Source: Marchantia polymorpha subsp. ruderalis
Taxonomy: Eukaryota; Streptophyta; Marchantiopsida; Marchantiales; Marchantiaceae
DNA length: 64,000 nucleotides
Direction: 5' to 3'
Assembly (NCBI GenBank): GCA_037833965.1
Contig: AP031356.1
Coordinates: 9,632,501 to 9,696,500 of the forward strand
Made by a program: the position numbers and the translations under genes. Position 1 is the stretch's first letter; each line of letters begins with the position of its first letter. Below the pieces are notes generated by a model, which was not told the DNA's origin, did not search any database, and worked only from the letters and a program-made list of their open reading frames with translations. Below, piece by piece: positions 1 through 64,000 of this stretch.

Positions 1-743
1 GATGCTGGTGACTCTTCACTGAATTTTTATTGTTCCCATGAACTCAAGTGGTGAAGCTTCTGCTTTATTTGTTTAGATATCGGATTGAAAATATTTTTAA
101 GCAATATTTTGTGTGGGACAAATCTTTCTTATTTCATCTCAGAATGTTGGTTTTGTAACTCCGGATTATGTGGATTTGCACTAAGACTACATACTGCATT
201 CCTTTAACTTTCCACCAGGTCTGGAGTATTGTGACCAAGTGGCGTGCTGTTATAACACACTACGATGCAGAACTTAAGGAAACTCTCAAAACATTCCGTA
301 CACAATGTCGAGGACTTTTGATCGAAGGTTTTTCTCGTGAGGGTAGTGTCCGATGAAGGTTTGATCTACGAATGTCTTGTGGTAGTAGTGTTTATGAAAT
401 ATAATCAATTGTGTCTCGCGAATGTATCAATTCGTGCAAATTTGCTCACACCCAAGTAGACAAAAAAGATATAATGCAGGGTTCCCCTTCTGCGAGAAGA
501 GAGAGGAAAAATATCTGGCACATGGAGCTTCTACTGCGAAAGAAACTATCACTTCGGCTGCTGGCACTCCCTACATTCCAGTATATCTTGAGGTCATACT
601 CCTGGTGAAACATTCATTTGGATTATCCCTCACCCTCACCTGGAGTTACAGTTTGAGATAGCGTGTGACCATCATCAAATTGGAGGGGAACCGCAAATTA
701 AGGGGACTTTGTCAACCTTCATATGCCTATACTCATAACATTG
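1..743. other. Single-copy flank, AT-rich, with possible exon(s)
   Basis: This sequence does not resemble the repeated LTR units and has the AT-rich texture of plant introns and intergenic DNA. A pyrimidine-rich stretch ending in CCACCAG at 218 could be a splice acceptor. It precedes an open stretch, 219-356, that reads VWSIVTKWRAV and then a charged helical segment ending at a TGA. A second stretch around 480-720 also has a coding look in shifting frames, for example GTPYIPVYLEV in one frame and ELQFEIACDHH in another. That suggests a decayed or intron-broken gene. No family is recognised. The block ends at CATTG (739-743), the target duplication of LTR1. Confidence 0.3.
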
Positions 744-1704
744 TGTAATAACCCACTAAAGGCTAAAACTGCAATATAGTGGTAGAAAGGTCGAACCCAC
801 AGGGACAGAGGAACACACAGGGTACAAAGTGTCACGTTTTAACAGACTATTGAGGAGTTTGAATTCTCAGGCGACTATCACTCCCAGAAATACTGCAAGT
901 GTCCACTCGGAGCGCACTCGGAGGTCGCACAGTGCAGCGTAACACACACACACACACACCTGAAACTACAGAAACACAACCCAGAGATCCGTTAGGACCT
1001 CTACTTCAAGATTTCAGGGGGAAAGTCTCTCACGAGCACACTCGGCAAAGCTGCGGGCAGTGACTTCCAACTCCGGCTTTTACAACGCTTCCACTAGCTT
1101 GCTGCTAGCGTAGGAAACCCGGTTTGGACTGCCTACTTCGGATCGAAGTCACTCATACGCGGTGAACAACACTCTCAACTCACAAAACGCGCAGAGAACA
1201 CAGGTCCACACTGAAGGACTCACTGTGAAACATTCCAGTAACACAACAACAGTCTATTGAAGAGTTTGAATTCTCAGGCACTTGTCATTCCCAGAAATAC
1301 TACAGGGGTTACCCTCAAGGCACCAGCTGCAGCGTAACCTGAATTTACAACCAAGGCTTACACGAAGTAGCAAAACTTCACTTTGGCATTCAGGGGAAAA
1401 ATCCCAAGGAGTACAATCAGAAAGAAACACTCGAAGGTGTAGGGGCGAAACTGTTCAAGTATCTAACTAGTCACTGGCTCTGAGCATCGGCAGTCACCCG
1501 CAGGTGCAGTTCCGAACTACTCAAGTCTCTAACCAATGTACTAGCTCTGAACATTCGGCCGAAGGCCTTCAGCTACAAAATGCGGAACGCTAAGTTGTAA
1601 CTCCTCGTGCGTGGTGACAGAACTCAAGGACACAAACACGCAAAGGAAATGGGTTCCTGATCTGCACTTCTGATGGGAAAGAACCCCAGGCAAAACGCCT
1701 GGAA

Positions 1705-1714
1705 CTATTTTATA
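1705..1714 (-). promoter_or_regulatory. TATA box of LTR1
   Basis: TATAAAATAG reads on the minus strand 37 bp beyond the ORF stop and is followed by the hairpin CCAGGCGTTTTGCCTGG. It marks the likely U3/R transition. The same box occurs at the same place in every copy that retains this region. Confidence 0.7.
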
Positions 1715-1750
1715 CCTTCTAAGTCCTACCTAGCACTACACTGCACTACG

Positions 1751-4700
1751 CTACACGCCTGCACGGAACCACGCTACACTACACTCCGCGGAACCTGTAC
1801 TACGTCTCCTGCGCGGCCGACTGCCGCGCACTAACTCCCTACCCTGCCACTCTTCCGCTCGACTGCGCAGTCCCAACCGCTGCAACGCCGCGGACACCTC
1901 CCCCTCGAGGGCGGACATGGTATCCTGTGCCTTCGACAGAAAGGCCTCGAGCTTCTTCGCTACCTTCCGCCGACTCCTACTGTCGCCTGACAACAACCCG
2001 GCTGCGCGCAATTCAAACTCACGCAGTGTGAGTTTCTCCTGCGCCTTCACTTCCCAGTGGGCGTAGCCCTTGAGACAGTGGGCGACTCGCCTCGCCGCCT
2101 CCACCTTCGTGCGATCCGCCTCCTTCCTGCGATCCTCTTCAATTATCACTAATTGCGATTCGGCTTCAGCACGTTGCGCTCTCAATTCGCCACACTCTGA
2201 CTGCAACCTGCGGATTAACTCTTCATCCGCCTGCCGTGCGAGCTGACATTGTTCCAACAACCTCGTCTGTCGCACGAGCTCCTCTGACAAAATCCGATTC
2301 TGGGCCTGCTCAGAGTTGAGTGCTTCCTTGACCTTCACCTGCTCCTTGGTGAGCTCGCCCAGTTTTTCATCCTTCATCTTCTCGGTGTGCTTGTAGAACT
2401 TCTGATTAAGCTTGTACTGTCCCCACAAGCACTCATGCTTCTCCTTCAAGTCCCTCAACTCCTGGTCCACTCTAGCTAATAGCTTGCTGGTGTGGACTTT
2501 AGTGCGAGTCCGCCTGCGCACTAACTCGATGTAAGATCCCGGCTGGAGTGGGTCGGCGTATTTATCGACCTTGCGATCCAAGTACCGCAGCAACGGAATC
2601 ACCTGCTCAGAGAGCGCCGCTGCCGGCGCTCCAACAATTTCCTCCTCCTCCTCCTCGGTGTCTTCTGCTCCTGACATTTCTTCCGTGGAGCCTCCGTCGT
2701 CATCATCCGAGTGGAGAATTTCAGTCGCCATTGATTGCGTCGGCGACTGCCCCGAGTGGGGCTGCACGTCCTCGACGTGTGCTGCCTGCGAAGGCACGGC
2801 TGCAGCCTCGCTGCTCGTCGCCAAAATGTCTAAGGCGGAAGGCGAATGTATCCGAGCGGCATCCCCGTCGCTCGCTGGTTGATTGCCTACCGCATTCTCT
2901 CTGTCGCCGTCGTCCGTCGCCGAAGGCGATTGAGCGGAGGGTGGCTGCGCTGGGTTGGATTGCGCATCGCGCATCGAGATTTCATCCCGCGGACAGTCAC
3001 TCCGCTCCTCCGCCTGCTGCTCCCTTGATCGGTCTGTGGGGGCCGTGCCCGGCCCGTGCGCAGGCGCATTTGCCGGCGCCTTGTCCGCCGCAGGCGTAGC
3101 GCCGCGGACATCTATCGCCGAAGGCGACATGGCCGGGGGCCGCACGCCCGATGTTCCTTGGCCTATAGGCCCTACCGCCGAAGGCGCATCTATCGGCGGA
3201 CTTCCCGCCGATGGTGCGGCCTCCGCACGCTCTCTGCTCGTATCTCCTCGGCTCGAAGGCCCTGGCGCCGAAGGCGCAAATTGCGGCGCGTGGTGCGCCG
3301 GAGGGTCTGGCCCCGAGGGCCGGTGTCTCGTAGGCGGTTCTTCCGCCGGCTCCTTCCCCTTCCTACGTTGGAACGGGGGTGATTCTTGCCTGTGCACAGG
3401 CGGCACGTGTGGAGGTGTCCTGTGCACAGGCGACCTGTGCACAGGTGAGCGCCTGTGCACAGGCGGACTGCTCCTTCCCACGCGTAAGCGTAGATCCACG
3501 TCCACTTGTGTTCGCCGATCCGCGGAGGCTCGTCCGTCCGCGGAGGTTCGCCTGTGCGCAAACGGAACATCTGTCCGCATCGCACGTGGTAACTCCGGAG
3601 GCCCTTGGCCCGTAGGCGGCCTCTCTCCCGACGAGGTTGCAGCGTGGCCCGTTGCTCCTGCGGTCGTCCGCGCTTCCTCTCGCCTCTCTGGCGACGCACT
3701 TCCTATCTCCGTCGCAATCGTCGCCGTGTCTGCACTGTCAGCTGGTAACACCAGTCTGCGTGCCTTCTGCTTCGGCCGGCTGTATGGCTCGCACAGCGGC
3801 CGCGGTCGAACGGGAGCAGAGGGTTCTTGATGCTGCTCCTCTTCAGACTCTTCCCTCCATCGCCGCTTCCGCGGCACTCGCGCTGCAGGGGTGTGTCTCC
3901 CTTCGTCTCTCCGTCTTGATGGGGTAGAAGTCGGGGACTCCTCTGCGTCAGTATCGACCTCGTTCTCCCGCACATACTTCCCGGGATGGTCGATGGACAA
4001 TGGCTGAAAATGTTCAAGCTCCGCCGCTGTCAAACAATTCCGCTGTCGATAAAAATTGATGAGGAAAGGAGAAAGATGGTTTAGAGTTCCCCCCTTCTCC
4101 TCAAACGCGTGCTGTCGCATCACCCTGTGCAGGATGCTCGCCCAGTGAATTGGAGTTCCCTCGATGACGCACTCCACAAAAGAGACCTGCCACAATGTGA
4201 TGTAGCAGGCGCGGTGCGGCTGCAGTAATTGCATCAGCGCCGCGGACAAAGTCCGGCGAAATCGATCCTTGTAATCACGGGTCCTGTACCCATTCTTGGT
4301 AGACCTCCCGGTCTTGAACAGCTCCACAAATTGCGCCTCCTCTTGCTTGGTCACCTTGATGCTCTCACTGTCGAAAAGGAGATGCCCTGGCATGCCAGCA
4401 CATCTTCCCAACGCCTGCGCCCAATCTTGGACTGTCCACCGGTCAACATGCGGACGCAATCCGCGCGAGGGTGGTCCCTGTGGCTCTAGCCACTCGCGCA
4501 CCATATTCGCGCAGATGTAATTCCATCCCCATAGCAAGAAATCGAGCTTTCTTGCTATTAAGCGCTCCTCGAAAGCGCGCAGCCCGTTCTGCGGCAGGCG
4601 AAGTGGCACCATCCGCAATCTGCTCGGTCTCGTCATCGCGTTCCTGGGGTTCGCTCGCCCGCTCATTCTACTTCCGCACTGCCCGCGCTTCTTTCTCTCT

Positions 4701-4888
4701 CGGCAAACTCTAATCGCTCTCAATTCCAAATCACGCGCACTCACTTCTCCCTCAATCAACAAGAAATCTCCTGTGTGACGACGTCGAGAATGTTCCGCAG
4801 CCAGCAGATGGATGCGCGCAGCGCGCACAAGAGATTGGAATCGCGAATTCAAGAATGGGACGTTCTCCGCCGCCCGGTCGAAGGTCAT
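1751..4888 (-). CDS. LTR-encoded protein, 1045 aa, intact
   Basis: This is the uninterrupted ORF of LTR1, starting at an ATG in a good context (GCCGACCATGA). Function is unknown. Residues about 90-310 form a conserved globular region with LDFLLWGWN, ALGRCAG, YKDRFRR, IHWASIL and NHLSPFLI. Residues about 330-390 are basic (VPRKRRWREE, RPKQKARR) and look like nuclear-localisation signals. Residues about 400-710 are Pro/Ser/Ala/Arg-rich with PVHR and PSA repeats. An acidic patch (SDDDDGGS, then a Glu run) lies at about 720-750. A coiled coil rich in Glu, Leu and Gln follows at about 800-930, and the tail has LREFELRAAG, GDSRSRR and EDWQGRE. No DDE, RT, RNase H or zinc-knuckle signature is visible. 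It lies in U3, in the same sense as integrase. A gag-like or chromatin-binding accessory role is conceivable but unproven. Confidence 0.8.
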   Translation of the reverse strand: MTFDRAAENVPFLNSRFQSLVRAARIHLLAAEHSRRRHTGDFLLIEGEVSARDLELRAIRVCRERKKRGQCGSRMSGRANPRNAMTRPSRLRMVPLRLPQNGLRAFEERLIARKLDFLLWGWNYICANMVREWLEPQGPPSRGLRPHVDRWTVQDWAQALGRCAGMPGHLLFDSESIKVTKQEEAQFVELFKTGRSTKNGYRTRDYKDRFRRTLSAALMQLLQPHRACYITLWQVSFVECVIEGTPIHWASILHRVMRQHAFEEKGGTLNHLSPFLINFYRQRNCLTAAELEHFQPLSIDHPGKYVRENEVDTDAEESPTSTPSRRRDEGRHTPAARVPRKRRWREESEEEQHQEPSAPVRPRPLCEPYSRPKQKARRLVLPADSADTATIATEIGSASPERREEARTTAGATGHAATSSGERPPTGQGPPELPRAMRTDVPFAHRRTSADGRASADRRTQVDVDLRLRVGRSSPPVHRRSPVHRSPVHRTPPHVPPVHRQESPPFQRRKGKEPAEEPPTRHRPSGPDPPAHHAPQFAPSAPGPSSRGDTSRERAEAAPSAGSPPIDAPSAVGPIGQGTSGVRPPAMSPSAIDVRGATPAADKAPANAPAHGPGTAPTDRSREQQAEERSDCPRDEISMRDAQSNPAQPPSAQSPSATDDGDRENAVGNQPASDGDAARIHSPSALDILATSSEAAAVPSQAAHVEDVQPHSGQSPTQSMATEILHSDDDDGGSTEEMSGAEDTEEEEEEIVGAPAAALSEQVIPLLRYLDRKVDKYADPLQPGSYIELVRRRTRTKVHTSKLLARVDQELRDLKEKHECLWGQYKLNQKFYKHTEKMKDEKLGELTKEQVKVKEALNSEQAQNRILSEELVRQTRLLEQCQLARQADEELIRRLQSECGELRAQRAEAESQLVIIEEDRRKEADRTKVEAARRVAHCLKGYAHWEVKAQEKLTLREFELRAAGLLSGDSRSRRKVAKKLEAFLSKAQDTMSALEGEVSAALQRLGLRSRAEEWQGRELVRGSRPRRRRSTGSAECSVAWFRAGV

Positions 4889-6507
4889 GGTCGACTCTTG
4901 GTCGTGAAGAACGTCTCACTTGATGGCTGCGCCGGCTGTACGCTGGAACGGTCTTCGCTCTCACGCGCGGCTTCACGCTCCGCCGTCGTCGATTAAACTC
5001 TCACGCTCGAATTGGCGGATTTGAACTCCGCGAGCGTGTCACCCTGCGGACATGGGGGCGTAGCGCCGAAGGCGAGTTTTCCGCCTTGCGCGGTACACTT
5101 GTTCGTACCGCCCCTCGGCCAATCCCCCTCTGCCTTGACGCGTGTGTCCGCATGTCGGACAAAAGTTCAACTCCTGCCTGTGCGCAGGCAGGAGCCTCGG
5201 CGGATTCTCCGCCGGCGCGGAACTTGAACATCCTCCTGTGCACAGGCGTTCGCCTGTGCGCAGGTGAATTCCGTCCGCGGCGCTGCGCTGGCGCGGAAGG
5301 CGTTGACCGTGGTCAGCCGTCTCCGTCCAGTCTGTCCGTTCCTTGTCTCTCCGTCGGCGCTTCCGCCGCCGCAACTCCGTCCGTCCAAGAGCGCATCCAC
5401 CCGGGCCGTCCGCATGGTCCGTACCGATTGGATTACTCTGGCGGCTCTTCCGACGTACGCGGCGCTGCGCTGGCGCGGAAGGCGCCGTACACTTTCTACC
5501 TCACAAGGCGCATTTCTAGGGCCCAAGGCGGATTTTCCGCCGACGCCGAAGCGCCTGTGCACAGGCGTTTGCCTGTGCGTAGGCGGACTTCGCGCCTTCC
5601 CTAACCCTACTTCGCCTGTGCACAGGCGAACGCCTACGTCCGCGCATAGGACAAAACTTGATTCCTCCTTCCGCGTAGGCGGAATTCGCGCCGGTGGCGA
5701 ACTCCTTCCGCCGTAGGCGACCGCCTCCGTTTCTTCCAGTAGCGATAACTCCCTAAGTCCTCGTCCGTTCCAAGCGTTCTTGGGCTCGTTGGAATCAGCG
5801 CGTCGAGCTCTTTCCAACGGGATCCTAACTTGGTCAAGGCGCCCGAGGGTTGACCTAATTACGGGGGTTTCCCTACAGCCGCGGACGCAACCTCCGAAGG
5901 CGGGTTTTGCGCCTTGCGCCGTAGAGATCCTAACTGCGGAGCTCGCAGGGAGGGTGGTGCCTGTCCTTACTGCGGCGCCCCAAATCCCAGATTCTACAAG
6001 ATCCCTCGAGAATCCCCGCGATCTTCCGGATTCACTCTATTTTGATGTACCGAAGGCTATTTACAATGCTGCCAGGGTACAGTTTTCCAAAAATGTTTTA
6101 ATTTCCTCAAAATTGCCAAAAGTGGGGTACCACACATTGGTTAGTTGGTGCCACTCTTAGTAATGATTTTGACCTATATACACTTATGAAAAAGTCACAG
6201 TATTGTACGCTAACGGCGGTAAGTGATCATACCGATGAAAATTTAAATGGAAATAATACAGTTACGAGCGCCAAAACATCCCCTCTATTCAGATCGGGTG
6301 AACCATTTTGAGTTACAACATGAGATTTTAGATTATTTTTAAAAAAATAGTTATTAAGAGCTTTGCTGATTTTAAAAACCGCAGTATTGACATTGTATAA
6401 TGTTCACCAACAGTTTGTCTAAATTAATAGAATTTTTCCATCATGGGATAAAATATTGGATTTCTTTATACAAATCCATGTTATAGAATAGTGTAAATGG
6501 ATTTCAG

Positions 6508-6771
6508 GAACTGAAGGGAAGAGTTAGTGCTGAAGATGTGTATCATTGCCTTTTGAAAACTTCACATTTTTCAGAGGACTTGAATATACAGAAGTTGGAC
6601 TTGCATAAAGAAGCTCATTCAAGAGTATTACAGAAACTAGAACTTGTAACAAATGTGGAAGATCTGGATACAATATTATGTACTTCAAAACACGAGTACC
6701 AAAACCAAGAAGTATATAATTCATTTAGTGTCATTTCAGCGATCAATAGCCTTGTGGTGAAGATAAAATGA
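6508..6771 (+). CDS. Candidate 3'-terminal exon, unknown protein
   Basis: A plausible acceptor (GGATTTCAG, ending at 6507) is followed by 87 open codons and a TGA at 6769-6771. The product begins ELKGRVSAEDVYHCLL and continues as a mixed helical sequence with ordinary composition (LQKLELVTNVEDLDT). Its composition and AT-rich codon use differ from the GC-rich LTR ORFs, which suggests a host gene. LTR1 would lie in an intron if the open stretch at 219-356 belongs to the same gene, but that link is only inferred. The family is not recognised. Confidence 0.35.
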   Translation, partial: ELKGRVSAEDVYHCLLKTSHFSEDLNIQKLDLHKEAHSRVLQKLELVTNVEDLDTILCTSKHEYQNQEVYNSFSVISAINSLVVKIK

Positions 6772-7617
6772 CTAATTACGATCGTCTCGCTCTATATTTT
6801 TCCTATTTTTTGCGTGTGTTAAGGAGAAGCACTGACATTCGATTCTCAAAAGATTTAATAACGATGCATATTTTGGCAGTCATTCTACGTGGTTTTTTAG
6901 AGTCATCACGTACGTACAAGGTCAGTTTCCAGTTTTGCTCTGATTGCTCTGATTTCCAGTTTTGCCTGCACAACGAAGGTCGATTTTTGTGGACTCCACG
7001 TTTCATACCTTCATCACGTTTACGAATCTGATCGGGTTAAACGTTTGGGTTTCATTGTAACAAGCTCCTTCAAATTTATTAAGTAAGGCTCTACGCATAG
7101 CTATTCCAACTGTATTGGCTTGACTTTTTCGAAAAGGTGAAATAGCGAAACGACTATAAAGAAGACATATGTTTTAGATTCAAGTAGCAAAAAGTCTTCA
7201 CACAGTGTTCAAACTATCGAACTTTGCAAAAATGAACCTCCTCCCCCAGTTGAATTTTTACGTCCCACAACCGTTACCTTGAATGAAAAACAAAAAGTAC
7301 TCTACCACTACCAACTACTTCCTTAAATCACTCTTGATGCCAAGTAAATACTGTTTGAGGATTCTAAGAAGCATAAGTGTGTGATGTGTATACTTAGCCT
7401 CCAACTCGCCCTTGGATTCATCCAATCACTCTGGTTGATTTTAGTTGGTCACGCGGGTGTGAGATTTGAATTCAATTCTACCGTTTCTTGACCGTTGTCT
7501 CCGCGCGCTGACCGTTGATTTACATCCTTTCTCGCATAACGAATAAAAGGTTGGCAAAAGAAGACACCGTAAGGCAAGGAAGGCACGGACGGCACGGACT
7601 ATGGTTTCTGGAGAGGC

Positions 7618-7845
7618 AAAGAAGGCACGGAGAGCACTTCCCGAAAGCTCGGAGAGCTCTCTCGCAGCAATTATCAATTCCCCAGTACACTCCGTTTCCT
7701 TTCTCTTGTTTGTGTGGTTGATTGAGATTGGGAAAGAAGCACGGAGAGCATTTCCGGAAAGCTCGGGGAGCTCTCTCGCAGCAATTAGCAATTTCCCAGT
7801 ACACTCCGTTCTTTCTCTTGTTTGTGTGGGTGATTGAGATTGGGT
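7618..7845. repeat. Two-copy direct tandem repeat, about 114-bp unit
   Basis: Unit 1 (about 7618-7732) and unit 2 (about 7733-7845) both run from AAAGAAGGCACGGAGAGC (AAAGAAGCACGG in unit 2) through CTCTCTCGCAGCAATTA and CAGTACACTCCGTT to GATTGAGATTGGG, with a few substitutions and short indels. Short GGCACGGAC repeats precede them at 7580-7600. It may be part of a transcribed leader, because a splice-donor-like GTACGTGAG follows directly. Confidence 0.75.
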
Positions 7846-9017
7846 ACGTGAGCCACTCTTTCGTGGCTTTTCTGTCTTTCGTCTTCCAGATTGTTTTCTG
7901 GTTCGGGCTTGATGGACTTTTGGCCGGTGTAGTTGTTTCTTTTGCTATTCTTCTAGGCTGGGGTTGGCTTCTGCACTGCACGTCTGGTGATCTTTCGTCC
8001 GTTTTCATTTTGCTCTGTTGCTATTGCTTGTTGGGATTTGTCTCGCCTTGCTTCATTCTATTTTATTATTAGCGCTGTTTCGCAGTAAATCGAAATCATA
8101 TTGCAGTTTCTGCAGTTTTTAACCAAGAAGTCACAAAGAATGTTTTCTGCGAGTATAATGAAATGCGCTAGATGACTTGGTGTAATTGTGTCCCTGAGAT
8201 CCTTAATTGCGCTGAAAGAATTTGAGTGTGGTTTGGAACTTTCACCAGAGGGTAAGCTTCAGCAGATTAGCACTCTCTTGTGGTAAATGTTACAAACTAC
8301 AATCAAATTCCACAAGGATTTGCAAATCCTTGTGTTCATAGTTTTGAATGTTAATATGAACTCGCAAATATCTCGTGCAACCCTTAGATTGAGTAACTTC
8401 ACGGTTATATTCTCCGCTCCTCATCATATTCTTTTCTCATTCAAAGACAACCATCAATTCTCGAATCCTAGTCTTGATCATAACATTCACTTTTGCAAGA
8501 AATAATATTACTCATTGTTCTGTGGTGTGGCATTTATTTGCGACAAGTCTCAGCTTATTCCATCTAATCGTTTAGTTTCATCTTCTACTATTTGTAGGTA
8601 TGTCACCCTTGTACATATTCAGATATAATCATTGTTTCACGGGAGGAGTAGCGTCTTCCAATGCCAGAGTAATTTTTAAATTTAGGGTTTTACAATTTCA
8701 TGAATTTGTTCAAACAAAATTTTGAATCAAAAAACTTTAACCTGGATTTGGAAGACAATTACCCTCAAAACATTAGATTGCAAAAATCTCAATCACTTTC
8801 ATTCTTAATGGTTTGAATTTCGTTTGCAAAATCTGGGAGATTTTGACATCTAATAATAATCCCTGAGTCGTTGAAACTACTGCTCATTCACTCCGAATTA
8901 CAAGAAACGTGGTGAGTATATATTCCAAAAAATTTACACTGTGTGGGGGCAAGAATGATTTTAAAGACTCTTCAATCTTTCGAGTTCTGGCGTCTTTGTT
9001 CTTTAATCGCGCACATG

Positions 9018-9889
9018 TGTAATAACCCACCAAAGGCTAAAACTGCAATATAGTGGTAGAAAGGTCGAACCCACAGGTATAGAGGCAACACACAAAATAC
9101 AAAGTGTCACATTTAACAGACTATTGAAGAGTTTGAATTCTCAGGCAACTGTCACTCCCAGAAATACAGCAAGTGTTCACTCGGAGCTCACTCAGAGGTC
9201 GCATAATGCAGCGTAGTTCACTCAACACGCACACACACACACACCTGAAACTATAGAAACACAACCCAGAGTTCGGTTAGGACCTCCACTTAAGATTTCA
9301 GGGGGAAAGTCTCTCGCGAATACACTCAGCAGATCTGCGGGTAGTGACTCTCAACTTCTGCTTTTACAACCCTTCCACTAGTTTCTGCTAGCACAGGGAA
9401 CCCGGATTGGACTTCCTACTTCGGATCGAAGTCATTCACACGCGGTGAACAACACACTCAATTCACAAAACGCGCAGAGAACACAGGTCCGAACTGAGAG
9501 GCTCAACTGAGAAACGATCCACTAGCACACCATAATAGTCTATTGAAGAGTTTGAATTCTTAGGCACTTGTCATTCCCAGAAATACTACAGGGGTTGCCC
9601 TGAAGGCACCTGCTGCAGCATAACCTGAATTACAACCAAGGCTCACTCGAAGTAACAAAACTTCACTTTGGCATTCAGGGGAAACATCCCGAAGGAGTAC
9701 AATCAGGAACAATCACTCGAAAGTGTAAGGGGGAAACTGTTCAAGTATCTAACTAGTAATTAGCTCTGAGCATCGGCAATCACCCGCAAGTGTAGATCCG
9801 AACTACTCAAGTCTCTAACTAGTGTACTAGCTCTGAACATTCGGCCGAAGGCCTTCAGCTACAAAATGTGGATCGCCAAGTTGTAGCTC
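9018..9889 (-). mobile_element. LTR B: R-U5 end, interrupted by A
   Basis: This is the 3' portion of a minus-strand LTR. It starts TGTAATAACCCACC at 9018 and contains the CA microsatellite (about 9231-9243) and both copies of the internal U5 duplication. It is cut at AGCTC (9885-9889) by LTR A. Its CCACC variant and shared substitutions group it with A rather than with LTR1. The rest of B, including TATA, ORF and U3, is not in the window and should resume with AGCTC somewhere to the right of 64000. Confidence 0.75.
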
Positions 9890-10383
9890 TGTAATAACCC
9901 ACCAAAGGCTAAAACTGCAATATAGTGGTGTGGTAACCCACTTTTTGTTTTTCGCCGGAACTAAAACATTTTTGATTAGTAAGTACCGTGGTAGCAGTTG
10001 TAAATAGTAATCAGTACGCACAGCCAGATTAAAAAGAGGATCGAGGACAGTCAAGGGGTTTTGGGCTTAGGCCACAGTGGAACGCTTGGAATGGAACGGG
10101 CGGTTCACGCTGCAGGACTCGCTTCGAGCACCTTCGGCGGTAGATCACTCATAACTTCCTCAATTCTTAACGCCTTGAGTTACTTAGGGTCTCGTTGGAA
10201 AGAACTTAACGCGCTCGTTCTAACGAGCCCAAGAACGCTTGGAACGGATGAGGACTCAGGGAGTTGTGACTGTCGGAAGATGCGAAGGAGAACGCCTACG
10301 GATAGGCGGAAGGAGTTCGTCGTCAGCAGAATATCCACCTTCGGCCCTAGATGTTCGCCTTCCGCGACGGAGGTCTTCGGATC

Positions 10384-10733
10384 AACTTCAAGTCGGCAAA
10401 CTCGGAGTTGGAGAACTCGGGGTCGGCGAACTCGAGGTCGGAGAACTCGGAGTGGGCAAACTTGAGGTCGGCGAACTCGAGGTCAAAGAACTTCAAGTCG
10501 GCAAACTCGGAGTCGGCAAACTTGAGGTCGGCGAACTCGAGGTCGGCGAACTTCAAGTGAGCAAACTCGGAGTCGGCAAACTTGAGGTCGGCGAACTCGA
10601 GGTCAAAGAACTTCAAGTCAGCAAACTCGGAGTCGGCAAACTTGAGGTCGGCAAACTCGAGGTCGGCGAACTTCAAGTCAGCAAACTCGGAGTCGGCAAA
10701 CTTGAGGTCAGAGAACTCGGAGTCGGCGAAACA
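10384..10733. repeat. 15-bp minisatellite with 60/120-bp higher order
   Basis: Tandem units of the type GGCGAACTCGAGGTC alternate with variants (CGGAGT, TTGAGG, TTCAAG) in a fixed order of about 60 bp. GGTCGGCG and GGTCAAAG alternate between successive blocks, giving a 120-bp higher-order period. Because the unit is a multiple of three, both strands stay open. The minus strand reads a five-residue repeat FADLK/FADSE/FADLE from about 10347 to 10808. A shorter array of the same unit lies at 10993-11074. Confidence 0.85.
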
Positions 10734-10992
10734 TCGTGCGGGCGCCTTCGGCGATAACAGATAACAAGCCTTCGACAGTGTGCCTTCGGCGAAGGATAAA
10801 ACCGGCATAACTCTTTCAACTCGTAACGGTTTGACTCATTTAGGGTCTTGTTAGAAAGAGCTCGACGCGCTCGTTCCAACGAGCCCAAGAACTCTTGAAA
10901 CCGATCAAGGATCTGTGAGTTATGGGTGTCGGGAGTGACTGTTACAAATAGGCAAAGGTGCGGAAGTGCGTCTTCGGCGGTCAACGCCTTCG

Positions 10993-11074
10993 GAGAACTC
11001 GGAGTCGGCGAACTTGAGGTCGGCGAACTCGAGGTCGGCGAACTTCAAGTCGGCAAACTCGGAGTCGGCAAACC
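10993..11074. repeat. Second short array of the same 15-bp unit
   Basis: About five units with the same order of variants as the main array in J. About 260 bp of U3-like sequence separates the two arrays. That spacer contains a second copy of the GTTRGAA...TTCCAAC motif, so a segment containing both motif and array was probably duplicated. Confidence 0.75.
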
Positions 11075-11245
11075 GGATGCGGTTCAGAGATCTTGCGGAG
11101 TCCATATCTCTGCGATGGACGGTCGGATGGATCTGAAATTTGGTGGGGCCGTTGATCTCAGTTGGCCACGCATGCCTGCAAATATTCAGCCTCAGATCTC
11201 GGATGTAAAGACGCTGGCGGCTCTGTACAGTAGGCTTAGGATTCA

Positions 11246-11272
11246 GATTTAGGGTTAGGGTTAGATTTAGGT
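11246..11272 (+). repeat. Short telomere-like tract in J
   Basis: ATTTAGGGTTAGGGTTAG followed by ATTTAGG resembles the plant telomere heptamer TTTAGGG, with only two to three imperfect units. It sits just upstream of the J TATA region and may be incidental. Confidence 0.4.
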
Positions 11273-11383
11273 TGTAAGTTAGAGGGGAAGGTAGCCGCCG
11301 ACTCCTCAGGTGTAGGATCTGTTGCGGCTCGCACCCTAGCGGGTAGCGTAGAGTTAGTTAGGACCTTAGAGAGTATAAAGTAG

Positions 11384-11393
11384 TTCAAGGCAT
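11384..11393 (+). promoter_or_regulatory. TATA box of copy J
   Basis: TATAAAGTAG precedes a decayed hairpin (CAAGGCATTTTGCCCTG). It is retained although the ORF is gone, so J could still start transcription outward into A. Confidence 0.6.
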
Positions 11394-12042
11394 TTTGCCC
11401 TGGGACTCTTCCAGTTTCGGAAGTGCAGATCAGGAACTCACTTTCTTGGCGTGTTTGTGCATTTTGGTCCTGGCACCACGTAGAGAAGCTGCAGCATAGC
11501 GAAGTTACCGTATGTTGTAGTTGAAGGCCTTCGGCTGAATGTTCAGAGCTAGCACCCGGTTAGAGACTTGAGTAGTGCGGATCTGCACCTGCGGGTGATT
11601 TTTGATGCTCAGAGCCGGTTGCGAGTTAGAGACTTGAACAGTTCCCCCTTACTCCTTCGAGTGACATATCCTGATTGTACTCCTACGGGAAGTTTCCCCT
11701 GAATGCCAAAGTGAAGTTTTATTACTTCGTGTAAGCCTTGGTTTGCAATTCAGGTTGTGTGTGTGTGTTACTGGATTGTGTCTCAGTTAAGTTCTCAGTC
11801 GGGCCTGTACCCCCTGCGTTTGGTGTGAGTCGAGGGTGACGTCCACGGCGTATGAAGGGGCTTCGTTCCGAAGTGGGAAGTCCAGTCCGGGTTCCCTACG
11901 CTAGTTCCTGGCGGAAGGGCAGTAAAAGCCGGAGTGGGAGTCACTACCTGCAGAACCTTTGAGTGAACTTTTGAGACACTTTCCCCCTGAAATCCGAAGC
12001 GGAGGTCCTGACCGACCTCCGAGTTGTGCTTTTGCCAGTTTC

Positions 12043-12077
<35 letters not shown>

Positions 12078-13241
12078 GAGTGACTACGCTGTACTGTGCA
12101 TCCTCCGAGCATTCTCCGAGTCGAGCATCCTCCTCCGAGTCGAGCACTGCAGTATTTCTGGGAGTGATAGTCGCCTGAGAAATCAAACTCTACAAAAGTC
12201 TGTTAAACGTGACACTTTTTACTCTGTGTGTTGCCTTTGTCCCTGTGGGTTCGATCTTTTTACCACCATACTGCAGTTTTAGCCTTTGGTGGGTTATTAC
12301 AAGTGGTAGAAAGGTCGAACCCACAGGGACAAAGGCAACACACAAAGTACAAAGTGTCACATTTAACAGACTATTGAAGAGTTTGAATTCTCAGGCGACT
12401 GTCACTCCCAGAAATACAGCAAGTGTTCACTCGGAGCTCACTCAGAGGTCGCACAGTGCATCGTAGTTCACTCAACACACACACACACACACACCTGAAA
12501 CTATAGAAACACAACTCAGAGGTCGGTTAAGACCTCTACTTAAGATTTCAAGGGGGAAAGTCTCTCACGAATACACTCAGCGAATCTGCGGGTAGTGACT
12601 CCCAACTCCGGCTTTTACAACCCTTCCACTAGTTTCTGCTAGCACAGGGAACCCGGATTGGACTTCCTACTTTGGATCGAAGTCACTCACACGCGGTGAA
12701 CAACACACTCAACTCACAAAACGCGCAGAGAACACAGGTCTGAATTGAGAGACTCAACTGAGAAACGATACAGTAGCACACCGTAACAGTCTATTGAAGA
12801 GTTTGAATTCTTAGGCACTTGTCATTCCCAGAAATACTACAGGGGTTTGCCCAGAGACACCTGCTGCAGCGTAACCTGAATTTACAACCAAAGCTTACTC
12901 GAAGTAGCAAAACTTCACTTTGGCATTCAGGGGAAAAATCCCGAAGGAGTACAATCAGGAACAATCACTCAAAAGTGTAAGGGGGAACTGTTCAAGTATC
13001 TAACTCGTAATTGGCTCTAAGCATCGGCAATCATCCGCAAGTGTAGATCCGAACTACTCAAGTCTCTAACCATTATACTAGCTCTGAACATTCGGCCGAA
13101 GGCCTTCAGCTACAAAGTGCGGATCGCCAAGTTGTAGCTCCTCTTGCGTGGTGACAGAACTAAGGACACAAACACGTAGAGAAAATGAGTTCCTGATCTG
13201 CACTTTCGAACTGGAAGAATCCCAAGGCAAGACGCCTTGAA

Positions 13242-13251
13242 CTACTTTATA
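13242..13251 (-). promoter_or_regulatory. TATA box of LTR A
   Basis: TATAAAGTAG on the minus strand. It is followed by the hairpin variant CAAGGCGTCTTGCCTTG, in which the stem pair differs from LTR1 but pairing is kept. Confidence 0.6.
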
Positions 13252-14210
13252 CCTTCTAAGTCCTAACTAACACTACACTACCCTACTCGCCTGCACGGAA
13301 CCACGCTACCCTTCACTCCGCAGAATCTGTGCTTCGCTTTCTGCGCGACGGACTGCCGCGCACTAACTCCCTACCCTGCCAGTCTTCCGCTCGATTGCGC
13401 AGTCATAACCGTAGCAACACTGCAAAAACCTCTGTCTCGAGGGTGGCCATGGTGTCCCGCGACTTCGATAGAAACGAATCCAGCTTCTTAGCCACTCGCC
13501 GCCGGCTCCGACTGTCACCTGACAACAAACCCGCCGCACGAAGCTCTAACTCGCGCACTGTGAGTTTCTCCTGCGCCGCCACCTCCCAGTGGGCGTAACC
13601 TCTGAGATAGTGGTTGACTCGCCTCGCCAACTCTTGCTTCGTGCGATCTGCCTCCCGCCGGCGATCGTCTTCAACTACAACCAACTGCAATTCAGCCTCC
13701 GCACGCTGCATTCTCAATTCTCCGCACTCGGATTGCAGTTTTCGGATTAATTCTTCATCCGCCTGCCGTGCGAGCTGACAATGCTCTAACAACCGTGTCT
13801 GTCGCACGAGCTCTTCTGACAACATTCGATTCAAAGCCTGCTCAGATTCCAGCTCCTCTACGAGCTTCGCCTTCGCCTTGGCGAACTCTCCCTGTGTGGT
13901 ACCCCACTTTTGGCAATTTTGAGGAAATTAAAACATTTTTGGAAAACTGTACCCTGGCAGCATTGTAAATAGCCTTCGGTACATCAAAACAGAGTGAATC
14001 CGGAAGATCGCGGGGATTCTCGAGGGATCTTGTAGAATCTGGGATTTGGGGTGCCGCAGTAAGGACAGGCACCACCCTCCCTGCGAGCTCTGCAGTTAGG
14101 ATCTCTACGGCGCAAGGCGCAAAACCCGCCTTCGGAGGTTGCGTCCGCGGCTGTAGGGAAACCCTCCATAATTAGGTCAACCCTCGGGCGCCTTGACCAA
14201 GTTAGGATCC

Positions 14211-14243
14211 CGTTGGAAAGAGCTCGACGCACTGATTCCAACG
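14211..14243 (+). other. Conserved U3 hairpin upstream of ORF
   Basis: CGTTGGAA (14211-14218) and TTCCAACG (14236-14243) can pair around AGAGCTCGACGCACTGA. The same block, with GAGCTCG in the loop and CCAAGA downstream, is found in every copy that retains U3, including the most divergent one, D (TTAGAA...TTCTAA at about 59953-59981). Its function is unknown. Confidence 0.5.
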
Positions 14244-15138
14244 AGCCCAAGAACGCTTGGAACGGATGAGGACTTAGGGAGTTATCGCTATTGGAAGAAA
14301 CGGAGGCGGTCGCCTACGGCGGAAGGGGTTCGCCACCGGCGCGAATTCCGCCTACGCGGAAGAGAGAATCAAGTTTTGTCCTATGCGCGGACGAAGGCGT
14401 TCGCCTGTGCACAGGCGAAGTAGGGTTAGGGGAGGCGCGAAGTCCGCCTACGCACAGGCGCTCGCCTGTGCACAGGCGCTTCGGCGTCGGCACAAAATCC
14501 GCCTTGGGCCCTAGAAATGCGCCTTGTGAGGTAGAAAGTGTACGGCGCCTTCCGCGCCAGCGCGGCGCCGCGTACGTCGGAAGAGCCGCCAGAGTAATCA
14601 AATCGGTACGGACCATGCGGACGGGAAGGGTGGATGCGCTCTTGGACGGACGGAGTTGCGGCGGCGGAAGCTTCGACGAAGAGACAAGGAACGGACAGAC
14701 TGGACGGAGACGGCTGACCACGGTCAACGCCTTCCGCGCCAGCGCGACGTAGCGCATGGAATTCGCCTGCGCACAGGCGAACGCCTGTGCACAGGAGGAT
14801 GAAGTTCCGCACCGGCGGAGAATCCGCCGAGGCTCCTGCCTGCGCACAGGCAGGAGTTGAACTTTTGTCCGACATGCGGACACACGCGTCAAGGCAGAGG
14901 GGGATTGGCCGAGGGGCGGTACGAACAAGTGTACCGCGCAAGGCGGAAAACTCGCCTTCGGCGCTACGCCCCCATGTCCGCAGGGTAATACGCTCGCGGA
15001 GTTCAAATCCGCCAATTCGAGCGTGAGAGTTTAATCGACGACGGCGGAGCGTGAAGCCGCGCGTGAGAGCGAAGACCGTTTCAGCGTATAGCCGGCGCGG
15101 CCATCAAGTGAGACGTTCTTCACGAGCAAGAGCCGACC

Positions 15139-18100
15139 ATGACCTTCGACCGGGCGGCGGAGAACGTCCCATTCTTGAATTCGCGATTCCAATCTCTTGT
15201 GCGCGCTGCGCGCATCCATCTGCTGGCTGCGGAACATTCTCGACGTCGTCGCACAGGAGATTTCTTGTTGATTGAGGGAGAAGTGAGTGCGCGTGATTTG
15301 GAATTGAGGGCGATTAGAGTTTGCCGAGAGAGAGAGAAGCGCGGGCAGTGCGGAAGTAGAATGAGCGGGCGAGCGAACCCCAGAAACGCAGTGACGAGAC
15401 CGAGCAGATTGCGGATGGTGCCACTTCGCCTACCGCAGAACGGGCTGCGCGCTTTTGAGGAGCGCTTAATAGCAAGAAAGCTCGATTTCTTGCTATGGGG
15501 ATGGAACTACATCTGTGCGAACATGGTGCGCGAGTGGCTAGAGCCACAGGGACCACCCTCGCGCGGATTGCGTCCGCATGTTGATCGGTGGACAGTCCAA
15601 GATTGGGCGCAGGCGTTGGGAAGATGTGCTGGCATGCCAGGGCATCTCCTTTTCGACAGTGAGAGCATCAAGGTGACCAAGCAAGAAGAGGCGCAATTTG
15701 TGGAGCTGTTCAAGACCGGGAGGTCTACCAAGAATGGGTACAGGACCCGTGATTACAAGGATCGATTTCGCCGGACTTTGTCCGCGGCGCTGATGCAATT
15801 ACTGCAGCCGCACCGCGCCTGCTACATCACATTGTGGCAGGTCTCTTTTGTGGAGTGCGTCATCGAGGGAACTCCAATTCACTGGGCGAGCATCCTGCAC
15901 AGGGTGATGCGACAGCACGCGTTTGAGGAGAAGGGGGGAACTCTAAACCATCTTTCTCCTTTCCTCATCAATTTTTATCGACAGCGGAATTGTTTGACAG
16001 CGGCGGAGCTTGAACATTTTCCGCCACTGTCCATCGACCATCCCGGGAAGTATGTGCGGGAGAACGAGGTCGACACTGATGCAGAGTAGTCACCGACTTC
16101 TACCCCATCAAGACGGAGGGACGAAGGGAGACACACTCCTGCAGCACGAGTGCCGCGGAAGCGGCGATGGAGGGAAGAGTCTGAAGAGGAGCAGCATCAA
16201 GAACCCTCTGCTCCCATTCGACCGCGGCCGCTGTGCGAGCCATACAGCCGGCCGAAGCAGAAGGCACGCAGACTGGTGTTACCAGCCGACAGTGCGGACA
16301 CGGCGACGATTGCGACGGAGATCGGAAGTGCATCGCCAGAGAGGCAGGAGGAAGCGCGGACGACCGCAGGAGCAACGGGCCACGCTGCAACCTCGACGGG
16401 AGAGAGGCCGCCTACGGGCCAAGGGCCTCCGGAGTTACCACGTGCGATGCGGACAGATGTTCCGTTTGCGCACAGGCGAACCTCCGCGGACGGACGAGCC
16501 TCCGCGGACCGGCGAACACAAGTGGACGTGGATCTAAGCTTACGCGTGGGAAGGAGCAGTCCGCCTGTGCACAGGCGCTCACCTGTGCACAGGTCGCCTG
16601 TGCACAGGTCGCCTGTGCACAGGACGCCTCCACACGTGCCGCCTGTGCACAGGCAAGAATCACCCCCGTTCCAACGTAGGAAGGGGAAGGAGCCGGCGGA
16701 AGAACCGCCTACGAGACACCGGCCCTCGGGGCCAGACCCTCCGGCGCACCACGCGCCGCAATTTGCGCCTTCGGCGCCAGGGCCTTCGAGCCGAGGAGAT
16801 ACGAGCAGAGAGCGTGCGGAGGCCGCACCATCGGCGGGAAGTCCGCCGATAGATGCGCCTTCGGCGGTAGGGCCTATAGGCCAAGGAACATCGGGCGTGC
16901 GGCCCCCGGCCATGTCGCCTTCGGCGATAGATGTCCGCGGCGCTACGCCTGCGGCGGACAAGGCGCCGGCAAATGCGCCTGCGCACGGGCCGGGCACAGC
17001 TCCCACGGACCGATCAAGGGAGCAGCAACAGACGGAGGAGCGGAGTGACTGTCCGCGGGATGAAATCTCGATGCGCGATGCGCAATCAAACCCCGCGCAG
17101 TCACCCTCCGCTCGATCGCCTTCGGCGACGGACGACGGCGGCAGAGAGGATGCGGTAGACAATCAACAAGCGAGAGACGGGGATGCCGCACGGGTACATT
17201 CGCCTTCCGCCTTAGACATTTTGGCGACGAGCAGCGAGGCTGCAGCCGTGCCTTCGCAGGCAGCACACGTCGATGACGTGCAACCCCACTCGGGGCAGTC
17301 GCCGACGCAATCAATGGCGACTGAAATTCTCCACTCGGATGATGACGACGGAGGCTCCACGGAAGAAATGTCAGGAGCAGAAGACACCGAGGAGGAGGAG
17401 GAGGAAATTGTTGGAGCGCCGGCAGCGGCGCTCTCGGAGCAGGTGATTCCGTTGCTGCGGTACTTGGATCGCAAGGTCGATAAATACGCCGACCCACTCC
17501 AGCCGGGATCTTACATCGAGTTAGTGCGCAGGCGGACTCGCACTAAAGTCCACACCAGCAAGCTATTAGCTAGAGTGGACCAGGAGTTGAAGGAATTGAA
17601 GGAGAAGCATGCGTGCTTGTGGGGTCAGTACAAGCTTAATCAGAAATTCTACAAGCACTCCGAGAAGATGAAGGATGAGAAACTGGGCGAGCTCACCAAG
17701 GAGCAGGTGAAGGTCAAGGAAGCACTCAACTCTGAGCAGGCCCAGAATCAGATTTTGTCAGAGGAGCTCGTGCGACAGACGCGGTTGTTGGAACAATGTC
17801 AGCTCGCACGGCAGGCGGATGAAGAGTTAATCCGCAGGTTACAGTCAGAGTGTGGCGAATTGAGAGCGCAACGTGCTGAAGCCGAATCGCAATTAGTGAT
17901 AATTGAAGAGGATCGCAGGAAGGAGGCGGATCGCACGAAGGTGGAGACGGCGAGACGAGTCGCCCACTGTCTCAAGGGCTACGCCCACTGGGAAGTGAAG
18001 GCGCAGGAGAAACTCACACTGCGTGAGTTTGAATTGCGCGTAGCCGGGTTGTTGTCAGGCGACAGTAGGAGTCGGCGGAAGGTAGCGAAGAAGCTCGATG

Positions 18101-18294
18101 CCTTTCTGTCGAAGGCACAGGATACCATGTCCGCCCTCGAAGGGGAGGTGTCCGCGGCGTTGCAGAGGTTGGGACTGCGCAGTCGAGCGGAAGATTGGCA
18201 GGGTAGGGAGTTAGTGCGCGGCAGTCGGCCGCGCAGCCGACGTAGTACAGGTTCCGCGGAGTGTAGTGTAGCGTGGTTCCGTGCAGGCGTGTAG
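15139..18294 (+). pseudogene. LTR ORF of K, one nonsense codon
   Basis: The reading frame is open for 1051 codons except for a single GAG-to-TAG change at codon 317 (16087-16089), exactly after VDTDAE, where the globular domain meets the low-complexity middle. A product ending there would be just the globular domain. Downstream the frame continues at 16150 without further damage to the FRAGV tail. Compared with LTR1, the PVHR array is expanded by a unit of SPVHR. The ATG lies in the same GCCGACCATGA context as in LTR1. Confidence 0.8.
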
Positions 18295-18330
18295 CGTAGT
18301 GCAGTGTAGTGCTAGGTAGGACTTAGAAGG

Positions 18331-18340
18331 TATAAAATAG
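18331..18340 (+). promoter_or_regulatory. TATA box of LTR K
   Basis: TATAAAATAG lies 36 bp after the ORF stop and is followed at 18343-18359 by the perfect stem CCAGGC, loop GTTTT, stem GCCTGG. Transcription from here would begin R and run outward through U5. Confidence 0.7.
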
Positions 18341-18741
18341 TTCCAGGCGTTTTGCCTGGGGTTCTTTCCCATCAGAAGTGCAGATCAGGAACCCATTTCC
18401 TTTGCGTGTTTGTGTCCTTGAGTTCTGTCACCACGCACGAGGAGTTACAACTTAGCGTTCCGCATTTTGTAGCTGAAGGCCTTCGGCCGAATGTTCAGAG
18501 CTAGTACATTGGTTAGAGACTTGAGTAGTTCGGATCTGCACCTGCGGGTGACTGCCGATGCTCAGAGCCAGTGACTAGTTAGATACTTGAACAGTTTCGC
18601 CCCTACACCTTCGAGTGTTTCTTTCTGATTGTACTCCTTGGGATTTTTCCCCTGAATGCCAAAGTGAAGTTTTGCTACTTCGTGTAAGCCTTGGTTGTAA
18701 ATTCAGGTTACGCTACAGCAGGTGCCTTGAGGGTAACCCCT

Positions 18742-19208
18742 GTAGTATTTCTGGGAATGACAAGTGCTTGAGAATTCAAACTCTTCAATAGACTGTTGTT
18801 GTGTTACTGGAATGTTTCACAGTGAGTCCTTCAGTGCGGACCTGTGTTCTCTGCGCGTTTTGTGAGTTGAGAGTGTTGTTCACCGCGTATGAGTGACTTC
18901 GATCCGAGGTAGGCAGTCCAAACCGGGTTTCCTACACTAGCAGCAAGCTAGTGGAAGTGTTGTAAAAGCCGGAGTTGGAAGTCACTGCCCGCAGCTTTGC
19001 CGAGTGTGCTCGCGAGAGACTTTCCCCCTGAAATCTTGAAGTAGAGGTCCTAACAGATCTCTGGGTTGTGTTTCTGTAGTTTCAGGTGTGTGTGTGTGTG
19101 TGTGTGTTACGCTGCACTGTGCGACCTCCGAGTGCGCTCCGAGTGGACACTTGCAGTATTTCTGGGAGTGACAGTCGCCTGAGAATTCAAACTCATCAAT
19201 AGTCTGTT
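18742..19208 (+). repeat. Internal diverged duplication in U5
   Basis: GTAGTATTTCTGGGAATGAC...GAATTCAAACTCTTCAATAG (18742-18797) recurs as GCAGTATTTCTGGGAGTGAC...GAATTCAAACTCATCAATAG (19153-19208). Flanking words also recur in order (CCCCTGAATGCC/CCCCTGAAATC; TTCAGGTTACGCT/TTCAGGTGTG...TTACGCT). The pair is present in LTR1, A, B, K, L, I, H, F and M. In the J, E and D subfamily the first member appears replaced by a short GT tract. Confidence 0.7.
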
Positions 19209-21627
19209 AAACGTGACACTTTGTACCCTGTGTGTTCCTCTGTCCCTGTGGGTTCGACCTTTCTACCACTATATTGCAGTTTTAGCCTTTAGTGGGTTAT
19301 TACACCCTGCTTCTCGTCCTTCGTCTTGCCGAGGGCTTTGTACACCTTCTTAGTGAGATTAAGGTGGCTCCACAAGCAATCATACTTCTCCCGCACATCC
19401 TTAAGTTCCCGATTCACACGGGCCAACAACTTGCTGGTGTGGACTTTAGTGCGGGTTCGCCTACGCACTAATTCGACGTAGGACCCAGGCTGGCGGGGGT
19501 CTGCATACTTCTCTACTTTGCGATCAAAAAACCTCAACAGTGGTACCACCTGCTTGCAGAGCGCCGCCGTCGGCGTGCCTGCCGCTGACTGCTTCTCTTC
19601 CTCACTCGATTCTGCTCCCGACGCCGATTCCGTCGATCCTCCTTCTTCGTCATCCTCCAAATTGAGGATTTCGGTCGCCACTGAATTTGCCGGCGACTGT
19701 CGTGAGTGTGGCTTCGAAATGTCTGCGTTGTCTGCCACCACTGTCGCCGCTGTAGCCTCGCTGCTCCCTGCCAGAATGTCCAAGGCGGTGGGAGAGTGAG
19801 GTTGTGCCAAATTCACATCGCCCGCCCGTCCGGCTTTTGCTAACTCCGCATCGCCGAAGGCGTCCACGGCCGAAGGCGATTGTGCGGAAGGTGTCTGCGC
19901 GGATTGCAATTGTGCATCGCGCACACGTATTTCCTCCTGCCGACAGTCAATCCGCTCCTCCGTTAGGTCCCGCTCCCTCATTAGGTCCTGCTTCGAGGAT
20001 GCGTCTTGCCTATGCGTAGGCGCTATTGTCGGCGGCGCTTCTGCCGAAGGCGTCTACCGCCGAAGGCGGTTGAGCTGAAGGCGGCTCGCCTGATGTCCCT
20101 TGGCCCGAAGGCCCTTGAGCCGAAGGCGGATCTTCCGCTGGCTCCTTTCCTTTCATGCGCTGCACCGGAGGCGAGTCTTGCCTATGCGTAGGCGCTCTTC
20201 TATCCGCAAGAATTCGCCTATCCGTAGGCGGCACACTCATCCGTGCCGCGTGTTGTCGCTCTTGACCCGAAGGTCGTCTCACTTCCGCCGAAGGCGTCCC
20301 TGCCTTCGATGTGGGTAGGTCCGCTGACCCCTCTGCTGTCCGCGCATTCTCATCCCCTTCCGAGGATGGGGTCTCCTTCTCTCCGGCGGCCCGCGCCGTC
20401 TCCGCGCTACTTGAAGGCAATACAAGCCGGCGCGCTTTCTGCTTCGGCCGGCTGCAAATTTCTTCCAGTGGCCGCTTCCGTTTGAGAGCCGTCGAGTCTC
20501 GATGCGGCTCTTTCTCCGGTTCTCCTCTCCATCTCCGCTTCCGCGGCACTCGCGCTGCGGATGCGTCTCTCCCCTCATCTTGTTGAGCTGGTGGCGTGGA
20601 GGTTGGAGTGTCCTCCGCGTCAGAGTCGACCTCGTTATTCCGCACATACCTCCCAGGATTTGTAATAACCCACTAAAGGCTAAAACTGCAATATAGTGGT
20701 AGAAAGGTCGAACCCACAGGGACACAGGAACACACAGGGTACAAAGTGTCACGTTTTAACAGACTATTGAGGAGTTTGAATTCTCAGGCAACTGTCACTC
20801 CCAGAAATACTGCAAGTGTCCACTCGGAGCGCACTCGGAGGTCGCACAGTGCAGCGTAACACACACACACACACACACACACCTGAAACTACAGAAACAC
20901 AACCCAGAGATCTGTTAGGACCTCTACTTCAAGATTTCAGGGGGAAAGTCTCTCGCGAGCACACTCGGCAAAGCTGCGGGCAGTGACTTCCAACTCCGGC
21001 TTTTACAACGCTTCCACTAGCTTGCTGCTAGTGTAGGAAACCCGGTTTGGACTACCTACTTCGGATCGAAGTCACTCAGACGCGGTGAACAACACTCTCA
21101 ACTCACAAAACGCGCAGAGAACACAGGTCCGCACTGAAGGACTCACTGTGAAACATTCCAGTAACACAACAACAGTCTATTGAAGAGTTTGAATTCTCAG
21201 GCACTTGTCATTCCCAGAAATACTACAGGGGTTACCCTCAAGGCACCTGCTGCAGCGTAACCTGAATTTACAACCAAGGCTTACACGAAGTAGCAAAACT
21301 TCACTTTGGCATTCAGGGGAAAAATCCCAAGGAGTACAATCAGAAAGAAACACTCGAAGGTGTAGGGGCGAAACTGTTCAAGTATCTAACTAGTCACTGG
21401 CTCTGAGCATCGGCAGTCACCCGCAGGTGCAGATCCGAACTACTCAAGTCTCTAACCAATGTACTAGCTCTGAACATTCGGCCGAAGGCCTTCAGCTACA
21501 AAATGCGGAACGCTAAGTTGTAACTCCTCGTGCGTGGTGACAGAACTCAAGGACACAAACACGCAAAGGAAATGGGTTCCTGATCTGCACTTCTGATGGG
21601 AAAGAACCCCAGGCAAAACGCCTGGAA

Positions 21628-21637
21628 CTATTTTATA
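21628..21637 (-). promoter_or_regulatory. TATA box of LTR L
   Basis: TATAAAATAG on the minus strand, followed by the CCAGGC/GCCTGG hairpin. Confidence 0.65.
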
Positions 21638-21673
21638 CCTTCTAAATCCTAACTAGCACTACACTGCACTACG

Positions 21674-24600
21674 CTACACGCCTGCACGGAACCACGCTAC
21701 ACTACACTCCGCGGAACCTGTACTACGTCTCCTGCGCGGCCGACTGCCGCGCACTAACTCCCTACCCTGCCAATCTTCCGCTCGACTGCGCAGTCCCAAA
21801 CGCTGCAACGCCGCGGACACCTCCCCTTCGAGGGCGGACATGGTATCCTGTGCCTTCGACAGAAAGGCATCGAGCTTCTTTGCTACCTTCCGCCGACTCC
21901 TACTGTCGCCTGACAACAACCCGGCTGCGCGCAATTCAAACTCACGCAGTGTGAGTTTCTCCTGCGCCTTCACTTCCCAGTGGGCGTAGCCCTTGAGACA
22001 GTGGGCGACTCGCCTCGCCGTCTCCACCTTCGTGCGATCCGCCTCCTTCCTGCGATCCTCTTCAATTATCACTAATTGCGATTCGGCTTCAGCACGTTGC
22101 GCTCTCAATTCGCCACACTCTGACTGTAACCTGCGGATTAACTCTTCATCCGCCTGCCGTGCGAGCTGACATTGTTCCAACAACCGCGTCTGTCGCACGA
22201 GCTCCTCTGACAAAATCCGATTCTGGGCCTGCTCAGAAATGAGTGCTTCCTTGACCTTCACCTGCTCCTTGGTGAGCTCGTCCAGTTTCTCATCCTTCAT
22301 CTTCTCGGAGTGCTTGTAGAATTTCTGATTAAGCTTGTACTCACCCCACAAGCACGCATGCTTCTCCTTCAATTCCTTCAACTCCTGGTCCACTCTAGCT
22401 AATAGCTTGCTGGTGTGGACTTTAGTGCGAGTCCGCCTGCGCACTAACTCGATGTAAGATCCCGGCTGGAGTGGGTCGGCTTATTTATCGACCTTGCGAT
22501 CCAAGTACCGCAGCAACGGAATCACCTGCTCAGAGAGCGCCGCCGCCGGCGCTCCAACAATTTCCTCCTCCTCCTCCTCGGTGTCTTCTGCTCCTGACAT
22601 TTCTTCCGTGGAGCCTCCGTCGTCATCATCCGAGTGGAGAATTTCAGTCGCCATTGATTGCGTCGGCGACTACCCCGAGTGGGGCTGCACATCGTCGACG
22701 TGTGCTGCCTGCGAAGGCACGGCTGCAGCCTCGCTGCTCGTCGCCAAAATGTCTAAGGCGGAAGGCGAATGTACCCGTGCGGCATCCCCGTCGCTCGCTT
22801 GTTGATTGCCTACCGCGTCCTCTCTGCCTCCGTCGCCCGCCGCCGAAGGCGATCGAGCGGAGGGTGACTGCGCGGGGTTTGATTGCGCATCGCGCATCGA
22901 GATTTCATCCCGCGGACAGTCACTCCGCTCCTCCGTCTGTTGCTGCTCCCTTGATCGGTCCGTGGGGGCTGTGCCCGGCCCGTGCGCAGGCGCATTTGCC
23001 GGCGCCTTGTCCGCCGCAGGCGTAGCGCCGCGGACATCTATCGCCGAAGGCGACATGGCCGGGGGCCGCACGCCCGATGTTCCTTGGCCTATAGGCCCTA
23101 CCGCCGAAGGCGCATCTATCGGCGGACTTCCCGCCGATGGTGCGGCCTCCGCACGCTCTCTGCTCGTATCTCCTCGGCTCGAAGGCCCTGGCGCCGAAGG
23201 CGCAAATTGCGGCGCGTGGTGCGCCGGAGGGTCTGGCCCCGAGGGCCGGTGTCTCGTAGGCGGTTCTTCCGCCGGCTCCTTCCCCTTCCTACGTTGGAAC
23301 GGGGGTGATTCTTGCCTGTGCACAGGCGGCACGTGTGGAGGCGTCCTGTGCACAGGCGACCTGTGCACAGGTGAGCGCCTGTGCACAGGCGGACTGCTCC
23401 TTCCCACGCGTAAGCGTAGATTCACGTCCACTTGTGTTCGCCGGTCCGCGGAGGCTTGTCCGTCCGCGGAGGTTCGCCTGTGCGCAAACGGAACATCTGT
23501 CCGCATCGCACGTGGTAACTCCGGAGGCCCTTGGCCCGTAGGCGGCCTCTCTCCCGTCGAGGTTGCAGCGTGGCCCGTTGCTCCTGCGGTCGTCCGCGCT
23601 TCCTCCTGCCTCTCTGGCGACGCACTTCCTATCTCCGTCGCAATTGTCGCCGTGTCCGCACTGTCGGCTGGTAACACCAGTCTGCGTGCCTTCTGCTTCG
23701 GCTGGCTGTATGGCTCGCACAGCGGCCGCGGTCGAATGGGAGCAGAGGGTTCTTGATGCTGCTCCTCTTCAGACTCTTCCCTCCATCGCCGCTTCCGCGG
23801 CACTCGTGCTGCAGGAGTGTATCTCCCTTCGTCCCTCCGTCTTGATGGGGTAGAAGTCGGTGACTCCTCTGCATCAGTGTCGACCTCGTTCTCCCGCACA
23901 TACTTCCCGGGATGGTCGATGGACAATGGCGGAAAATGTTCAAGCTCCGCCGCTGTCAAACAATTCCGCTGTCGATAAAAATTGATGAGGAAAGGAGAAA
24001 GATGGTTTAGAGTTCCCCCCTTCTCCTCAAACGCGTGCTGTCGCATCACCCTGTGCAGGATGCTCGCCCAGTGAATTGGAGTTCCCTCGATGACGCACTC
24101 CACAAAAGAGACTTGCCACAATGTGATGTAGCAGGCGCGGTGCGGCTGCAGTAGTTGCATCAGCGCCGCGGACAAAGTCCGGCGAAATCGATCCTTGTAA
24201 TCACGGGTCCTGTACCCATTCTTGGTAGACCTCCCGGTCTTGAACAGCTCCACAAATTGCGCCTCTTCTTGCTTGGTCACCTTGATGCTCTCACTGTCGA
24301 AAAGGAGATGCCCTGGCATGCCAGCACATCTTCCCAACGCCTGCGCCCAATCTTGGACTGTCCACCGGTCAACATGCGGACGCAATCCGCGCGAGGGTGG
24401 TCCCTGTGGCTCTAGCCACTCGCGCACCATATTTGCACAGATGTAATTCCATCCCCATAGCAAGAAATCGAGCTTTCTTGCTATTAAGCGCTCCTCAAAA
24501 GCGCGCAGCCCGTTCTGCGGTAGGCGAAGTGGCACCATCCGCAATCTGCTCGGTCTCGTCATTGCGTTCCTGGGGTTCGCTCGCCCGCTCATTCTACTTC

Positions 24601-24814
24601 CGCACCGCTCGGGTTTCTTTCTCTCTCGGCAAACTCTAATCGCCCTCAATTCCAAATCACGCGCACTCACTTCTCCCTCAATCAACAAGAAATCTCCTGT
24701 GCGATGACGTCGAGAATGTTTCGCAGCCAGCAGATGGATGCGCGCAGCGCGCTCAAGAGATTGGAATCGCGAATTCAAGAATGGGACGTTCTCCGCCGCC
24801 CGGTCGAAGGTCAT
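21674..24814 (-). pseudogene. LTR ORF of L, two nonsense codons
   Basis: The frame is conserved over its full length from ATG 24814 to the stop at 21674, apart from CAG-to-TAG (22670-22672, after VQPHSG) and TAC-to-TAA (22481-22483, after DRKVDK). The first stop is at the same glutamine codon that is also TAG in copy M. No indels break the frame, so decay is recent. The N-terminal 714 codons before the first stop are intact, including the globular and Pro/Arg-rich parts but not the coiled coil. Confidence 0.8.
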
Positions 24815-27243
24815 GGTCGGCTCTTGCTCGTGAAGAACGTCTCACTTGATGGCCGCGCCGGCTGTACGCTGGAACGGTCTTCGCTCTCACGCGCGGCTTC
24901 ACGCTCCGCCGTCGTCGATTAAACTCTCACGCTCGAATTGGCGGATTTGAACTCCGCGAGCGTATTACCCTGCGGACATGGGGGCGTAGCGCCGAAGGCG
25001 AGTTTTCCGCCTTGCGCGGTACACTTGTTCGTACCGCCCCTCGGCCAATCCCCCTCTGCCTTGACGCGTGTGTCCGCATGTCGGACAAAAGTTCAACTCC
25101 TGCCTGTGCGCAGGCAGGAGCCTCGGCGGATTCTCCGCCGGCACGGAACTTCATCCTCCTGTGCACAGGCGTTCGCCTGTGCGCAGGCGAATTCCGTGCG
25201 CTACGTCGCGCTGGCGCGGAAGGCGTTGACCGTGGTCAGCCGTCTCCGTCCAGTCTGTCCGTTCCTTGTCTCTTCGTCGGCGCTTCCGCCGCCGCAACTC
25301 CGTCCGTCCAAGAGCGCATCCACCCTTCCCGTCCGCATGGTCCGTACCGATTTGATTACTCTGGCGGCTCTTCCGACGTACGCGGCGCCGCGCTGGCGCG
25401 GAAGGCGCCGTACACTTTCTACCTCACAAGGCGCATTTATAGGGCCCAAGGCGGATTTTCCGCCGACGCCGAAGCGCCTGTGCACAGGCGAACGCCTGTG
25501 CGTAGGCGGACTTCGCGCCTCCCCTAACCCTACTTCGCCTGTGCACAGGCGAACGCCTTCGTCCGCGCATAGGACAAAACTTGATTCCCCCTTCCGCGTA
25601 GGCGGAATTCGCGCCGGTGGCGAACTCTTTCCGCCGTAGGCGACCGCCTCCGTTTCTTCCAATAGCGATAACTCCCTAAGTCCTCATCCGTCCCAAGCGT
25701 TCTTGGGCTCGTTGGAATCAGTGCGTCGAGCTCTTTCCAACGGGATCCTAACTTGGTCAAGGCGCCCGAGGGTTGACCTAATTATGGAGGGTTTCCCTAC
25801 AGCCGCGGACGCAACCTCCGAAGGGGGGTTTTGCGCCTTGCGCCGTAGAGATCCTAACTGCAGAGCTCGCAGGGAGGGTGGTGCCCGTCCTTACTGCTGC
25901 ACCCCAAATCCCAGATTCTACAAGATCCCTCGAGAATCCCCGCGATCTTCCGGATTCACTCTGTTTTGATGTACCGAAGGCTATTTACAATGCTGCCAGG
26001 GTACAGTTTTCCAAAAATGTTTTAATTTTCTCAAAATTGCCAAAAGTGGGGTACCACAGGATTGTCGAGTGACAACAGCGGAACTGAATACGCTCGGTCG
26101 CGGTTAAGCAACCCATCGACCGATAAAGGTTTATCAAGAAGGGGGAGAGATGATTGATCGTTACTCCCCTCTCCTCAAATGCATGCTGCCGCGTTACCCT
26201 ATGCAAGGTACGCGACCAGTGAACCGGAGCTCCGGCCAATGTGAGCTCCACGAAAGACACTTGCCAAGAAGTGTGTAATAACCCACTAAAGGCTTAAACT
26301 GCAATATAGTGGTAGAAAGGTCAAACCCACAGGGACAGAGGAACACACAGGGTACAAAGTGTCACGTTTAACAGACTATTGAGGAGTTTGAATTCTCAGG
26401 CGACTGTCACTCCCAGAAATACTGCAAGTGTCCACTCGGAGCGCACTCGGAGGTCGCACAGTGCAGCGTAACACACACACACACACACACACCTGAAACT
26501 ACAGAAACACAACCCAGAGATCCGTTAGAACCTCTACTCAAGATTTCAGGGGGAAAGTCTCTCAAGAGTACACTCAGCGAAGCTGCGGGTAGTGACTCCC
26601 AACTCCGGCTTTTACAACACTTCCACTAGCTTGCTGCTAGCGTAGGAAACCCGGTTTGGACTGCCTACTTTGGATCGAAGTCACTCATACGCGGTGAACA
26701 ACACTCTCAACTCACAAAACGCACAGAGAACACAGGTCTGCACTGAAGGACTCACTGAGGAACATTCCAGTAACACACCATAACAGTCTATTGAAGAGTT
26801 TGAATTCTTAGGCACTTGTCATTCCCAGAAATACTACAGGGATTACCCCAAAGGCACCTGCTGCAGCGTAACCGGAATTTACAACCAAGGCTTACACGAA
26901 GTAGCAAAACTTCACTTTGGCATTCAGGGGAAAAATCCCGAAGGGGTACAATCAGGAACGAACACTCGAAGGTGTAGGGGCGAAACTATTCAAGTATCTA
27001 ACTAGTATCACTGGCTCTGAGCATCGGCAATCACCCGTAGGTGTAGATCCGAACTACTCAAGTCTTTAACCAATGTACTAGCTCTGAACATTCGGCCTAA
27101 GGCCTTCAGCTACAAATTGCGGAACGCCAAGTTGTAGCTCCTCTTGCGTGGTGACAGAACTAAGGACACAAACACGTAGAGAAAATGAGTTCCTGATCTG
27201 CACTTCTGATGTTGGGAAAGATCCCAAGGCAAGACGCCTTGAA

Positions 27244-27253
27244 CTACTTTATA
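27244..27253 (-). promoter_or_regulatory. TATA box of copy M
   Basis: TATAAAGTAG on the minus strand with the hairpin variant CAAGGCGTCTTGCCTTG, the same form as in A. Confidence 0.55.
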
Positions 27254-27264
27254 CCTTCTAAATC

Positions 27265-29320
27265 CTAACTAGCACTACATTGCACTACACTATGCGCCGG
27301 CACGGAACCTGTGCTTCGCCTCCTGCGCGACGGACTGCCGCGCACTAACTCCCTACCCTGCCAATCTTCCGCTCGACTGCGCAGTCCCAAATGCTGCAAC
27401 GCCGCGGACACCTCCGCCTTGAGGGTGGACATGGTATCCCGCGCCTTCGACAGAAAAGAGTCTAACTTCTTCGCCACCTTCCGCCGACTCCTACTCTCAC
27501 CTGACAACAACCCGGCTGCACGAAGCTCCAACTCACGCAGTGTGAGTTTCTCCTGCGCCGCCACTTCCCAGTGGGCATAGCCCTTGAGACAGTGGGCAAC
27601 TCGCCTCGCCATCTCCTCCTTTGTGCGATCTGCCTCTCGCCTGCGATCATCTTCAATTACCACCAACTGCGATTCGGCCTCCGCACGCTGCTCTCTCAAT
27701 TCCCCGCACTCCGACTGCAGCCTGCGGATTAAATCCTCATCCGCCTGTCGTGCGAGCTGACACTCCGCTAACAACCGCGTCTGTCGCACGAGCTCCTCTG
27801 ACAGAATCTGATTCTGAGTTTTCTCAGAAATCAATTCCTCCGTGGTCTTCACCACATCCCTGGTGAGCTCGTCCAGTCTCGCCTTCTTCAATGTGTCGTA
27901 GTGGGTGTGCGTCTTTCGCACGAGATTATACTGTCCCCACAAACAGTCATGCTTCTCCCGCAGTTCCTTCAGCTCCCGGTCCACCCTAGCTAGTAGCTTG
28001 GTGGTGTGGACTTTAGTGCGAATTCGCCTGCGCACTAATTTGATGTAGGATCCCGGCTGGAGTGGATCGGCGTATTTATCAAATTTGCGATCCAAGTACT
28101 TCAGCAACGGTATTACCTGCTCAGAGAGCGCCGCCGCCGGCGCTCCAACAATTTCCTCCTCCTCCTCCTCGGTATCTCCTGACCCCGACATTGCTTCTGT
28201 GGAGCCTCCGTCGTCATCATCCGAGGGAAGGATCTCGGTCGCCATTGATTGCGTTGGCGACTAACCCGAGTGGGGCTGCACGTCGTCTACGGGTGCTGCC
28301 TCCGAAGGCACTCCTGCAGCTTTGCTGCTCCCCGCTAAAATGTCCAAGGCGGTGGGTGAATGTGGCCGTGCTACATCCCCATCCCCCGCCTGTCGATCGT
28401 CGACTATGTCCTCTTCGCCGCCAATGTTCGCCGCCGAAGGCGATCGAGCGGAGTGTGTCTGCGCGGGGTGTTATTGCGCATCGCGCACCCAAATTTCGTC
28501 CCGCGGACAGACAATCCGCTCCTCCGTTAGGTCATGCTTCCTCGATCGGTCCTACGCGAGGGTTGCGCTTGGCCTGTGCGTAGGCGCACATACCGGCGCC
28601 TTGTCCGCCGCAGGCGCAGCGCCGAAGGCGTCTATCGCCGAAGGCGACATAGCCGGAGGCCGCTCGCCCGATGTCCCTGGCCCCGAAGGCCCTACCGCCG
28701 AAGGCGCATCTACCGGCGGATTACCCGCCGAAGGGGCGGTCTCCGCACGCTCCCTACTTAAAACTCGCTGACCCGAAGGTCCTAGCGCCGAAGGCGCAAA
28801 TCGCGGCGCGTTGTACGCCGGAGGGTCTGGTCCCGAAGGCCCTTGACCCGAAGGCGGATCTTCCGCCGGCTCCTTCCCCTTCCTACGTTGGACCGGGGGT
28901 GAATCCTGCCTGTGCGTAGGCGGCCTGTGCGTAGGCGAACGCCTGTGCGTAGGCGAACTTTCTCTGCCTACGCGTAGGCGGAGGTCCACGTCCGCTTGAG
29001 GTCGCCTTTCCGCTGAAGCTCGCCTATGCGCAGGCGGAACACTCGTCCGCATCGCACGTGGTAACTCCGGAGGCCCTTGGCCCGAAGGCCGCCTCTCGTC
29101 CGTCGGAGGTGCATCGTGGTCCGTCGCTCCTGCAGACGTCCGCGCTCCCTCATTTCTCTCCGGCGACGCACTTCCTTTCTCCGTGGCGATCGTCGCCGTG
29201 TCCGCGCTGCTGGCTGGTAACACAAGCCTGCGCGCCTTCTGCTTCGGCCGGCTGCACACTTCGTGTAGTGGCCACTGTCGTATGGGAGCAGTGGGTTCTC
29301 GATGCTGCTCCTCCTCAGAC
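27265..29320 (-). pseudogene. Truncated LTR ORF of M
   Basis: Only codons from about EEQHREP (end of the basic region) to the C-terminus are present. The 3' part (28245-27265) is open and carries the acidic patch, VIPLLKYLDRK, the coiled coil and EDWQGRE. Upstream are a TAG at 28261-28263 (the glutamine after VQPHSG) and a CAA TAA interruption near 28470. The last residues differ (SVVQCSAS), showing an altered C-terminus. It is dead as a full protein. Confidence 0.7.
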
Positions 29321-29412
29321 TGCTGAGGAGGAGCAGCATCGAGAACCCACTGCTCCCATATCGAGACGTTGAGACGTTCGTCTGCTGCACGTTTGTGCAT
29401 ATGCACAAACGT
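29281..29412. repeat. Perfect 38-bp hairpin and 24-bp palindrome at M junction
   Basis: Arms 29281-29318 and 29323-29360 are perfect inverted copies around the 4-nt loop ACTG. The left arm is normal LTR ORF sequence. After a short spacer, 29389-29412 is a perfect 24-bp palindrome centred on GTGCATATGCAC, flanked by direct repeats of ACGTTCGTCTGCT (29374-29386 and 29409-29421). The layout resembles snap-back or template-switching repair synthesis. Confidence 0.85.
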
Positions 29413-32400
29413 TCGTCTGCTCCACGAAAGACACTTGCCAAGAAGTGATGTATGTTGTTCGGTGCGGCAGCAAGAGTTGCAGAAGTGCCATCGCTACGTT
29501 TCTATGGAAGCGATCCTTGTAGTCACGGGTCCTGTACCCGTTCTTGTTGGACTTCTCCCTCTTGAACAAGTCCACGAAAGAGACGTCTTCCGCCTTCGTC
29601 ACCTTGACGCTCTCACTATCAAATAGGAGGAACCCGTCCTCGCTTGCACATCTCCCCAACACTTGTCCCCAATCTTGGACAGTCCAACGCTCTACGTGCG
29701 GTCGGAATCCGCGCGTAGGTTGGTGCCTCTCCCTTTGCCATTCGCGCATCATGTCCTGGCACACGTAATTCCATCCCCACAGCAGGAAATCGAGCTTCAC
29801 TGCAAACAACCGGTCTTGAAAAGCGCGCAACCCAATCTGCGGAAGCTTGAGCGGAATCATCCGCAGCTGAGTGGACCTCGACATCGCGTTCTTGGAATTT
29901 GATTTTGTGAACCTTCCTCCGCTACCCTCAAGCTTCTTGCTCACAACTTCGATTCTCCTGCAAACTCTAATCTCTCTCGATTCCGACTGTCGCGCACTCA
30001 ATTCTCTCTCTGTCACCGGGTGAGTCTCTGCGCGTTGGTGTCTGGAATTTCTCTCGGCTAGAAGGTGGACGCGCGCAGCTCGCACAAGAAATTGAAATCG
30101 CAAATTCAAGAATGAAGTGTCCGAACTCCGCTCGCAGGATGTCATGGTCGGCACTTGGTCGTGAGTGTCGACTCACTTGATGGCTTGTGGTAACACACTT
30201 TTTGTTTTTTTCGCAGAATTTAAACAATTTTGAAAAAGAAGTACCGAAGCAGTGTCTGTAGTTAGGAAATGGTACGTTAAATAGAGTGAAGTGAGGAGAT
30301 CGCGGGTCACGAAGAATCGCGGAGTTGGGCGTACATGCGCCAAACGCCTTCGGCGCCTTCGGCAAGATCTCCTTTGCTGAGGTGTCTTTACCCACGCGCC
30401 TCCAGCGCTTAGGGAAGGTACGCTTCCGGCACAGACACCTCCGGAGGAGATGTCGCTGAAGACGTCAGAAGCCGGCAAGGACCTCTAAATGCTTCAGACC
30501 ATGAGTGCGCCTTCGGCGATGCGCCGTTGGCGCGGGAGAGAAACCTTCATAACGATCAGGATTCACGGTAGTTCTAATTGGTTGAGGTTTCATTGAAAAG
30601 AGCTCGGGATGCTCGTTCTAACGAGCCCAAGAGCGCCGGAGATGGATCAGGGACAAGGAAGTTATGAGCGTCGGTAAACTCGCATCCGGCGATGCGCTGT
30701 TCGCGCTAGGGTTCACCGTCGGAAAGGATCCCCGTACGCCTTCGGCGGAACCTGTGTCCCGTAGGCGGATCTTCTGCCGGCTCCTTCCCCTTCCTATGTT
30801 GGAACGGGGGTGATTCCTGCCTGTGCACAGGCGGCACGTGTGGAGATGACCTGTGCACAGGCGGACTGCTTCTTCCCACACGTAGGCGTAGGTCCACGTC
30901 CGCTTGTGGTCGCCGATCCGTCGAGGCTCGCCTGTCCGTCGAGGCTCGCCTGTGCGCAGGCGGAACACCTGTCCGCAACGCACGTGGTAACTCCGGAGGC
31001 CCTTGGCCCTCTGGTACCCCACTTTTGGTAATTTTGAGGAAATTAAAACATTTTTGGAAAAAACTGTACCCTGGCAGCATTGTAAATAGCCTTCGGTACA
31101 TCAAAACAGAGTGAATCCGGAAGATCGCGGGCATTCTCGAGGGATCTTGTAGAATCTAGGATTTGTGGTGCAGCAGTAAGGATGGGCACCACGCTCCCTG
31201 CGAGCTCTGCAGTTAGGATCCCTGCGACGCAAGGCGCAAAACCCGCCTTCGGAGGTTGCGTTCGCGGCGGTGGGGAGATCCTTCATAATTAGGTCAACCC
31301 TTGGGCGCCTTGACCGAGTTAGGGTCTCGTTGGAAAGAGCTCAACGCACTGATTCCAACGAGTCCAAGAACGCTTGGAACGGATGAGGACTTAGGGAGTT
31401 ATCACTATTGGAAGATACGTAGACGTTCGCCTTCGGCGGAAGGAGTTCGCCACCGGCGGGAATTCCGCCTACGCGGAAGGGGGAATCAAGTTTTGTCCTA
31501 TGCGCGGACGAAGGAAGTTCGACTGTGCACAGGCGAAGTAGGGTTTGGGGAGGCGCGAAGTCCGCCTACGCACAGGCGTTCGCCTGTGCACAGGCGCTTC
31601 GGCGTCGGCGGAAAATCCGCCTTGGGCCCTAGAAATGCGCCTTGTGAGGTAGAAAGTGTACGGCGCCTTCCGCGCCAGCGCGGCGCCGCGGACGAGCAAG
31701 GAGCCGCCAGAGTAATCAAATCCGTACGGACCATGCGGACGGGACGGGTGGATGCGCTCTTGGACGGACGGAGTTGCGGCGGCGGAAGCGCCGACGAAGA
31801 GACAAGGAACGGACAGTCTGGACGGAGACGGCTGACCACGGTCAACGCCTTCCGCGCCAGCGCGACGCCGCGGACGGAATTCGCCTGCGCACAGGCGAGC
31901 GCCTGTGCACAAGAGGATGAAGTTCCGCGCCGGCGGAGAATCCGCCGAGGAGTCTGCCTGCGCACAGGCAGGAGTTGAACTTTTGTCCGACATGCGGACA
32001 CACGCGTCGAGGCAGAAGGGGATTGGCCGAGGGGCGGTACGAACAAGTGTACCGCGCAAGGCGGAAAACTCGCCTTCGGCGCTACGCTCCCATGTCCGCG
32101 GGGTAATACGCTCGCGGAGTTCAAATCCGCCAATTCGAGCCTGAGAGTTTAATCGGCGACGGCGGAGCGTGAAGCCGCGCGTGAGAGCGGAGACCGTTCC
32201 AGCGTAGAGCCGGCGCGGCCATCAAGTGAGACGTCCTCCACGAGCAAGAGCCGACCATGACCTTCGACCGGGCGGCGGAGAGCGTTCCATTCTTGAATTC
32301 GCGATTCCAATCTCTTGTGCGCGCTGCGCGCGTCCATCTGCTGGCTGCTAAACATTCTCGACGTCGCCACACAGGGGATTTCTTGGTGATTGAGGGAGAA

Positions 32401-35295
32401 GTGAGTGCGCGGGATTTGGAATTGAGGGCGATTAGAGTTTGCCGAGAGAGAAAGGAGCTCGAGCGGTGCGGAAGTAGAATGAGCGGGCGAGCGAACTCCA
32501 CGAATGACGAGACCGGGAACGCAATGACGAGACCGGGCAGATTGCGGATGGTGCCACTTCGCCTACCACAGAACGGGCTGCGCGCTTTCGAGGAGCGCTT
32601 AATAGCAAGAAAGCTCGATTTCTTGCTATGGGGATGGAACTACATCTGTGCGAATATGGTGCGCGAGTGGCTAGAGCCACAGGGACCACCCTCGCGCGGA
32701 TTGCGTCCGCATGTTGATCGGTGGACAGTCCAAGATTGGGCGCAGGCATTGGGAAGATGTGCCGGCATGCCAGGGCATCTCCTCTTCGACAGTGAGAGCA
32801 TCAAGGTGACCAAGCAGGAAGAGGCGCAATTTGTGGAGCTGTTCAAGACCGGGAGGTCTACCAAGAATGGGTACAGGACCCGTGATTACAAGGATCGATT
32901 TCGCCGGACTCTGTCCGCGGCGCTGATGCAATTACTGCAGCCACACCGCGCCTGCTACATCACATTGTGGCAGGTCTCTTTTGTGGAGTGCGTCATCGAG
33001 GGAACTCCAATTCACTGGGCGAGCATCCTGCACAGGGTGATGCGACAGCACGCTTTTGAGGAGAAGGGGGGGACTCTAAACCATCTCTCTCCTTTCCTCA
33101 TCAATTTTTATCGACAGCGGAATTGTTTGACAGCGGCGGAGCTTGAGCATTTTCCGCCGTTGTCCGTCGACCATCCCGGGAAGTATGTGCGGGAGAATGA
33201 GGTCGACACTGATGCAGAGGAGTCACCGACTTCTACCCCATCAAGGCGGAGGGACGAAGGGAGAAACACTCCTGCAGCACGAGTGCCGCGGAAGCGGCGA
33301 TGGAGAGAAGAGTCCGAAGAGGAGCAGCATCAAGAACCCTCTGCTCCAATTCGACCGCGGCCGTTGTACGAATCATACAGCCGGCCGAAGCAGAAGGCAC
33401 GCAGACTGGTGTTACCAGCCAACAGTGCGGACACGGCGACGATTGCGACGGAGAAAGGAAGTGCGTCGCCAGAGAAGCATGAGGAAGCGCGGACGACCGC
33501 AGGAGCAACGGACCACGCTGCAGCCTCGACGGGCGTGAGGCCGCCTACGGGCCAAGGGCCTCCGGAGTTACCACGTGCGTTGCGGACAGGTGTTCCGTTT
33601 GCGCACAGACGAGACTCCGCGGACGGACGAGCCTCCGCGGACAGACGATCACAAGTGGACGTAGATCTACGCTTACGCGTGGGAAGGAGCAGTCCGCCTG
33701 TGCACAGGTCACCTCCACACGTGCCGCCTGTGCACAGGCAGGAATCACCCCCGTTCCAACGTAGGAAGGGGAAGGAGCCGGCGGAAGAGCCGCCTACGAG
33801 ACACCGACCCTCGGGGCCAGACCCTCCGGCGCACCACGCGCCGCAATTTGCGCCTTCGGCGCCAGGGCCTTCGAGCCGAGGAGATACGAGCAGGGAGTGT
33901 GCGGAGGCCACACTATCGGCGGGTAATCCGCCGGTAGATGCGCCTACGGCGGTAGGGCCTTAGGGCCAAGGGACATCGGGCGAGCGGCCCCCGGCCATGT
34001 CGCCTTTGGCGATGGACGTCCGCGGCGCTACGCCTGCGGCGGACAAGGCGCCGGCATTTGCGCCTGCGCACAGGCCAAGCACAGCCCCCGCGGACCGATC
34101 AAGGGAGCAGCAACAGACGGAGGAGCGGAGTGACTGTCCGCGGGATGAAATTTCGATGCGCGATGCGCAATCAAACCCCGCGCAGCCACCCTCCGCTCGA
34201 TCGCCTTCAGCGGCGGGCGTCGGCGGCAGAGAGGACACGGTAGACGACCAACAAGCGAGCGGCGGGGATGCCGCACGGGCACATTCGCCTACCGCCTTAG
34301 ACATTTTGGCGAAGAGCAGCGAGGCTGTAGTGTAATAACCCACTAAAGGCTAAAACTGCAATATAGTGGTAGAAAGGTCGAACCCACAGGGACAGAGGAA
34401 CACACAGGGTACAAAGTGTCACGTTTAACAGACTATTGATGAGTTTGAATTCTCAGGCGACTGTCACTCCCAGAAATACTGCAAGTGTCCACTCGGAGCG
34501 CACTCGGAGGTCGCACAGTGCAGCGTAACACACACACACACACACACACACCTGAAACTACAGAAATACAACCCAGAGATCCGTTAGGACCTCTACTCAA
34601 GATTTCAGGGGGGAAGTCTCTCGCGAGCACACTCGGCAAAGCTGCGGGCAGTGACTTCCAACTCCGGCTTTTACAACACTTCCACTAGCTTGCTGCTAGT
34701 GTAGGAAACCCGGTTTGGACTGCCTACTTCGGATAGAAGTCACTCCTACGCGGTGAACAACACTCTCAACTCACAAAACGCGCAGAGAACACAGGTCCGC
34801 ACTGAAGGACTCACTGTGAAACATTCCAGTAACACAACAACAGTCTATTGAAGAGTTTGAATTCTCAGGCACTTGTCATTCCCAGAAATACTACAGGGGT
34901 TACCCTCAAGGCACCTGCTGCAGCGTAACCTGAATTTACAACCAAGGCTTACACGAAGTAGCAAAACTTCACTTTGGCATTCAGGGGAAAAATCCCAAGG
35001 AGTACAATCAGAAAGAAACACTCGAAGGTGTAGGGGCGAAACTGTTCAAGTATCTAACTAGTCACTGGCTCTGAGCATCGGCAGTCACCCGCAGGTGCAG
35101 ATCCGAACTACTCAAGTCTCTAACCAATGTACTAGCTCTGAACATTCGGCCGAAGGCCTTCAGCTACAAAATGCGGAACGCTAAGTTGTAACTCCTCGTG
35201 CGTGGTGACAGAACTCAAGGACACAAACACGCAAAGGAAATGGGTTCCTGATCTGCACTTCTGATGGGAAAGAACCCCAGGCAAAACGCCTGGAA

Positions 35296-35305
35296 CTATT
35301 TTATA
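35296..35305 (-). promoter_or_regulatory. TATA box of LTR I
   Basis: TATAAAATAG on the minus strand, 36 bp beyond the ORF stop, with the CCAGGC/GCCTGG hairpin following. Confidence 0.65.
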
Positions 35306-35341
35306 CCTTCTAAGTCCTACTTAACACTACACTGTACTACG

Positions 35342-38300
35342 CTACACGCCTGCACGGAACCACGCTACACTACACTCCGCGGAACCTGTACTTCGTCTCC
35401 TGCGCGGCCGACTGCCGCGCACTAACTCCCTACCCTGCCAATCCTCCGCTCGACTGCGCAGTCCCAACCGCTGCAACGCCGCGGACACCTCCCCCTCGAG
35501 GGCGGACATGGTATCCTGTGCCTTCGACAGAAAGGCTTCGAGCTTCTTTGCTACCTTCCGCCGACTCCTACTGTCGCCTGACAACAACCCGGCTGCGCGC
35601 AATTCAAACTCACGCAGTGTGAGTTTCTCCTGCGCCTTCACTTCCCAGTGGGCGTAGCCCTTGAGACAGTGGGCGACTCGCCTCGCCGTCTCCACCTTCG
35701 TGCGATCCGCCTCCTTCCTGCGATCCTCTTCAATTATCACTAATTGCGATTCGGCTTCAGCACGTTGCGCCCTCAATTCGCCACACTCTGACTGTAACCT
35801 GCGGATTAACTCTTCATCCGCCTGCCGTGCGAGCTGACATTGTTCCAACAACCGCGTCTGTCGCACGAGCTCCTCTGACAAAATCCGATTCTGGGCCTGC
35901 TCAGAGTTGAGTGCTTCCTTGACCTTCACCTGCTCCTTGGTGAGCTCGCCCAGTTTCTCATCCTTCATCTTCTCGGTGTGCTTGTAGAACTTCTGATTAA
36001 GCTTGTACTGACCCCACAAGCACGCATGCTTCTCCTTCAAGTCCTTCAACTCCTGGTCCACTCTAGCTAATAGCTTGCTGGTGTGGACTTTAGTGCGAGT
36101 CCGCCTGCGCACTAACTCGATGTAAGATCCCGGCTGGAGTGGGTCGGCGTATTTATCGACCTTGCGATCCAAGTACCGCAGCAACGGAATCACCTGCTCA
36201 GAGAGCGCCGCCGCCGGCGCTCCAACAATTTCCTCCTCCTCCTCCTCGGTGTCTTCTGCTCCTGACATTTCTTCCGTGGAGCCCCCGTCGTCATCATCCG
36301 AGTGGAGAATTTCAGTCGTCATTGATTGCGTCGGCGACTGCCCCGAGTGGGGCTGCACGTCATCGACGGGTGCTGCCTGCGAAGGCACGGCTGCAGCCTC
36401 GCTGCTCGTCGCCAAAATGTCTAAGGCGGAAGGCGAATGTACCCGAGCGGCATCCCCGTCGCTCGCTTGTTGATTGCCTACCGCGTTCTCTCTGTCGCCG
36501 TCGTCCGCCGCAGAAGGCGATCGAGCGGAGGGTGACTGCGCGGGGTTGGATTGCGCATCGCGCATCGAGATTTCATCCCGCGGACAGTCACTCCGCTCCT
36601 CCGTCTGCTGCTCCCTTGATCGGTCCGTGGGGGCTGTGCCCGGCCCATGCGCAGGCGCATTTGCCGGCGCCTTGTCCGCCGCAAGCGTAGCGCCGCGGAC
36701 ATCTATCGCCGAAGGCGACATGGCCGGGGGCCGCACGCCCGATGTTCCTTGGCCTATAGGCCCTACCGCCGAAGGCGCATCTATCGGCGGACTTCCCGCC
36801 GATGGTGCGGCCTCCGCACGCTCTCTGCTCGTATCTCCTCGGCTCGAAGGCCCTGGCGCCGAAGGCGCAAATTGCGGCGCGTGGTGCGCCGGAGGGTCTG
36901 GCCCCGAGGGCCGGTGTCTCGTAGGCGGTTCTTCCGCCGGCTCCTTCCCCTTCCTACGTTGGAACGGGGGTGATTCTTGCCTGTGCACAGGCGGCACGTG
37001 TGGAGGTGTCCTGTGCACAGGCGACCTGTGCACAGGTGAGCGCCTGTGCACAGGCGGACTGCTCCTTCCCACGCGTAAGCGTAGATCCACGTCCACTTGT
37101 GTTCGCCGGTCCGCGGAGGCTCGTCCGTCCGCGGAGGTTCGCCTGTGCGCAAGCGGAACATCTGTCCGCATCGCACGTGGTAACTCCGGAGGCCCTCGGC
37201 CCGTAGGCGGCCTCTCTCCCGACGAGGTTGCAGCGTGGCCCGTTGCTCCTGCGGTCGTCCGCGCTTCCTCTCGCCTCTCTGGCGACGCACTTCCCAGCTC
37301 CGTCGCAATCGTCGCCGTGTCTGCACTGTCAGCTGGCAACACCAGTCTGCGTGCCTTCTGCTTCGGCCGGCTGTATGGCTCGCACAGCGGCCGCGGTCGA
37401 ATGGGAGCAGAGGGTTCTTGATGCTGCTCCTCTTCGGACTCTTCCCTCCATCGCCGCTTCCGCGGCACTCGCGCTGCAGGAGTGTGTCTCCCTTCGTCCC
37501 TCCGTCTTGATGGGGTCGAAGTCGGTGACTCCTCTGCATCAGTATCGACCTCGTTCTCCCGCACATACTTTCCGGGATGGTCGATGGACAATGGCGGAAA
37601 ATGTTCAAGCTCCGCCGCCGTCAAACAATTCCGCTGTCGATAAAAATTGATGAGGAAAGGAGAAAGATGGTTTAGAGTTCCCCCCTTCTCCTCAAACGCG
37701 TGCTGTCGCATCACCCTGTGCAGGATGCTCGCCCAGTGAATTGGAGTTCCCTCGATGACGCACTCCACAAAAGAGACCTGCCACAATGTGATGTAGCAGG
37801 CGCGGTGCGGCTGCAGTAATTGCATCAGCGCCGCGGACAAAGTCCGGCGAAATCGATCCTTGTAATCACGGGTCCTGTACCCATTCTTGGTTGACCTCCC
37901 GGTCTTGAACAGCTCCACAAATTGCGCCTCTTCTTGCTTGGTCACCTTGATGCTCTCACTGTCGAAAAGGAGATGCCCTGGCATGCCAGCACATCTTCCC
38001 AACGCCTGCGCCCAATCTTGGACTGTCCACCGATCAACATGCGGACGCAATCCGCGCGAGGGTGGTCCCTGTGGCTCTAGCCACTCGCGCACCATATTCG
38101 CACAGATGTAATTCCATCCCCATAGCAAGAAATCGAGCTTTCTTGCTATTAAGCGCTCCTCGAAAGCGTGCAGCCCGTTCTGCGGCAGGCGAAGTGGCAC
38201 CATCCGCAATCTGCTTGGTCTCGTCATTGCGTTCCTGGGGTTCGCTCGCCCGCTCATCCTACTTCCGCACTGCCCGCGTTTCTTTCTCTCTCGGCAAACT

Positions 38301-38479
38301 CTAATCGCTCTCAATTCCAAATCTCGCGCACTCACTTCTCCCTCAATCAACAAGAAATCTCCTGTGCGACGACGTCGAGAGTGTTCCGCAGCCAGCAGAT
38401 GGATGCGCGCAGCGCGCACAAGAGATTGGAATCGCGAATTCAAGAATGGGACGTTCTCCGCCGCCCGGTCGAAGGTCAT
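35342..38479 (-). CDS. LTR-encoded protein, 1045 aa, intact (copy I)
   Basis: This second fully open copy has the same length and domain order as in LTR1. Residues 112-123 are ARKLDFLLWGWN, 159-165 ALGRCAG, 205-212 DYKDRFRR and 269-277 LNHLSPFLI. The basic region RPKQKARR follows at about 380, then the repeat-rich middle, the acidic patch and Glu run near 730, LLRYLDRKVDKYA, a coiled coil, and the tail motifs LREFELRAAG and EDWQGRELVRGS. No transmembrane segment or signal peptide is apparent. Two independent intact copies among many broken ones suggest the protein-coding form is what transposes. The biochemical function is unknown. Confidence 0.8.
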   Translation of the reverse strand: MTFDRAAENVPFLNSRFQSLVRAARIHLLAAEHSRRRRTGDFLLIEGEVSARDLELRAIRVCRERKKRGQCGSRMSGRANPRNAMTRPSRLRMVPLRLPQNGLHAFEERLIARKLDFLLWGWNYICANMVREWLEPQGPPSRGLRPHVDRWTVQDWAQALGRCAGMPGHLLFDSESIKVTKQEEAQFVELFKTGRSTKNGYRTRDYKDRFRRTLSAALMQLLQPHRACYITLWQVSFVECVIEGTPIHWASILHRVMRQHAFEEKGGTLNHLSPFLINFYRQRNCLTAAELEHFPPLSIDHPGKYVRENEVDTDAEESPTSTPSRRRDEGRHTPAARVPRKRRWREESEEEQHQEPSAPIRPRPLCEPYSRPKQKARRLVLPADSADTATIATELGSASPERREEARTTAGATGHAATSSGERPPTGRGPPELPRAMRTDVPLAHRRTSADGRASADRRTQVDVDLRLRVGRSSPPVHRRSPVHRSPVHRTPPHVPPVHRQESPPFQRRKGKEPAEEPPTRHRPSGPDPPAHHAPQFAPSAPGPSSRGDTSRERAEAAPSAGSPPIDAPSAVGPIGQGTSGVRPPAMSPSAIDVRGATLAADKAPANAPAHGPGTAPTDRSREQQTEERSDCPRDEISMRDAQSNPAQSPSARSPSAADDGDRENAVGNQQASDGDAARVHSPSALDILATSSEAAAVPSQAAPVDDVQPHSGQSPTQSMTTEILHSDDDDGGSTEEMSGAEDTEEEEEEIVGAPAAALSEQVIPLLRYLDRKVDKYADPLQPGSYIELVRRRTRTKVHTSKLLARVDQELKDLKEKHACLWGQYKLNQKFYKHTEKMKDEKLGELTKEQVKVKEALNSEQAQNRILSEELVRQTRLLEQCQLARQADEELIRRLQSECGELRAQRAEAESQLVIIEEDRRKEADRTKVETARRVAHCLKGYAHWEVKAQEKLTLREFELRAAGLLSGDSRSRRKVAKKLEAFLSKAQDTMSALEGEVSAALQRLGLRSRAEDWQGRELVRGSRPRRRRSTGSAECSVAWFRAGV

Positions 38480-40812
38480 GGTCGGCTCTTGGTCGTGAAG
38501 AACGTCTCACTTGATGGCCGCGCCGGCTGTACGTTGGAACGGTCTTCGCTCTCACGCGCGGCTTCACGCTCCGCCGTCGTCGATTAAACTCTCACGCTTG
38601 AATTGGCGGATTTGAACTCCGCGAGCGTGTCACCCTGCGGACATGGGGGCGTAGCGCCGAAGGCGAGTTTTCCGCCTTGCGCGGTACACTTGTTCGTACC
38701 GTCCCTCGGCCAATCTCCTTCTGCCTTGACGCGTGTGTCCGCATGTCGGACAAAAATTCAACTCCTGCCTGTGCGCAGGCAGGAGCCTCGGCGGATCCTC
38801 CGCCGGTGCGGAACTTCATCCTCCTGTGCACAGGCGTTCGCCTGTGCGCAGGCGAATTCCGTCCGCGGCGCTGCGCTGGCGCGGAAGGCGTTGACCGTGG
38901 TCAGCCGTCTCCGTCCAGTCTGTCCGTTCCTTGTCTCTCCGTCGGCGCTCCCGCCGCCGCAACTCCGTCCGTCCAAGAGCGCATCCACCCGTGCCGTCCG
39001 CATGGTCCGTACCGATTGGATTACTCTGGCGGCTCCTCCGACGTACGCGGCGCTGCGCTGGCGCGGAAGGCGCCGTACACTTTCTACCTCACAAGGCGCA
39101 TTTCTAGGGCCCAAGGCGGATTTTCCGCCGACGCCGAAGTGCCTGTGCACAGGCGAACGCCTGTGCGTAGGCGGACTTCGCGCCTTCCCTAACCCTACTT
39201 CGCCTGTGCACAGGCGAACGCCTTCGTCCGCGCATAGGACAAAACTTGATTCCCCCTTCCGTGTAGGCGGAATTCGCGCCGGTGGCGAACTCCTTCCGCC
39301 GTAGGCGACCGCCTCCGTTTCTTCCAGTGGCGATAACTCCCTAAGTCCTCGTCCGTTCCAAGCGTTCTTGGGTTCGTTGGAATCAGTGCGTCGAGCTCTT
39401 TCCAACGGGATCCTAACTTGGTCAAGGCGCCCGAGGGTTGACCTAATTACGGGGGTTTCCCTACAGCCGCGGACGCAACCTCCGAAGGCGGGTTTTGCGC
39501 CTTGCGCCGTAGAGATCCTAACTGCAGAGCTCGCAGGGAGGGTGGTGCCTGTCCTTACTGCGGCACCCCAAATCCCAGATTCTACAAGATCCCTCGAGAA
39601 TCCCCGCGATCTTCCGGATTCACTCTGTTTTGATGTACCGGAGGCTATTTACAATGCTGCCAGGGTACAGTTTTCCAAAAATGTTTTAATTTCCTCAAAA
39701 TTGCCAAAAGTGGGGTACCACATGCAGCCGTGCCTTCGCAGGCAGCACACGTCGACGACGTGCAGCCCCATTCGGGTCAGTCGCCGACGCAATCAATGGC
39801 GACTGAAATTCTCCACTCGGATGATGACGACGGAGGCTCCACCGAAGAAATGTCAGGAGCAGGGGACACCGAGGAGGAGGAGGAGGAAATTGTTGGAGCG
39901 CCGGCGGCGGCGCTCTCTGAGCAAGTGATTCCGTTGCTGAGGTACTTGGATCGCAAAGTCGATAAATACGCCGACCCACTTCAGCCGGGATCTTACATCG
40001 AGTTAGTGCGCAGGCGGACTCGCACTAAAGTCCACACCAGCAAGCTATTAGCTAGAGTGGACCAGGAGTTGAGGGAATTGAAGGAGAAGCATGAATGCTT
40101 GTGGGGTCAGTATAAACTTAATCAGAAATTCTACAAGTACTCCGAGAAGGTGAGGGATGGGAAACTGGAAGAGCTCACCAAGGAGCAGGTGAAGGTCACA
40201 GAAGCACTAATTTCTGAGCAGGCCCAGAATCGGATTTTGTCAGAGGAGCTCGTGCGACAGACGCGGTTGTTGGAACAATGTCAGCTCGCACGGCAGGCGG
40301 ATGAGGAGGTAATCCGCAGGCTACAGTCAGAGTGTGGCGAATTGAGAGCGCAACGTGCTGAGGCCGAATCGCAATTAGTGACAGTTGAAGAGGATCGCAG
40401 GAAGGAGGCAGATCGCACAAAGGTCGAGACGGCGAGGCGTGTCGCCCACTGTCTCAAGGGCTACGCCCACTGGGAAGTGAAGGCGCAGGAGAAACTCACA
40501 CTGCGTGAGTTTGAACTTCGCGCAGCCGGGTTGTTGTCAGGCGACAGTAGGAGTCGGCGGAAGGTAGCAAAGAAGCTCGATGCTTTTCTGTCGAAGGCGC
40601 AGGATACCATGTCCGCTCTCGAAGTGGAGGTGTCCGCGGCGTTGCAGCGATTGGGACTGCGCAGTCGAGCGGAAGACTGGCAGGGTAGGGAGCTAGTGCG
40701 CGGCAGTCCGCCGCGCAGGAGACGTAGCACAGGTTCCGCGGAGTGTAGTGTAGCGTGGTTCCGTGCAAGCGTGTAGCGTAGTGCAGTGTAGTGCTAGTTA
40801 GGACTTAGAAGG

Positions 40813-40822
40813 TATAAAATAG
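40813..40822 (+). promoter_or_regulatory. TATA box of LTR F
   Basis: TATAAAATAG after the ORF stop, followed by the CCAGGCGTTTTGCCTGG hairpin. Confidence 0.65.
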
Positions 40823-43800
40823 TTCCAGGCGTTTTGCCTGGGTTCTTTCCCATCAGAAGTGCAGATCAGGAACCCATTTCCTTTGCGTGTTTGTGTCCTT
40901 GAGCTCTGTCACCACGCACGAGGAGTTACAACTTAGCGCTCCGCATTTTGTAGCTGAAGGCCTGCGGCCGAATGTTCAGAGCTAGTACATTGGTTAGAGA
41001 CTTGAGTAGTTCGGATCTACACCTACGGGTGATTGCCGATGCTCAGAGCCAGTGACTAGTTAGATACTTGAACAGTTTCGCCCCTACACCTTCGAGTGTT
41101 TCTTTCTGATTGTACTCCTTTGGGATTTTTCCCCTGAATGCCAAAGTGAAGTTTTGCTACTTCGTGTAAGCCTTGGTTGTAAATTCAGGTTACGCTGCAG
41201 CAGGTGCCTTGAGGGTAACCCCTGTAGTATTTCTGGGAATGACAAGTGCCTGAGAATTCAAACTCTTCAATAGACTGTTGTTGTGTTACTGGAATGTTTC
41301 TCAGTGAGTCCTTCAGTGCGGACCCGTGTTCTCTGCGCGTTTTGTGAGTTGAGAGTGTTGTTCACCGCGTAGGAGTGACTTTGATCCGAAGTAGGCAGTC
41401 CAAACCGGGTTTCCTACACTAGCAGCAAGCTAGTGGAAGTGTTGTAAAAGCCGGAGTTGGGAGTCACTGCCCGCAGCTTTGCCGAGTGTGCTCGCGAGAG
41501 ACTTTTCCCCCCTGAAATCTTGAGTAGAGGTCCTAACGGATCTCTGGATTGTGTTTCTGTAGTTTCAGGTGTGTGTGTGTGTGTGTTACGCTGCATTGTG
41601 CGACCTCCGAGTGCGCTCCGAGTGGACACTTGCAGTATTTCTCGGAGTGACAGTCGCTTGAGAATTCAAACTCATCAATAGTCTGTTAAACGTGACACTT
41701 TGTACCCTGTGTGTTCCTCTGTCCCTGTGGGTTCGACCTTTCTACCACTATATTGCAGTTTTAGCCTTTAGTGGGTTATTAGAGGCCCGTAGGCGGCCTC
41801 TCGTCCGTCGAAGGTGCAGCGGGGTCCGTTGCTCCTGCAGACGTCCGCGCTCCCTCGTTCTTCTCTGGCGACGCACTTCCTTTCTCTGTGGCAATCGTCG
41901 CCGTGTCCGCGCTGCTGGCTGGTAACACCAGCCTGCGCGCCTTCTGCTTCGGCCGGCTGTACGATTCGTACAACGGCCGCGGTCGAATGGGAGCAGTGGG
42001 TTCTTGATGCTGCTCCTCTTCGGACTCTTCTCTCCATCGCCGCTTCCGCGGCACTCTTGCTGCAGGAGTATTTCTCCCTTCGTCCCTCCGCCTTGACGGA
42101 GTAGAAGTCGGCGACTCCTCTGCATCAGTGTCGACCTCATTCTCCCGCACATACCTCCCGAGATGGTCGACGGACAACGGCGGAAAACGAGCAAGCTCCG
42201 CCGCGGTCAAACAATTTCGCTGTCGATAAAAATTGATGAGGAAAGGAGAGAGATGATTTAGAGTTCCTCCCTTCTCCTCAAAAGCGTGCTGTCGCATCAC
42301 CCTGTGCAGGATGCTCGCCCAGTGAATTGGAGTTCCCTCGATGATGCACTCCACAAAAGAGACCTGCCACAATGTGATGTAGCAGGCGCGGTGCGGCTGC
42401 AGTAATTGCAGCAGCGCCGTAGCCAAAGTTCGGCGGAATCGATCCTTGTAATCGCGGGTCTTGTACCCATTCTTGGTAGACTTTCCCTTCTTGAACAGCT
42501 CCACAAATTGCGCCTCTTCCTGCTTGGTCACCTTGACGCTCTCACTATCGAAGAGGAGGTGCCCTGGCATGCCGGCACATCTTCCCAATGCCTGCGCCCA
42601 ATCTTGGACCGTCCATCGATCAACATTCGGCCGCAATCCGCGCGTAGGTGGACCCTGTGGCTCTAGCCACTCGCGCACCATATCCACACAGATGTAGTTC
42701 CATCCACATAGCAAGAAATCGAGCTTTCTTGCTATCAGGCGCTCCTCGAAAGCGCGCAGCCCGTTCTGTGGTAGTCGGAGTGGCAGCATCCGCAACCGGC
42801 CCAGTCTCGTCATTGCGTTCTTGGAGTTTGCCTGCTTGCTAATTCTCCTTCCGCTCCGCTCGAGCTCCCTTCTCCCTCGGCAAACTCTAATCGGCCTCAA
42901 TTCCAAATCACGAGCACTCACTTCTCCCTCAATCACCAAGAAATCCTCTGCGCGGCGATGTCGAGAATGCTTAGCAACTAGCAGATGGACGCGCGCAGCT
43001 CGCACTAGAGAATGGAATCGCGAATTCAAGAATGGGACGCTCTCCGCCTCCCGGTCGAAGGTCATGGTCGGCTCTTGCTCGTGAAGGACGACTCAATTGA
43101 TGGCCGCGCCGGCTCTACGCTAAAACGGTCTCCGCTCTCACGCGCGGCTTCACGCTCCGCCGTCGCCGATTAAGCTCTCACGCTCGAATTGGCGAATTTG
43201 AACTCCGCGAGCGTACTACGCCGCGGATACGGGTGCGCAGCGCCGAAGGCGGATTTTCCGCCTTGCGCGGTACACTCGTTTGTACCGCTCCTCAGCCAAT
43301 CCTCCTCTGCCTCGGCGCGTGTGTCCGCATGTCGGACAAAAGTTCAACTCCCGCCTGCGCGCAGGCGGACTCCTCGGCGGATTCTCCGCCGGCGCGGAAC
43401 TTCACCCTCCTGTGCACAGGCGAGCGCCTGTGCGCAGGCGAAGTCCGTCCGCGTCGATGCGCTGGCGCGGAAGGCGTTGACCGCGGTCAACCGACTCCGT
43501 CCAGGCTGTCCGTTCCTTGTCTCTCCGTCGGCGCTCTCGCCGCCGCAACTCCGTCCGTCCAAGAGCGCATCCATCCGTCCCGTCCGTACGGTCCGTACGG
43601 ATTTTACTATTCTGGCGGCTCCTTGCTCGTCCGCGGCGTTGCGCTGGCGCAGAAGGCGCCGTACAATTTCTACCTCACAAGGCGCATTTCTAGGGCCCAA
43701 GGCGGATTTCCCGCCGATGCCGAAGCGCCTGTGCACAGGGGCACGCCTGTGCGTAGGCGAACTTCGCGCCTACATCAAAACCCTATTTTGCTTGTGCGTA

Positions 43801-44784
43801 GGCGAACTTCGTTCGTCCGCGCTGTAATAACCCACTAAAGGCTAAAACTGCAATATAGTGGTAGAAAGGTCGAACCCACAGGGACAGAGGAACACACAGG
43901 GTACAAAGTGTCACGTTTTAACAGACTATTGAGGAGTTTGAATTCTCAGGCAACTGTCACTCCCAGAAATACTGCAAGTGTCCACTCGGAGCGCACTCGG
44001 AGGTCGCACAGTGCAGCGTAACACACACACACACACCTGAAACTACAGAAACACAACCCAGAGATCCGTTAGGACCTCTACTCAAGATTTCAGGGGGGAA
44101 GTCTCTCGCGAGCACACTCAGCGAAGCTGCGGGCAGTGGCTTCCAACTCCGGCTTTTACAACACTTCCACTAGCTTGCTGCTAGTGTAGGAAACCCGGTT
44201 TGGACTGCCTACTTCGGATCGAAGTCACTCCTACGCGGTGAACAACACTCTCAACTCACAAAACGCGCAGAGAACACAGGTCCGCACTGAAGGACTCACT
44301 GTGAAACATTCCAGTAACACAACAACAGTCTATTGAAGAGTTTGAATTCTCAGGCACTTGTCATTCCCAGAAATACTACAGGGGTTACCCTCAAGGCACC
44401 TGCTGCAGCGTAACCTGAATTTACAACCAAGGCTTACACGAAGTGGCAAAACTTCACTTTGGCATTCAGGGGAAAAATCCCAAGGGAGTACAATCAGAAA
44501 GAAACACTCGAAGGTGTAGGGGCGAAACTGTTCAAGTATCTAACTAGTCACTGGCTCTGAGCATCGGCAGTCACCCGCAGGTGCAGATCCGAACTACTCA
44601 AGTCTCTAACCAATGTACTAGCTCTGAACATTCGGCCGAAGGCCTTCAGCTACAAAATGCGGAACGCTAAGTTGTAACTCCTCGTGCGTGGTGACAGAAC
44701 TCAAGGACACAAACACGCAAAGGAAATGGGTTCCTGATCTATACTTCTGAGTTTGGGAAAGAACCCCAGGCAAAACGCCTGGAA

Positions 44785-44794
44785 CTATTTTATA
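44785..44794 (-). promoter_or_regulatory. TATA box of LTR H
   Basis: TATAAAATAG on the minus strand followed by the CCAGGC/GCCTGG hairpin. Confidence 0.65.
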
Positions 44795-44830
44795 CCTTCT
44801 AAGTCCTAACTAGCACTACACTGCACTACG

Positions 44831-47800
44831 CTACACGCCTGCACGGAACCACGCTACACTACACTCCGCGGAACCTGTACTACGTCTCCTGCGCGGCCGA
44901 CTGCCGCGCACTAACTCTCTACCCTGCCAATCTTCCACTCGACTGCGCAGTCCCAAACGCTGCAACGCCGCGGACACCTCCACTTCGAGGGCGGACATGG
45001 TATCCTGTGCCTTCGACAGAAAGGCATCGAGCTTCTTTGCTACCTTCCGCCGACTCCTACTGTCGCCTGACAACAACCCGGCTGCGCGTAATTCAAACTC
45101 ACGCAGTGTGAGTTTCTCCTGCGCCTTCACTTCCCAGTGGGCGTAGCCCTTGAGACAGTGGGCGACACGCCTCGCCGTCTCCACCTTCGTGCGATCCGCC
45201 TCCTTCCTGCGATCCTCTTCAATTATCACTAATTGCGATTCGGCTTCAGCACGTTGCGCTCTCAATTCGCCACACTCTGACTGTAACCTGCGGATTAACT
45301 CTTCATCCGCCTGCCGTGCGAGCTGACATTGTTCCAACAACCGCGTCTGTCGCACGAGCTCCTCTGACAAAATCCGATTCTGGGTCTGCTCAGAAATGAG
45401 TGCTTCCTTGACCTTCACCTGCTCCTTGGTGAGCTCGTCCAGTTTCTCATCCTTCATCTTCTCGGAGTGCTTGTAGAATTTATGATTAAGCTTATACTGA
45501 CCCCACAAGCATGCATGCTTCTCCTTCAATTCCCTCAACTCCTGGTCCACTCTAGCTAATAGCTTGCTGGTGTGGACTTTAGTGCGAGTCCGCCTGCGCA
45601 CTAACTCGATGTAAGATCCCGGCTGGAGTGGGTCGGCGTATTTATCGACCTTGCGATCCAAGTACCTCAGCAACGGAATCACCTGCTCAGAGAGCGCCGC
45701 CGCCGGCGCTCCAACAATTTCCTCCTCCTCCTCCTCGGTGTCTTCTGCTCCTGACATTTCTTCCGTGGAGCCTCCGTCGTCATCATCCGAGTGGAGAATT
45801 TCAGTCGCCATTGATTGCGTCGGCGACTGCCCCGAGTGGGGCTGCACGTCATCGACGTGTGCTGCCTGCGAAGGCACGGCTGCAGCCTCGCTGCTCGTCG
45901 CCAAAATGTCTAAGGCGGAAGGCGAATGTACCCGTGCGGCATCCCCGTCGCTCGCTTGTTGGTTGTCTACCGCGTCCTCTCTGCCGCCGTCGCCCGCCGC
46001 CGAAGGCGATCGAGCGGAGGGTGGCTGCGCGGGGTTTGATTGCGCATCGCGCATCGAAATTTCATCCCGCGGACAGTCACTCCGCTCCTCCGTCTGTTGC
46101 TGCTCCCTTGATCGGTCCGTGGGGGCTGTGCCCGGCCCGTGCGCAGGCGCAATTGCCGGCGCCTTGTCCGCCGCAGGCGTAGCGCCGCGGACATCCATCG
46201 CCGAAGGCGACATGGCCGGGGGCCGCTCGCCCGATGTCCCTTGGCCTATAGGCCCTACCGCCGAAGGCGCATCTATCGGCGGACTTCCCGCCGATGGTGC
46301 GGCCTCCGCACGCTCCCTGCTCGTATCTCCTCGGCTCGAAGGCCCTGGCGCCGAAGGCGCGAATTGCGGCGCGTGGTGCGCCGGAGGGTCTGGCCCCGAG
46401 GGCCGGTGTCTCGTAGGCGGTTCTTCCGCCGGCTCCTTCCCCTTCCTACGTTGGAACGGGGGTGATTCTTGCCTGTGCACAGGCGGCACGTGTGGAGGTG
46501 TCCTGTGCACAGGCGACCTGTGCACAGGTGAGCGCCTGTGCACAGGCGGACTGCTCCTTCCCACGCGTAAGCGTAGATCCACGTCCACTTGTGATCGCCT
46601 GTCCGCGGAGGCTCGTCCGTCCGCGGAGGTTCGCCTGTGCGCAAACGGAACATCTGTCCGCATCGCACGTGGTAACTCCGGAGGCCCTTGGCCCGTAGGC
46701 GGCCTCTCTCCCGTCGAGGTTGCAGCGTGGCCCGTTGCTCCTGCGGTCGTCCGCGCTTCCTCATGCTTCTCTGGCGACGCACTTCCTTTCTCCGTCGCAA
46801 TCGTCGCCGTGTCCGCACTGTCGGCTGGTAACACCAGTCTGCGTGCCTTCTGCTTCGGCCGGCTGTATGACTCGCACAGCGGCCGCGGTCGAATGGGAGC
46901 AGAGGGTTCTTGATGCTGCTCCTCTTCAGACTCTTCCCTCCATCGCCGCTTCCGCGGCACTCGCGCTGCAGGAGTGTGTCTCCCTTCGTCCCTTCGCCTT
47001 GATGGGGTAGAAGTCGGTGACATCAGTGTCCTCTGCATCAGTGTCGACCTCATTCTCCCGCACATACTTCCCGGGATGGTCGATGGACAATGGCGGAAAA
47101 TGTTCAAGCTCCGCCGCTGTCAAACAATTCCGCTGTCGATAAAAATTGATGAGGAAAGGAGAAAGATGGTTTAGAGTCCCCCCCTTCTCCTCAAACGTGT
47201 GCTGTCGCATCACCCTGTGCAGGATGCTCGCCCAGTGAACTGGAGTTCCCTCGATGACGCACTCCACAAAAGAGACCTGCCACAATGTGATGTAGCAGGC
47301 GCGGTGCGGCTGCAGTAATTGCATCAGCGCCGCGGACAAAGTCCGGCGAAATCGATCCTTGTAATCACGGGTCCTGTACCCATTCTTGGTAGACCTCCCG
47401 GTCTTGAACAGCTCCACAAATTGCGCCTCTTCCTGCTTGGTCACCTTGATGCTCTCACTGTCGAAAAGGAGATGCCCTGGCATGCCAGCACATCTTCCCA
47501 ACGCCTGCGCCCAATCTTGGACTGTCCACCGATCAACATGCGGACACAATCCGCGCGAGGGTGGTCCCTGTGGCTCTAGCCACTCGCGCACCATATTCGC
47601 ACAGATGTAGTTCCATCCCCATAGCAAGAAATCGAGCTTTCTTGCTATTAAGCGCTCCTCGAAAGCGCGCAGCCCGTTCTGTGGTAGGCGAAGTGGCACC
47701 ATCCGCAATCTGCTCGGTCTCGTCATTGCGTTCCTGGGGTTCGTTCGCCCGCTCATTCTACTTCCGCACCGCCCGAGCTTCTTTCTCTCTCGGCAAACTC

Positions 47801-47978
47801 TAATCGCCCTCAATTCCAAATCACGCGCATTCACTTCTCCCTCAATCAACAAGAAATCTCCTGTGCGACGACGTCGAGAATGTTCCGCAGCCAGCAGATG
47901 GATGCGCGCAGCGCGCACAAGAGATTGGAATCGCGAATTCAAGAATGGGACGTTCTCCGCCGCCCGGTCGAAGGTCAT
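44831..47978 (-). pseudogene. LTR ORF of H, one frameshift
   Basis: The ATG at 47978 opens a frame through the globular domain to VDTDAE. There a 7-bp insertion (an extra ATCAGTG, apparently a local duplication, about 47020-47027) shifts the frame. The downstream frame is open from the same point to the normal stop at 44831. The damage sits at the same domain boundary as the K nonsense codon. Apart from this one event both halves are intact and match LTR1 closely. Confidence 0.75.
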
Positions 47979-49676
47979 GGTCGGCTCTTGCTCGTGAAGA
48001 ACGTCTCACTTGATGGCCGCGCCGGCTGTACGCTGGAACGGTCTTCGCTCTCACGCGCGGCTTCACGCTCCGCCGTCGTCGATTAAACTCTCACGCTCGA
48101 ATTGGCGGGTTTGAACTCCGCGAGCGTATTACCCCGCGGACATGGGGGCGTAGCGCCGAAGGCGAGTTTTCCGCCTTGCGCGGTACACTTGTTCGTACCG
48201 CCCCTCGGCCAATCCCCCTTTGCCTTGACGCGTGTGTCCGCATGTCGGACAAAAGTTCAACTCCTGCCTGTGCGCAGGCAGGAGCCTCGGCGGATTCTCC
48301 GCCGGCGCGGAACTTGAACATCCTCCTGTGCACAGGCGTCCGCCTGTGCGCAGGCGAATTCCGTGCGCGGCGCTGCGCTGGCGCGGAAGGCGTTGACCGT
48401 GGTCAGCCGTCTCCGTCCAGTCTGTCCGTTCCTTGTCTCTTCGTCGGCGCTTCCGCCGCCGCAACTCCGTCCGTCCAAGAGCGCATCCACCCTTCCCGTC
48501 CGCATGGTCCGTACCGATTTGATTACTCTGGCGGCTCTTCCGCCGTACGCGGCGCGGTGCTGGCGCGGAAGGCGCCGTACACTTTCTACCTCACAAGGCG
48601 CATTTCTAGGGCCCAAGGCGGATTTCCCGCCGACGCCGAAGCGCCTGTGCACAGGCGACCTGTGCGTAGGCGGACTTCGCGCCTCCCCTAACCCTACTTC
48701 GCCTGTGCACAGGCGAACGCCTTCGTCCGCGCATAGGACAAAACTTGATTCCCCCTTCCGCGTAGGCGGAATTCGCGCCGGTGGCGAACTCCTTCCGCCG
48801 TAGGCGACCGCCTCCGTTTCTTCCAATAGTGATAACTCCCTAAGTCCTCATCCGTTCCAAGCATTCTTGGACTCGTTGGAATCGGTGCGTCGAGCTCTTT
48901 CCAACGGGACCCTAACTTGGTCAAGGCGCCCGAGGGTTGACCTAATTATGGAGGGTTTCCCTACAGCCGCGGACGCAACCTCCGAAGGCGGGTTTTGCGC
49001 CTTGCGTCGTAGGGGTCCTAACTGCAGAGCTCGCAGGGAGGGTGGTGCCTGTCCTTACTGCTGCACCCCAAATCCCAGATTCTACAATATCCCTCGAAAA
49101 TCCCCGCGATCTTCCGGATTCACTCCGTTTTGATGTACCGAAGGCTATTTACAATGCTGCCAGGGTACAGTTTTCCAAAAATGTTTTAATTTCCTCAAAA
49201 TTGCCAAAAGTGGTGTACCACACGCGCATAGGACAAAACTTCTCTGCCTGTGCGCAGGCGGAGAGCTGAGTATCTTACAACCTTCATAACTCCCGGAGTC
49301 CTTATCCGTTGTTGGCGTTCTTGGGCTCGTTGGAATTAGCGCGTTGAGCTCTTTCCAACAAGACCCTAACTAAGTCAAGGTGTTTGGAGATTGACCTAAA
49401 TATGAAGGATTTCCCTACCGCCGCGGACGCAGCGCCGAAGGCGGATTTTGCGCCTTGCGCCGTAGGGATCCTAGCTGCAGAGCTCGCAGGGAGGGTGGTG
49501 CCCTTCCTTACCGCTGCACCCAACTCCTAGATTCCACGAGGTCCCTCGAGAATCTCTGCGATCTTCCAAATTCACTCTGTTTTGATGCACCGAAGGCTAT
49601 TTACATTGCTGCCGTGGTACAGTTTTCCAAAAATGTTTTAATTTCCTCAAAATTACCAAAAGTGGGGTACCACATG

Positions 49677-49687
49677 CTCCCCTCCTC
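49677..49687 (-). promoter_or_regulatory. Polypurine tract preceding 3' LTR (G)
   Basis: On the minus strand GAGGAGGGGAG is followed by CA and then the LTR start TGTGGTACCCC. A purine run at the LTR boundary is the plus-strand primer of LTR retrotransposons. It lies between the integrase stop codon and the LTR, where a PPT is expected. Confidence 0.75.
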
Positions 49688-49711
49688 AATTGTGAGCGCC
49701 CACGCAAACAC

Positions 49712-50041
49712 TCACATGTGGTATTTCTTCAACCGCCACCCGTTCACTCGGGTGCCTAGTAAATCGCCGGCCAGGTCTGCAAGTTGGATGGATCCATTCG
49801 AGAATACTTTGACAACCTTGTAAGGTCCCATCCATCTTAGGTGCAGTTTGCCTGGAAATCTGGCATGCCTGCTGTCGTAGAGCAGTGCCAAATCACCCTT
49901 CTCCAGGAGTACAGGTTTGATCTTTTTATCGTATCTCTCCTTCCGGAGGAGCTGAATTCTCCTGGTGCGTTCCTCGGCTTCAAGTCTCCTCTCTTCCAGC
50001 AGCATCACCTCCTGTAATCTGAGACTTTTTGCCGCCGCATT
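49712..50041 (-). pseudogene. Ty3/gypsy integrase C-terminus fragment
   Basis: About 110 codons on the minus strand end with a TGA 37 bp before the G LTR. The sequence has the C-terminal integrase pattern of Ty3/gypsy elements: a basic helix (EERTRRIQLLRKERYDKK), then GDLALLYDSR, FPGKLHLRWMGPYKV, and VNGWRLKKYH close to the end. No chromodomain follows, which agrees with a non-chromovirus (Tat/Athila-like) origin. The upstream catalytic core is missing. The fragment is cut at about 50041, where it abuts a gag fragment in the opposite orientation. Confidence 0.8.
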
Positions 50042-52108
50042 AAGTTTGATACTATTGAGGATGTGATTGCATTGGCCAAAGCCTTCGAAACTTCCACTCT
50101 CAACCGAAGAGGGAGAGAGAGACGGGAGTCGAAGGAGCGAAAACCGAAGGGAGGGCGAAGACGACGCAGAGGTGCAACTCCGTCATCGGAAGAACCGTCC
50201 TCGGACGAGAACCGTTCCTCATCCGAAGAAGAGGAAACCTCCTCGTCGGAGGAAGAGAAGAAGAGAAAGAAGCATGGGGCAGCGAAGAAGAAGGGCCCCC
50301 GACGAATGACTATGGACAGAGTGCCGGGAGACATAGCCTCGAAGATGGAGACCCTTGTGAAGGACTTCGCCGACCTCAAAGTTCAAGTAGTAGGCGGCCA
50401 TGATCGCCGAAAATCCCCCGGGAGAGTGCGAGCGAACTTGTGGTGCACTACGTGCGGAGCGGTGGGACATGCGAACACCGAGTGTCTTACCACCCGTCCG
50501 TCATATCCAGTCAACGCAGTGGAGTGGGCACAACCGTACTATGGAGAACACCCCCAGTACTATGGAGAGGCGAGCGAAGAGACAGCCTACGCCGTCCAGT
50601 CCGTCCCCGCCCCTACTGCAGTTTCAGCAATGCAGGTTCAACGGTATCATCCGGTAGATCGGGCCACTACGGTACCCGTGAGGCGAAGGGCACCTCCAGG
50701 GACGTTTGACCCACCGCCACCGAGAGCTTGTTATAATTGTGGGGAAGTTGGACACTTCTCACCTCAGTGCCCCCATCCCAAACGGCGAAACGATTATGTC
50801 CCGACATGTAGTAACTGCAAGAAGTCCGGGCATACTGCGCCAGAGTGTGATCAGCCACCAGTTCCTCGGCCAACGGTACGATTTGTGACCACTCCTGCCA
50901 AGGAGGACGTCCAAGTTAACCAGGTCGAAGTAGGTTCGGACAGAAATGAGGAAGACGAAGAATGGCCGGCGGAAGAGGTTATGTGCGCACGAGTCGAAAC
51001 TCGCAGTTCCAAGAAATCGAAAGAACAAGAGCGCGACACTTGCAAGCACGAACGGAGAGCCGACGACCGGACGGGAAAAGGGAAGGAGAAGGCATCCAGC
51101 AAGTCCGACTTGCGACCTGCACGAAAGTCTTCGGTTACGCGAGAAGCACCAGCAGTGCGCACCCAGACCGCGGTCGAAGATGAGCCAGTACGCTTGCTGA
51201 AACGGGACTATGCCCCGGATATCAGCGACGAGGTAACGAACTTGTTGAAGGAAGCGATCCGCAACCAAAAGGAACCACCGCGGCCAGACTTGTCACCCTC
51301 CTTTGGTGTGAAGATGGCAGCAACTTTGGAACCTCGCAGGGCGTCGTCCCCGACCCCTGCGACCCGACGCGTCCACTATGACTTAGTCGAAGATCTCGGG
51401 AATCGGCAAGTGAACATCACGTTCAACCAGCTTCTTGAGGACAACAAGACGTATCGAAGGATGTTGATGCTTTCGTTACGACGTCCGCGGAAGCCGCGCG
51501 CATCCAAATCCTCTCAGGTGTACCGGGTGGCCAGCGAAGACCAAGGGCCACCAGAGATCGATGTGGAAATAGCAGGATGTTGTGTACGCAAGGTACCAGT
51601 AGACTCTGGATCAGGAGTCAACATAATGACGGAGGACACCGCAAGAGCCTTGGGGTTCGGTGAATAGGAACCCTCGAGGCGTGTGTTGAGGTTGGCGGAT
51701 CAGACGCGGAGAATGCCGGTAGGTATGCTACGCAATGTCAAAACAATCATCGATGGTGCAGACTTTCGGTTGACTTATATCATCCTTCAACCGATGCTGA
51801 AGCAAGGCTATGACGTCCTGCTCGGGCGACCGTGGCTGTATGGCGCACAAGTACGATGTGACTGGCGTAGGCATCGCCTTAAGTTTCCCAATCCTACGGC
51901 GCCGACCAAGACCATCACGGTGCCCTGGAACAAGGTCCGACATGAAGGAGAGACCCCCTCGACAAGTGCGGGTTACACATCGGGGGTAGACAGTGATTCG
52001 GCCGCTCAATCAGATTCCAGTGACACTGAATCCGATTATTTCGTGGGATTCGTTGCCTACTATTCTGTGGAAGAAGAGCTGGAAGCTATTCAGCCGGAGG
52101 ACGAATAG
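50042..52108 (+). pseudogene. Ty3/gypsy gag C-terminus and protease fragment
   Basis: The open frame begins without a start codon (KFDTIEDVIALAKAFE) because the gag N-terminus is missing. It continues with a basic then Ser/Glu-rich linker and three CX2CX4HX4C zinc knuckles (CTTCGAVGHANTEC near 50448, CYNCGEVGHFSPQC near 50727, CSNCKKSGHTAPEC near 50808). Retroelement aspartic protease follows with the active-site word VDSGSGVNIM near 51600. A TAG at 51665-51667 interrupts protease, but the frame resumes with QGYDVLLGRPWLYG. A second TAG lies at 52106-52108. Three knuckles is more than the usual one or two. Gag would coat the RNA and protease would process the polyprotein. Confidence 0.8.
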
Positions 52109-52988
52109 CAATTAACGGTAGGACTGGGAAGGAGTGAGACGAGTCACACCGAGGGCATTGTCGACCCTAGTGACTGTCACGAAGTACAACTCAGTCCCGA
52201 CAAGTGCTTGAAGGTATCAAGCACGGTGAAAGGAGACGAGCTAAGGGAGGTACAGACATTCCTTAGCCATTATGTCGATGTCTTCGCTTGGAAGATCGAA
52301 GACATGAAGGGGATACCTGCACGGTATGGGGAACACCGTATTGATTTACTGGATGAAGCAGTGCCCATACGTCAACGCCAGTATCGCCTCAACCCAAAAT
52401 ACTCCTTGCTAGTTAAGGAGGAGATAGATAAATACCTGAGCGCCGGTATTATTTACCCAGTGCTCAGCAGTGAATGGGTGTCGCCGATTGTTATCGTACC
52501 AAAGAAGCTGACGGGTAAGATACGAGTGTGTCAGGATTTCCGGAAGTTGAATGCAGCAACACGCAAGGATCATCACCCGTTGCCGTTCACGAATGCCATT
52601 TTAGACCATGTCGCGGGACATGAGTGCTATAGCTTCCTGGACGGATTCTCAGGTTACAATCAGGTGTCTATCCGGGAACCGGACAAGGATAAAACAACGT
52701 TCACAACCGACTGGGGAACTTACGCATATCACAAGATGCCCTTCGGTTTGTGCAACGCACCTGCCACCTTTCAGCGGATGATGACCAATATCTTTCAGGA
52801 GCAACTAAGGAAGTTCTTGGAAATATTCATAGATGACTTCTGTGTCTTTGGGAAGCGGTCATAACACCTAAGTCACCTGAAGCAGACCTTTGATAAATGT
52901 AGGGAGAGCAGTTTATCGCTGCACCCCGAGAAGTGCTTTTTCTTTATGACTAGTGGGATCTTGTTGGGCCATCGGGTCCTACCCCTCT
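52109..52988 (+). pseudogene. Ty3/gypsy reverse transcriptase fragment
   Basis: It is in the same frame as gag-protease. DVFAWKIEDMKGI leads into RT with WVSPIVIVPKK, FRKLNAATRKDHHPLPF, FLDGFSGYNQV, MPFGLCNAPATFQRMM and the catalytic FIDDFCVFG box (two Asp retained). After GKRS a stop at 52862-52864 coincides with a frameshift. The thumb region (HLKQTFDKC, HPEKCFFF, GILLGHRV) continues in another frame to about 52985, where the sequence switches to the LTR ORF of E. RNase H and integrase core are missing. The FxDD box and the absence of a chromodomain point to the Tat/Athila side of Ty3/gypsy. Confidence 0.8.
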
Positions 52989-54539
52989 GGGCAGAAGGCG
53001 CGGATGCCTTCGGAAGAAGTTAGGCGGATTGAGAGTTGGCCGACTGCGAGTCGGACGACTGAAGGTCGGCCAACTGCAGGTCGGCAAGAGCAGCGCGTTG
53101 AACCGGACAGCAGGCCAGAAGCAGAAGAGAGTTTGGCTGCAGAGCCAACAACTCTCAGAGAGTCGTCTTCGGCAGAAGACGCTTCTGAGAAAACGCGTCG
53201 AGCAAAGAGGCCAAGTGGAGTAAAGACGTGCAGAGTGGATCTTACTGCCAGTCGGACAACTGCTAGTCGGCCGACTGCGAGTCGGTCAACTGAGAGTCGG
53301 CCAGATTCGCCGACTACGAAGCGGACAGACCCGGCGACCATTGTGCGGGCGCCTTCGGCGGACACAACTCCGGCGAAGACACCTTCCGCGCAGATCGCGT
53401 CGGAGGAGCAGGCAGCAGAAGTGGGCGGTGCAGAGGCGACAAAAGTGACTGCGGCGCCAACCCCTTCGAGAACCGAAGATCGAGCCGGAACAAAGGCTCA
53501 GGCAGTGGGATCCCCCATTGCCTTGGATATTTTAGCAGGGAGTGGAGCGGCAGTCGCGGCGGAAGCTGCCGCGCGCCACAGTTCCAGGGAATCGCCAAGA
53601 GATTCTATGGCGACTGAAATCCTTGAAACAGAGGATGAGACGAGTTCGGAAGAGCAGGAAGCGGACTTTGTGCGGGGGACGCCAACAGGGGTACTGTGCG
53701 AGCAGATAGTGCCGCTCTTGCGATATTTGGATCGCAAGGCAGCAAAGTACGCGAGTTCCAGAAAACCGCAGTCTTATGTGGAGATTGTCAAGAGCAGGAC
53801 GAGGAGCAAGGTAGCCATTTGGGCCACTAGGTGCCAAACGTTGGAGATAAGGAATACTGCCCTCCAACAGCACCTGGCGATCACGAAGAGGCTACACCAA
53901 ACCCTGCAACAACAGCGGGAGGATGCGGCGACGAAAGCCCAAGCGGATGTCGAGCTAATGCGGGCAAAGATCGAGTTGGAATTGCAGGAAGAGCGGAGAC
54001 AAAACCGCATTCTAACAGAGGAGCTTGCGCGCCAGACGCGCGCATTAGAGGAAGGTCAAAGCACGCGCAAGGCGGATGAAGAGTTGCTGCGCAACTTGCA
54101 ATCTGAGTGCGCGGAATTAAGGGCGCAGCGCGCGGATGCGGAGATGCAGCTGGCAGAGGTGGAAGACAGCAGCCAGACGCGAGAAGAGTTGGTGACGCGG
54201 GTGACCCACTGTCTCAGAGGATACACCCACTGGGAAGTGGCGGCACAAGAGAAAATCACGCTCAGGGAGTTTGAGCTTCGGGCGGCGGCATTGACGGAGG
54301 GTGACAGTCGGAGTCGGCGGCGAGTGGCGCGGAAATTAGAAACCTTCTTGTCGGGTGCGCGCGACACTATGGCGCACTTGAAGTCGGAAGTGACTGGGGT
54401 CCTTCGGCGGCTGGGGTTGCGCAGCCGGTCGGAAGACTGGCAGGGTAGGGAGATAGTGCGCGGCAGTCCGGCGCGCAGGAGGTGCAGTACCGGATCTGCA
54501 GAGTGCAGTAGTGTAGCTTGGTTTCGTGCAGGCGTTTAG
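52989..54539 (+). pseudogene. LTR ORF of E, C-terminal half only
   Basis: The sequence resumes at the basic/low-complexity region (PSEEVRRIES, then repeats of PTASRTT/GRPTA) and is open to the stop at 54537-54539. It contains the acidic segment (ETEDETSSEEQE), LCEQIVPLLRYLDRK, a long coiled coil, YTHWEVAAQE, LREFELRAAAL, GDSRSRRR, RRLGLRSRSEDWQGR and a final WFRAGV. It is closest to copy D. The N-terminal domain is absent because the interior of E was replaced, so no native start codon remains. Confidence 0.75.
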
Positions 54540-54583
54540 AGTAGCAGGTAGTGCAGCGTAGTGTTAGTTAGGACCTTAGAGGG

Positions 54584-54593
54584 TATAAAGTAG
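54584..54593 (+). promoter_or_regulatory. TATA box of copy E
   Basis: TATAAAGTAG followed by the hairpin variant CAAGGCGTTTTGCCTTG. Confidence 0.6.
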
Positions 54594-56640
54594 ATCAAGG
54601 CGTTTTGCCTTGGGATTCTTCCAGTTTCGGAAGTGCAGATTAGGGGCTCACTTTCTCGGCGTGTTTGTGCGTTTGGTCCTGGCACCACGTAGAGGAGCTA
54701 CAACTTAGTGAAGTTACCGCATTTTGTAGTTGAAGGCCTTCGGCTGAATGTTCAGAGCTAGTATACCAGTTAGAGACTTGAGTAGTGCGGATCTGCACCT
54801 GCGGGTGATTTCTGATGCTCAGAGCCGGTTGCGAGTTAGATACTTGAACAGTTCCCCCTTACACCTTCGAGTGACATATCCTGATTGTACTCCTACGGGA
54901 AGTTTCCCCTGAATGCCAAAGTGAAGTTTTGTTACTTCGTGTAAACCTTGGTTATCAATTCAGGTTATGTGTGTGTGTTACTGGATTGTGTTTCAGTTGA
55001 GTCTCTCAGTCGGGCCTGTACTCTCTGCGCTTAGTGTGAGTCGAGAGTGACGTCCACCGCGTATGAGTGATTTCGTTCCGAAGTGGGAAGTCCAATCCGG
55101 GTTCCCTACGCCAGCAGAAACTAGCGGGAGGGTTGTAAAAGCCAGAGTGGGAGTCACTACCTGCAGAGCCTCTGAGTGTACTCTTGAGAGATTTTCCCCT
55201 TGAAATTCTAAGCGGAGGTCCCGACCGACCTCCGAGTTGTGCTTTTCCAGTTTCAGGTGTGTGTGTGTGTGTTGAGTGACTTACGCTGCACTGTGCATCC
55301 TCCGAGCATCCTCCGAGTCGAGCATCCTCCGAGTGACCTCCGAGTTCAGCATCCTCCGAGCGGCCTCCGAGTCGAGCACTGCAGTATTTCTGGGAGTGAC
55401 AGTCGCCTGAGAATTCAAACTCTCCAAAAGTCTGTTAAACGTGACACTTTGTACTCTCTCTGTTGCCTCTGTCCCTGTGGGTTCGATTTTTTTACCACCA
55501 TACTGCAGTTTTAGCCTTTGGTGGGTTATTACATGGCTGCGCCGGCTTGGAGGTGTAACGGCCCTCCTCTCGCACGCGCGGCTTCATGCTCTGCCGTCGG
55601 GCGCACTCGCACGGTCGAAATTTCAATTTGAGCTCCGCCTTCGTACTTCGCCGCGGCCATGGTCGCGCAGCGCCGAAGGCGTCTTTCTCGCCGACGCGCT
55701 ACTCGCATCGCACTTCGACTCGCATCCATCCCGCACCGCTGAAGGCGTTTGGCCGCACGCTCCGCCGAAGGCGAACTCCTTCCGCTGAAGGCGCATTTCT
55801 CGGCGGACTTCGCGCCGGCTCCGAACTCCGTCCGCCTGTGCGTAGGCGCTGACCGCCAGCGCCAAAGATGTCCGTCGGCGTAGGTCCCTCACGTTGTCCG
55901 TCGGCGTAGGTCCATCGCCGTAGCGCAGCGCCGAAGGCGGCTGTGCCGAAGGCGTTGATTGCGGTCAACGGATTTCGTCTCGTCTGTCAATCTTTCTTGT
56001 CCCTCCGTAGGCGCTCTCGCCTCCGGAGTTCCGTCCCACCGAAGACGCACCTGTCCGTTCCGCCGTAGGCGTTGAGCCGAAGGCGGACCGTACAGATTCG
56101 CTACCCCGTAGGTACTTTACCTAATCTTGATGCGCTGGCGCCGTAGGCGCCGTACGAGCTTCATCACTCGAAGGCGAACTTCTAGGGCCGAAGGCGAAAA
56201 TTCCGCCGATGGCGAAGTGCCTATGCGCAGGCGAATTCCTTCCGCCGAAGGCGGATTTCCCGGCGGACTTCCCGCCGACGACGAACTCCTTCCGCCTATG
56301 CGTAGGCGTTCGTCTTTGCATCTTCCGACAGTCACAACTCCCTAAGTCCTCATCCGTTCCAGGCGTTCTTGGGCTCGTTAGAACGAACGTGTCGAGCTCT
56401 TTCCAACGAGACCCTAATCTAGTCAAGGCGTTGTGAATTGCATAAGCTCTGAGGGTTTCCCCTAGCGTCAAAGGCGTATCGCCGAAGGAGAACTCCTTCA
56501 GAATCGATCGTTCAAGTCGGGCGCCTGTTCCGGACATTGCGCCCAACTTTTGGATTCTACGAGATCATGCGAGATCCGCGATTATCCATTTTCACTCTAT
56601 TTAAATGTACCAATCACCATTAACACGGCTGCTGCGGTAC

Positions 56641-59540
56641 TGTTAAGGTAACCCACTTTTTGCTTTTGTGCGGAATTTAAAACAATTTTGGAAAACAGTA
56701 CCGCAGCAGCCGAATAAATGGTGATGGGTACATTTAAATAGAGTGAAGATGGATAATCACGGATCTCGCATGATCTCGTAGAATCCAGAAGTTGGGCGCA
56801 ATGTCCGGAACAGGCGCCCGACCTGAACGATCGATTCTGAAGGAGTTCTCCTTCGGCGCAAGGCGCATAATCCGCCTTCGGCGCTAAGGGGATCCCTCAG
56901 AGTTTATGCAATTCACAACGCCTCGACTTGCTCAGGGTTTTGTTGGAAAGAGCTCGACGCGCTCATTCTAACGAGCTCAAAAACGCCTTGAATGGATGAG
57001 GACTCAGTGAGTTGTGACTGTCGGAAGATGCGAAGACGAACGCCTACGCATAGGCGGAAGGAGTTCGTCGTCGGCAGGAAGTCCGCCGGGAATTCCGCCT
57101 ACGCATAGGCGGAAGGAATTCGCCTACGCGTAGGCACTTCGTCATCGGCGGAATATCCGCCTTCGACCCTAGAAGTTCGCCTTCGGGGGTGAAGCTCGTA
57201 CGGCGCCTACGGCGCCAGCGCATCAAGATTAGGTAAGTGCCTACGGGGTAGCGAATCCGTACGGTCCGCCTTCGGCTCAAGGCCAACGGCGGAACGGACA
57301 GGTGCGCCCTTGGCGGGACGGAACTTTGGAGGCAAGAGCGCCTGCGGAGAGAGACGAGAGAGATTGACAGACGGGACAAAATCCGTTGACCGCGGTCAAC
57401 GCCTTCGGCACAGCCGCCTTCGGCGCTTCGCCTACGCCGACGGACATCTTCGGCGCTGGCGGTCAACGCCTACGCACAGGCGGATGGAGTTCGGAGCCGG
57501 CGGGAAGTCTGCCGGAAAATTTGTCTTCGGCGGAAGGAGTTCGCCTTCGGCGGAGCGTGCAGAGGAATGACTTCGGCGGTGCGGGATCAATGCGAGTCGG
57601 AGTACGAATGCGAGTAGCGAGTCGGCGAGAAAGACGCCTTCGGCGCTGCGCGACCATGGCCGTAGCGAAGTACATTGGCGGAGTTCAAATTGACATTTCG
57701 AGCGTGCGAGTGCGCGCGACGGCGGAGCGTGAAGCCGCGCGTGCGAGAGGAGTCTCACTCGATGGCGCAGCCATCAAGTGAGTCGACATTCACGACCGAG
57801 TGCCGACCATGACATCCTGCGAGCGGAGAACGGACACTCCATTCTTGAATTTGCGATTTCAATTTCTTGTGCGAGCTGCGCGCGTCCACCTTCTAGCCGA
57901 GAGACATTCCAGACACCACCGCACAGAGACTCACACGGTGACAGAGGGAGAATTGTGTCCGCGACAGTCGGAATCGAGAGAGATTAGAGTTTGCAGGAAA
58001 ATCGAAGTTGTGAGCAAGAAGCTTGAAGGTAGCGGAGGAAGGTTCACGAAATCAAATTTCAAGAACGCGATGTTGAAGTCCACTCAGCTGCGGATGGTTC
58101 CACTCAAGCTTCCGCAGATTGGGTTGCGAGCTTTTCAGGACCGGCTTATTGCAGTAAAACTCAATTTCCTGCTGTGGGGATGGAATTACGTGTGCCCGGA
58201 CATGGTGCGCGAATGGCAAAGGGAGAGAAACCAACCTACGCGTGGATTCCGACCGCACGTAGAGCGTTGGACTGTCCACGATTGGGGACAAGTGCTGGGG
58301 AGATGTGCAGGCGAGGACGGGTTCCTCCTATTTGATAGTGAGAGCGTCAAGGTGACGAAGGCGGAAGAAGTCTCCTTCGTGGAATTGTTCAAGAGAGAGA
58401 AGTCCACCAAGAACGGGTACAGGACCCATGACTACAGGGATCGCTTCTGCAGGAACGTAGCGATGGCACTTCTGCAACTCTTGCAGCCGCACCGAACAAC
58501 GTACATCACTTCTTGGCAAGTGTCTTTCGTGGAGCTCACATTGGCCGGAGCTCCGGTTCACTCGTCGCGTATCTTGCATAGGATAACGCGGCAGCATGCG
58601 TTTGAGGAGAGGGGAGGAACAATCAATCATCTCTCCCCCTTCTTGATAAACTTTTATTGGTCGATGGGTTGCTTAACCGCGACCGAGCGTATTCAGTATC
58701 CGCTGTTGTCACTCGACAATCCCGGGAGGTATATGCGGGATAACGAGGTCGACTCCGACGCGGAGAACACTCCGACCTCCACTCCACCGGCTCAACAGGA
58801 TGTAGGGAGAGACGCATCCGCAGCGCGAGTGCCGCGGAAGCGGAGATGGAGAGAGGAACCGGAAAGAGCCACATCGAGACTCGACGGCTCTCAAACGGAA
58901 GAAGCCACTAGAAGAAATTTGCAGTCGGCCGAAGCAGAAAGCGCGCCGGCTTGTATTGCCTGCGAGTAGCGCGGAGACGGTGCAGGCCGCCGGAGAGAAG
59001 GATACCCCATCCTCGGAGGAGGACGGGAATGCACGGACAGCAGAGGGGTCAGCGGACCTCCCTACGCCGAAGGCACGGTCGCCCTCGGCGGAAGTGAGAC
59101 GACCTTTCGGTCAAGAGCGACAACACGCGGCACGGATGAGTGTGCCGCCTACGGATAGGCGACTCCTTGCGGACAGGAGAACGCATGCGGATAGGAGAGC
59201 GCCTACGCATAGGCGAGACTCGCCTCCGGTACAGCGCAGGAAAGGAAAGGAGCCGGTGGAAGATCCGCCTTCGGCTCAAGGGCCTTCGGGGCAAGGTCCT
59301 TCGGCGGTGAGACCGGGAAATGCGCCTTCGGCGCAAGGGCCTTCGGGCCACCGAGTTACAAGTAGGGAGCCGGCGGGGAACGCGCCCTCGGCGGGAAGTC
59401 CGCCGGAAGGTGTGCCTTCGGCGGAAGGACCTTCAGGCCAAGGAACATCAGGCGAGCCGCCTTCGGCGGAAGCGCCGCCGACAATAGCACCTACGCATAG
59501 GCAAGACGCATCCCTGGCGCAAGACCTAATGAAGGAGCGG
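56641..59540 (+). mobile_element. LTR C: older subfamily, hosts D, continues off window
   Basis: C begins TGTTAAGGTAACCCAC at 56641, a variant of the usual terminus with three extra bases. It is placed head-to-head against the remaining 5' U3 of A, so 55534-56640 and about 56693-57790 are long imperfect inverted arms. It is likely inserted into A about 50 bp from the end of A, with GGTAC (56636-56640) as the left target copy. It has U3 to 57808 and the ORF from 57809. It is interrupted at 59540 by D (target AGCGG, 59536-59540). Its 3' half lies beyond the window. Confidence 0.65.
57809..59540 (+). pseudogene. LTR ORF of C, frameshifted and interrupted
   Basis: The ATG at 57809 (GCCGACCATGAC context) starts TSCERRTDTPFLNLRFQ. 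The globular domain is complete (LNFLLWGWN, VLGRCAG, YRDRFCR, NHLSPFLI). A 2-bp deletion relative to A at about 58860 (GAACCGGAAAGAG versus GAACCGGAGAAAGAG) shifts the frame, which ends at 58969. The correct downstream frame continues from 58956 through the Pro/Arg-rich part (RRKGKEPVEDPPS) to the D insertion at 59540. Amino-acid similarity to LTR1 persists despite strong nucleotide divergence. Confidence 0.75.
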
Positions 59541-60897
59541 TGTGGTAACACACTTTTTGTTTTTTTTGCAGAATTTAAACAATTTTAGAAAACTAGTACC
59601 AAAGCAGTGGTTGTAGCTAGAGAAGGGTACGCTAAATAGAGTGGATTGATGAGATCGTCACGAGGGCACCAAGAATCACGTAGTCGGATGTACCAACGCC
59701 AACGTCTTCGGCGCCTTCGGCAAAGACTCATTTTTGAGGTGTCTCTACTCACGCGCCTCTAGCGTATAAGGAAGCTACGCTTCCGGCGCAGACACCTCAG
59801 GAGGAGGTTTTGCTAAAGACGTCAGGAGAAGGGCCCGGACCTCTAAAGGCATCCGACCATGAGTGCGCCTTCGGCGAAGCGCCGCTAGCGCGGAAAGGGA
59901 AAACCTTCATAACAATCGGGATACACGGTAGATCCAGTTGGTTGAAGTTGCATTAGAAAGAGCTCGGGACGCTCGTTCTAACGAGTCCAAGAGCGCCGGA
60001 GATGGATCAGGAATGGAGAAGTTATGAGCGTCGGAAAACTCGTAGCCGGACATGCGCCGTTCGCGCTAGGGTTCACAGCCGGAAAGGATTCCCGTACGCC
60101 CTCGGCGATGCGCCTTCGGCGGAATCACGCGCTCACAGGAGGAAACCAACTCAGAGTCGGAAGCGCCCTTGGCGGCTGTTCATGGAAGGAAAGCGCCGGT
60201 CGGATGTACGCCTCCGACGTGGCGCTGACGGCCGGATGCGCTGGCATGAGTTGCGCTGACGGATATGCGCTGGCAGCAACGGACGAGGCATAAAGGACAA
60301 AATAGGCGGTACGACTGCGCGCCGACGTAATTCGCTCCGGCTGGATGTGCGCCTCCAGCAAGGCGCCGACGGATAATGAACGCGCCAGCGGCGACACGCC
60401 TCCGGAGAGGGGCGGGTTAGGAAAAGACAACAGGGCCGACGTATACCCTGCAGCGGACTCGAGTCCGGAAGGTGGCGGCGGCGGGAGAATTCAACGTTTA
60501 AGCATGCGAATGCGCGCAATGCGGAGACGTGAATTCGCGCATGCAAACGGCGAACCGTTAAGCCGTATAGCCGGCTGCGTACGTTGCAACCAGTAAGAAC
60601 GTTGGACGTTCTTGAAATCGGAGAAGAAAAGACTGCGCTCCAGTCTCATTCCCTCATTCTTGACTTTGCAATTTCCAGTTCCAAGATTACGCGCAAGGGC
60701 GGAGCGACCTGCAGTGAGAGTAGAGAGTGCGGATACGAGTTGCGCAAGGATCTTGGCGGACCTTGAAAGAATTGGGAGTAGCGATCTTGAACGAGCGCAG
60801 AGAGAGTGAGCAGTCAGTGCTTGAGTGGCCGACGCGCAGTGGCGATTGTGAGAGAGCGAGCGAAAGGGAGAACGTTTGTGTGTGTGCAGGCAACGCA

Positions 60898-63453
60898 ATG
60901 TCGAAGGTTCCCCAACTGCGAGTGTCTCCACTCAGTGTGCCGCAGATCGGTCTACGCGCATTTCAAGATGTGCTGACAAGGCTGAAGCTCGATTTTCTCC
61001 TCTGGGGGTGGAATTGGACGTGTCCGGAGATGGTGCGCGAGTATCTGCAAGAGAGACACAAGCCTTCTCGCGGATTTCGCCCACACCCAGAGAGATGGGA
61101 AATTTGCAATTGGGCGCAGGTGTTGGGCAGGTGTGCCGGCGAGGAAGGGGATCTCCTCTTCGAGGCCGACAGCGTGAAAGTGTCCCAGGAGGAAGAAGTC
61201 TCTTACAATGAGCTCTTCAAGGTGGCTAGACATCCCAAGAACGGTTTCCGGACTCGGGATTACAAGGATCGATTGCGGAGAAATGTCGCGACAGCATTGC
61301 TGCAGATATTGCAGCCGACCAAGACCGCTTACATGCATGGTTGGCAGGTAGAGTTCGTGGAGCTAGTGTTGTCAGGAGCTCCGGTGCATTGGGCACGGCT
61401 CCTGTGGAAGGTGACGCGCCAACATGCGCAAGAAGAGAGGGGAGGAACGCTCAATCATCTATCGCCTTACTTAATCGTGTTTTACCGGGCGATGGGATGT
61501 TTGACGAATGCTGAGAAAACTCGGTTTCCGCAGCTGAGCCGGTCTTATCCAGGTAGATATTCGAGGGAGGCCGAAGTAGACACGGATCCGGACGAGGAAC
61601 CTGCCAGTACGCCTCCGGCTCCGGCTCCAGCCAGAGCAGCAGATGAACGTCGAAGTGAGCGCATTCCGCGCAAGCGGAAGTGGGATGAGAGACCTGAGGA
61701 CACGCAGCCGGAAGTACCAGCTGCGCCGACTCGTGGTCGGCCCACCCCCGAGCCTCACAGTCGACCAAAACAGAGGGCACGCAGAATGCCAACTGTTACT
61801 GAGGAGACCAGGCGAACTCCGACCCGGCGGAATCTCACACAGGAAGAGATAATTGCTCAGGTCCTAGGGAAGACGGCAGAAACCTCTGCACAGAAGGCAC
61901 CACGGCCTTCGGGAGGAGATGGACGGACTGACGACCGGCCGACTGCGAGTCGGATGACTGAAGGTCGACAAGCGGAAGGAAGGCCAACTGAACGGCGCGT
62001 TGAACCGGACAGCAGGCCGGAAGCGGAAGAGAGTTTGGCTGACGAGCCAACAATCCTCAGAGGGTCGTCTTCGGCGGAAGGCACTTCTGGAAGAACGCCC
62101 CCAACAAGCAGGCCAAGTGGAGTCAAGACGCGCAGGGTGTATCCGACTCCCAGTCGGACAACTGCTGGTCGGCCGACTGCGAGTCGGACAACAGAGAGTC
62201 AGCCGGATTCGCCGACTGCGAGACGGATGGGGCCAACAACCAGTGTGCGGACGCCTTCGGCGGACGCACCTTCAGCAAGGACACCTTCCGCGCAGATTGC
62301 GCCGGAAGGACAGGCAGCAGAAGCGGGCGGTGCAAGAGTGACAAAAGTCACTGCGGCGTCGACCCCTTCACAAACCGAAGATCGAGCCGGAACAGGGGCT
62401 CAAGCAGTGGGATCTCCCACTGCCCTGGATATTTTAGCAGGCAGTGGAGCAGCAGTCGCAGAGGAAGCTGCTGCGCGCCACAGTTCCAGGGAGTCGCCAA
62501 GGGATTCGGTGGCGACTGAGATCCTCGAGACTGAGGATGAGACGAGCTCGGAAGAGCAAGAAGAGGATTCGGTGCAGAAAACGCCAACAGGGGTGCTGTG
62601 CGAACAGATAGTTCCACTCCTGCGATATCTGGATCGCAAGACATCCAAATACGCAAGTGCCTTAAAACCGCAGTCTTATGTGGAGACAATCAGGCGAAGG
62701 ACGAGGAGCAAGGTGGCAAGGTGGGCCTCTAGATGCGGAGTATATGTGGATAGGAACACCGCCCTCCGACAACACCTGGCGGTCACCCAGAAGCTGTACC
62801 AAGCCTTGCAGCAGCAGAAGGAGGATGCGGCGACGAAGAGTCAGGCGGAGGCCGAACTAATACGGGCAAAGATCGAGTCGGAACTGCAGGAGGAGCAGAG
62901 ACAGAACAAAGTCCTAGCAGCCGAGCTTGCGCGCCAGACGCGCGCCTTAGAGGAAAGTCAACGAGCCCGCAAGGAGGATGAGGAGTTGTTGTGCAACTTG
63001 CAAACCGAGTGCTCGGATTTGAGGGCACAACGTGCGGATTTAGAAATGCAGCTGGCAGAGGTGGAGAGCAGCTGCAGGGCACGAGAAGAGTTGGCGGCAC
63101 GGGTGACTCGTTGTCTAAACGGATACACCCATTGGGAGGTGGCAGCTCAAGAGAGGGTTACACTCCGGGAGTTCGAGCTTCGGGCGGCGGCATTGACGGA
63201 GGGTGATAGTCGGAGTCGGCGGCGAGTGGCGAGAAAATTAGAAACTTTCTTGTCGGGAGCGCGCGACACTATGGCGCACTTGCAGTCGGAAGTCACTGCA
63301 GCGCTCCGACGCCTGGGGTTGCGCAGCCGGTCGGAAGACTGGCAAGGTAGAGACAGTAAGCGGAGCAGTCCGGCGCGCAGGAGGCGCAGCACCGGATCTG
63401 CTGAGTGCAGTAGAGTAGTTTGGTTTCGCGCAGATGCTGCGAGTGGTAGATAG
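60898..63453 (+). CDS. LTR-encoded protein, divergent subfamily D, intact
   Basis: The ORF has 851 residues from the first ATG in frame (60898, MSKVPQLRVSPL). The frame is open further upstream to about 60727 without an ATG, and an upstream segment in another frame (near 60660, SFLTLQFPVPRL) resembles the N-terminus of other copies, so a real start further upstream with a frameshift is possible. Domain order equals LTR1: LDFLLWGWN, VLGRCAG, YKDRLRR, VHWARLL, NHLSPYLI, then RPKQRARR, a PTASRTT repeat region, an acidic patch (ETEDETSSEEQEED), LCEQIVPLLRYLDRK, coiled coil, YTHWEVAAQE, LREFELRAA, GDSRSRRR and SEDWQGR. Motif identity with diverged nucleotides suggests selection on the protein. Function is unknown. 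Confidence 0.75.
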   Translation: MSKVPQLRVSPLSVPQIGLRAFQDVLTRLKLDFLLWGWNWTCPEMVREYLQERHKPSRGFRPHPERWEICNWAQVLGRCAGEEGDLLFEADSVKVSQEEEVSYNELFKVARHPKNGFRTRDYKDRLRRNVATALLQILQPTKTAYMHGWQVEFVELVLSGAPVHWARLLWKVTRQHAQEERGGTLNHLSPYLIVFYRAMGCLTNAEKTRFPQLSRSYPGRYSREAEVDTDPDEEPASTPPAPAPARAADERRSERIPRKRKWDERPEDTQPEVPAAPTRGRPTPEPHSRPKQRARRMPTVTEETRRTPTRRNLTQEEIIAQVLGKTAETSAQKAPRPSGGDGRTDDRPTASRMTEGRQAEGRPTERRVEPDSRPEAEESLADEPTILRGSSSAEGTSGRTPPTSRPSGVKTRRVYPTPSRTTAGRPTASRTTESQPDSPTARRMGPTTSVRTPSADAPSARTPSAQIAPEGQAAEAGGARVTKVTAASTPSQTEDRAGTGAQAVGSPTALDILAGSGAAVAEEAAARHSSRESPRDSVATEILETEDETSSEEQEEDSVQKTPTGVLCEQIVPLLRYLDRKTSKYASALKPQSYVETIRRRTRSKVARWASRCGVYVDRNTALRQHLAVTQKLYQALQQQKEDAATKSQAEAELIRAKIESELQEEQRQNKVLAAELARQTRALEESQRARKEDEELLCNLQTECSDLRAQRADLEMQLAEVESSCRAREELAARVTRCLNGYTHWEVAAQERVTLREFELRAAALTEGDSRSRRRVARKLETFLSGARDTMAHLQSEVTAALRRLGLRSRSEDWQGRDSKRSSPARRRRSTGSAECSRVVWFRADAASGR

Positions 63454-63486
63454 GATAGCGTAGTGCTAGTTAGGATCTTTTGAGAG

Positions 63487-63496
63487 TATAAAGTAG
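63487..63496 (+). promoter_or_regulatory. TATA box of LTR D
   Basis: TATAAAGTAG lies 33 bp after the ORF stop, followed at 63499-63515 by CAAGGCGTTTTGCCTTG, a perfect hairpin whose stem differs from LTR1 by a compensated pair. Confidence 0.65.
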
Positions 63497-64000
63497 ATCA
63501 AGGCGTTTTGCCTTGGGACTCTTCCAGTTTCGGAAGTGCAGATCAGGAACTCACTTTCTTGGCGTGTTTGTGCATTTTGGTCCTGGCACCACGTAGAGAA
63601 GCTGCAGCATAGCGAAGTTACCGTATGTTGTAGTTGAAGGCCTTCGGCTGAATGTTCAGAGCCAGTACCCGGTTAGAGACTTGAGTAGTGCGGATCTGCA
63701 CCTGCGGGTGATTTCTGATACTCAGAGCCGGCTGCGAGTTAGAGACTTGAACAGTTCCCCCTTACTCCTTCGAGTGACATATCCTGATTGTACTCCTACG
63801 GGAAGTTTCCCCTGAATGCCAATGTGAAGTTTCATTACTTCGTGTAAACCTTGGTTTGTAATTCAGGTTGTGTGTGTGTTACTGGATCGTGTTTTCAGTA
63901 AGTTCTCAGTCGGGTCTGCACTCCCTGCGTTTTGTGTGATAGTCGAGGGTGACGTCCACGGCGTACGTAGAGGCTTCGTTCCGAAGTGAGAAGTCCAGTC

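What the first reader, a model, noticed from the sequence alone, without database searches (positions are those of the whole stretch)
34331..39722. Giant 5.4-kb LTR that carries its own ~1045-codon protein gene
Seen: at least six complete units of 5.38-5.41 kb (LTR1, F, I, H, K, L) with TG...CA-type ends (F has TC...GA), 5-bp target duplications, a TATA box about 1 kb before the 3' end, and a sense ORF filling most of the part before the TATA. Known: solo LTRs have exactly this terminal structure. Tat/Ogre-type elements can have LTRs of several kb, and a protein gene inside U3 is known in a retrovirus (mouse mammary tumour virus sag). Inferred: this family has placed a large, conserved, non-gag/pol gene in U3, so every replication cycle duplicates it and every solo LTR keeps it as a stand-alone gene. 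I know of no described plant family with this arrangement.
Basis: partly seen in the sequence, partly recalled or inferred. Interest (0 to 1): 0.95.

Follow-up and report, generated by a model that had tools for sequence, protein, structure and literature searches.

The report
Retrotransposon with gene inside its LTRs
A very abundant jumping element in a plant genome, probably a liverwort, carries a large and selectively conserved protein gene inside its repeated ends, so each new copy gets the gene twice and leftover single ends can still keep it.

Summary
The 5.4-kb unit at 34331-39722 (element sense is the minus strand) is a genuine LTR of a Ty3/Gypsy retrotransposon in a 241-Mb, 9-contig genome, very probably Marchantia polymorpha or a close relative. 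The six complete units in the window stand alone as solo LTRs with 5-bp target duplications (five exact, one 4/5). Elsewhere in the genome the same unit flanks gag-protease-RT-RNaseH-integrase in direct orientation. I found two complete elements with matching TSDs; in one, the two LTRs differ at 7 of 5406 sites. The primer-binding site matches tRNA-Asp, but starts 22-23 nt after the LTR, not directly after it. A polypurine tract precedes the 3' LTR, and pol stops 37 nt before it. The 1045-codon ORF lies wholly in U3, upstream of the LTR's TATA box. It is under purifying selection and is also inside the LTR in divergent families of the same genome. It has no significant domain or fold match, no transmembrane segment, and no named homologue outside Marchantia among the candidates scored. 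I rate this a new variant of a known kind: an accessory gene caught in U3. How the ORF is expressed and what it does are inferred.

The parts
34331..39722 (-). Complete solo LTR (5392 bp); element sense is the minus strand, TGTGGTACC...GGGTTATTACA
   Evidence: TSD TGTAG/TGCAG, 4/5; inserted into an older copy whose halves overlap at unit positions 2061-2065
35342..38479 (-). 1045-codon ORF in U3 (unit positions 1244-4381): basic N-terminal part with a helical domain, Pro/Ala/Arg/Ser-rich middle, acidic patch, basic Leu/Arg/Glu-rich C-terminal part
   Evidence: purifying selection
38480..39722 (-). U3 upstream of the ORF (1243 bp), rich in short palindromes; candidate region for an ORF promoter
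   Evidence: promoter role inferred
35300..35305 (-). TATAAA box, 37 bp after the ORF stop; presumed promoter of the genomic RNA
   Evidence: role inferred
34331..35275 (-). presumed R-U5, about 0.95 kb
   Evidence: inferred from the TATA position
744..6134 (-). Solo LTR, intact 1045-codon ORF (1751-4888), TSD CATTG/CATTG
13895..19304 (+). Solo LTR, ORF broken, TSD CCCTG/CCCTG
20661..26058 (-). Solo LTR, ORF broken, TSD GGATT/GGATT
31010..41783 (+). Older solo LTR with TC...GA ends, split by the unit at 34331-39722; TSD GGCCC/GGCCC
43823..49222 (-). Solo LTR, ORF broken, TSD CGCGC/CGCGC
49286..49674 (-). Truncated start of a 3' LTR preceded by the polypurine tract AGGAGGGGAGCA
50021..52978 (+). 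Fragment of the element interior (part of gag-protease and the start of pol), 90.9% identical to the C4 element; contains the zinc-knuckle ORF 50306-51667
59541..64000 (+). Solo LTR of a divergent family (B), 4856 bp in all, continuing 396 bp past the window end (L035); TSD AGCGG/AGCGG; open 851-codon homologue of the ORF (60898-63453) in the same position

Best explanation
The unit is the LTR of a Ty3/Gypsy retrotransposon in which no chromodomain or second RNase H was found. Its order is LTR (U3 with ORF, R, U5) - spacer - tRNA-Asp PBS - gag-PR - pol (RT-RH-INT) - PPT - LTR. The ORF sits where many plant elements have an extra 3' gene, downstream of pol and in the same sense, but the polypurine tract lies between pol and the ORF instead of after it. 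Plus-strand synthesis therefore starts upstream of the ORF, so the gene becomes part of U3 and is copied into both LTRs in every replication cycle. LTR-LTR recombination then leaves solo LTRs that can still hold the gene. Shown: LTR identity, PBS, PPT, gag-pol, ORF position, selection, and the same position in divergent families. Inferred: that the PPT position created the arrangement; that the ORF is transcribed from the 1.24 kb of U3 before it (a spliced genomic RNA is the alternative) and ends in R-U5 of the same LTR; and that the protein (basic helical domain, probably disordered middle, basic tail, no membrane segment) is a nuclear or regulatory accessory factor acting in trans for the element, perhaps on RNA, chromatin or silencing, rather than an envelope.
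For: LTR: the two LTRs of the C3 element are identical at 5399/5406 sites with no gaps; the C4 pair has 9 differences in 4218 aligned sites of the part compared, plus 296 gap columns in 4 events; the other copies compared differ from each other by 1.3-2.8%. TSDs 5/5: C3, C4, nested solo C7:4790993-4796385, solo C4:20688108-20693496, family B solo. Junctions: LTR end plus interior start at 1371 places (<=2 mismatches, control 0). PBS TGGCGCCGCTGCCGGGGA pairs 18/18 with the tRNA-Asp (gtc) 3' end if CCA follows the discriminator G that the acceptor stem implies. PPT GAGGAGGGGGGCA before the 3' LTR; pol stops 37 nt before the LTR in both elements. Pfam: Retrotrans_gag, CCHC, RVT_1, RT_RNaseH, Integrase_H2C2, rve. 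ORF selection: shared substitutions at codon positions 1/2/3 were 14/20/62; mutation-spectrum-corrected missense/synonymous ratio 0.31 for shared and 0.40 for singleton changes, no stops among shared against 2.2 expected; dN/dS 0.22-0.27 against five divergent pieces with dS 0.43-1.37. Of the 44 best-scoring genome copies, 39 have no stop in 1045 codons (chosen as best, so biased). The ORF lies inside the LTR in family B and L036, and downstream of the same LTR start in L034.
Against: No expression data were available. No TATA box was seen upstream of the ORF. Many copies are broken: four of the six window units lack an intact ORF, and singleton stops are at the neutral rate (5 against 6.0 expected), so copies after insertion show no sign of selection as host genes. 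The middle of the protein is less constrained (pN/pS 0.57-0.64). No outgroup with the ORF between pol and PPT was found or systematically sought, so PPT relocation is a proposal. The protein has no significant domain or fold match, so its function is open. The PBS spacer of 22-23 nt is longer than the 5 bp of the Athila-type elements Diaspora and Calypso (passages of PMC1142308) and is unexplained. ARAGORN ends the tRNA one base further than I do. A published count of only 222 full-length LTR elements in M. polymorpha ruderalis (passage of PMC9985172) is far below the 1353 LTR-interior junctions here, so many junctions may belong to broken elements or the published annotation may miss them.
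Confidence: 0.85

Rival explanations
1. The unit is a DNA transposon or other TIR element with its own large gene, and its association with gag-pol is accidental nesting.
For: Short TGT...ACA ends, the complete window units stand alone, one unknown ORF per unit.
Against: 1371 LTR-interior junctions with control 0; paired units in direct orientation with matching TSDs at the outer ends and near-identical sequence; tRNA-Asp PBS and a PPT at the inner junctions.
Confidence: 0.01
2. The ORF is a passenger: a captured host gene or fragment that stays open only because copies are young and the LTR is GC-rich.
For: No domain, orphan protein, many broken copies; the named hits are gene models from one subspecies.
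Against: Third-position excess among shared substitutions, corrected ratio 0.31; homologues at dS 0.43-1.37 with dN/dS 0.22-0.27; the same U3 position in divergent families.
Confidence: 0.06
3. The ORF is an envelope-like gene of the Athila type that happens to lie in U3.
For: Sense orientation, position after pol, tRNA-Asp PBS and domain set like Athila-type elements.
Against: No strongly hydrophobic 19-residue stretch (maximum mean Kyte-Doolittle 1.14); no Pfam match to ATHILA or any env model.
Confidence: 0.1
4. Solo LTRs have been domesticated: some stand-alone copies are host genes under selection.
For: Two solo LTRs in the window keep the full ORF; thousands of LTR ends not followed by the interior.
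Against: Singleton stops at the neutral rate; conserved syntenic copies were not tested for.
Confidence: 0.05

Closest known systems
Athila / OTA non-chromovirus Ty3/Gypsy elements (Athila, Calypso, Cyclops, Diaspora)
   Same: Ty3/Gypsy domain order; for Diaspora and Calypso a tRNA-Asp PBS, for Diaspora also long LTRs and pol ending close to the PPT (128 bp) (PMC1142308 passages). Neumann et al. separate chromoviruses by their chromodomain and Tat by a second RNase H; neither was found here (PMC6317226, passages and one section)
   Different: The extra ORFs described for plant LTR elements lie in the internal region, mostly between pol and the 3' LTR; here the ORF is within U3. PBS 22-23 nt from the LTR, not 5.
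Extra 3' ORFs of plant LTR elements (Grande gene23, Retand ORF, RIRE2, env-like ORFs)
   Same: Accessory gene after pol, present in most copies of a family, function unknown (review PMC7264820, parts 1-2 of 3 read)
   Different: Those are internal and so present once per element; the Grande, RIRE2 and Retand ones are antisense. Here the gene is sense and in both LTRs. No Transposase_28, plant mobile domain or Athila ORF-1 match.
Mouse mammary tumour virus sag (recalled; also nef overlapping U3 in lentiviruses, recalled)
   Same: Protein gene in U3 downstream of the PPT
   Different: Different host kingdom; here the gene is far larger and the LTR about four times as long (MMTV sizes recalled). 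The proteins were not compared.
Cassandra and LARD elements (recalled)
   Same: LTRs that carry a transcribed gene (Cassandra 5S RNA) or are very long (LARD)
   Different: Those are non-autonomous and carry no protein gene in the LTR (recalled); here the element has gag-pol.

Membership tests
LTR retrotransposon | Two direct LTRs, near-identical within an element, bounded by a TSD | tested here: met
   C3 pair 5399/5406 identical, TSD AGCGG/AGCGG; C4 TSD AAACC/AAACC
LTR retrotransposon | PBS complementary to a tRNA 3' end | tested here: met
   18/18 to tRNA-Asp (gtc) with CCA after the discriminator G implied by the acceptor stem; ARAGORN's end is one base further; 22-23 nt from the LTR
LTR retrotransposon | Polypurine tract next to the 3' LTR | tested here: met
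   GAGGAGGGGGGCA|TGTGG in C3 and C4
Ty3/Gypsy | gag, PR, then RT-RH before INT | tested here: met
   the protease match is weak (E 0.00014, just under the curated cut-off)
Athila (OTA) | No chromodomain and no additional RNase H | tested here: met
   Pfam scan of the whole 946-aa pol frame of the C3 element shows neither
Athila (OTA) | RT/RH/INT phylogeny places it in the clade | not tested
   No labelled reference proteins were at hand
Athila (OTA) | ATHILA ORF-1 or env-like 3' ORF in the internal region (a frequent feature of the group, not universal) | tested here: not met
   No Pfam match; pol stops 37 nt before the LTR. So it is not filed as Athila
MMTV-type U3 gene | Complete protein gene between the PPT and the LTR TATA box | tested here: met
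   ORF at unit positions 1244-4381, TATA at 4418
MMTV-type U3 gene | Expressed product with a role in spread | not testable with these tools
   no expression data

The most novel reading that the evidence does not exclude
A retrotransposon lineage has turned its LTR into a self-contained gene cassette: the U3 gene is made from its own promoter, so solo LTRs keep supplying the protein in trans and recombination does not remove the accessory function but multiplies it. The element would then depend on a genome-wide pool of solo-LTR genes, and a usual route by which retrotransposons are disarmed (solo LTR formation) would fail to remove this function.
Probability: 0.25. Interest if true: 0.88.

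Novelty: new variant of a known kind. Interest (0 to 1): 0.74.

Why it matters
LTRs are usually treated as regulatory DNA, and an element that collapses to a solo LTR is taken to lose its genes. Here a selected gene of more than 1000 codons is in the LTR of a highly repeated element and stays there through divergent families. It offers a natural test of whether solo LTRs can act as genes, of how a shift of the polypurine tract could reshape an element, and of what an accessory protein of plant retrotransposons does. It also shows how such genes can be under-described: in the protein database every hit with a name (4 of 4, 50 of 59; the other 9 unnamed) is a hypothetical or uncharacterised gene model, or in one case is also named for a fused integrase, from one Marchantia polymorpha subspecies.

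Tried and rejected

Self-priming: no stretch of 8 or more of the reverse complement of the 24 nt after the LTR occurs in the LTR, and the tRNA-Asp PBS explains priming. Gag duplication: ORF against gag gave a best match at E 0.067 in low-complexity sequence. Two groups looked like elements by spacing but are not simple ones: on C2 a 19,051-bp tandem repeat, each unit with one interior and one LTR interrupted by about 7.9 kb; on C4 a solo LTR (TSD CTCTA) 16 kb from the complete element (TSD AAACC).

A pattern search for TGG just after the LTR end (346 places, control 13; 100 listed) showed varied sequence that reads like target DNA, not a PBS. A first tRNA pattern contained one base too many and found nothing; the corrected one worked.

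Literature: the listings showed no plant element described as having a protein gene inside the LTR. Most listed papers were not opened. In one search the phrase 'LTR contains an ORF' occurred in one paper, a review on MMTV (PMC9412291, listing only). Subscription papers and preprints are mostly not held, so this is not proof of absence. Passages only were seen of PMC12885004, PMC11963269, PMC1142308 and PMC9985172.
Full report
What is there. The window is part of contig C7 of a genome of 241,466,482 bases in 9 contigs. The unit at 34331-39722 is one of six related, complete 5.4-kb units in the window. The unit asked about is inserted in the TC...GA unit, whose two halves overlap by five bases.

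It is an LTR. Twenty stretches of 10 kb around copies elsewhere in the genome were read, chosen from 40 scored matches out of 2975 first-look candidates. Many unit ends are followed by the same sequence, TAAGAAGCCGACAACT, and several unit starts are preceded by AGGAGGGGGGCA. The combined LTR-interior junction occurs 1371 times (<=2 mismatches; reversed control 0). Two complete elements were found: C3:11258236-11274843 (LTRs 5406 bp each, interior 5796 bp, TSD AGCGG on both sides) and C4:20704093-20720429 (interior 5797 bp, TSD AAACC on both sides). The C3 LTRs differ at 7 of 5406 sites. The C4 LTRs differ at 9 of 4218 aligned sites of the part compared, with 296 gap columns in 4 events, mostly a deletion in the 3' LTR. 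The other copies compared differ from each other by 1.3-2.8%. This within-element identity is the hallmark of LTRs.

The interior. In the C4 copy, a 943-codon frame with Retrotrans_gag, CCHC knuckles and a weak aspartyl protease match is followed by a frame with RVT_1, RNase H, Integrase_H2C2 and rve. The whole pol frame of the C3 copy (946 aa) shows no chromodomain and no second RNase H in Pfam. Pol stops 37 nt before the 3' LTR in both elements, and the polypurine tract lies in that gap. The PBS TGGCGCCGCTGCCGGGGA starts after a spacer of 22 nt (C3) or 23 nt (C4). A tRNA T-arm/acceptor pattern found 29 exact and 4 one-mismatch places; ARAGORN calls tRNA-Asp (gtc) at both of the two places examined. 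Reading those two sequences, the acceptor stem GTCGTTG pairs with CAGCGGC, leaving G as discriminator; with CCA added the 3' end is the exact complement of the PBS. ARAGORN ends the gene one base further, so the 18/18 match rests on that pairing. The spacer holds a short inverted repeat (AAGAAG...CTTCTT), seen directly.

The ORF. It runs from unit position 1244 to 4381. The only TATA(A/T)A in the unit is at 4418, so in the usual retroviral layout the ORF is entirely in U3 and R-U5 is about 0.95 kb. Ten copies were compared with the unit; substitutions seen in two or more of them fall 14/20/62 on codon positions 1/2/3, singletons 39/29/69. The two C3 LTRs are one element and both were in that count, which makes C3 changes look shared; the C4 3' LTR and a partial copy in hand were left out. 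With the C3 3' LTR dropped (10 copies including the unit) and a correction for CpG and transition bias, the missense/synonymous ratio is 0.31 of neutral for shared (25 missense, 36 synonymous) and 0.40 for singleton changes (77, 88); stops are 0 against 2.2 expected (shared) and 5 against 6.0 (singleton). This fits selection in the replicating lineage and decay after insertion. Against divergent relatives, dN/dS is 0.27 (27265-28245, dS 0.43), 0.25 (57809-58969, dS 1.25), 0.22 (29315-30145, dS 1.37), and 0.23 and 0.22 for the C-terminal part of L036 and L034 (dS 0.79, 1.00); L036 against L034 gives 0.43. Family B and 53004-54539 are at or near saturation at synonymous sites; there the N- and C-terminal parts (pN/pS 0.36-0.43) are more constrained than the middle (0.57-0.64). 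Of the 44 best genome copies, 39 have no stop and 5 have one (13689 first-look candidates, 44 scored), so this list is biased to good copies.

Not a quirk of one family. Family B is a complete solo LTR of 4856 bp that starts at window 59541 and ends 396 bp past the window, with TSD AGCGG/AGCGG and an open 851-codon homologue at 60898-63453. In L036 the match to the unit runs from unit position 3 (at 264) to the LTR end (5172) and encloses pieces of the ORF. In L034 the LTR start (1484) lies about 1.06 kb before the first open piece of the ORF; the end of that LTR is cut by another copy. So the U3 location predates the split of families that differ at up to half of their amino acids (A against B 50% identity).

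Copy numbers. The exact 13-nt LTR 3' end occurs 5966 times (reversed control 37), and the same end followed by TAAG, the interior start, 1353 times (control 5). If each of these has a matching 3' LTR, about 3260 ends are left for solo or broken copies. This is a rough figure: it ignores mutated ends and tandem arrays. A published count for M. polymorpha ruderalis is only 222 full-length LTR elements (passage of PMC9985172); many junctions here may therefore belong to broken elements, or that annotation may have missed elements with such LTRs.

The protein. N-terminal part (1-330) pI 9.9, middle rich in Pro, Ala, Arg and Ser with PVHR-type repeats, an acidic patch (pI 4.1), and a basic Leu/Arg/Glu-rich C-terminal part; the maximum 19-residue hydropathy is 1.14, so there is no convincing transmembrane segment. 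No significant Pfam, PDB or fold match. Named homologues are all Marchantia polymorpha subsp. ruderalis gene models: 4 of 4 hits, and 50 of 59, the other 9 being unnamed; each search scored only the 7990 or 7993 candidates that share most words, so distant relatives could be missed. One hit (P0056) is a model that fuses an integrase part to part of the ORF's N-terminal domain; this is the order expected for pol followed by a U3 gene, but it is a computer prediction, not evidence of splicing.

How it most likely works. Plus-strand DNA is primed at the PPT, and everything downstream of it becomes U3. A gene placed after pol but downstream of the PPT is therefore copied into both LTRs. The extra ORFs of described plant elements are placed in the internal region, most often between pol and the 3' LTR (review PMC7264820, parts 1-2 of 3 read; PMC6317226, passages and one section). 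The simplest origin is that a new PPT arose, or an old one shifted, upstream of such a gene; no outgroup was at hand to test this. Expression from the U3 stretch before the ORF would make every solo LTR with an intact frame a complete gene; a spliced genomic RNA is the alternative. The lack of a membrane segment argues against an envelope; the basic and helical parts suggest a nucleic-acid or chromatin-related accessory role. This last step is inference.

Known or new. LTRs of about 5 kb are known (PMC6317226 says up to about 5 kb; PMC1142308 cites Ogre at over 5,000 bp). Extra genes after pol are known. U3 genes are known in MMTV (recalled). The combination - a large selected sense gene wholly inside the LTR of an abundant plant Ty3/Gypsy element - did not show in the listings. 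I call it a new variant of a known kind.

Noticed in passing
C3:10615793-10641359; C4:20818876-20855608; C2:31351106-31384682: Evenly spaced runs of ORF copies (C3 three, C4 four) or LTR-interior junctions (C2 four) about 11.2 kb apart, the length of one LTR plus one interior, suggesting LTR-interior-LTR-interior tandem arrays.
   Followed up: no
unit positions about 500-900 and 2570-3070 (window about 38823-39223 and 36653-37153, minus strand): Short palindromes such as CTGTGCACAG and near-palindromic CGCCTTCGGC are scattered both in non-coding U3 and in the ORF; perfect short inverted repeats are 3.3 and 2.4 times a first-order Markov expectation there, against 1.2 in R-U5 and 1.4 in the interior.
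   Followed up: partly
L024:7642-7663 and L035:2835-2856: A 22-nt spacer with a 6-bp inverted repeat between LTR end and PBS, found with the same length in a divergent copy; how integrase would process such a DNA end is unclear.
   Followed up: partly
L035:2835-5249: A possible non-autonomous derivative: about 0.5-kb interior with PBS and PPT and a 1.9-kb 3' LTR that lacks most of the ORF; the LTR to its left shares only stretches of the R-U5 part.
   Followed up: partly
C2:29860001-29910000: A tandem repeat with a period of 19,051 bp; each unit holds one interior and one LTR interrupted at the same place by about 7.9 kb.
   Followed up: no
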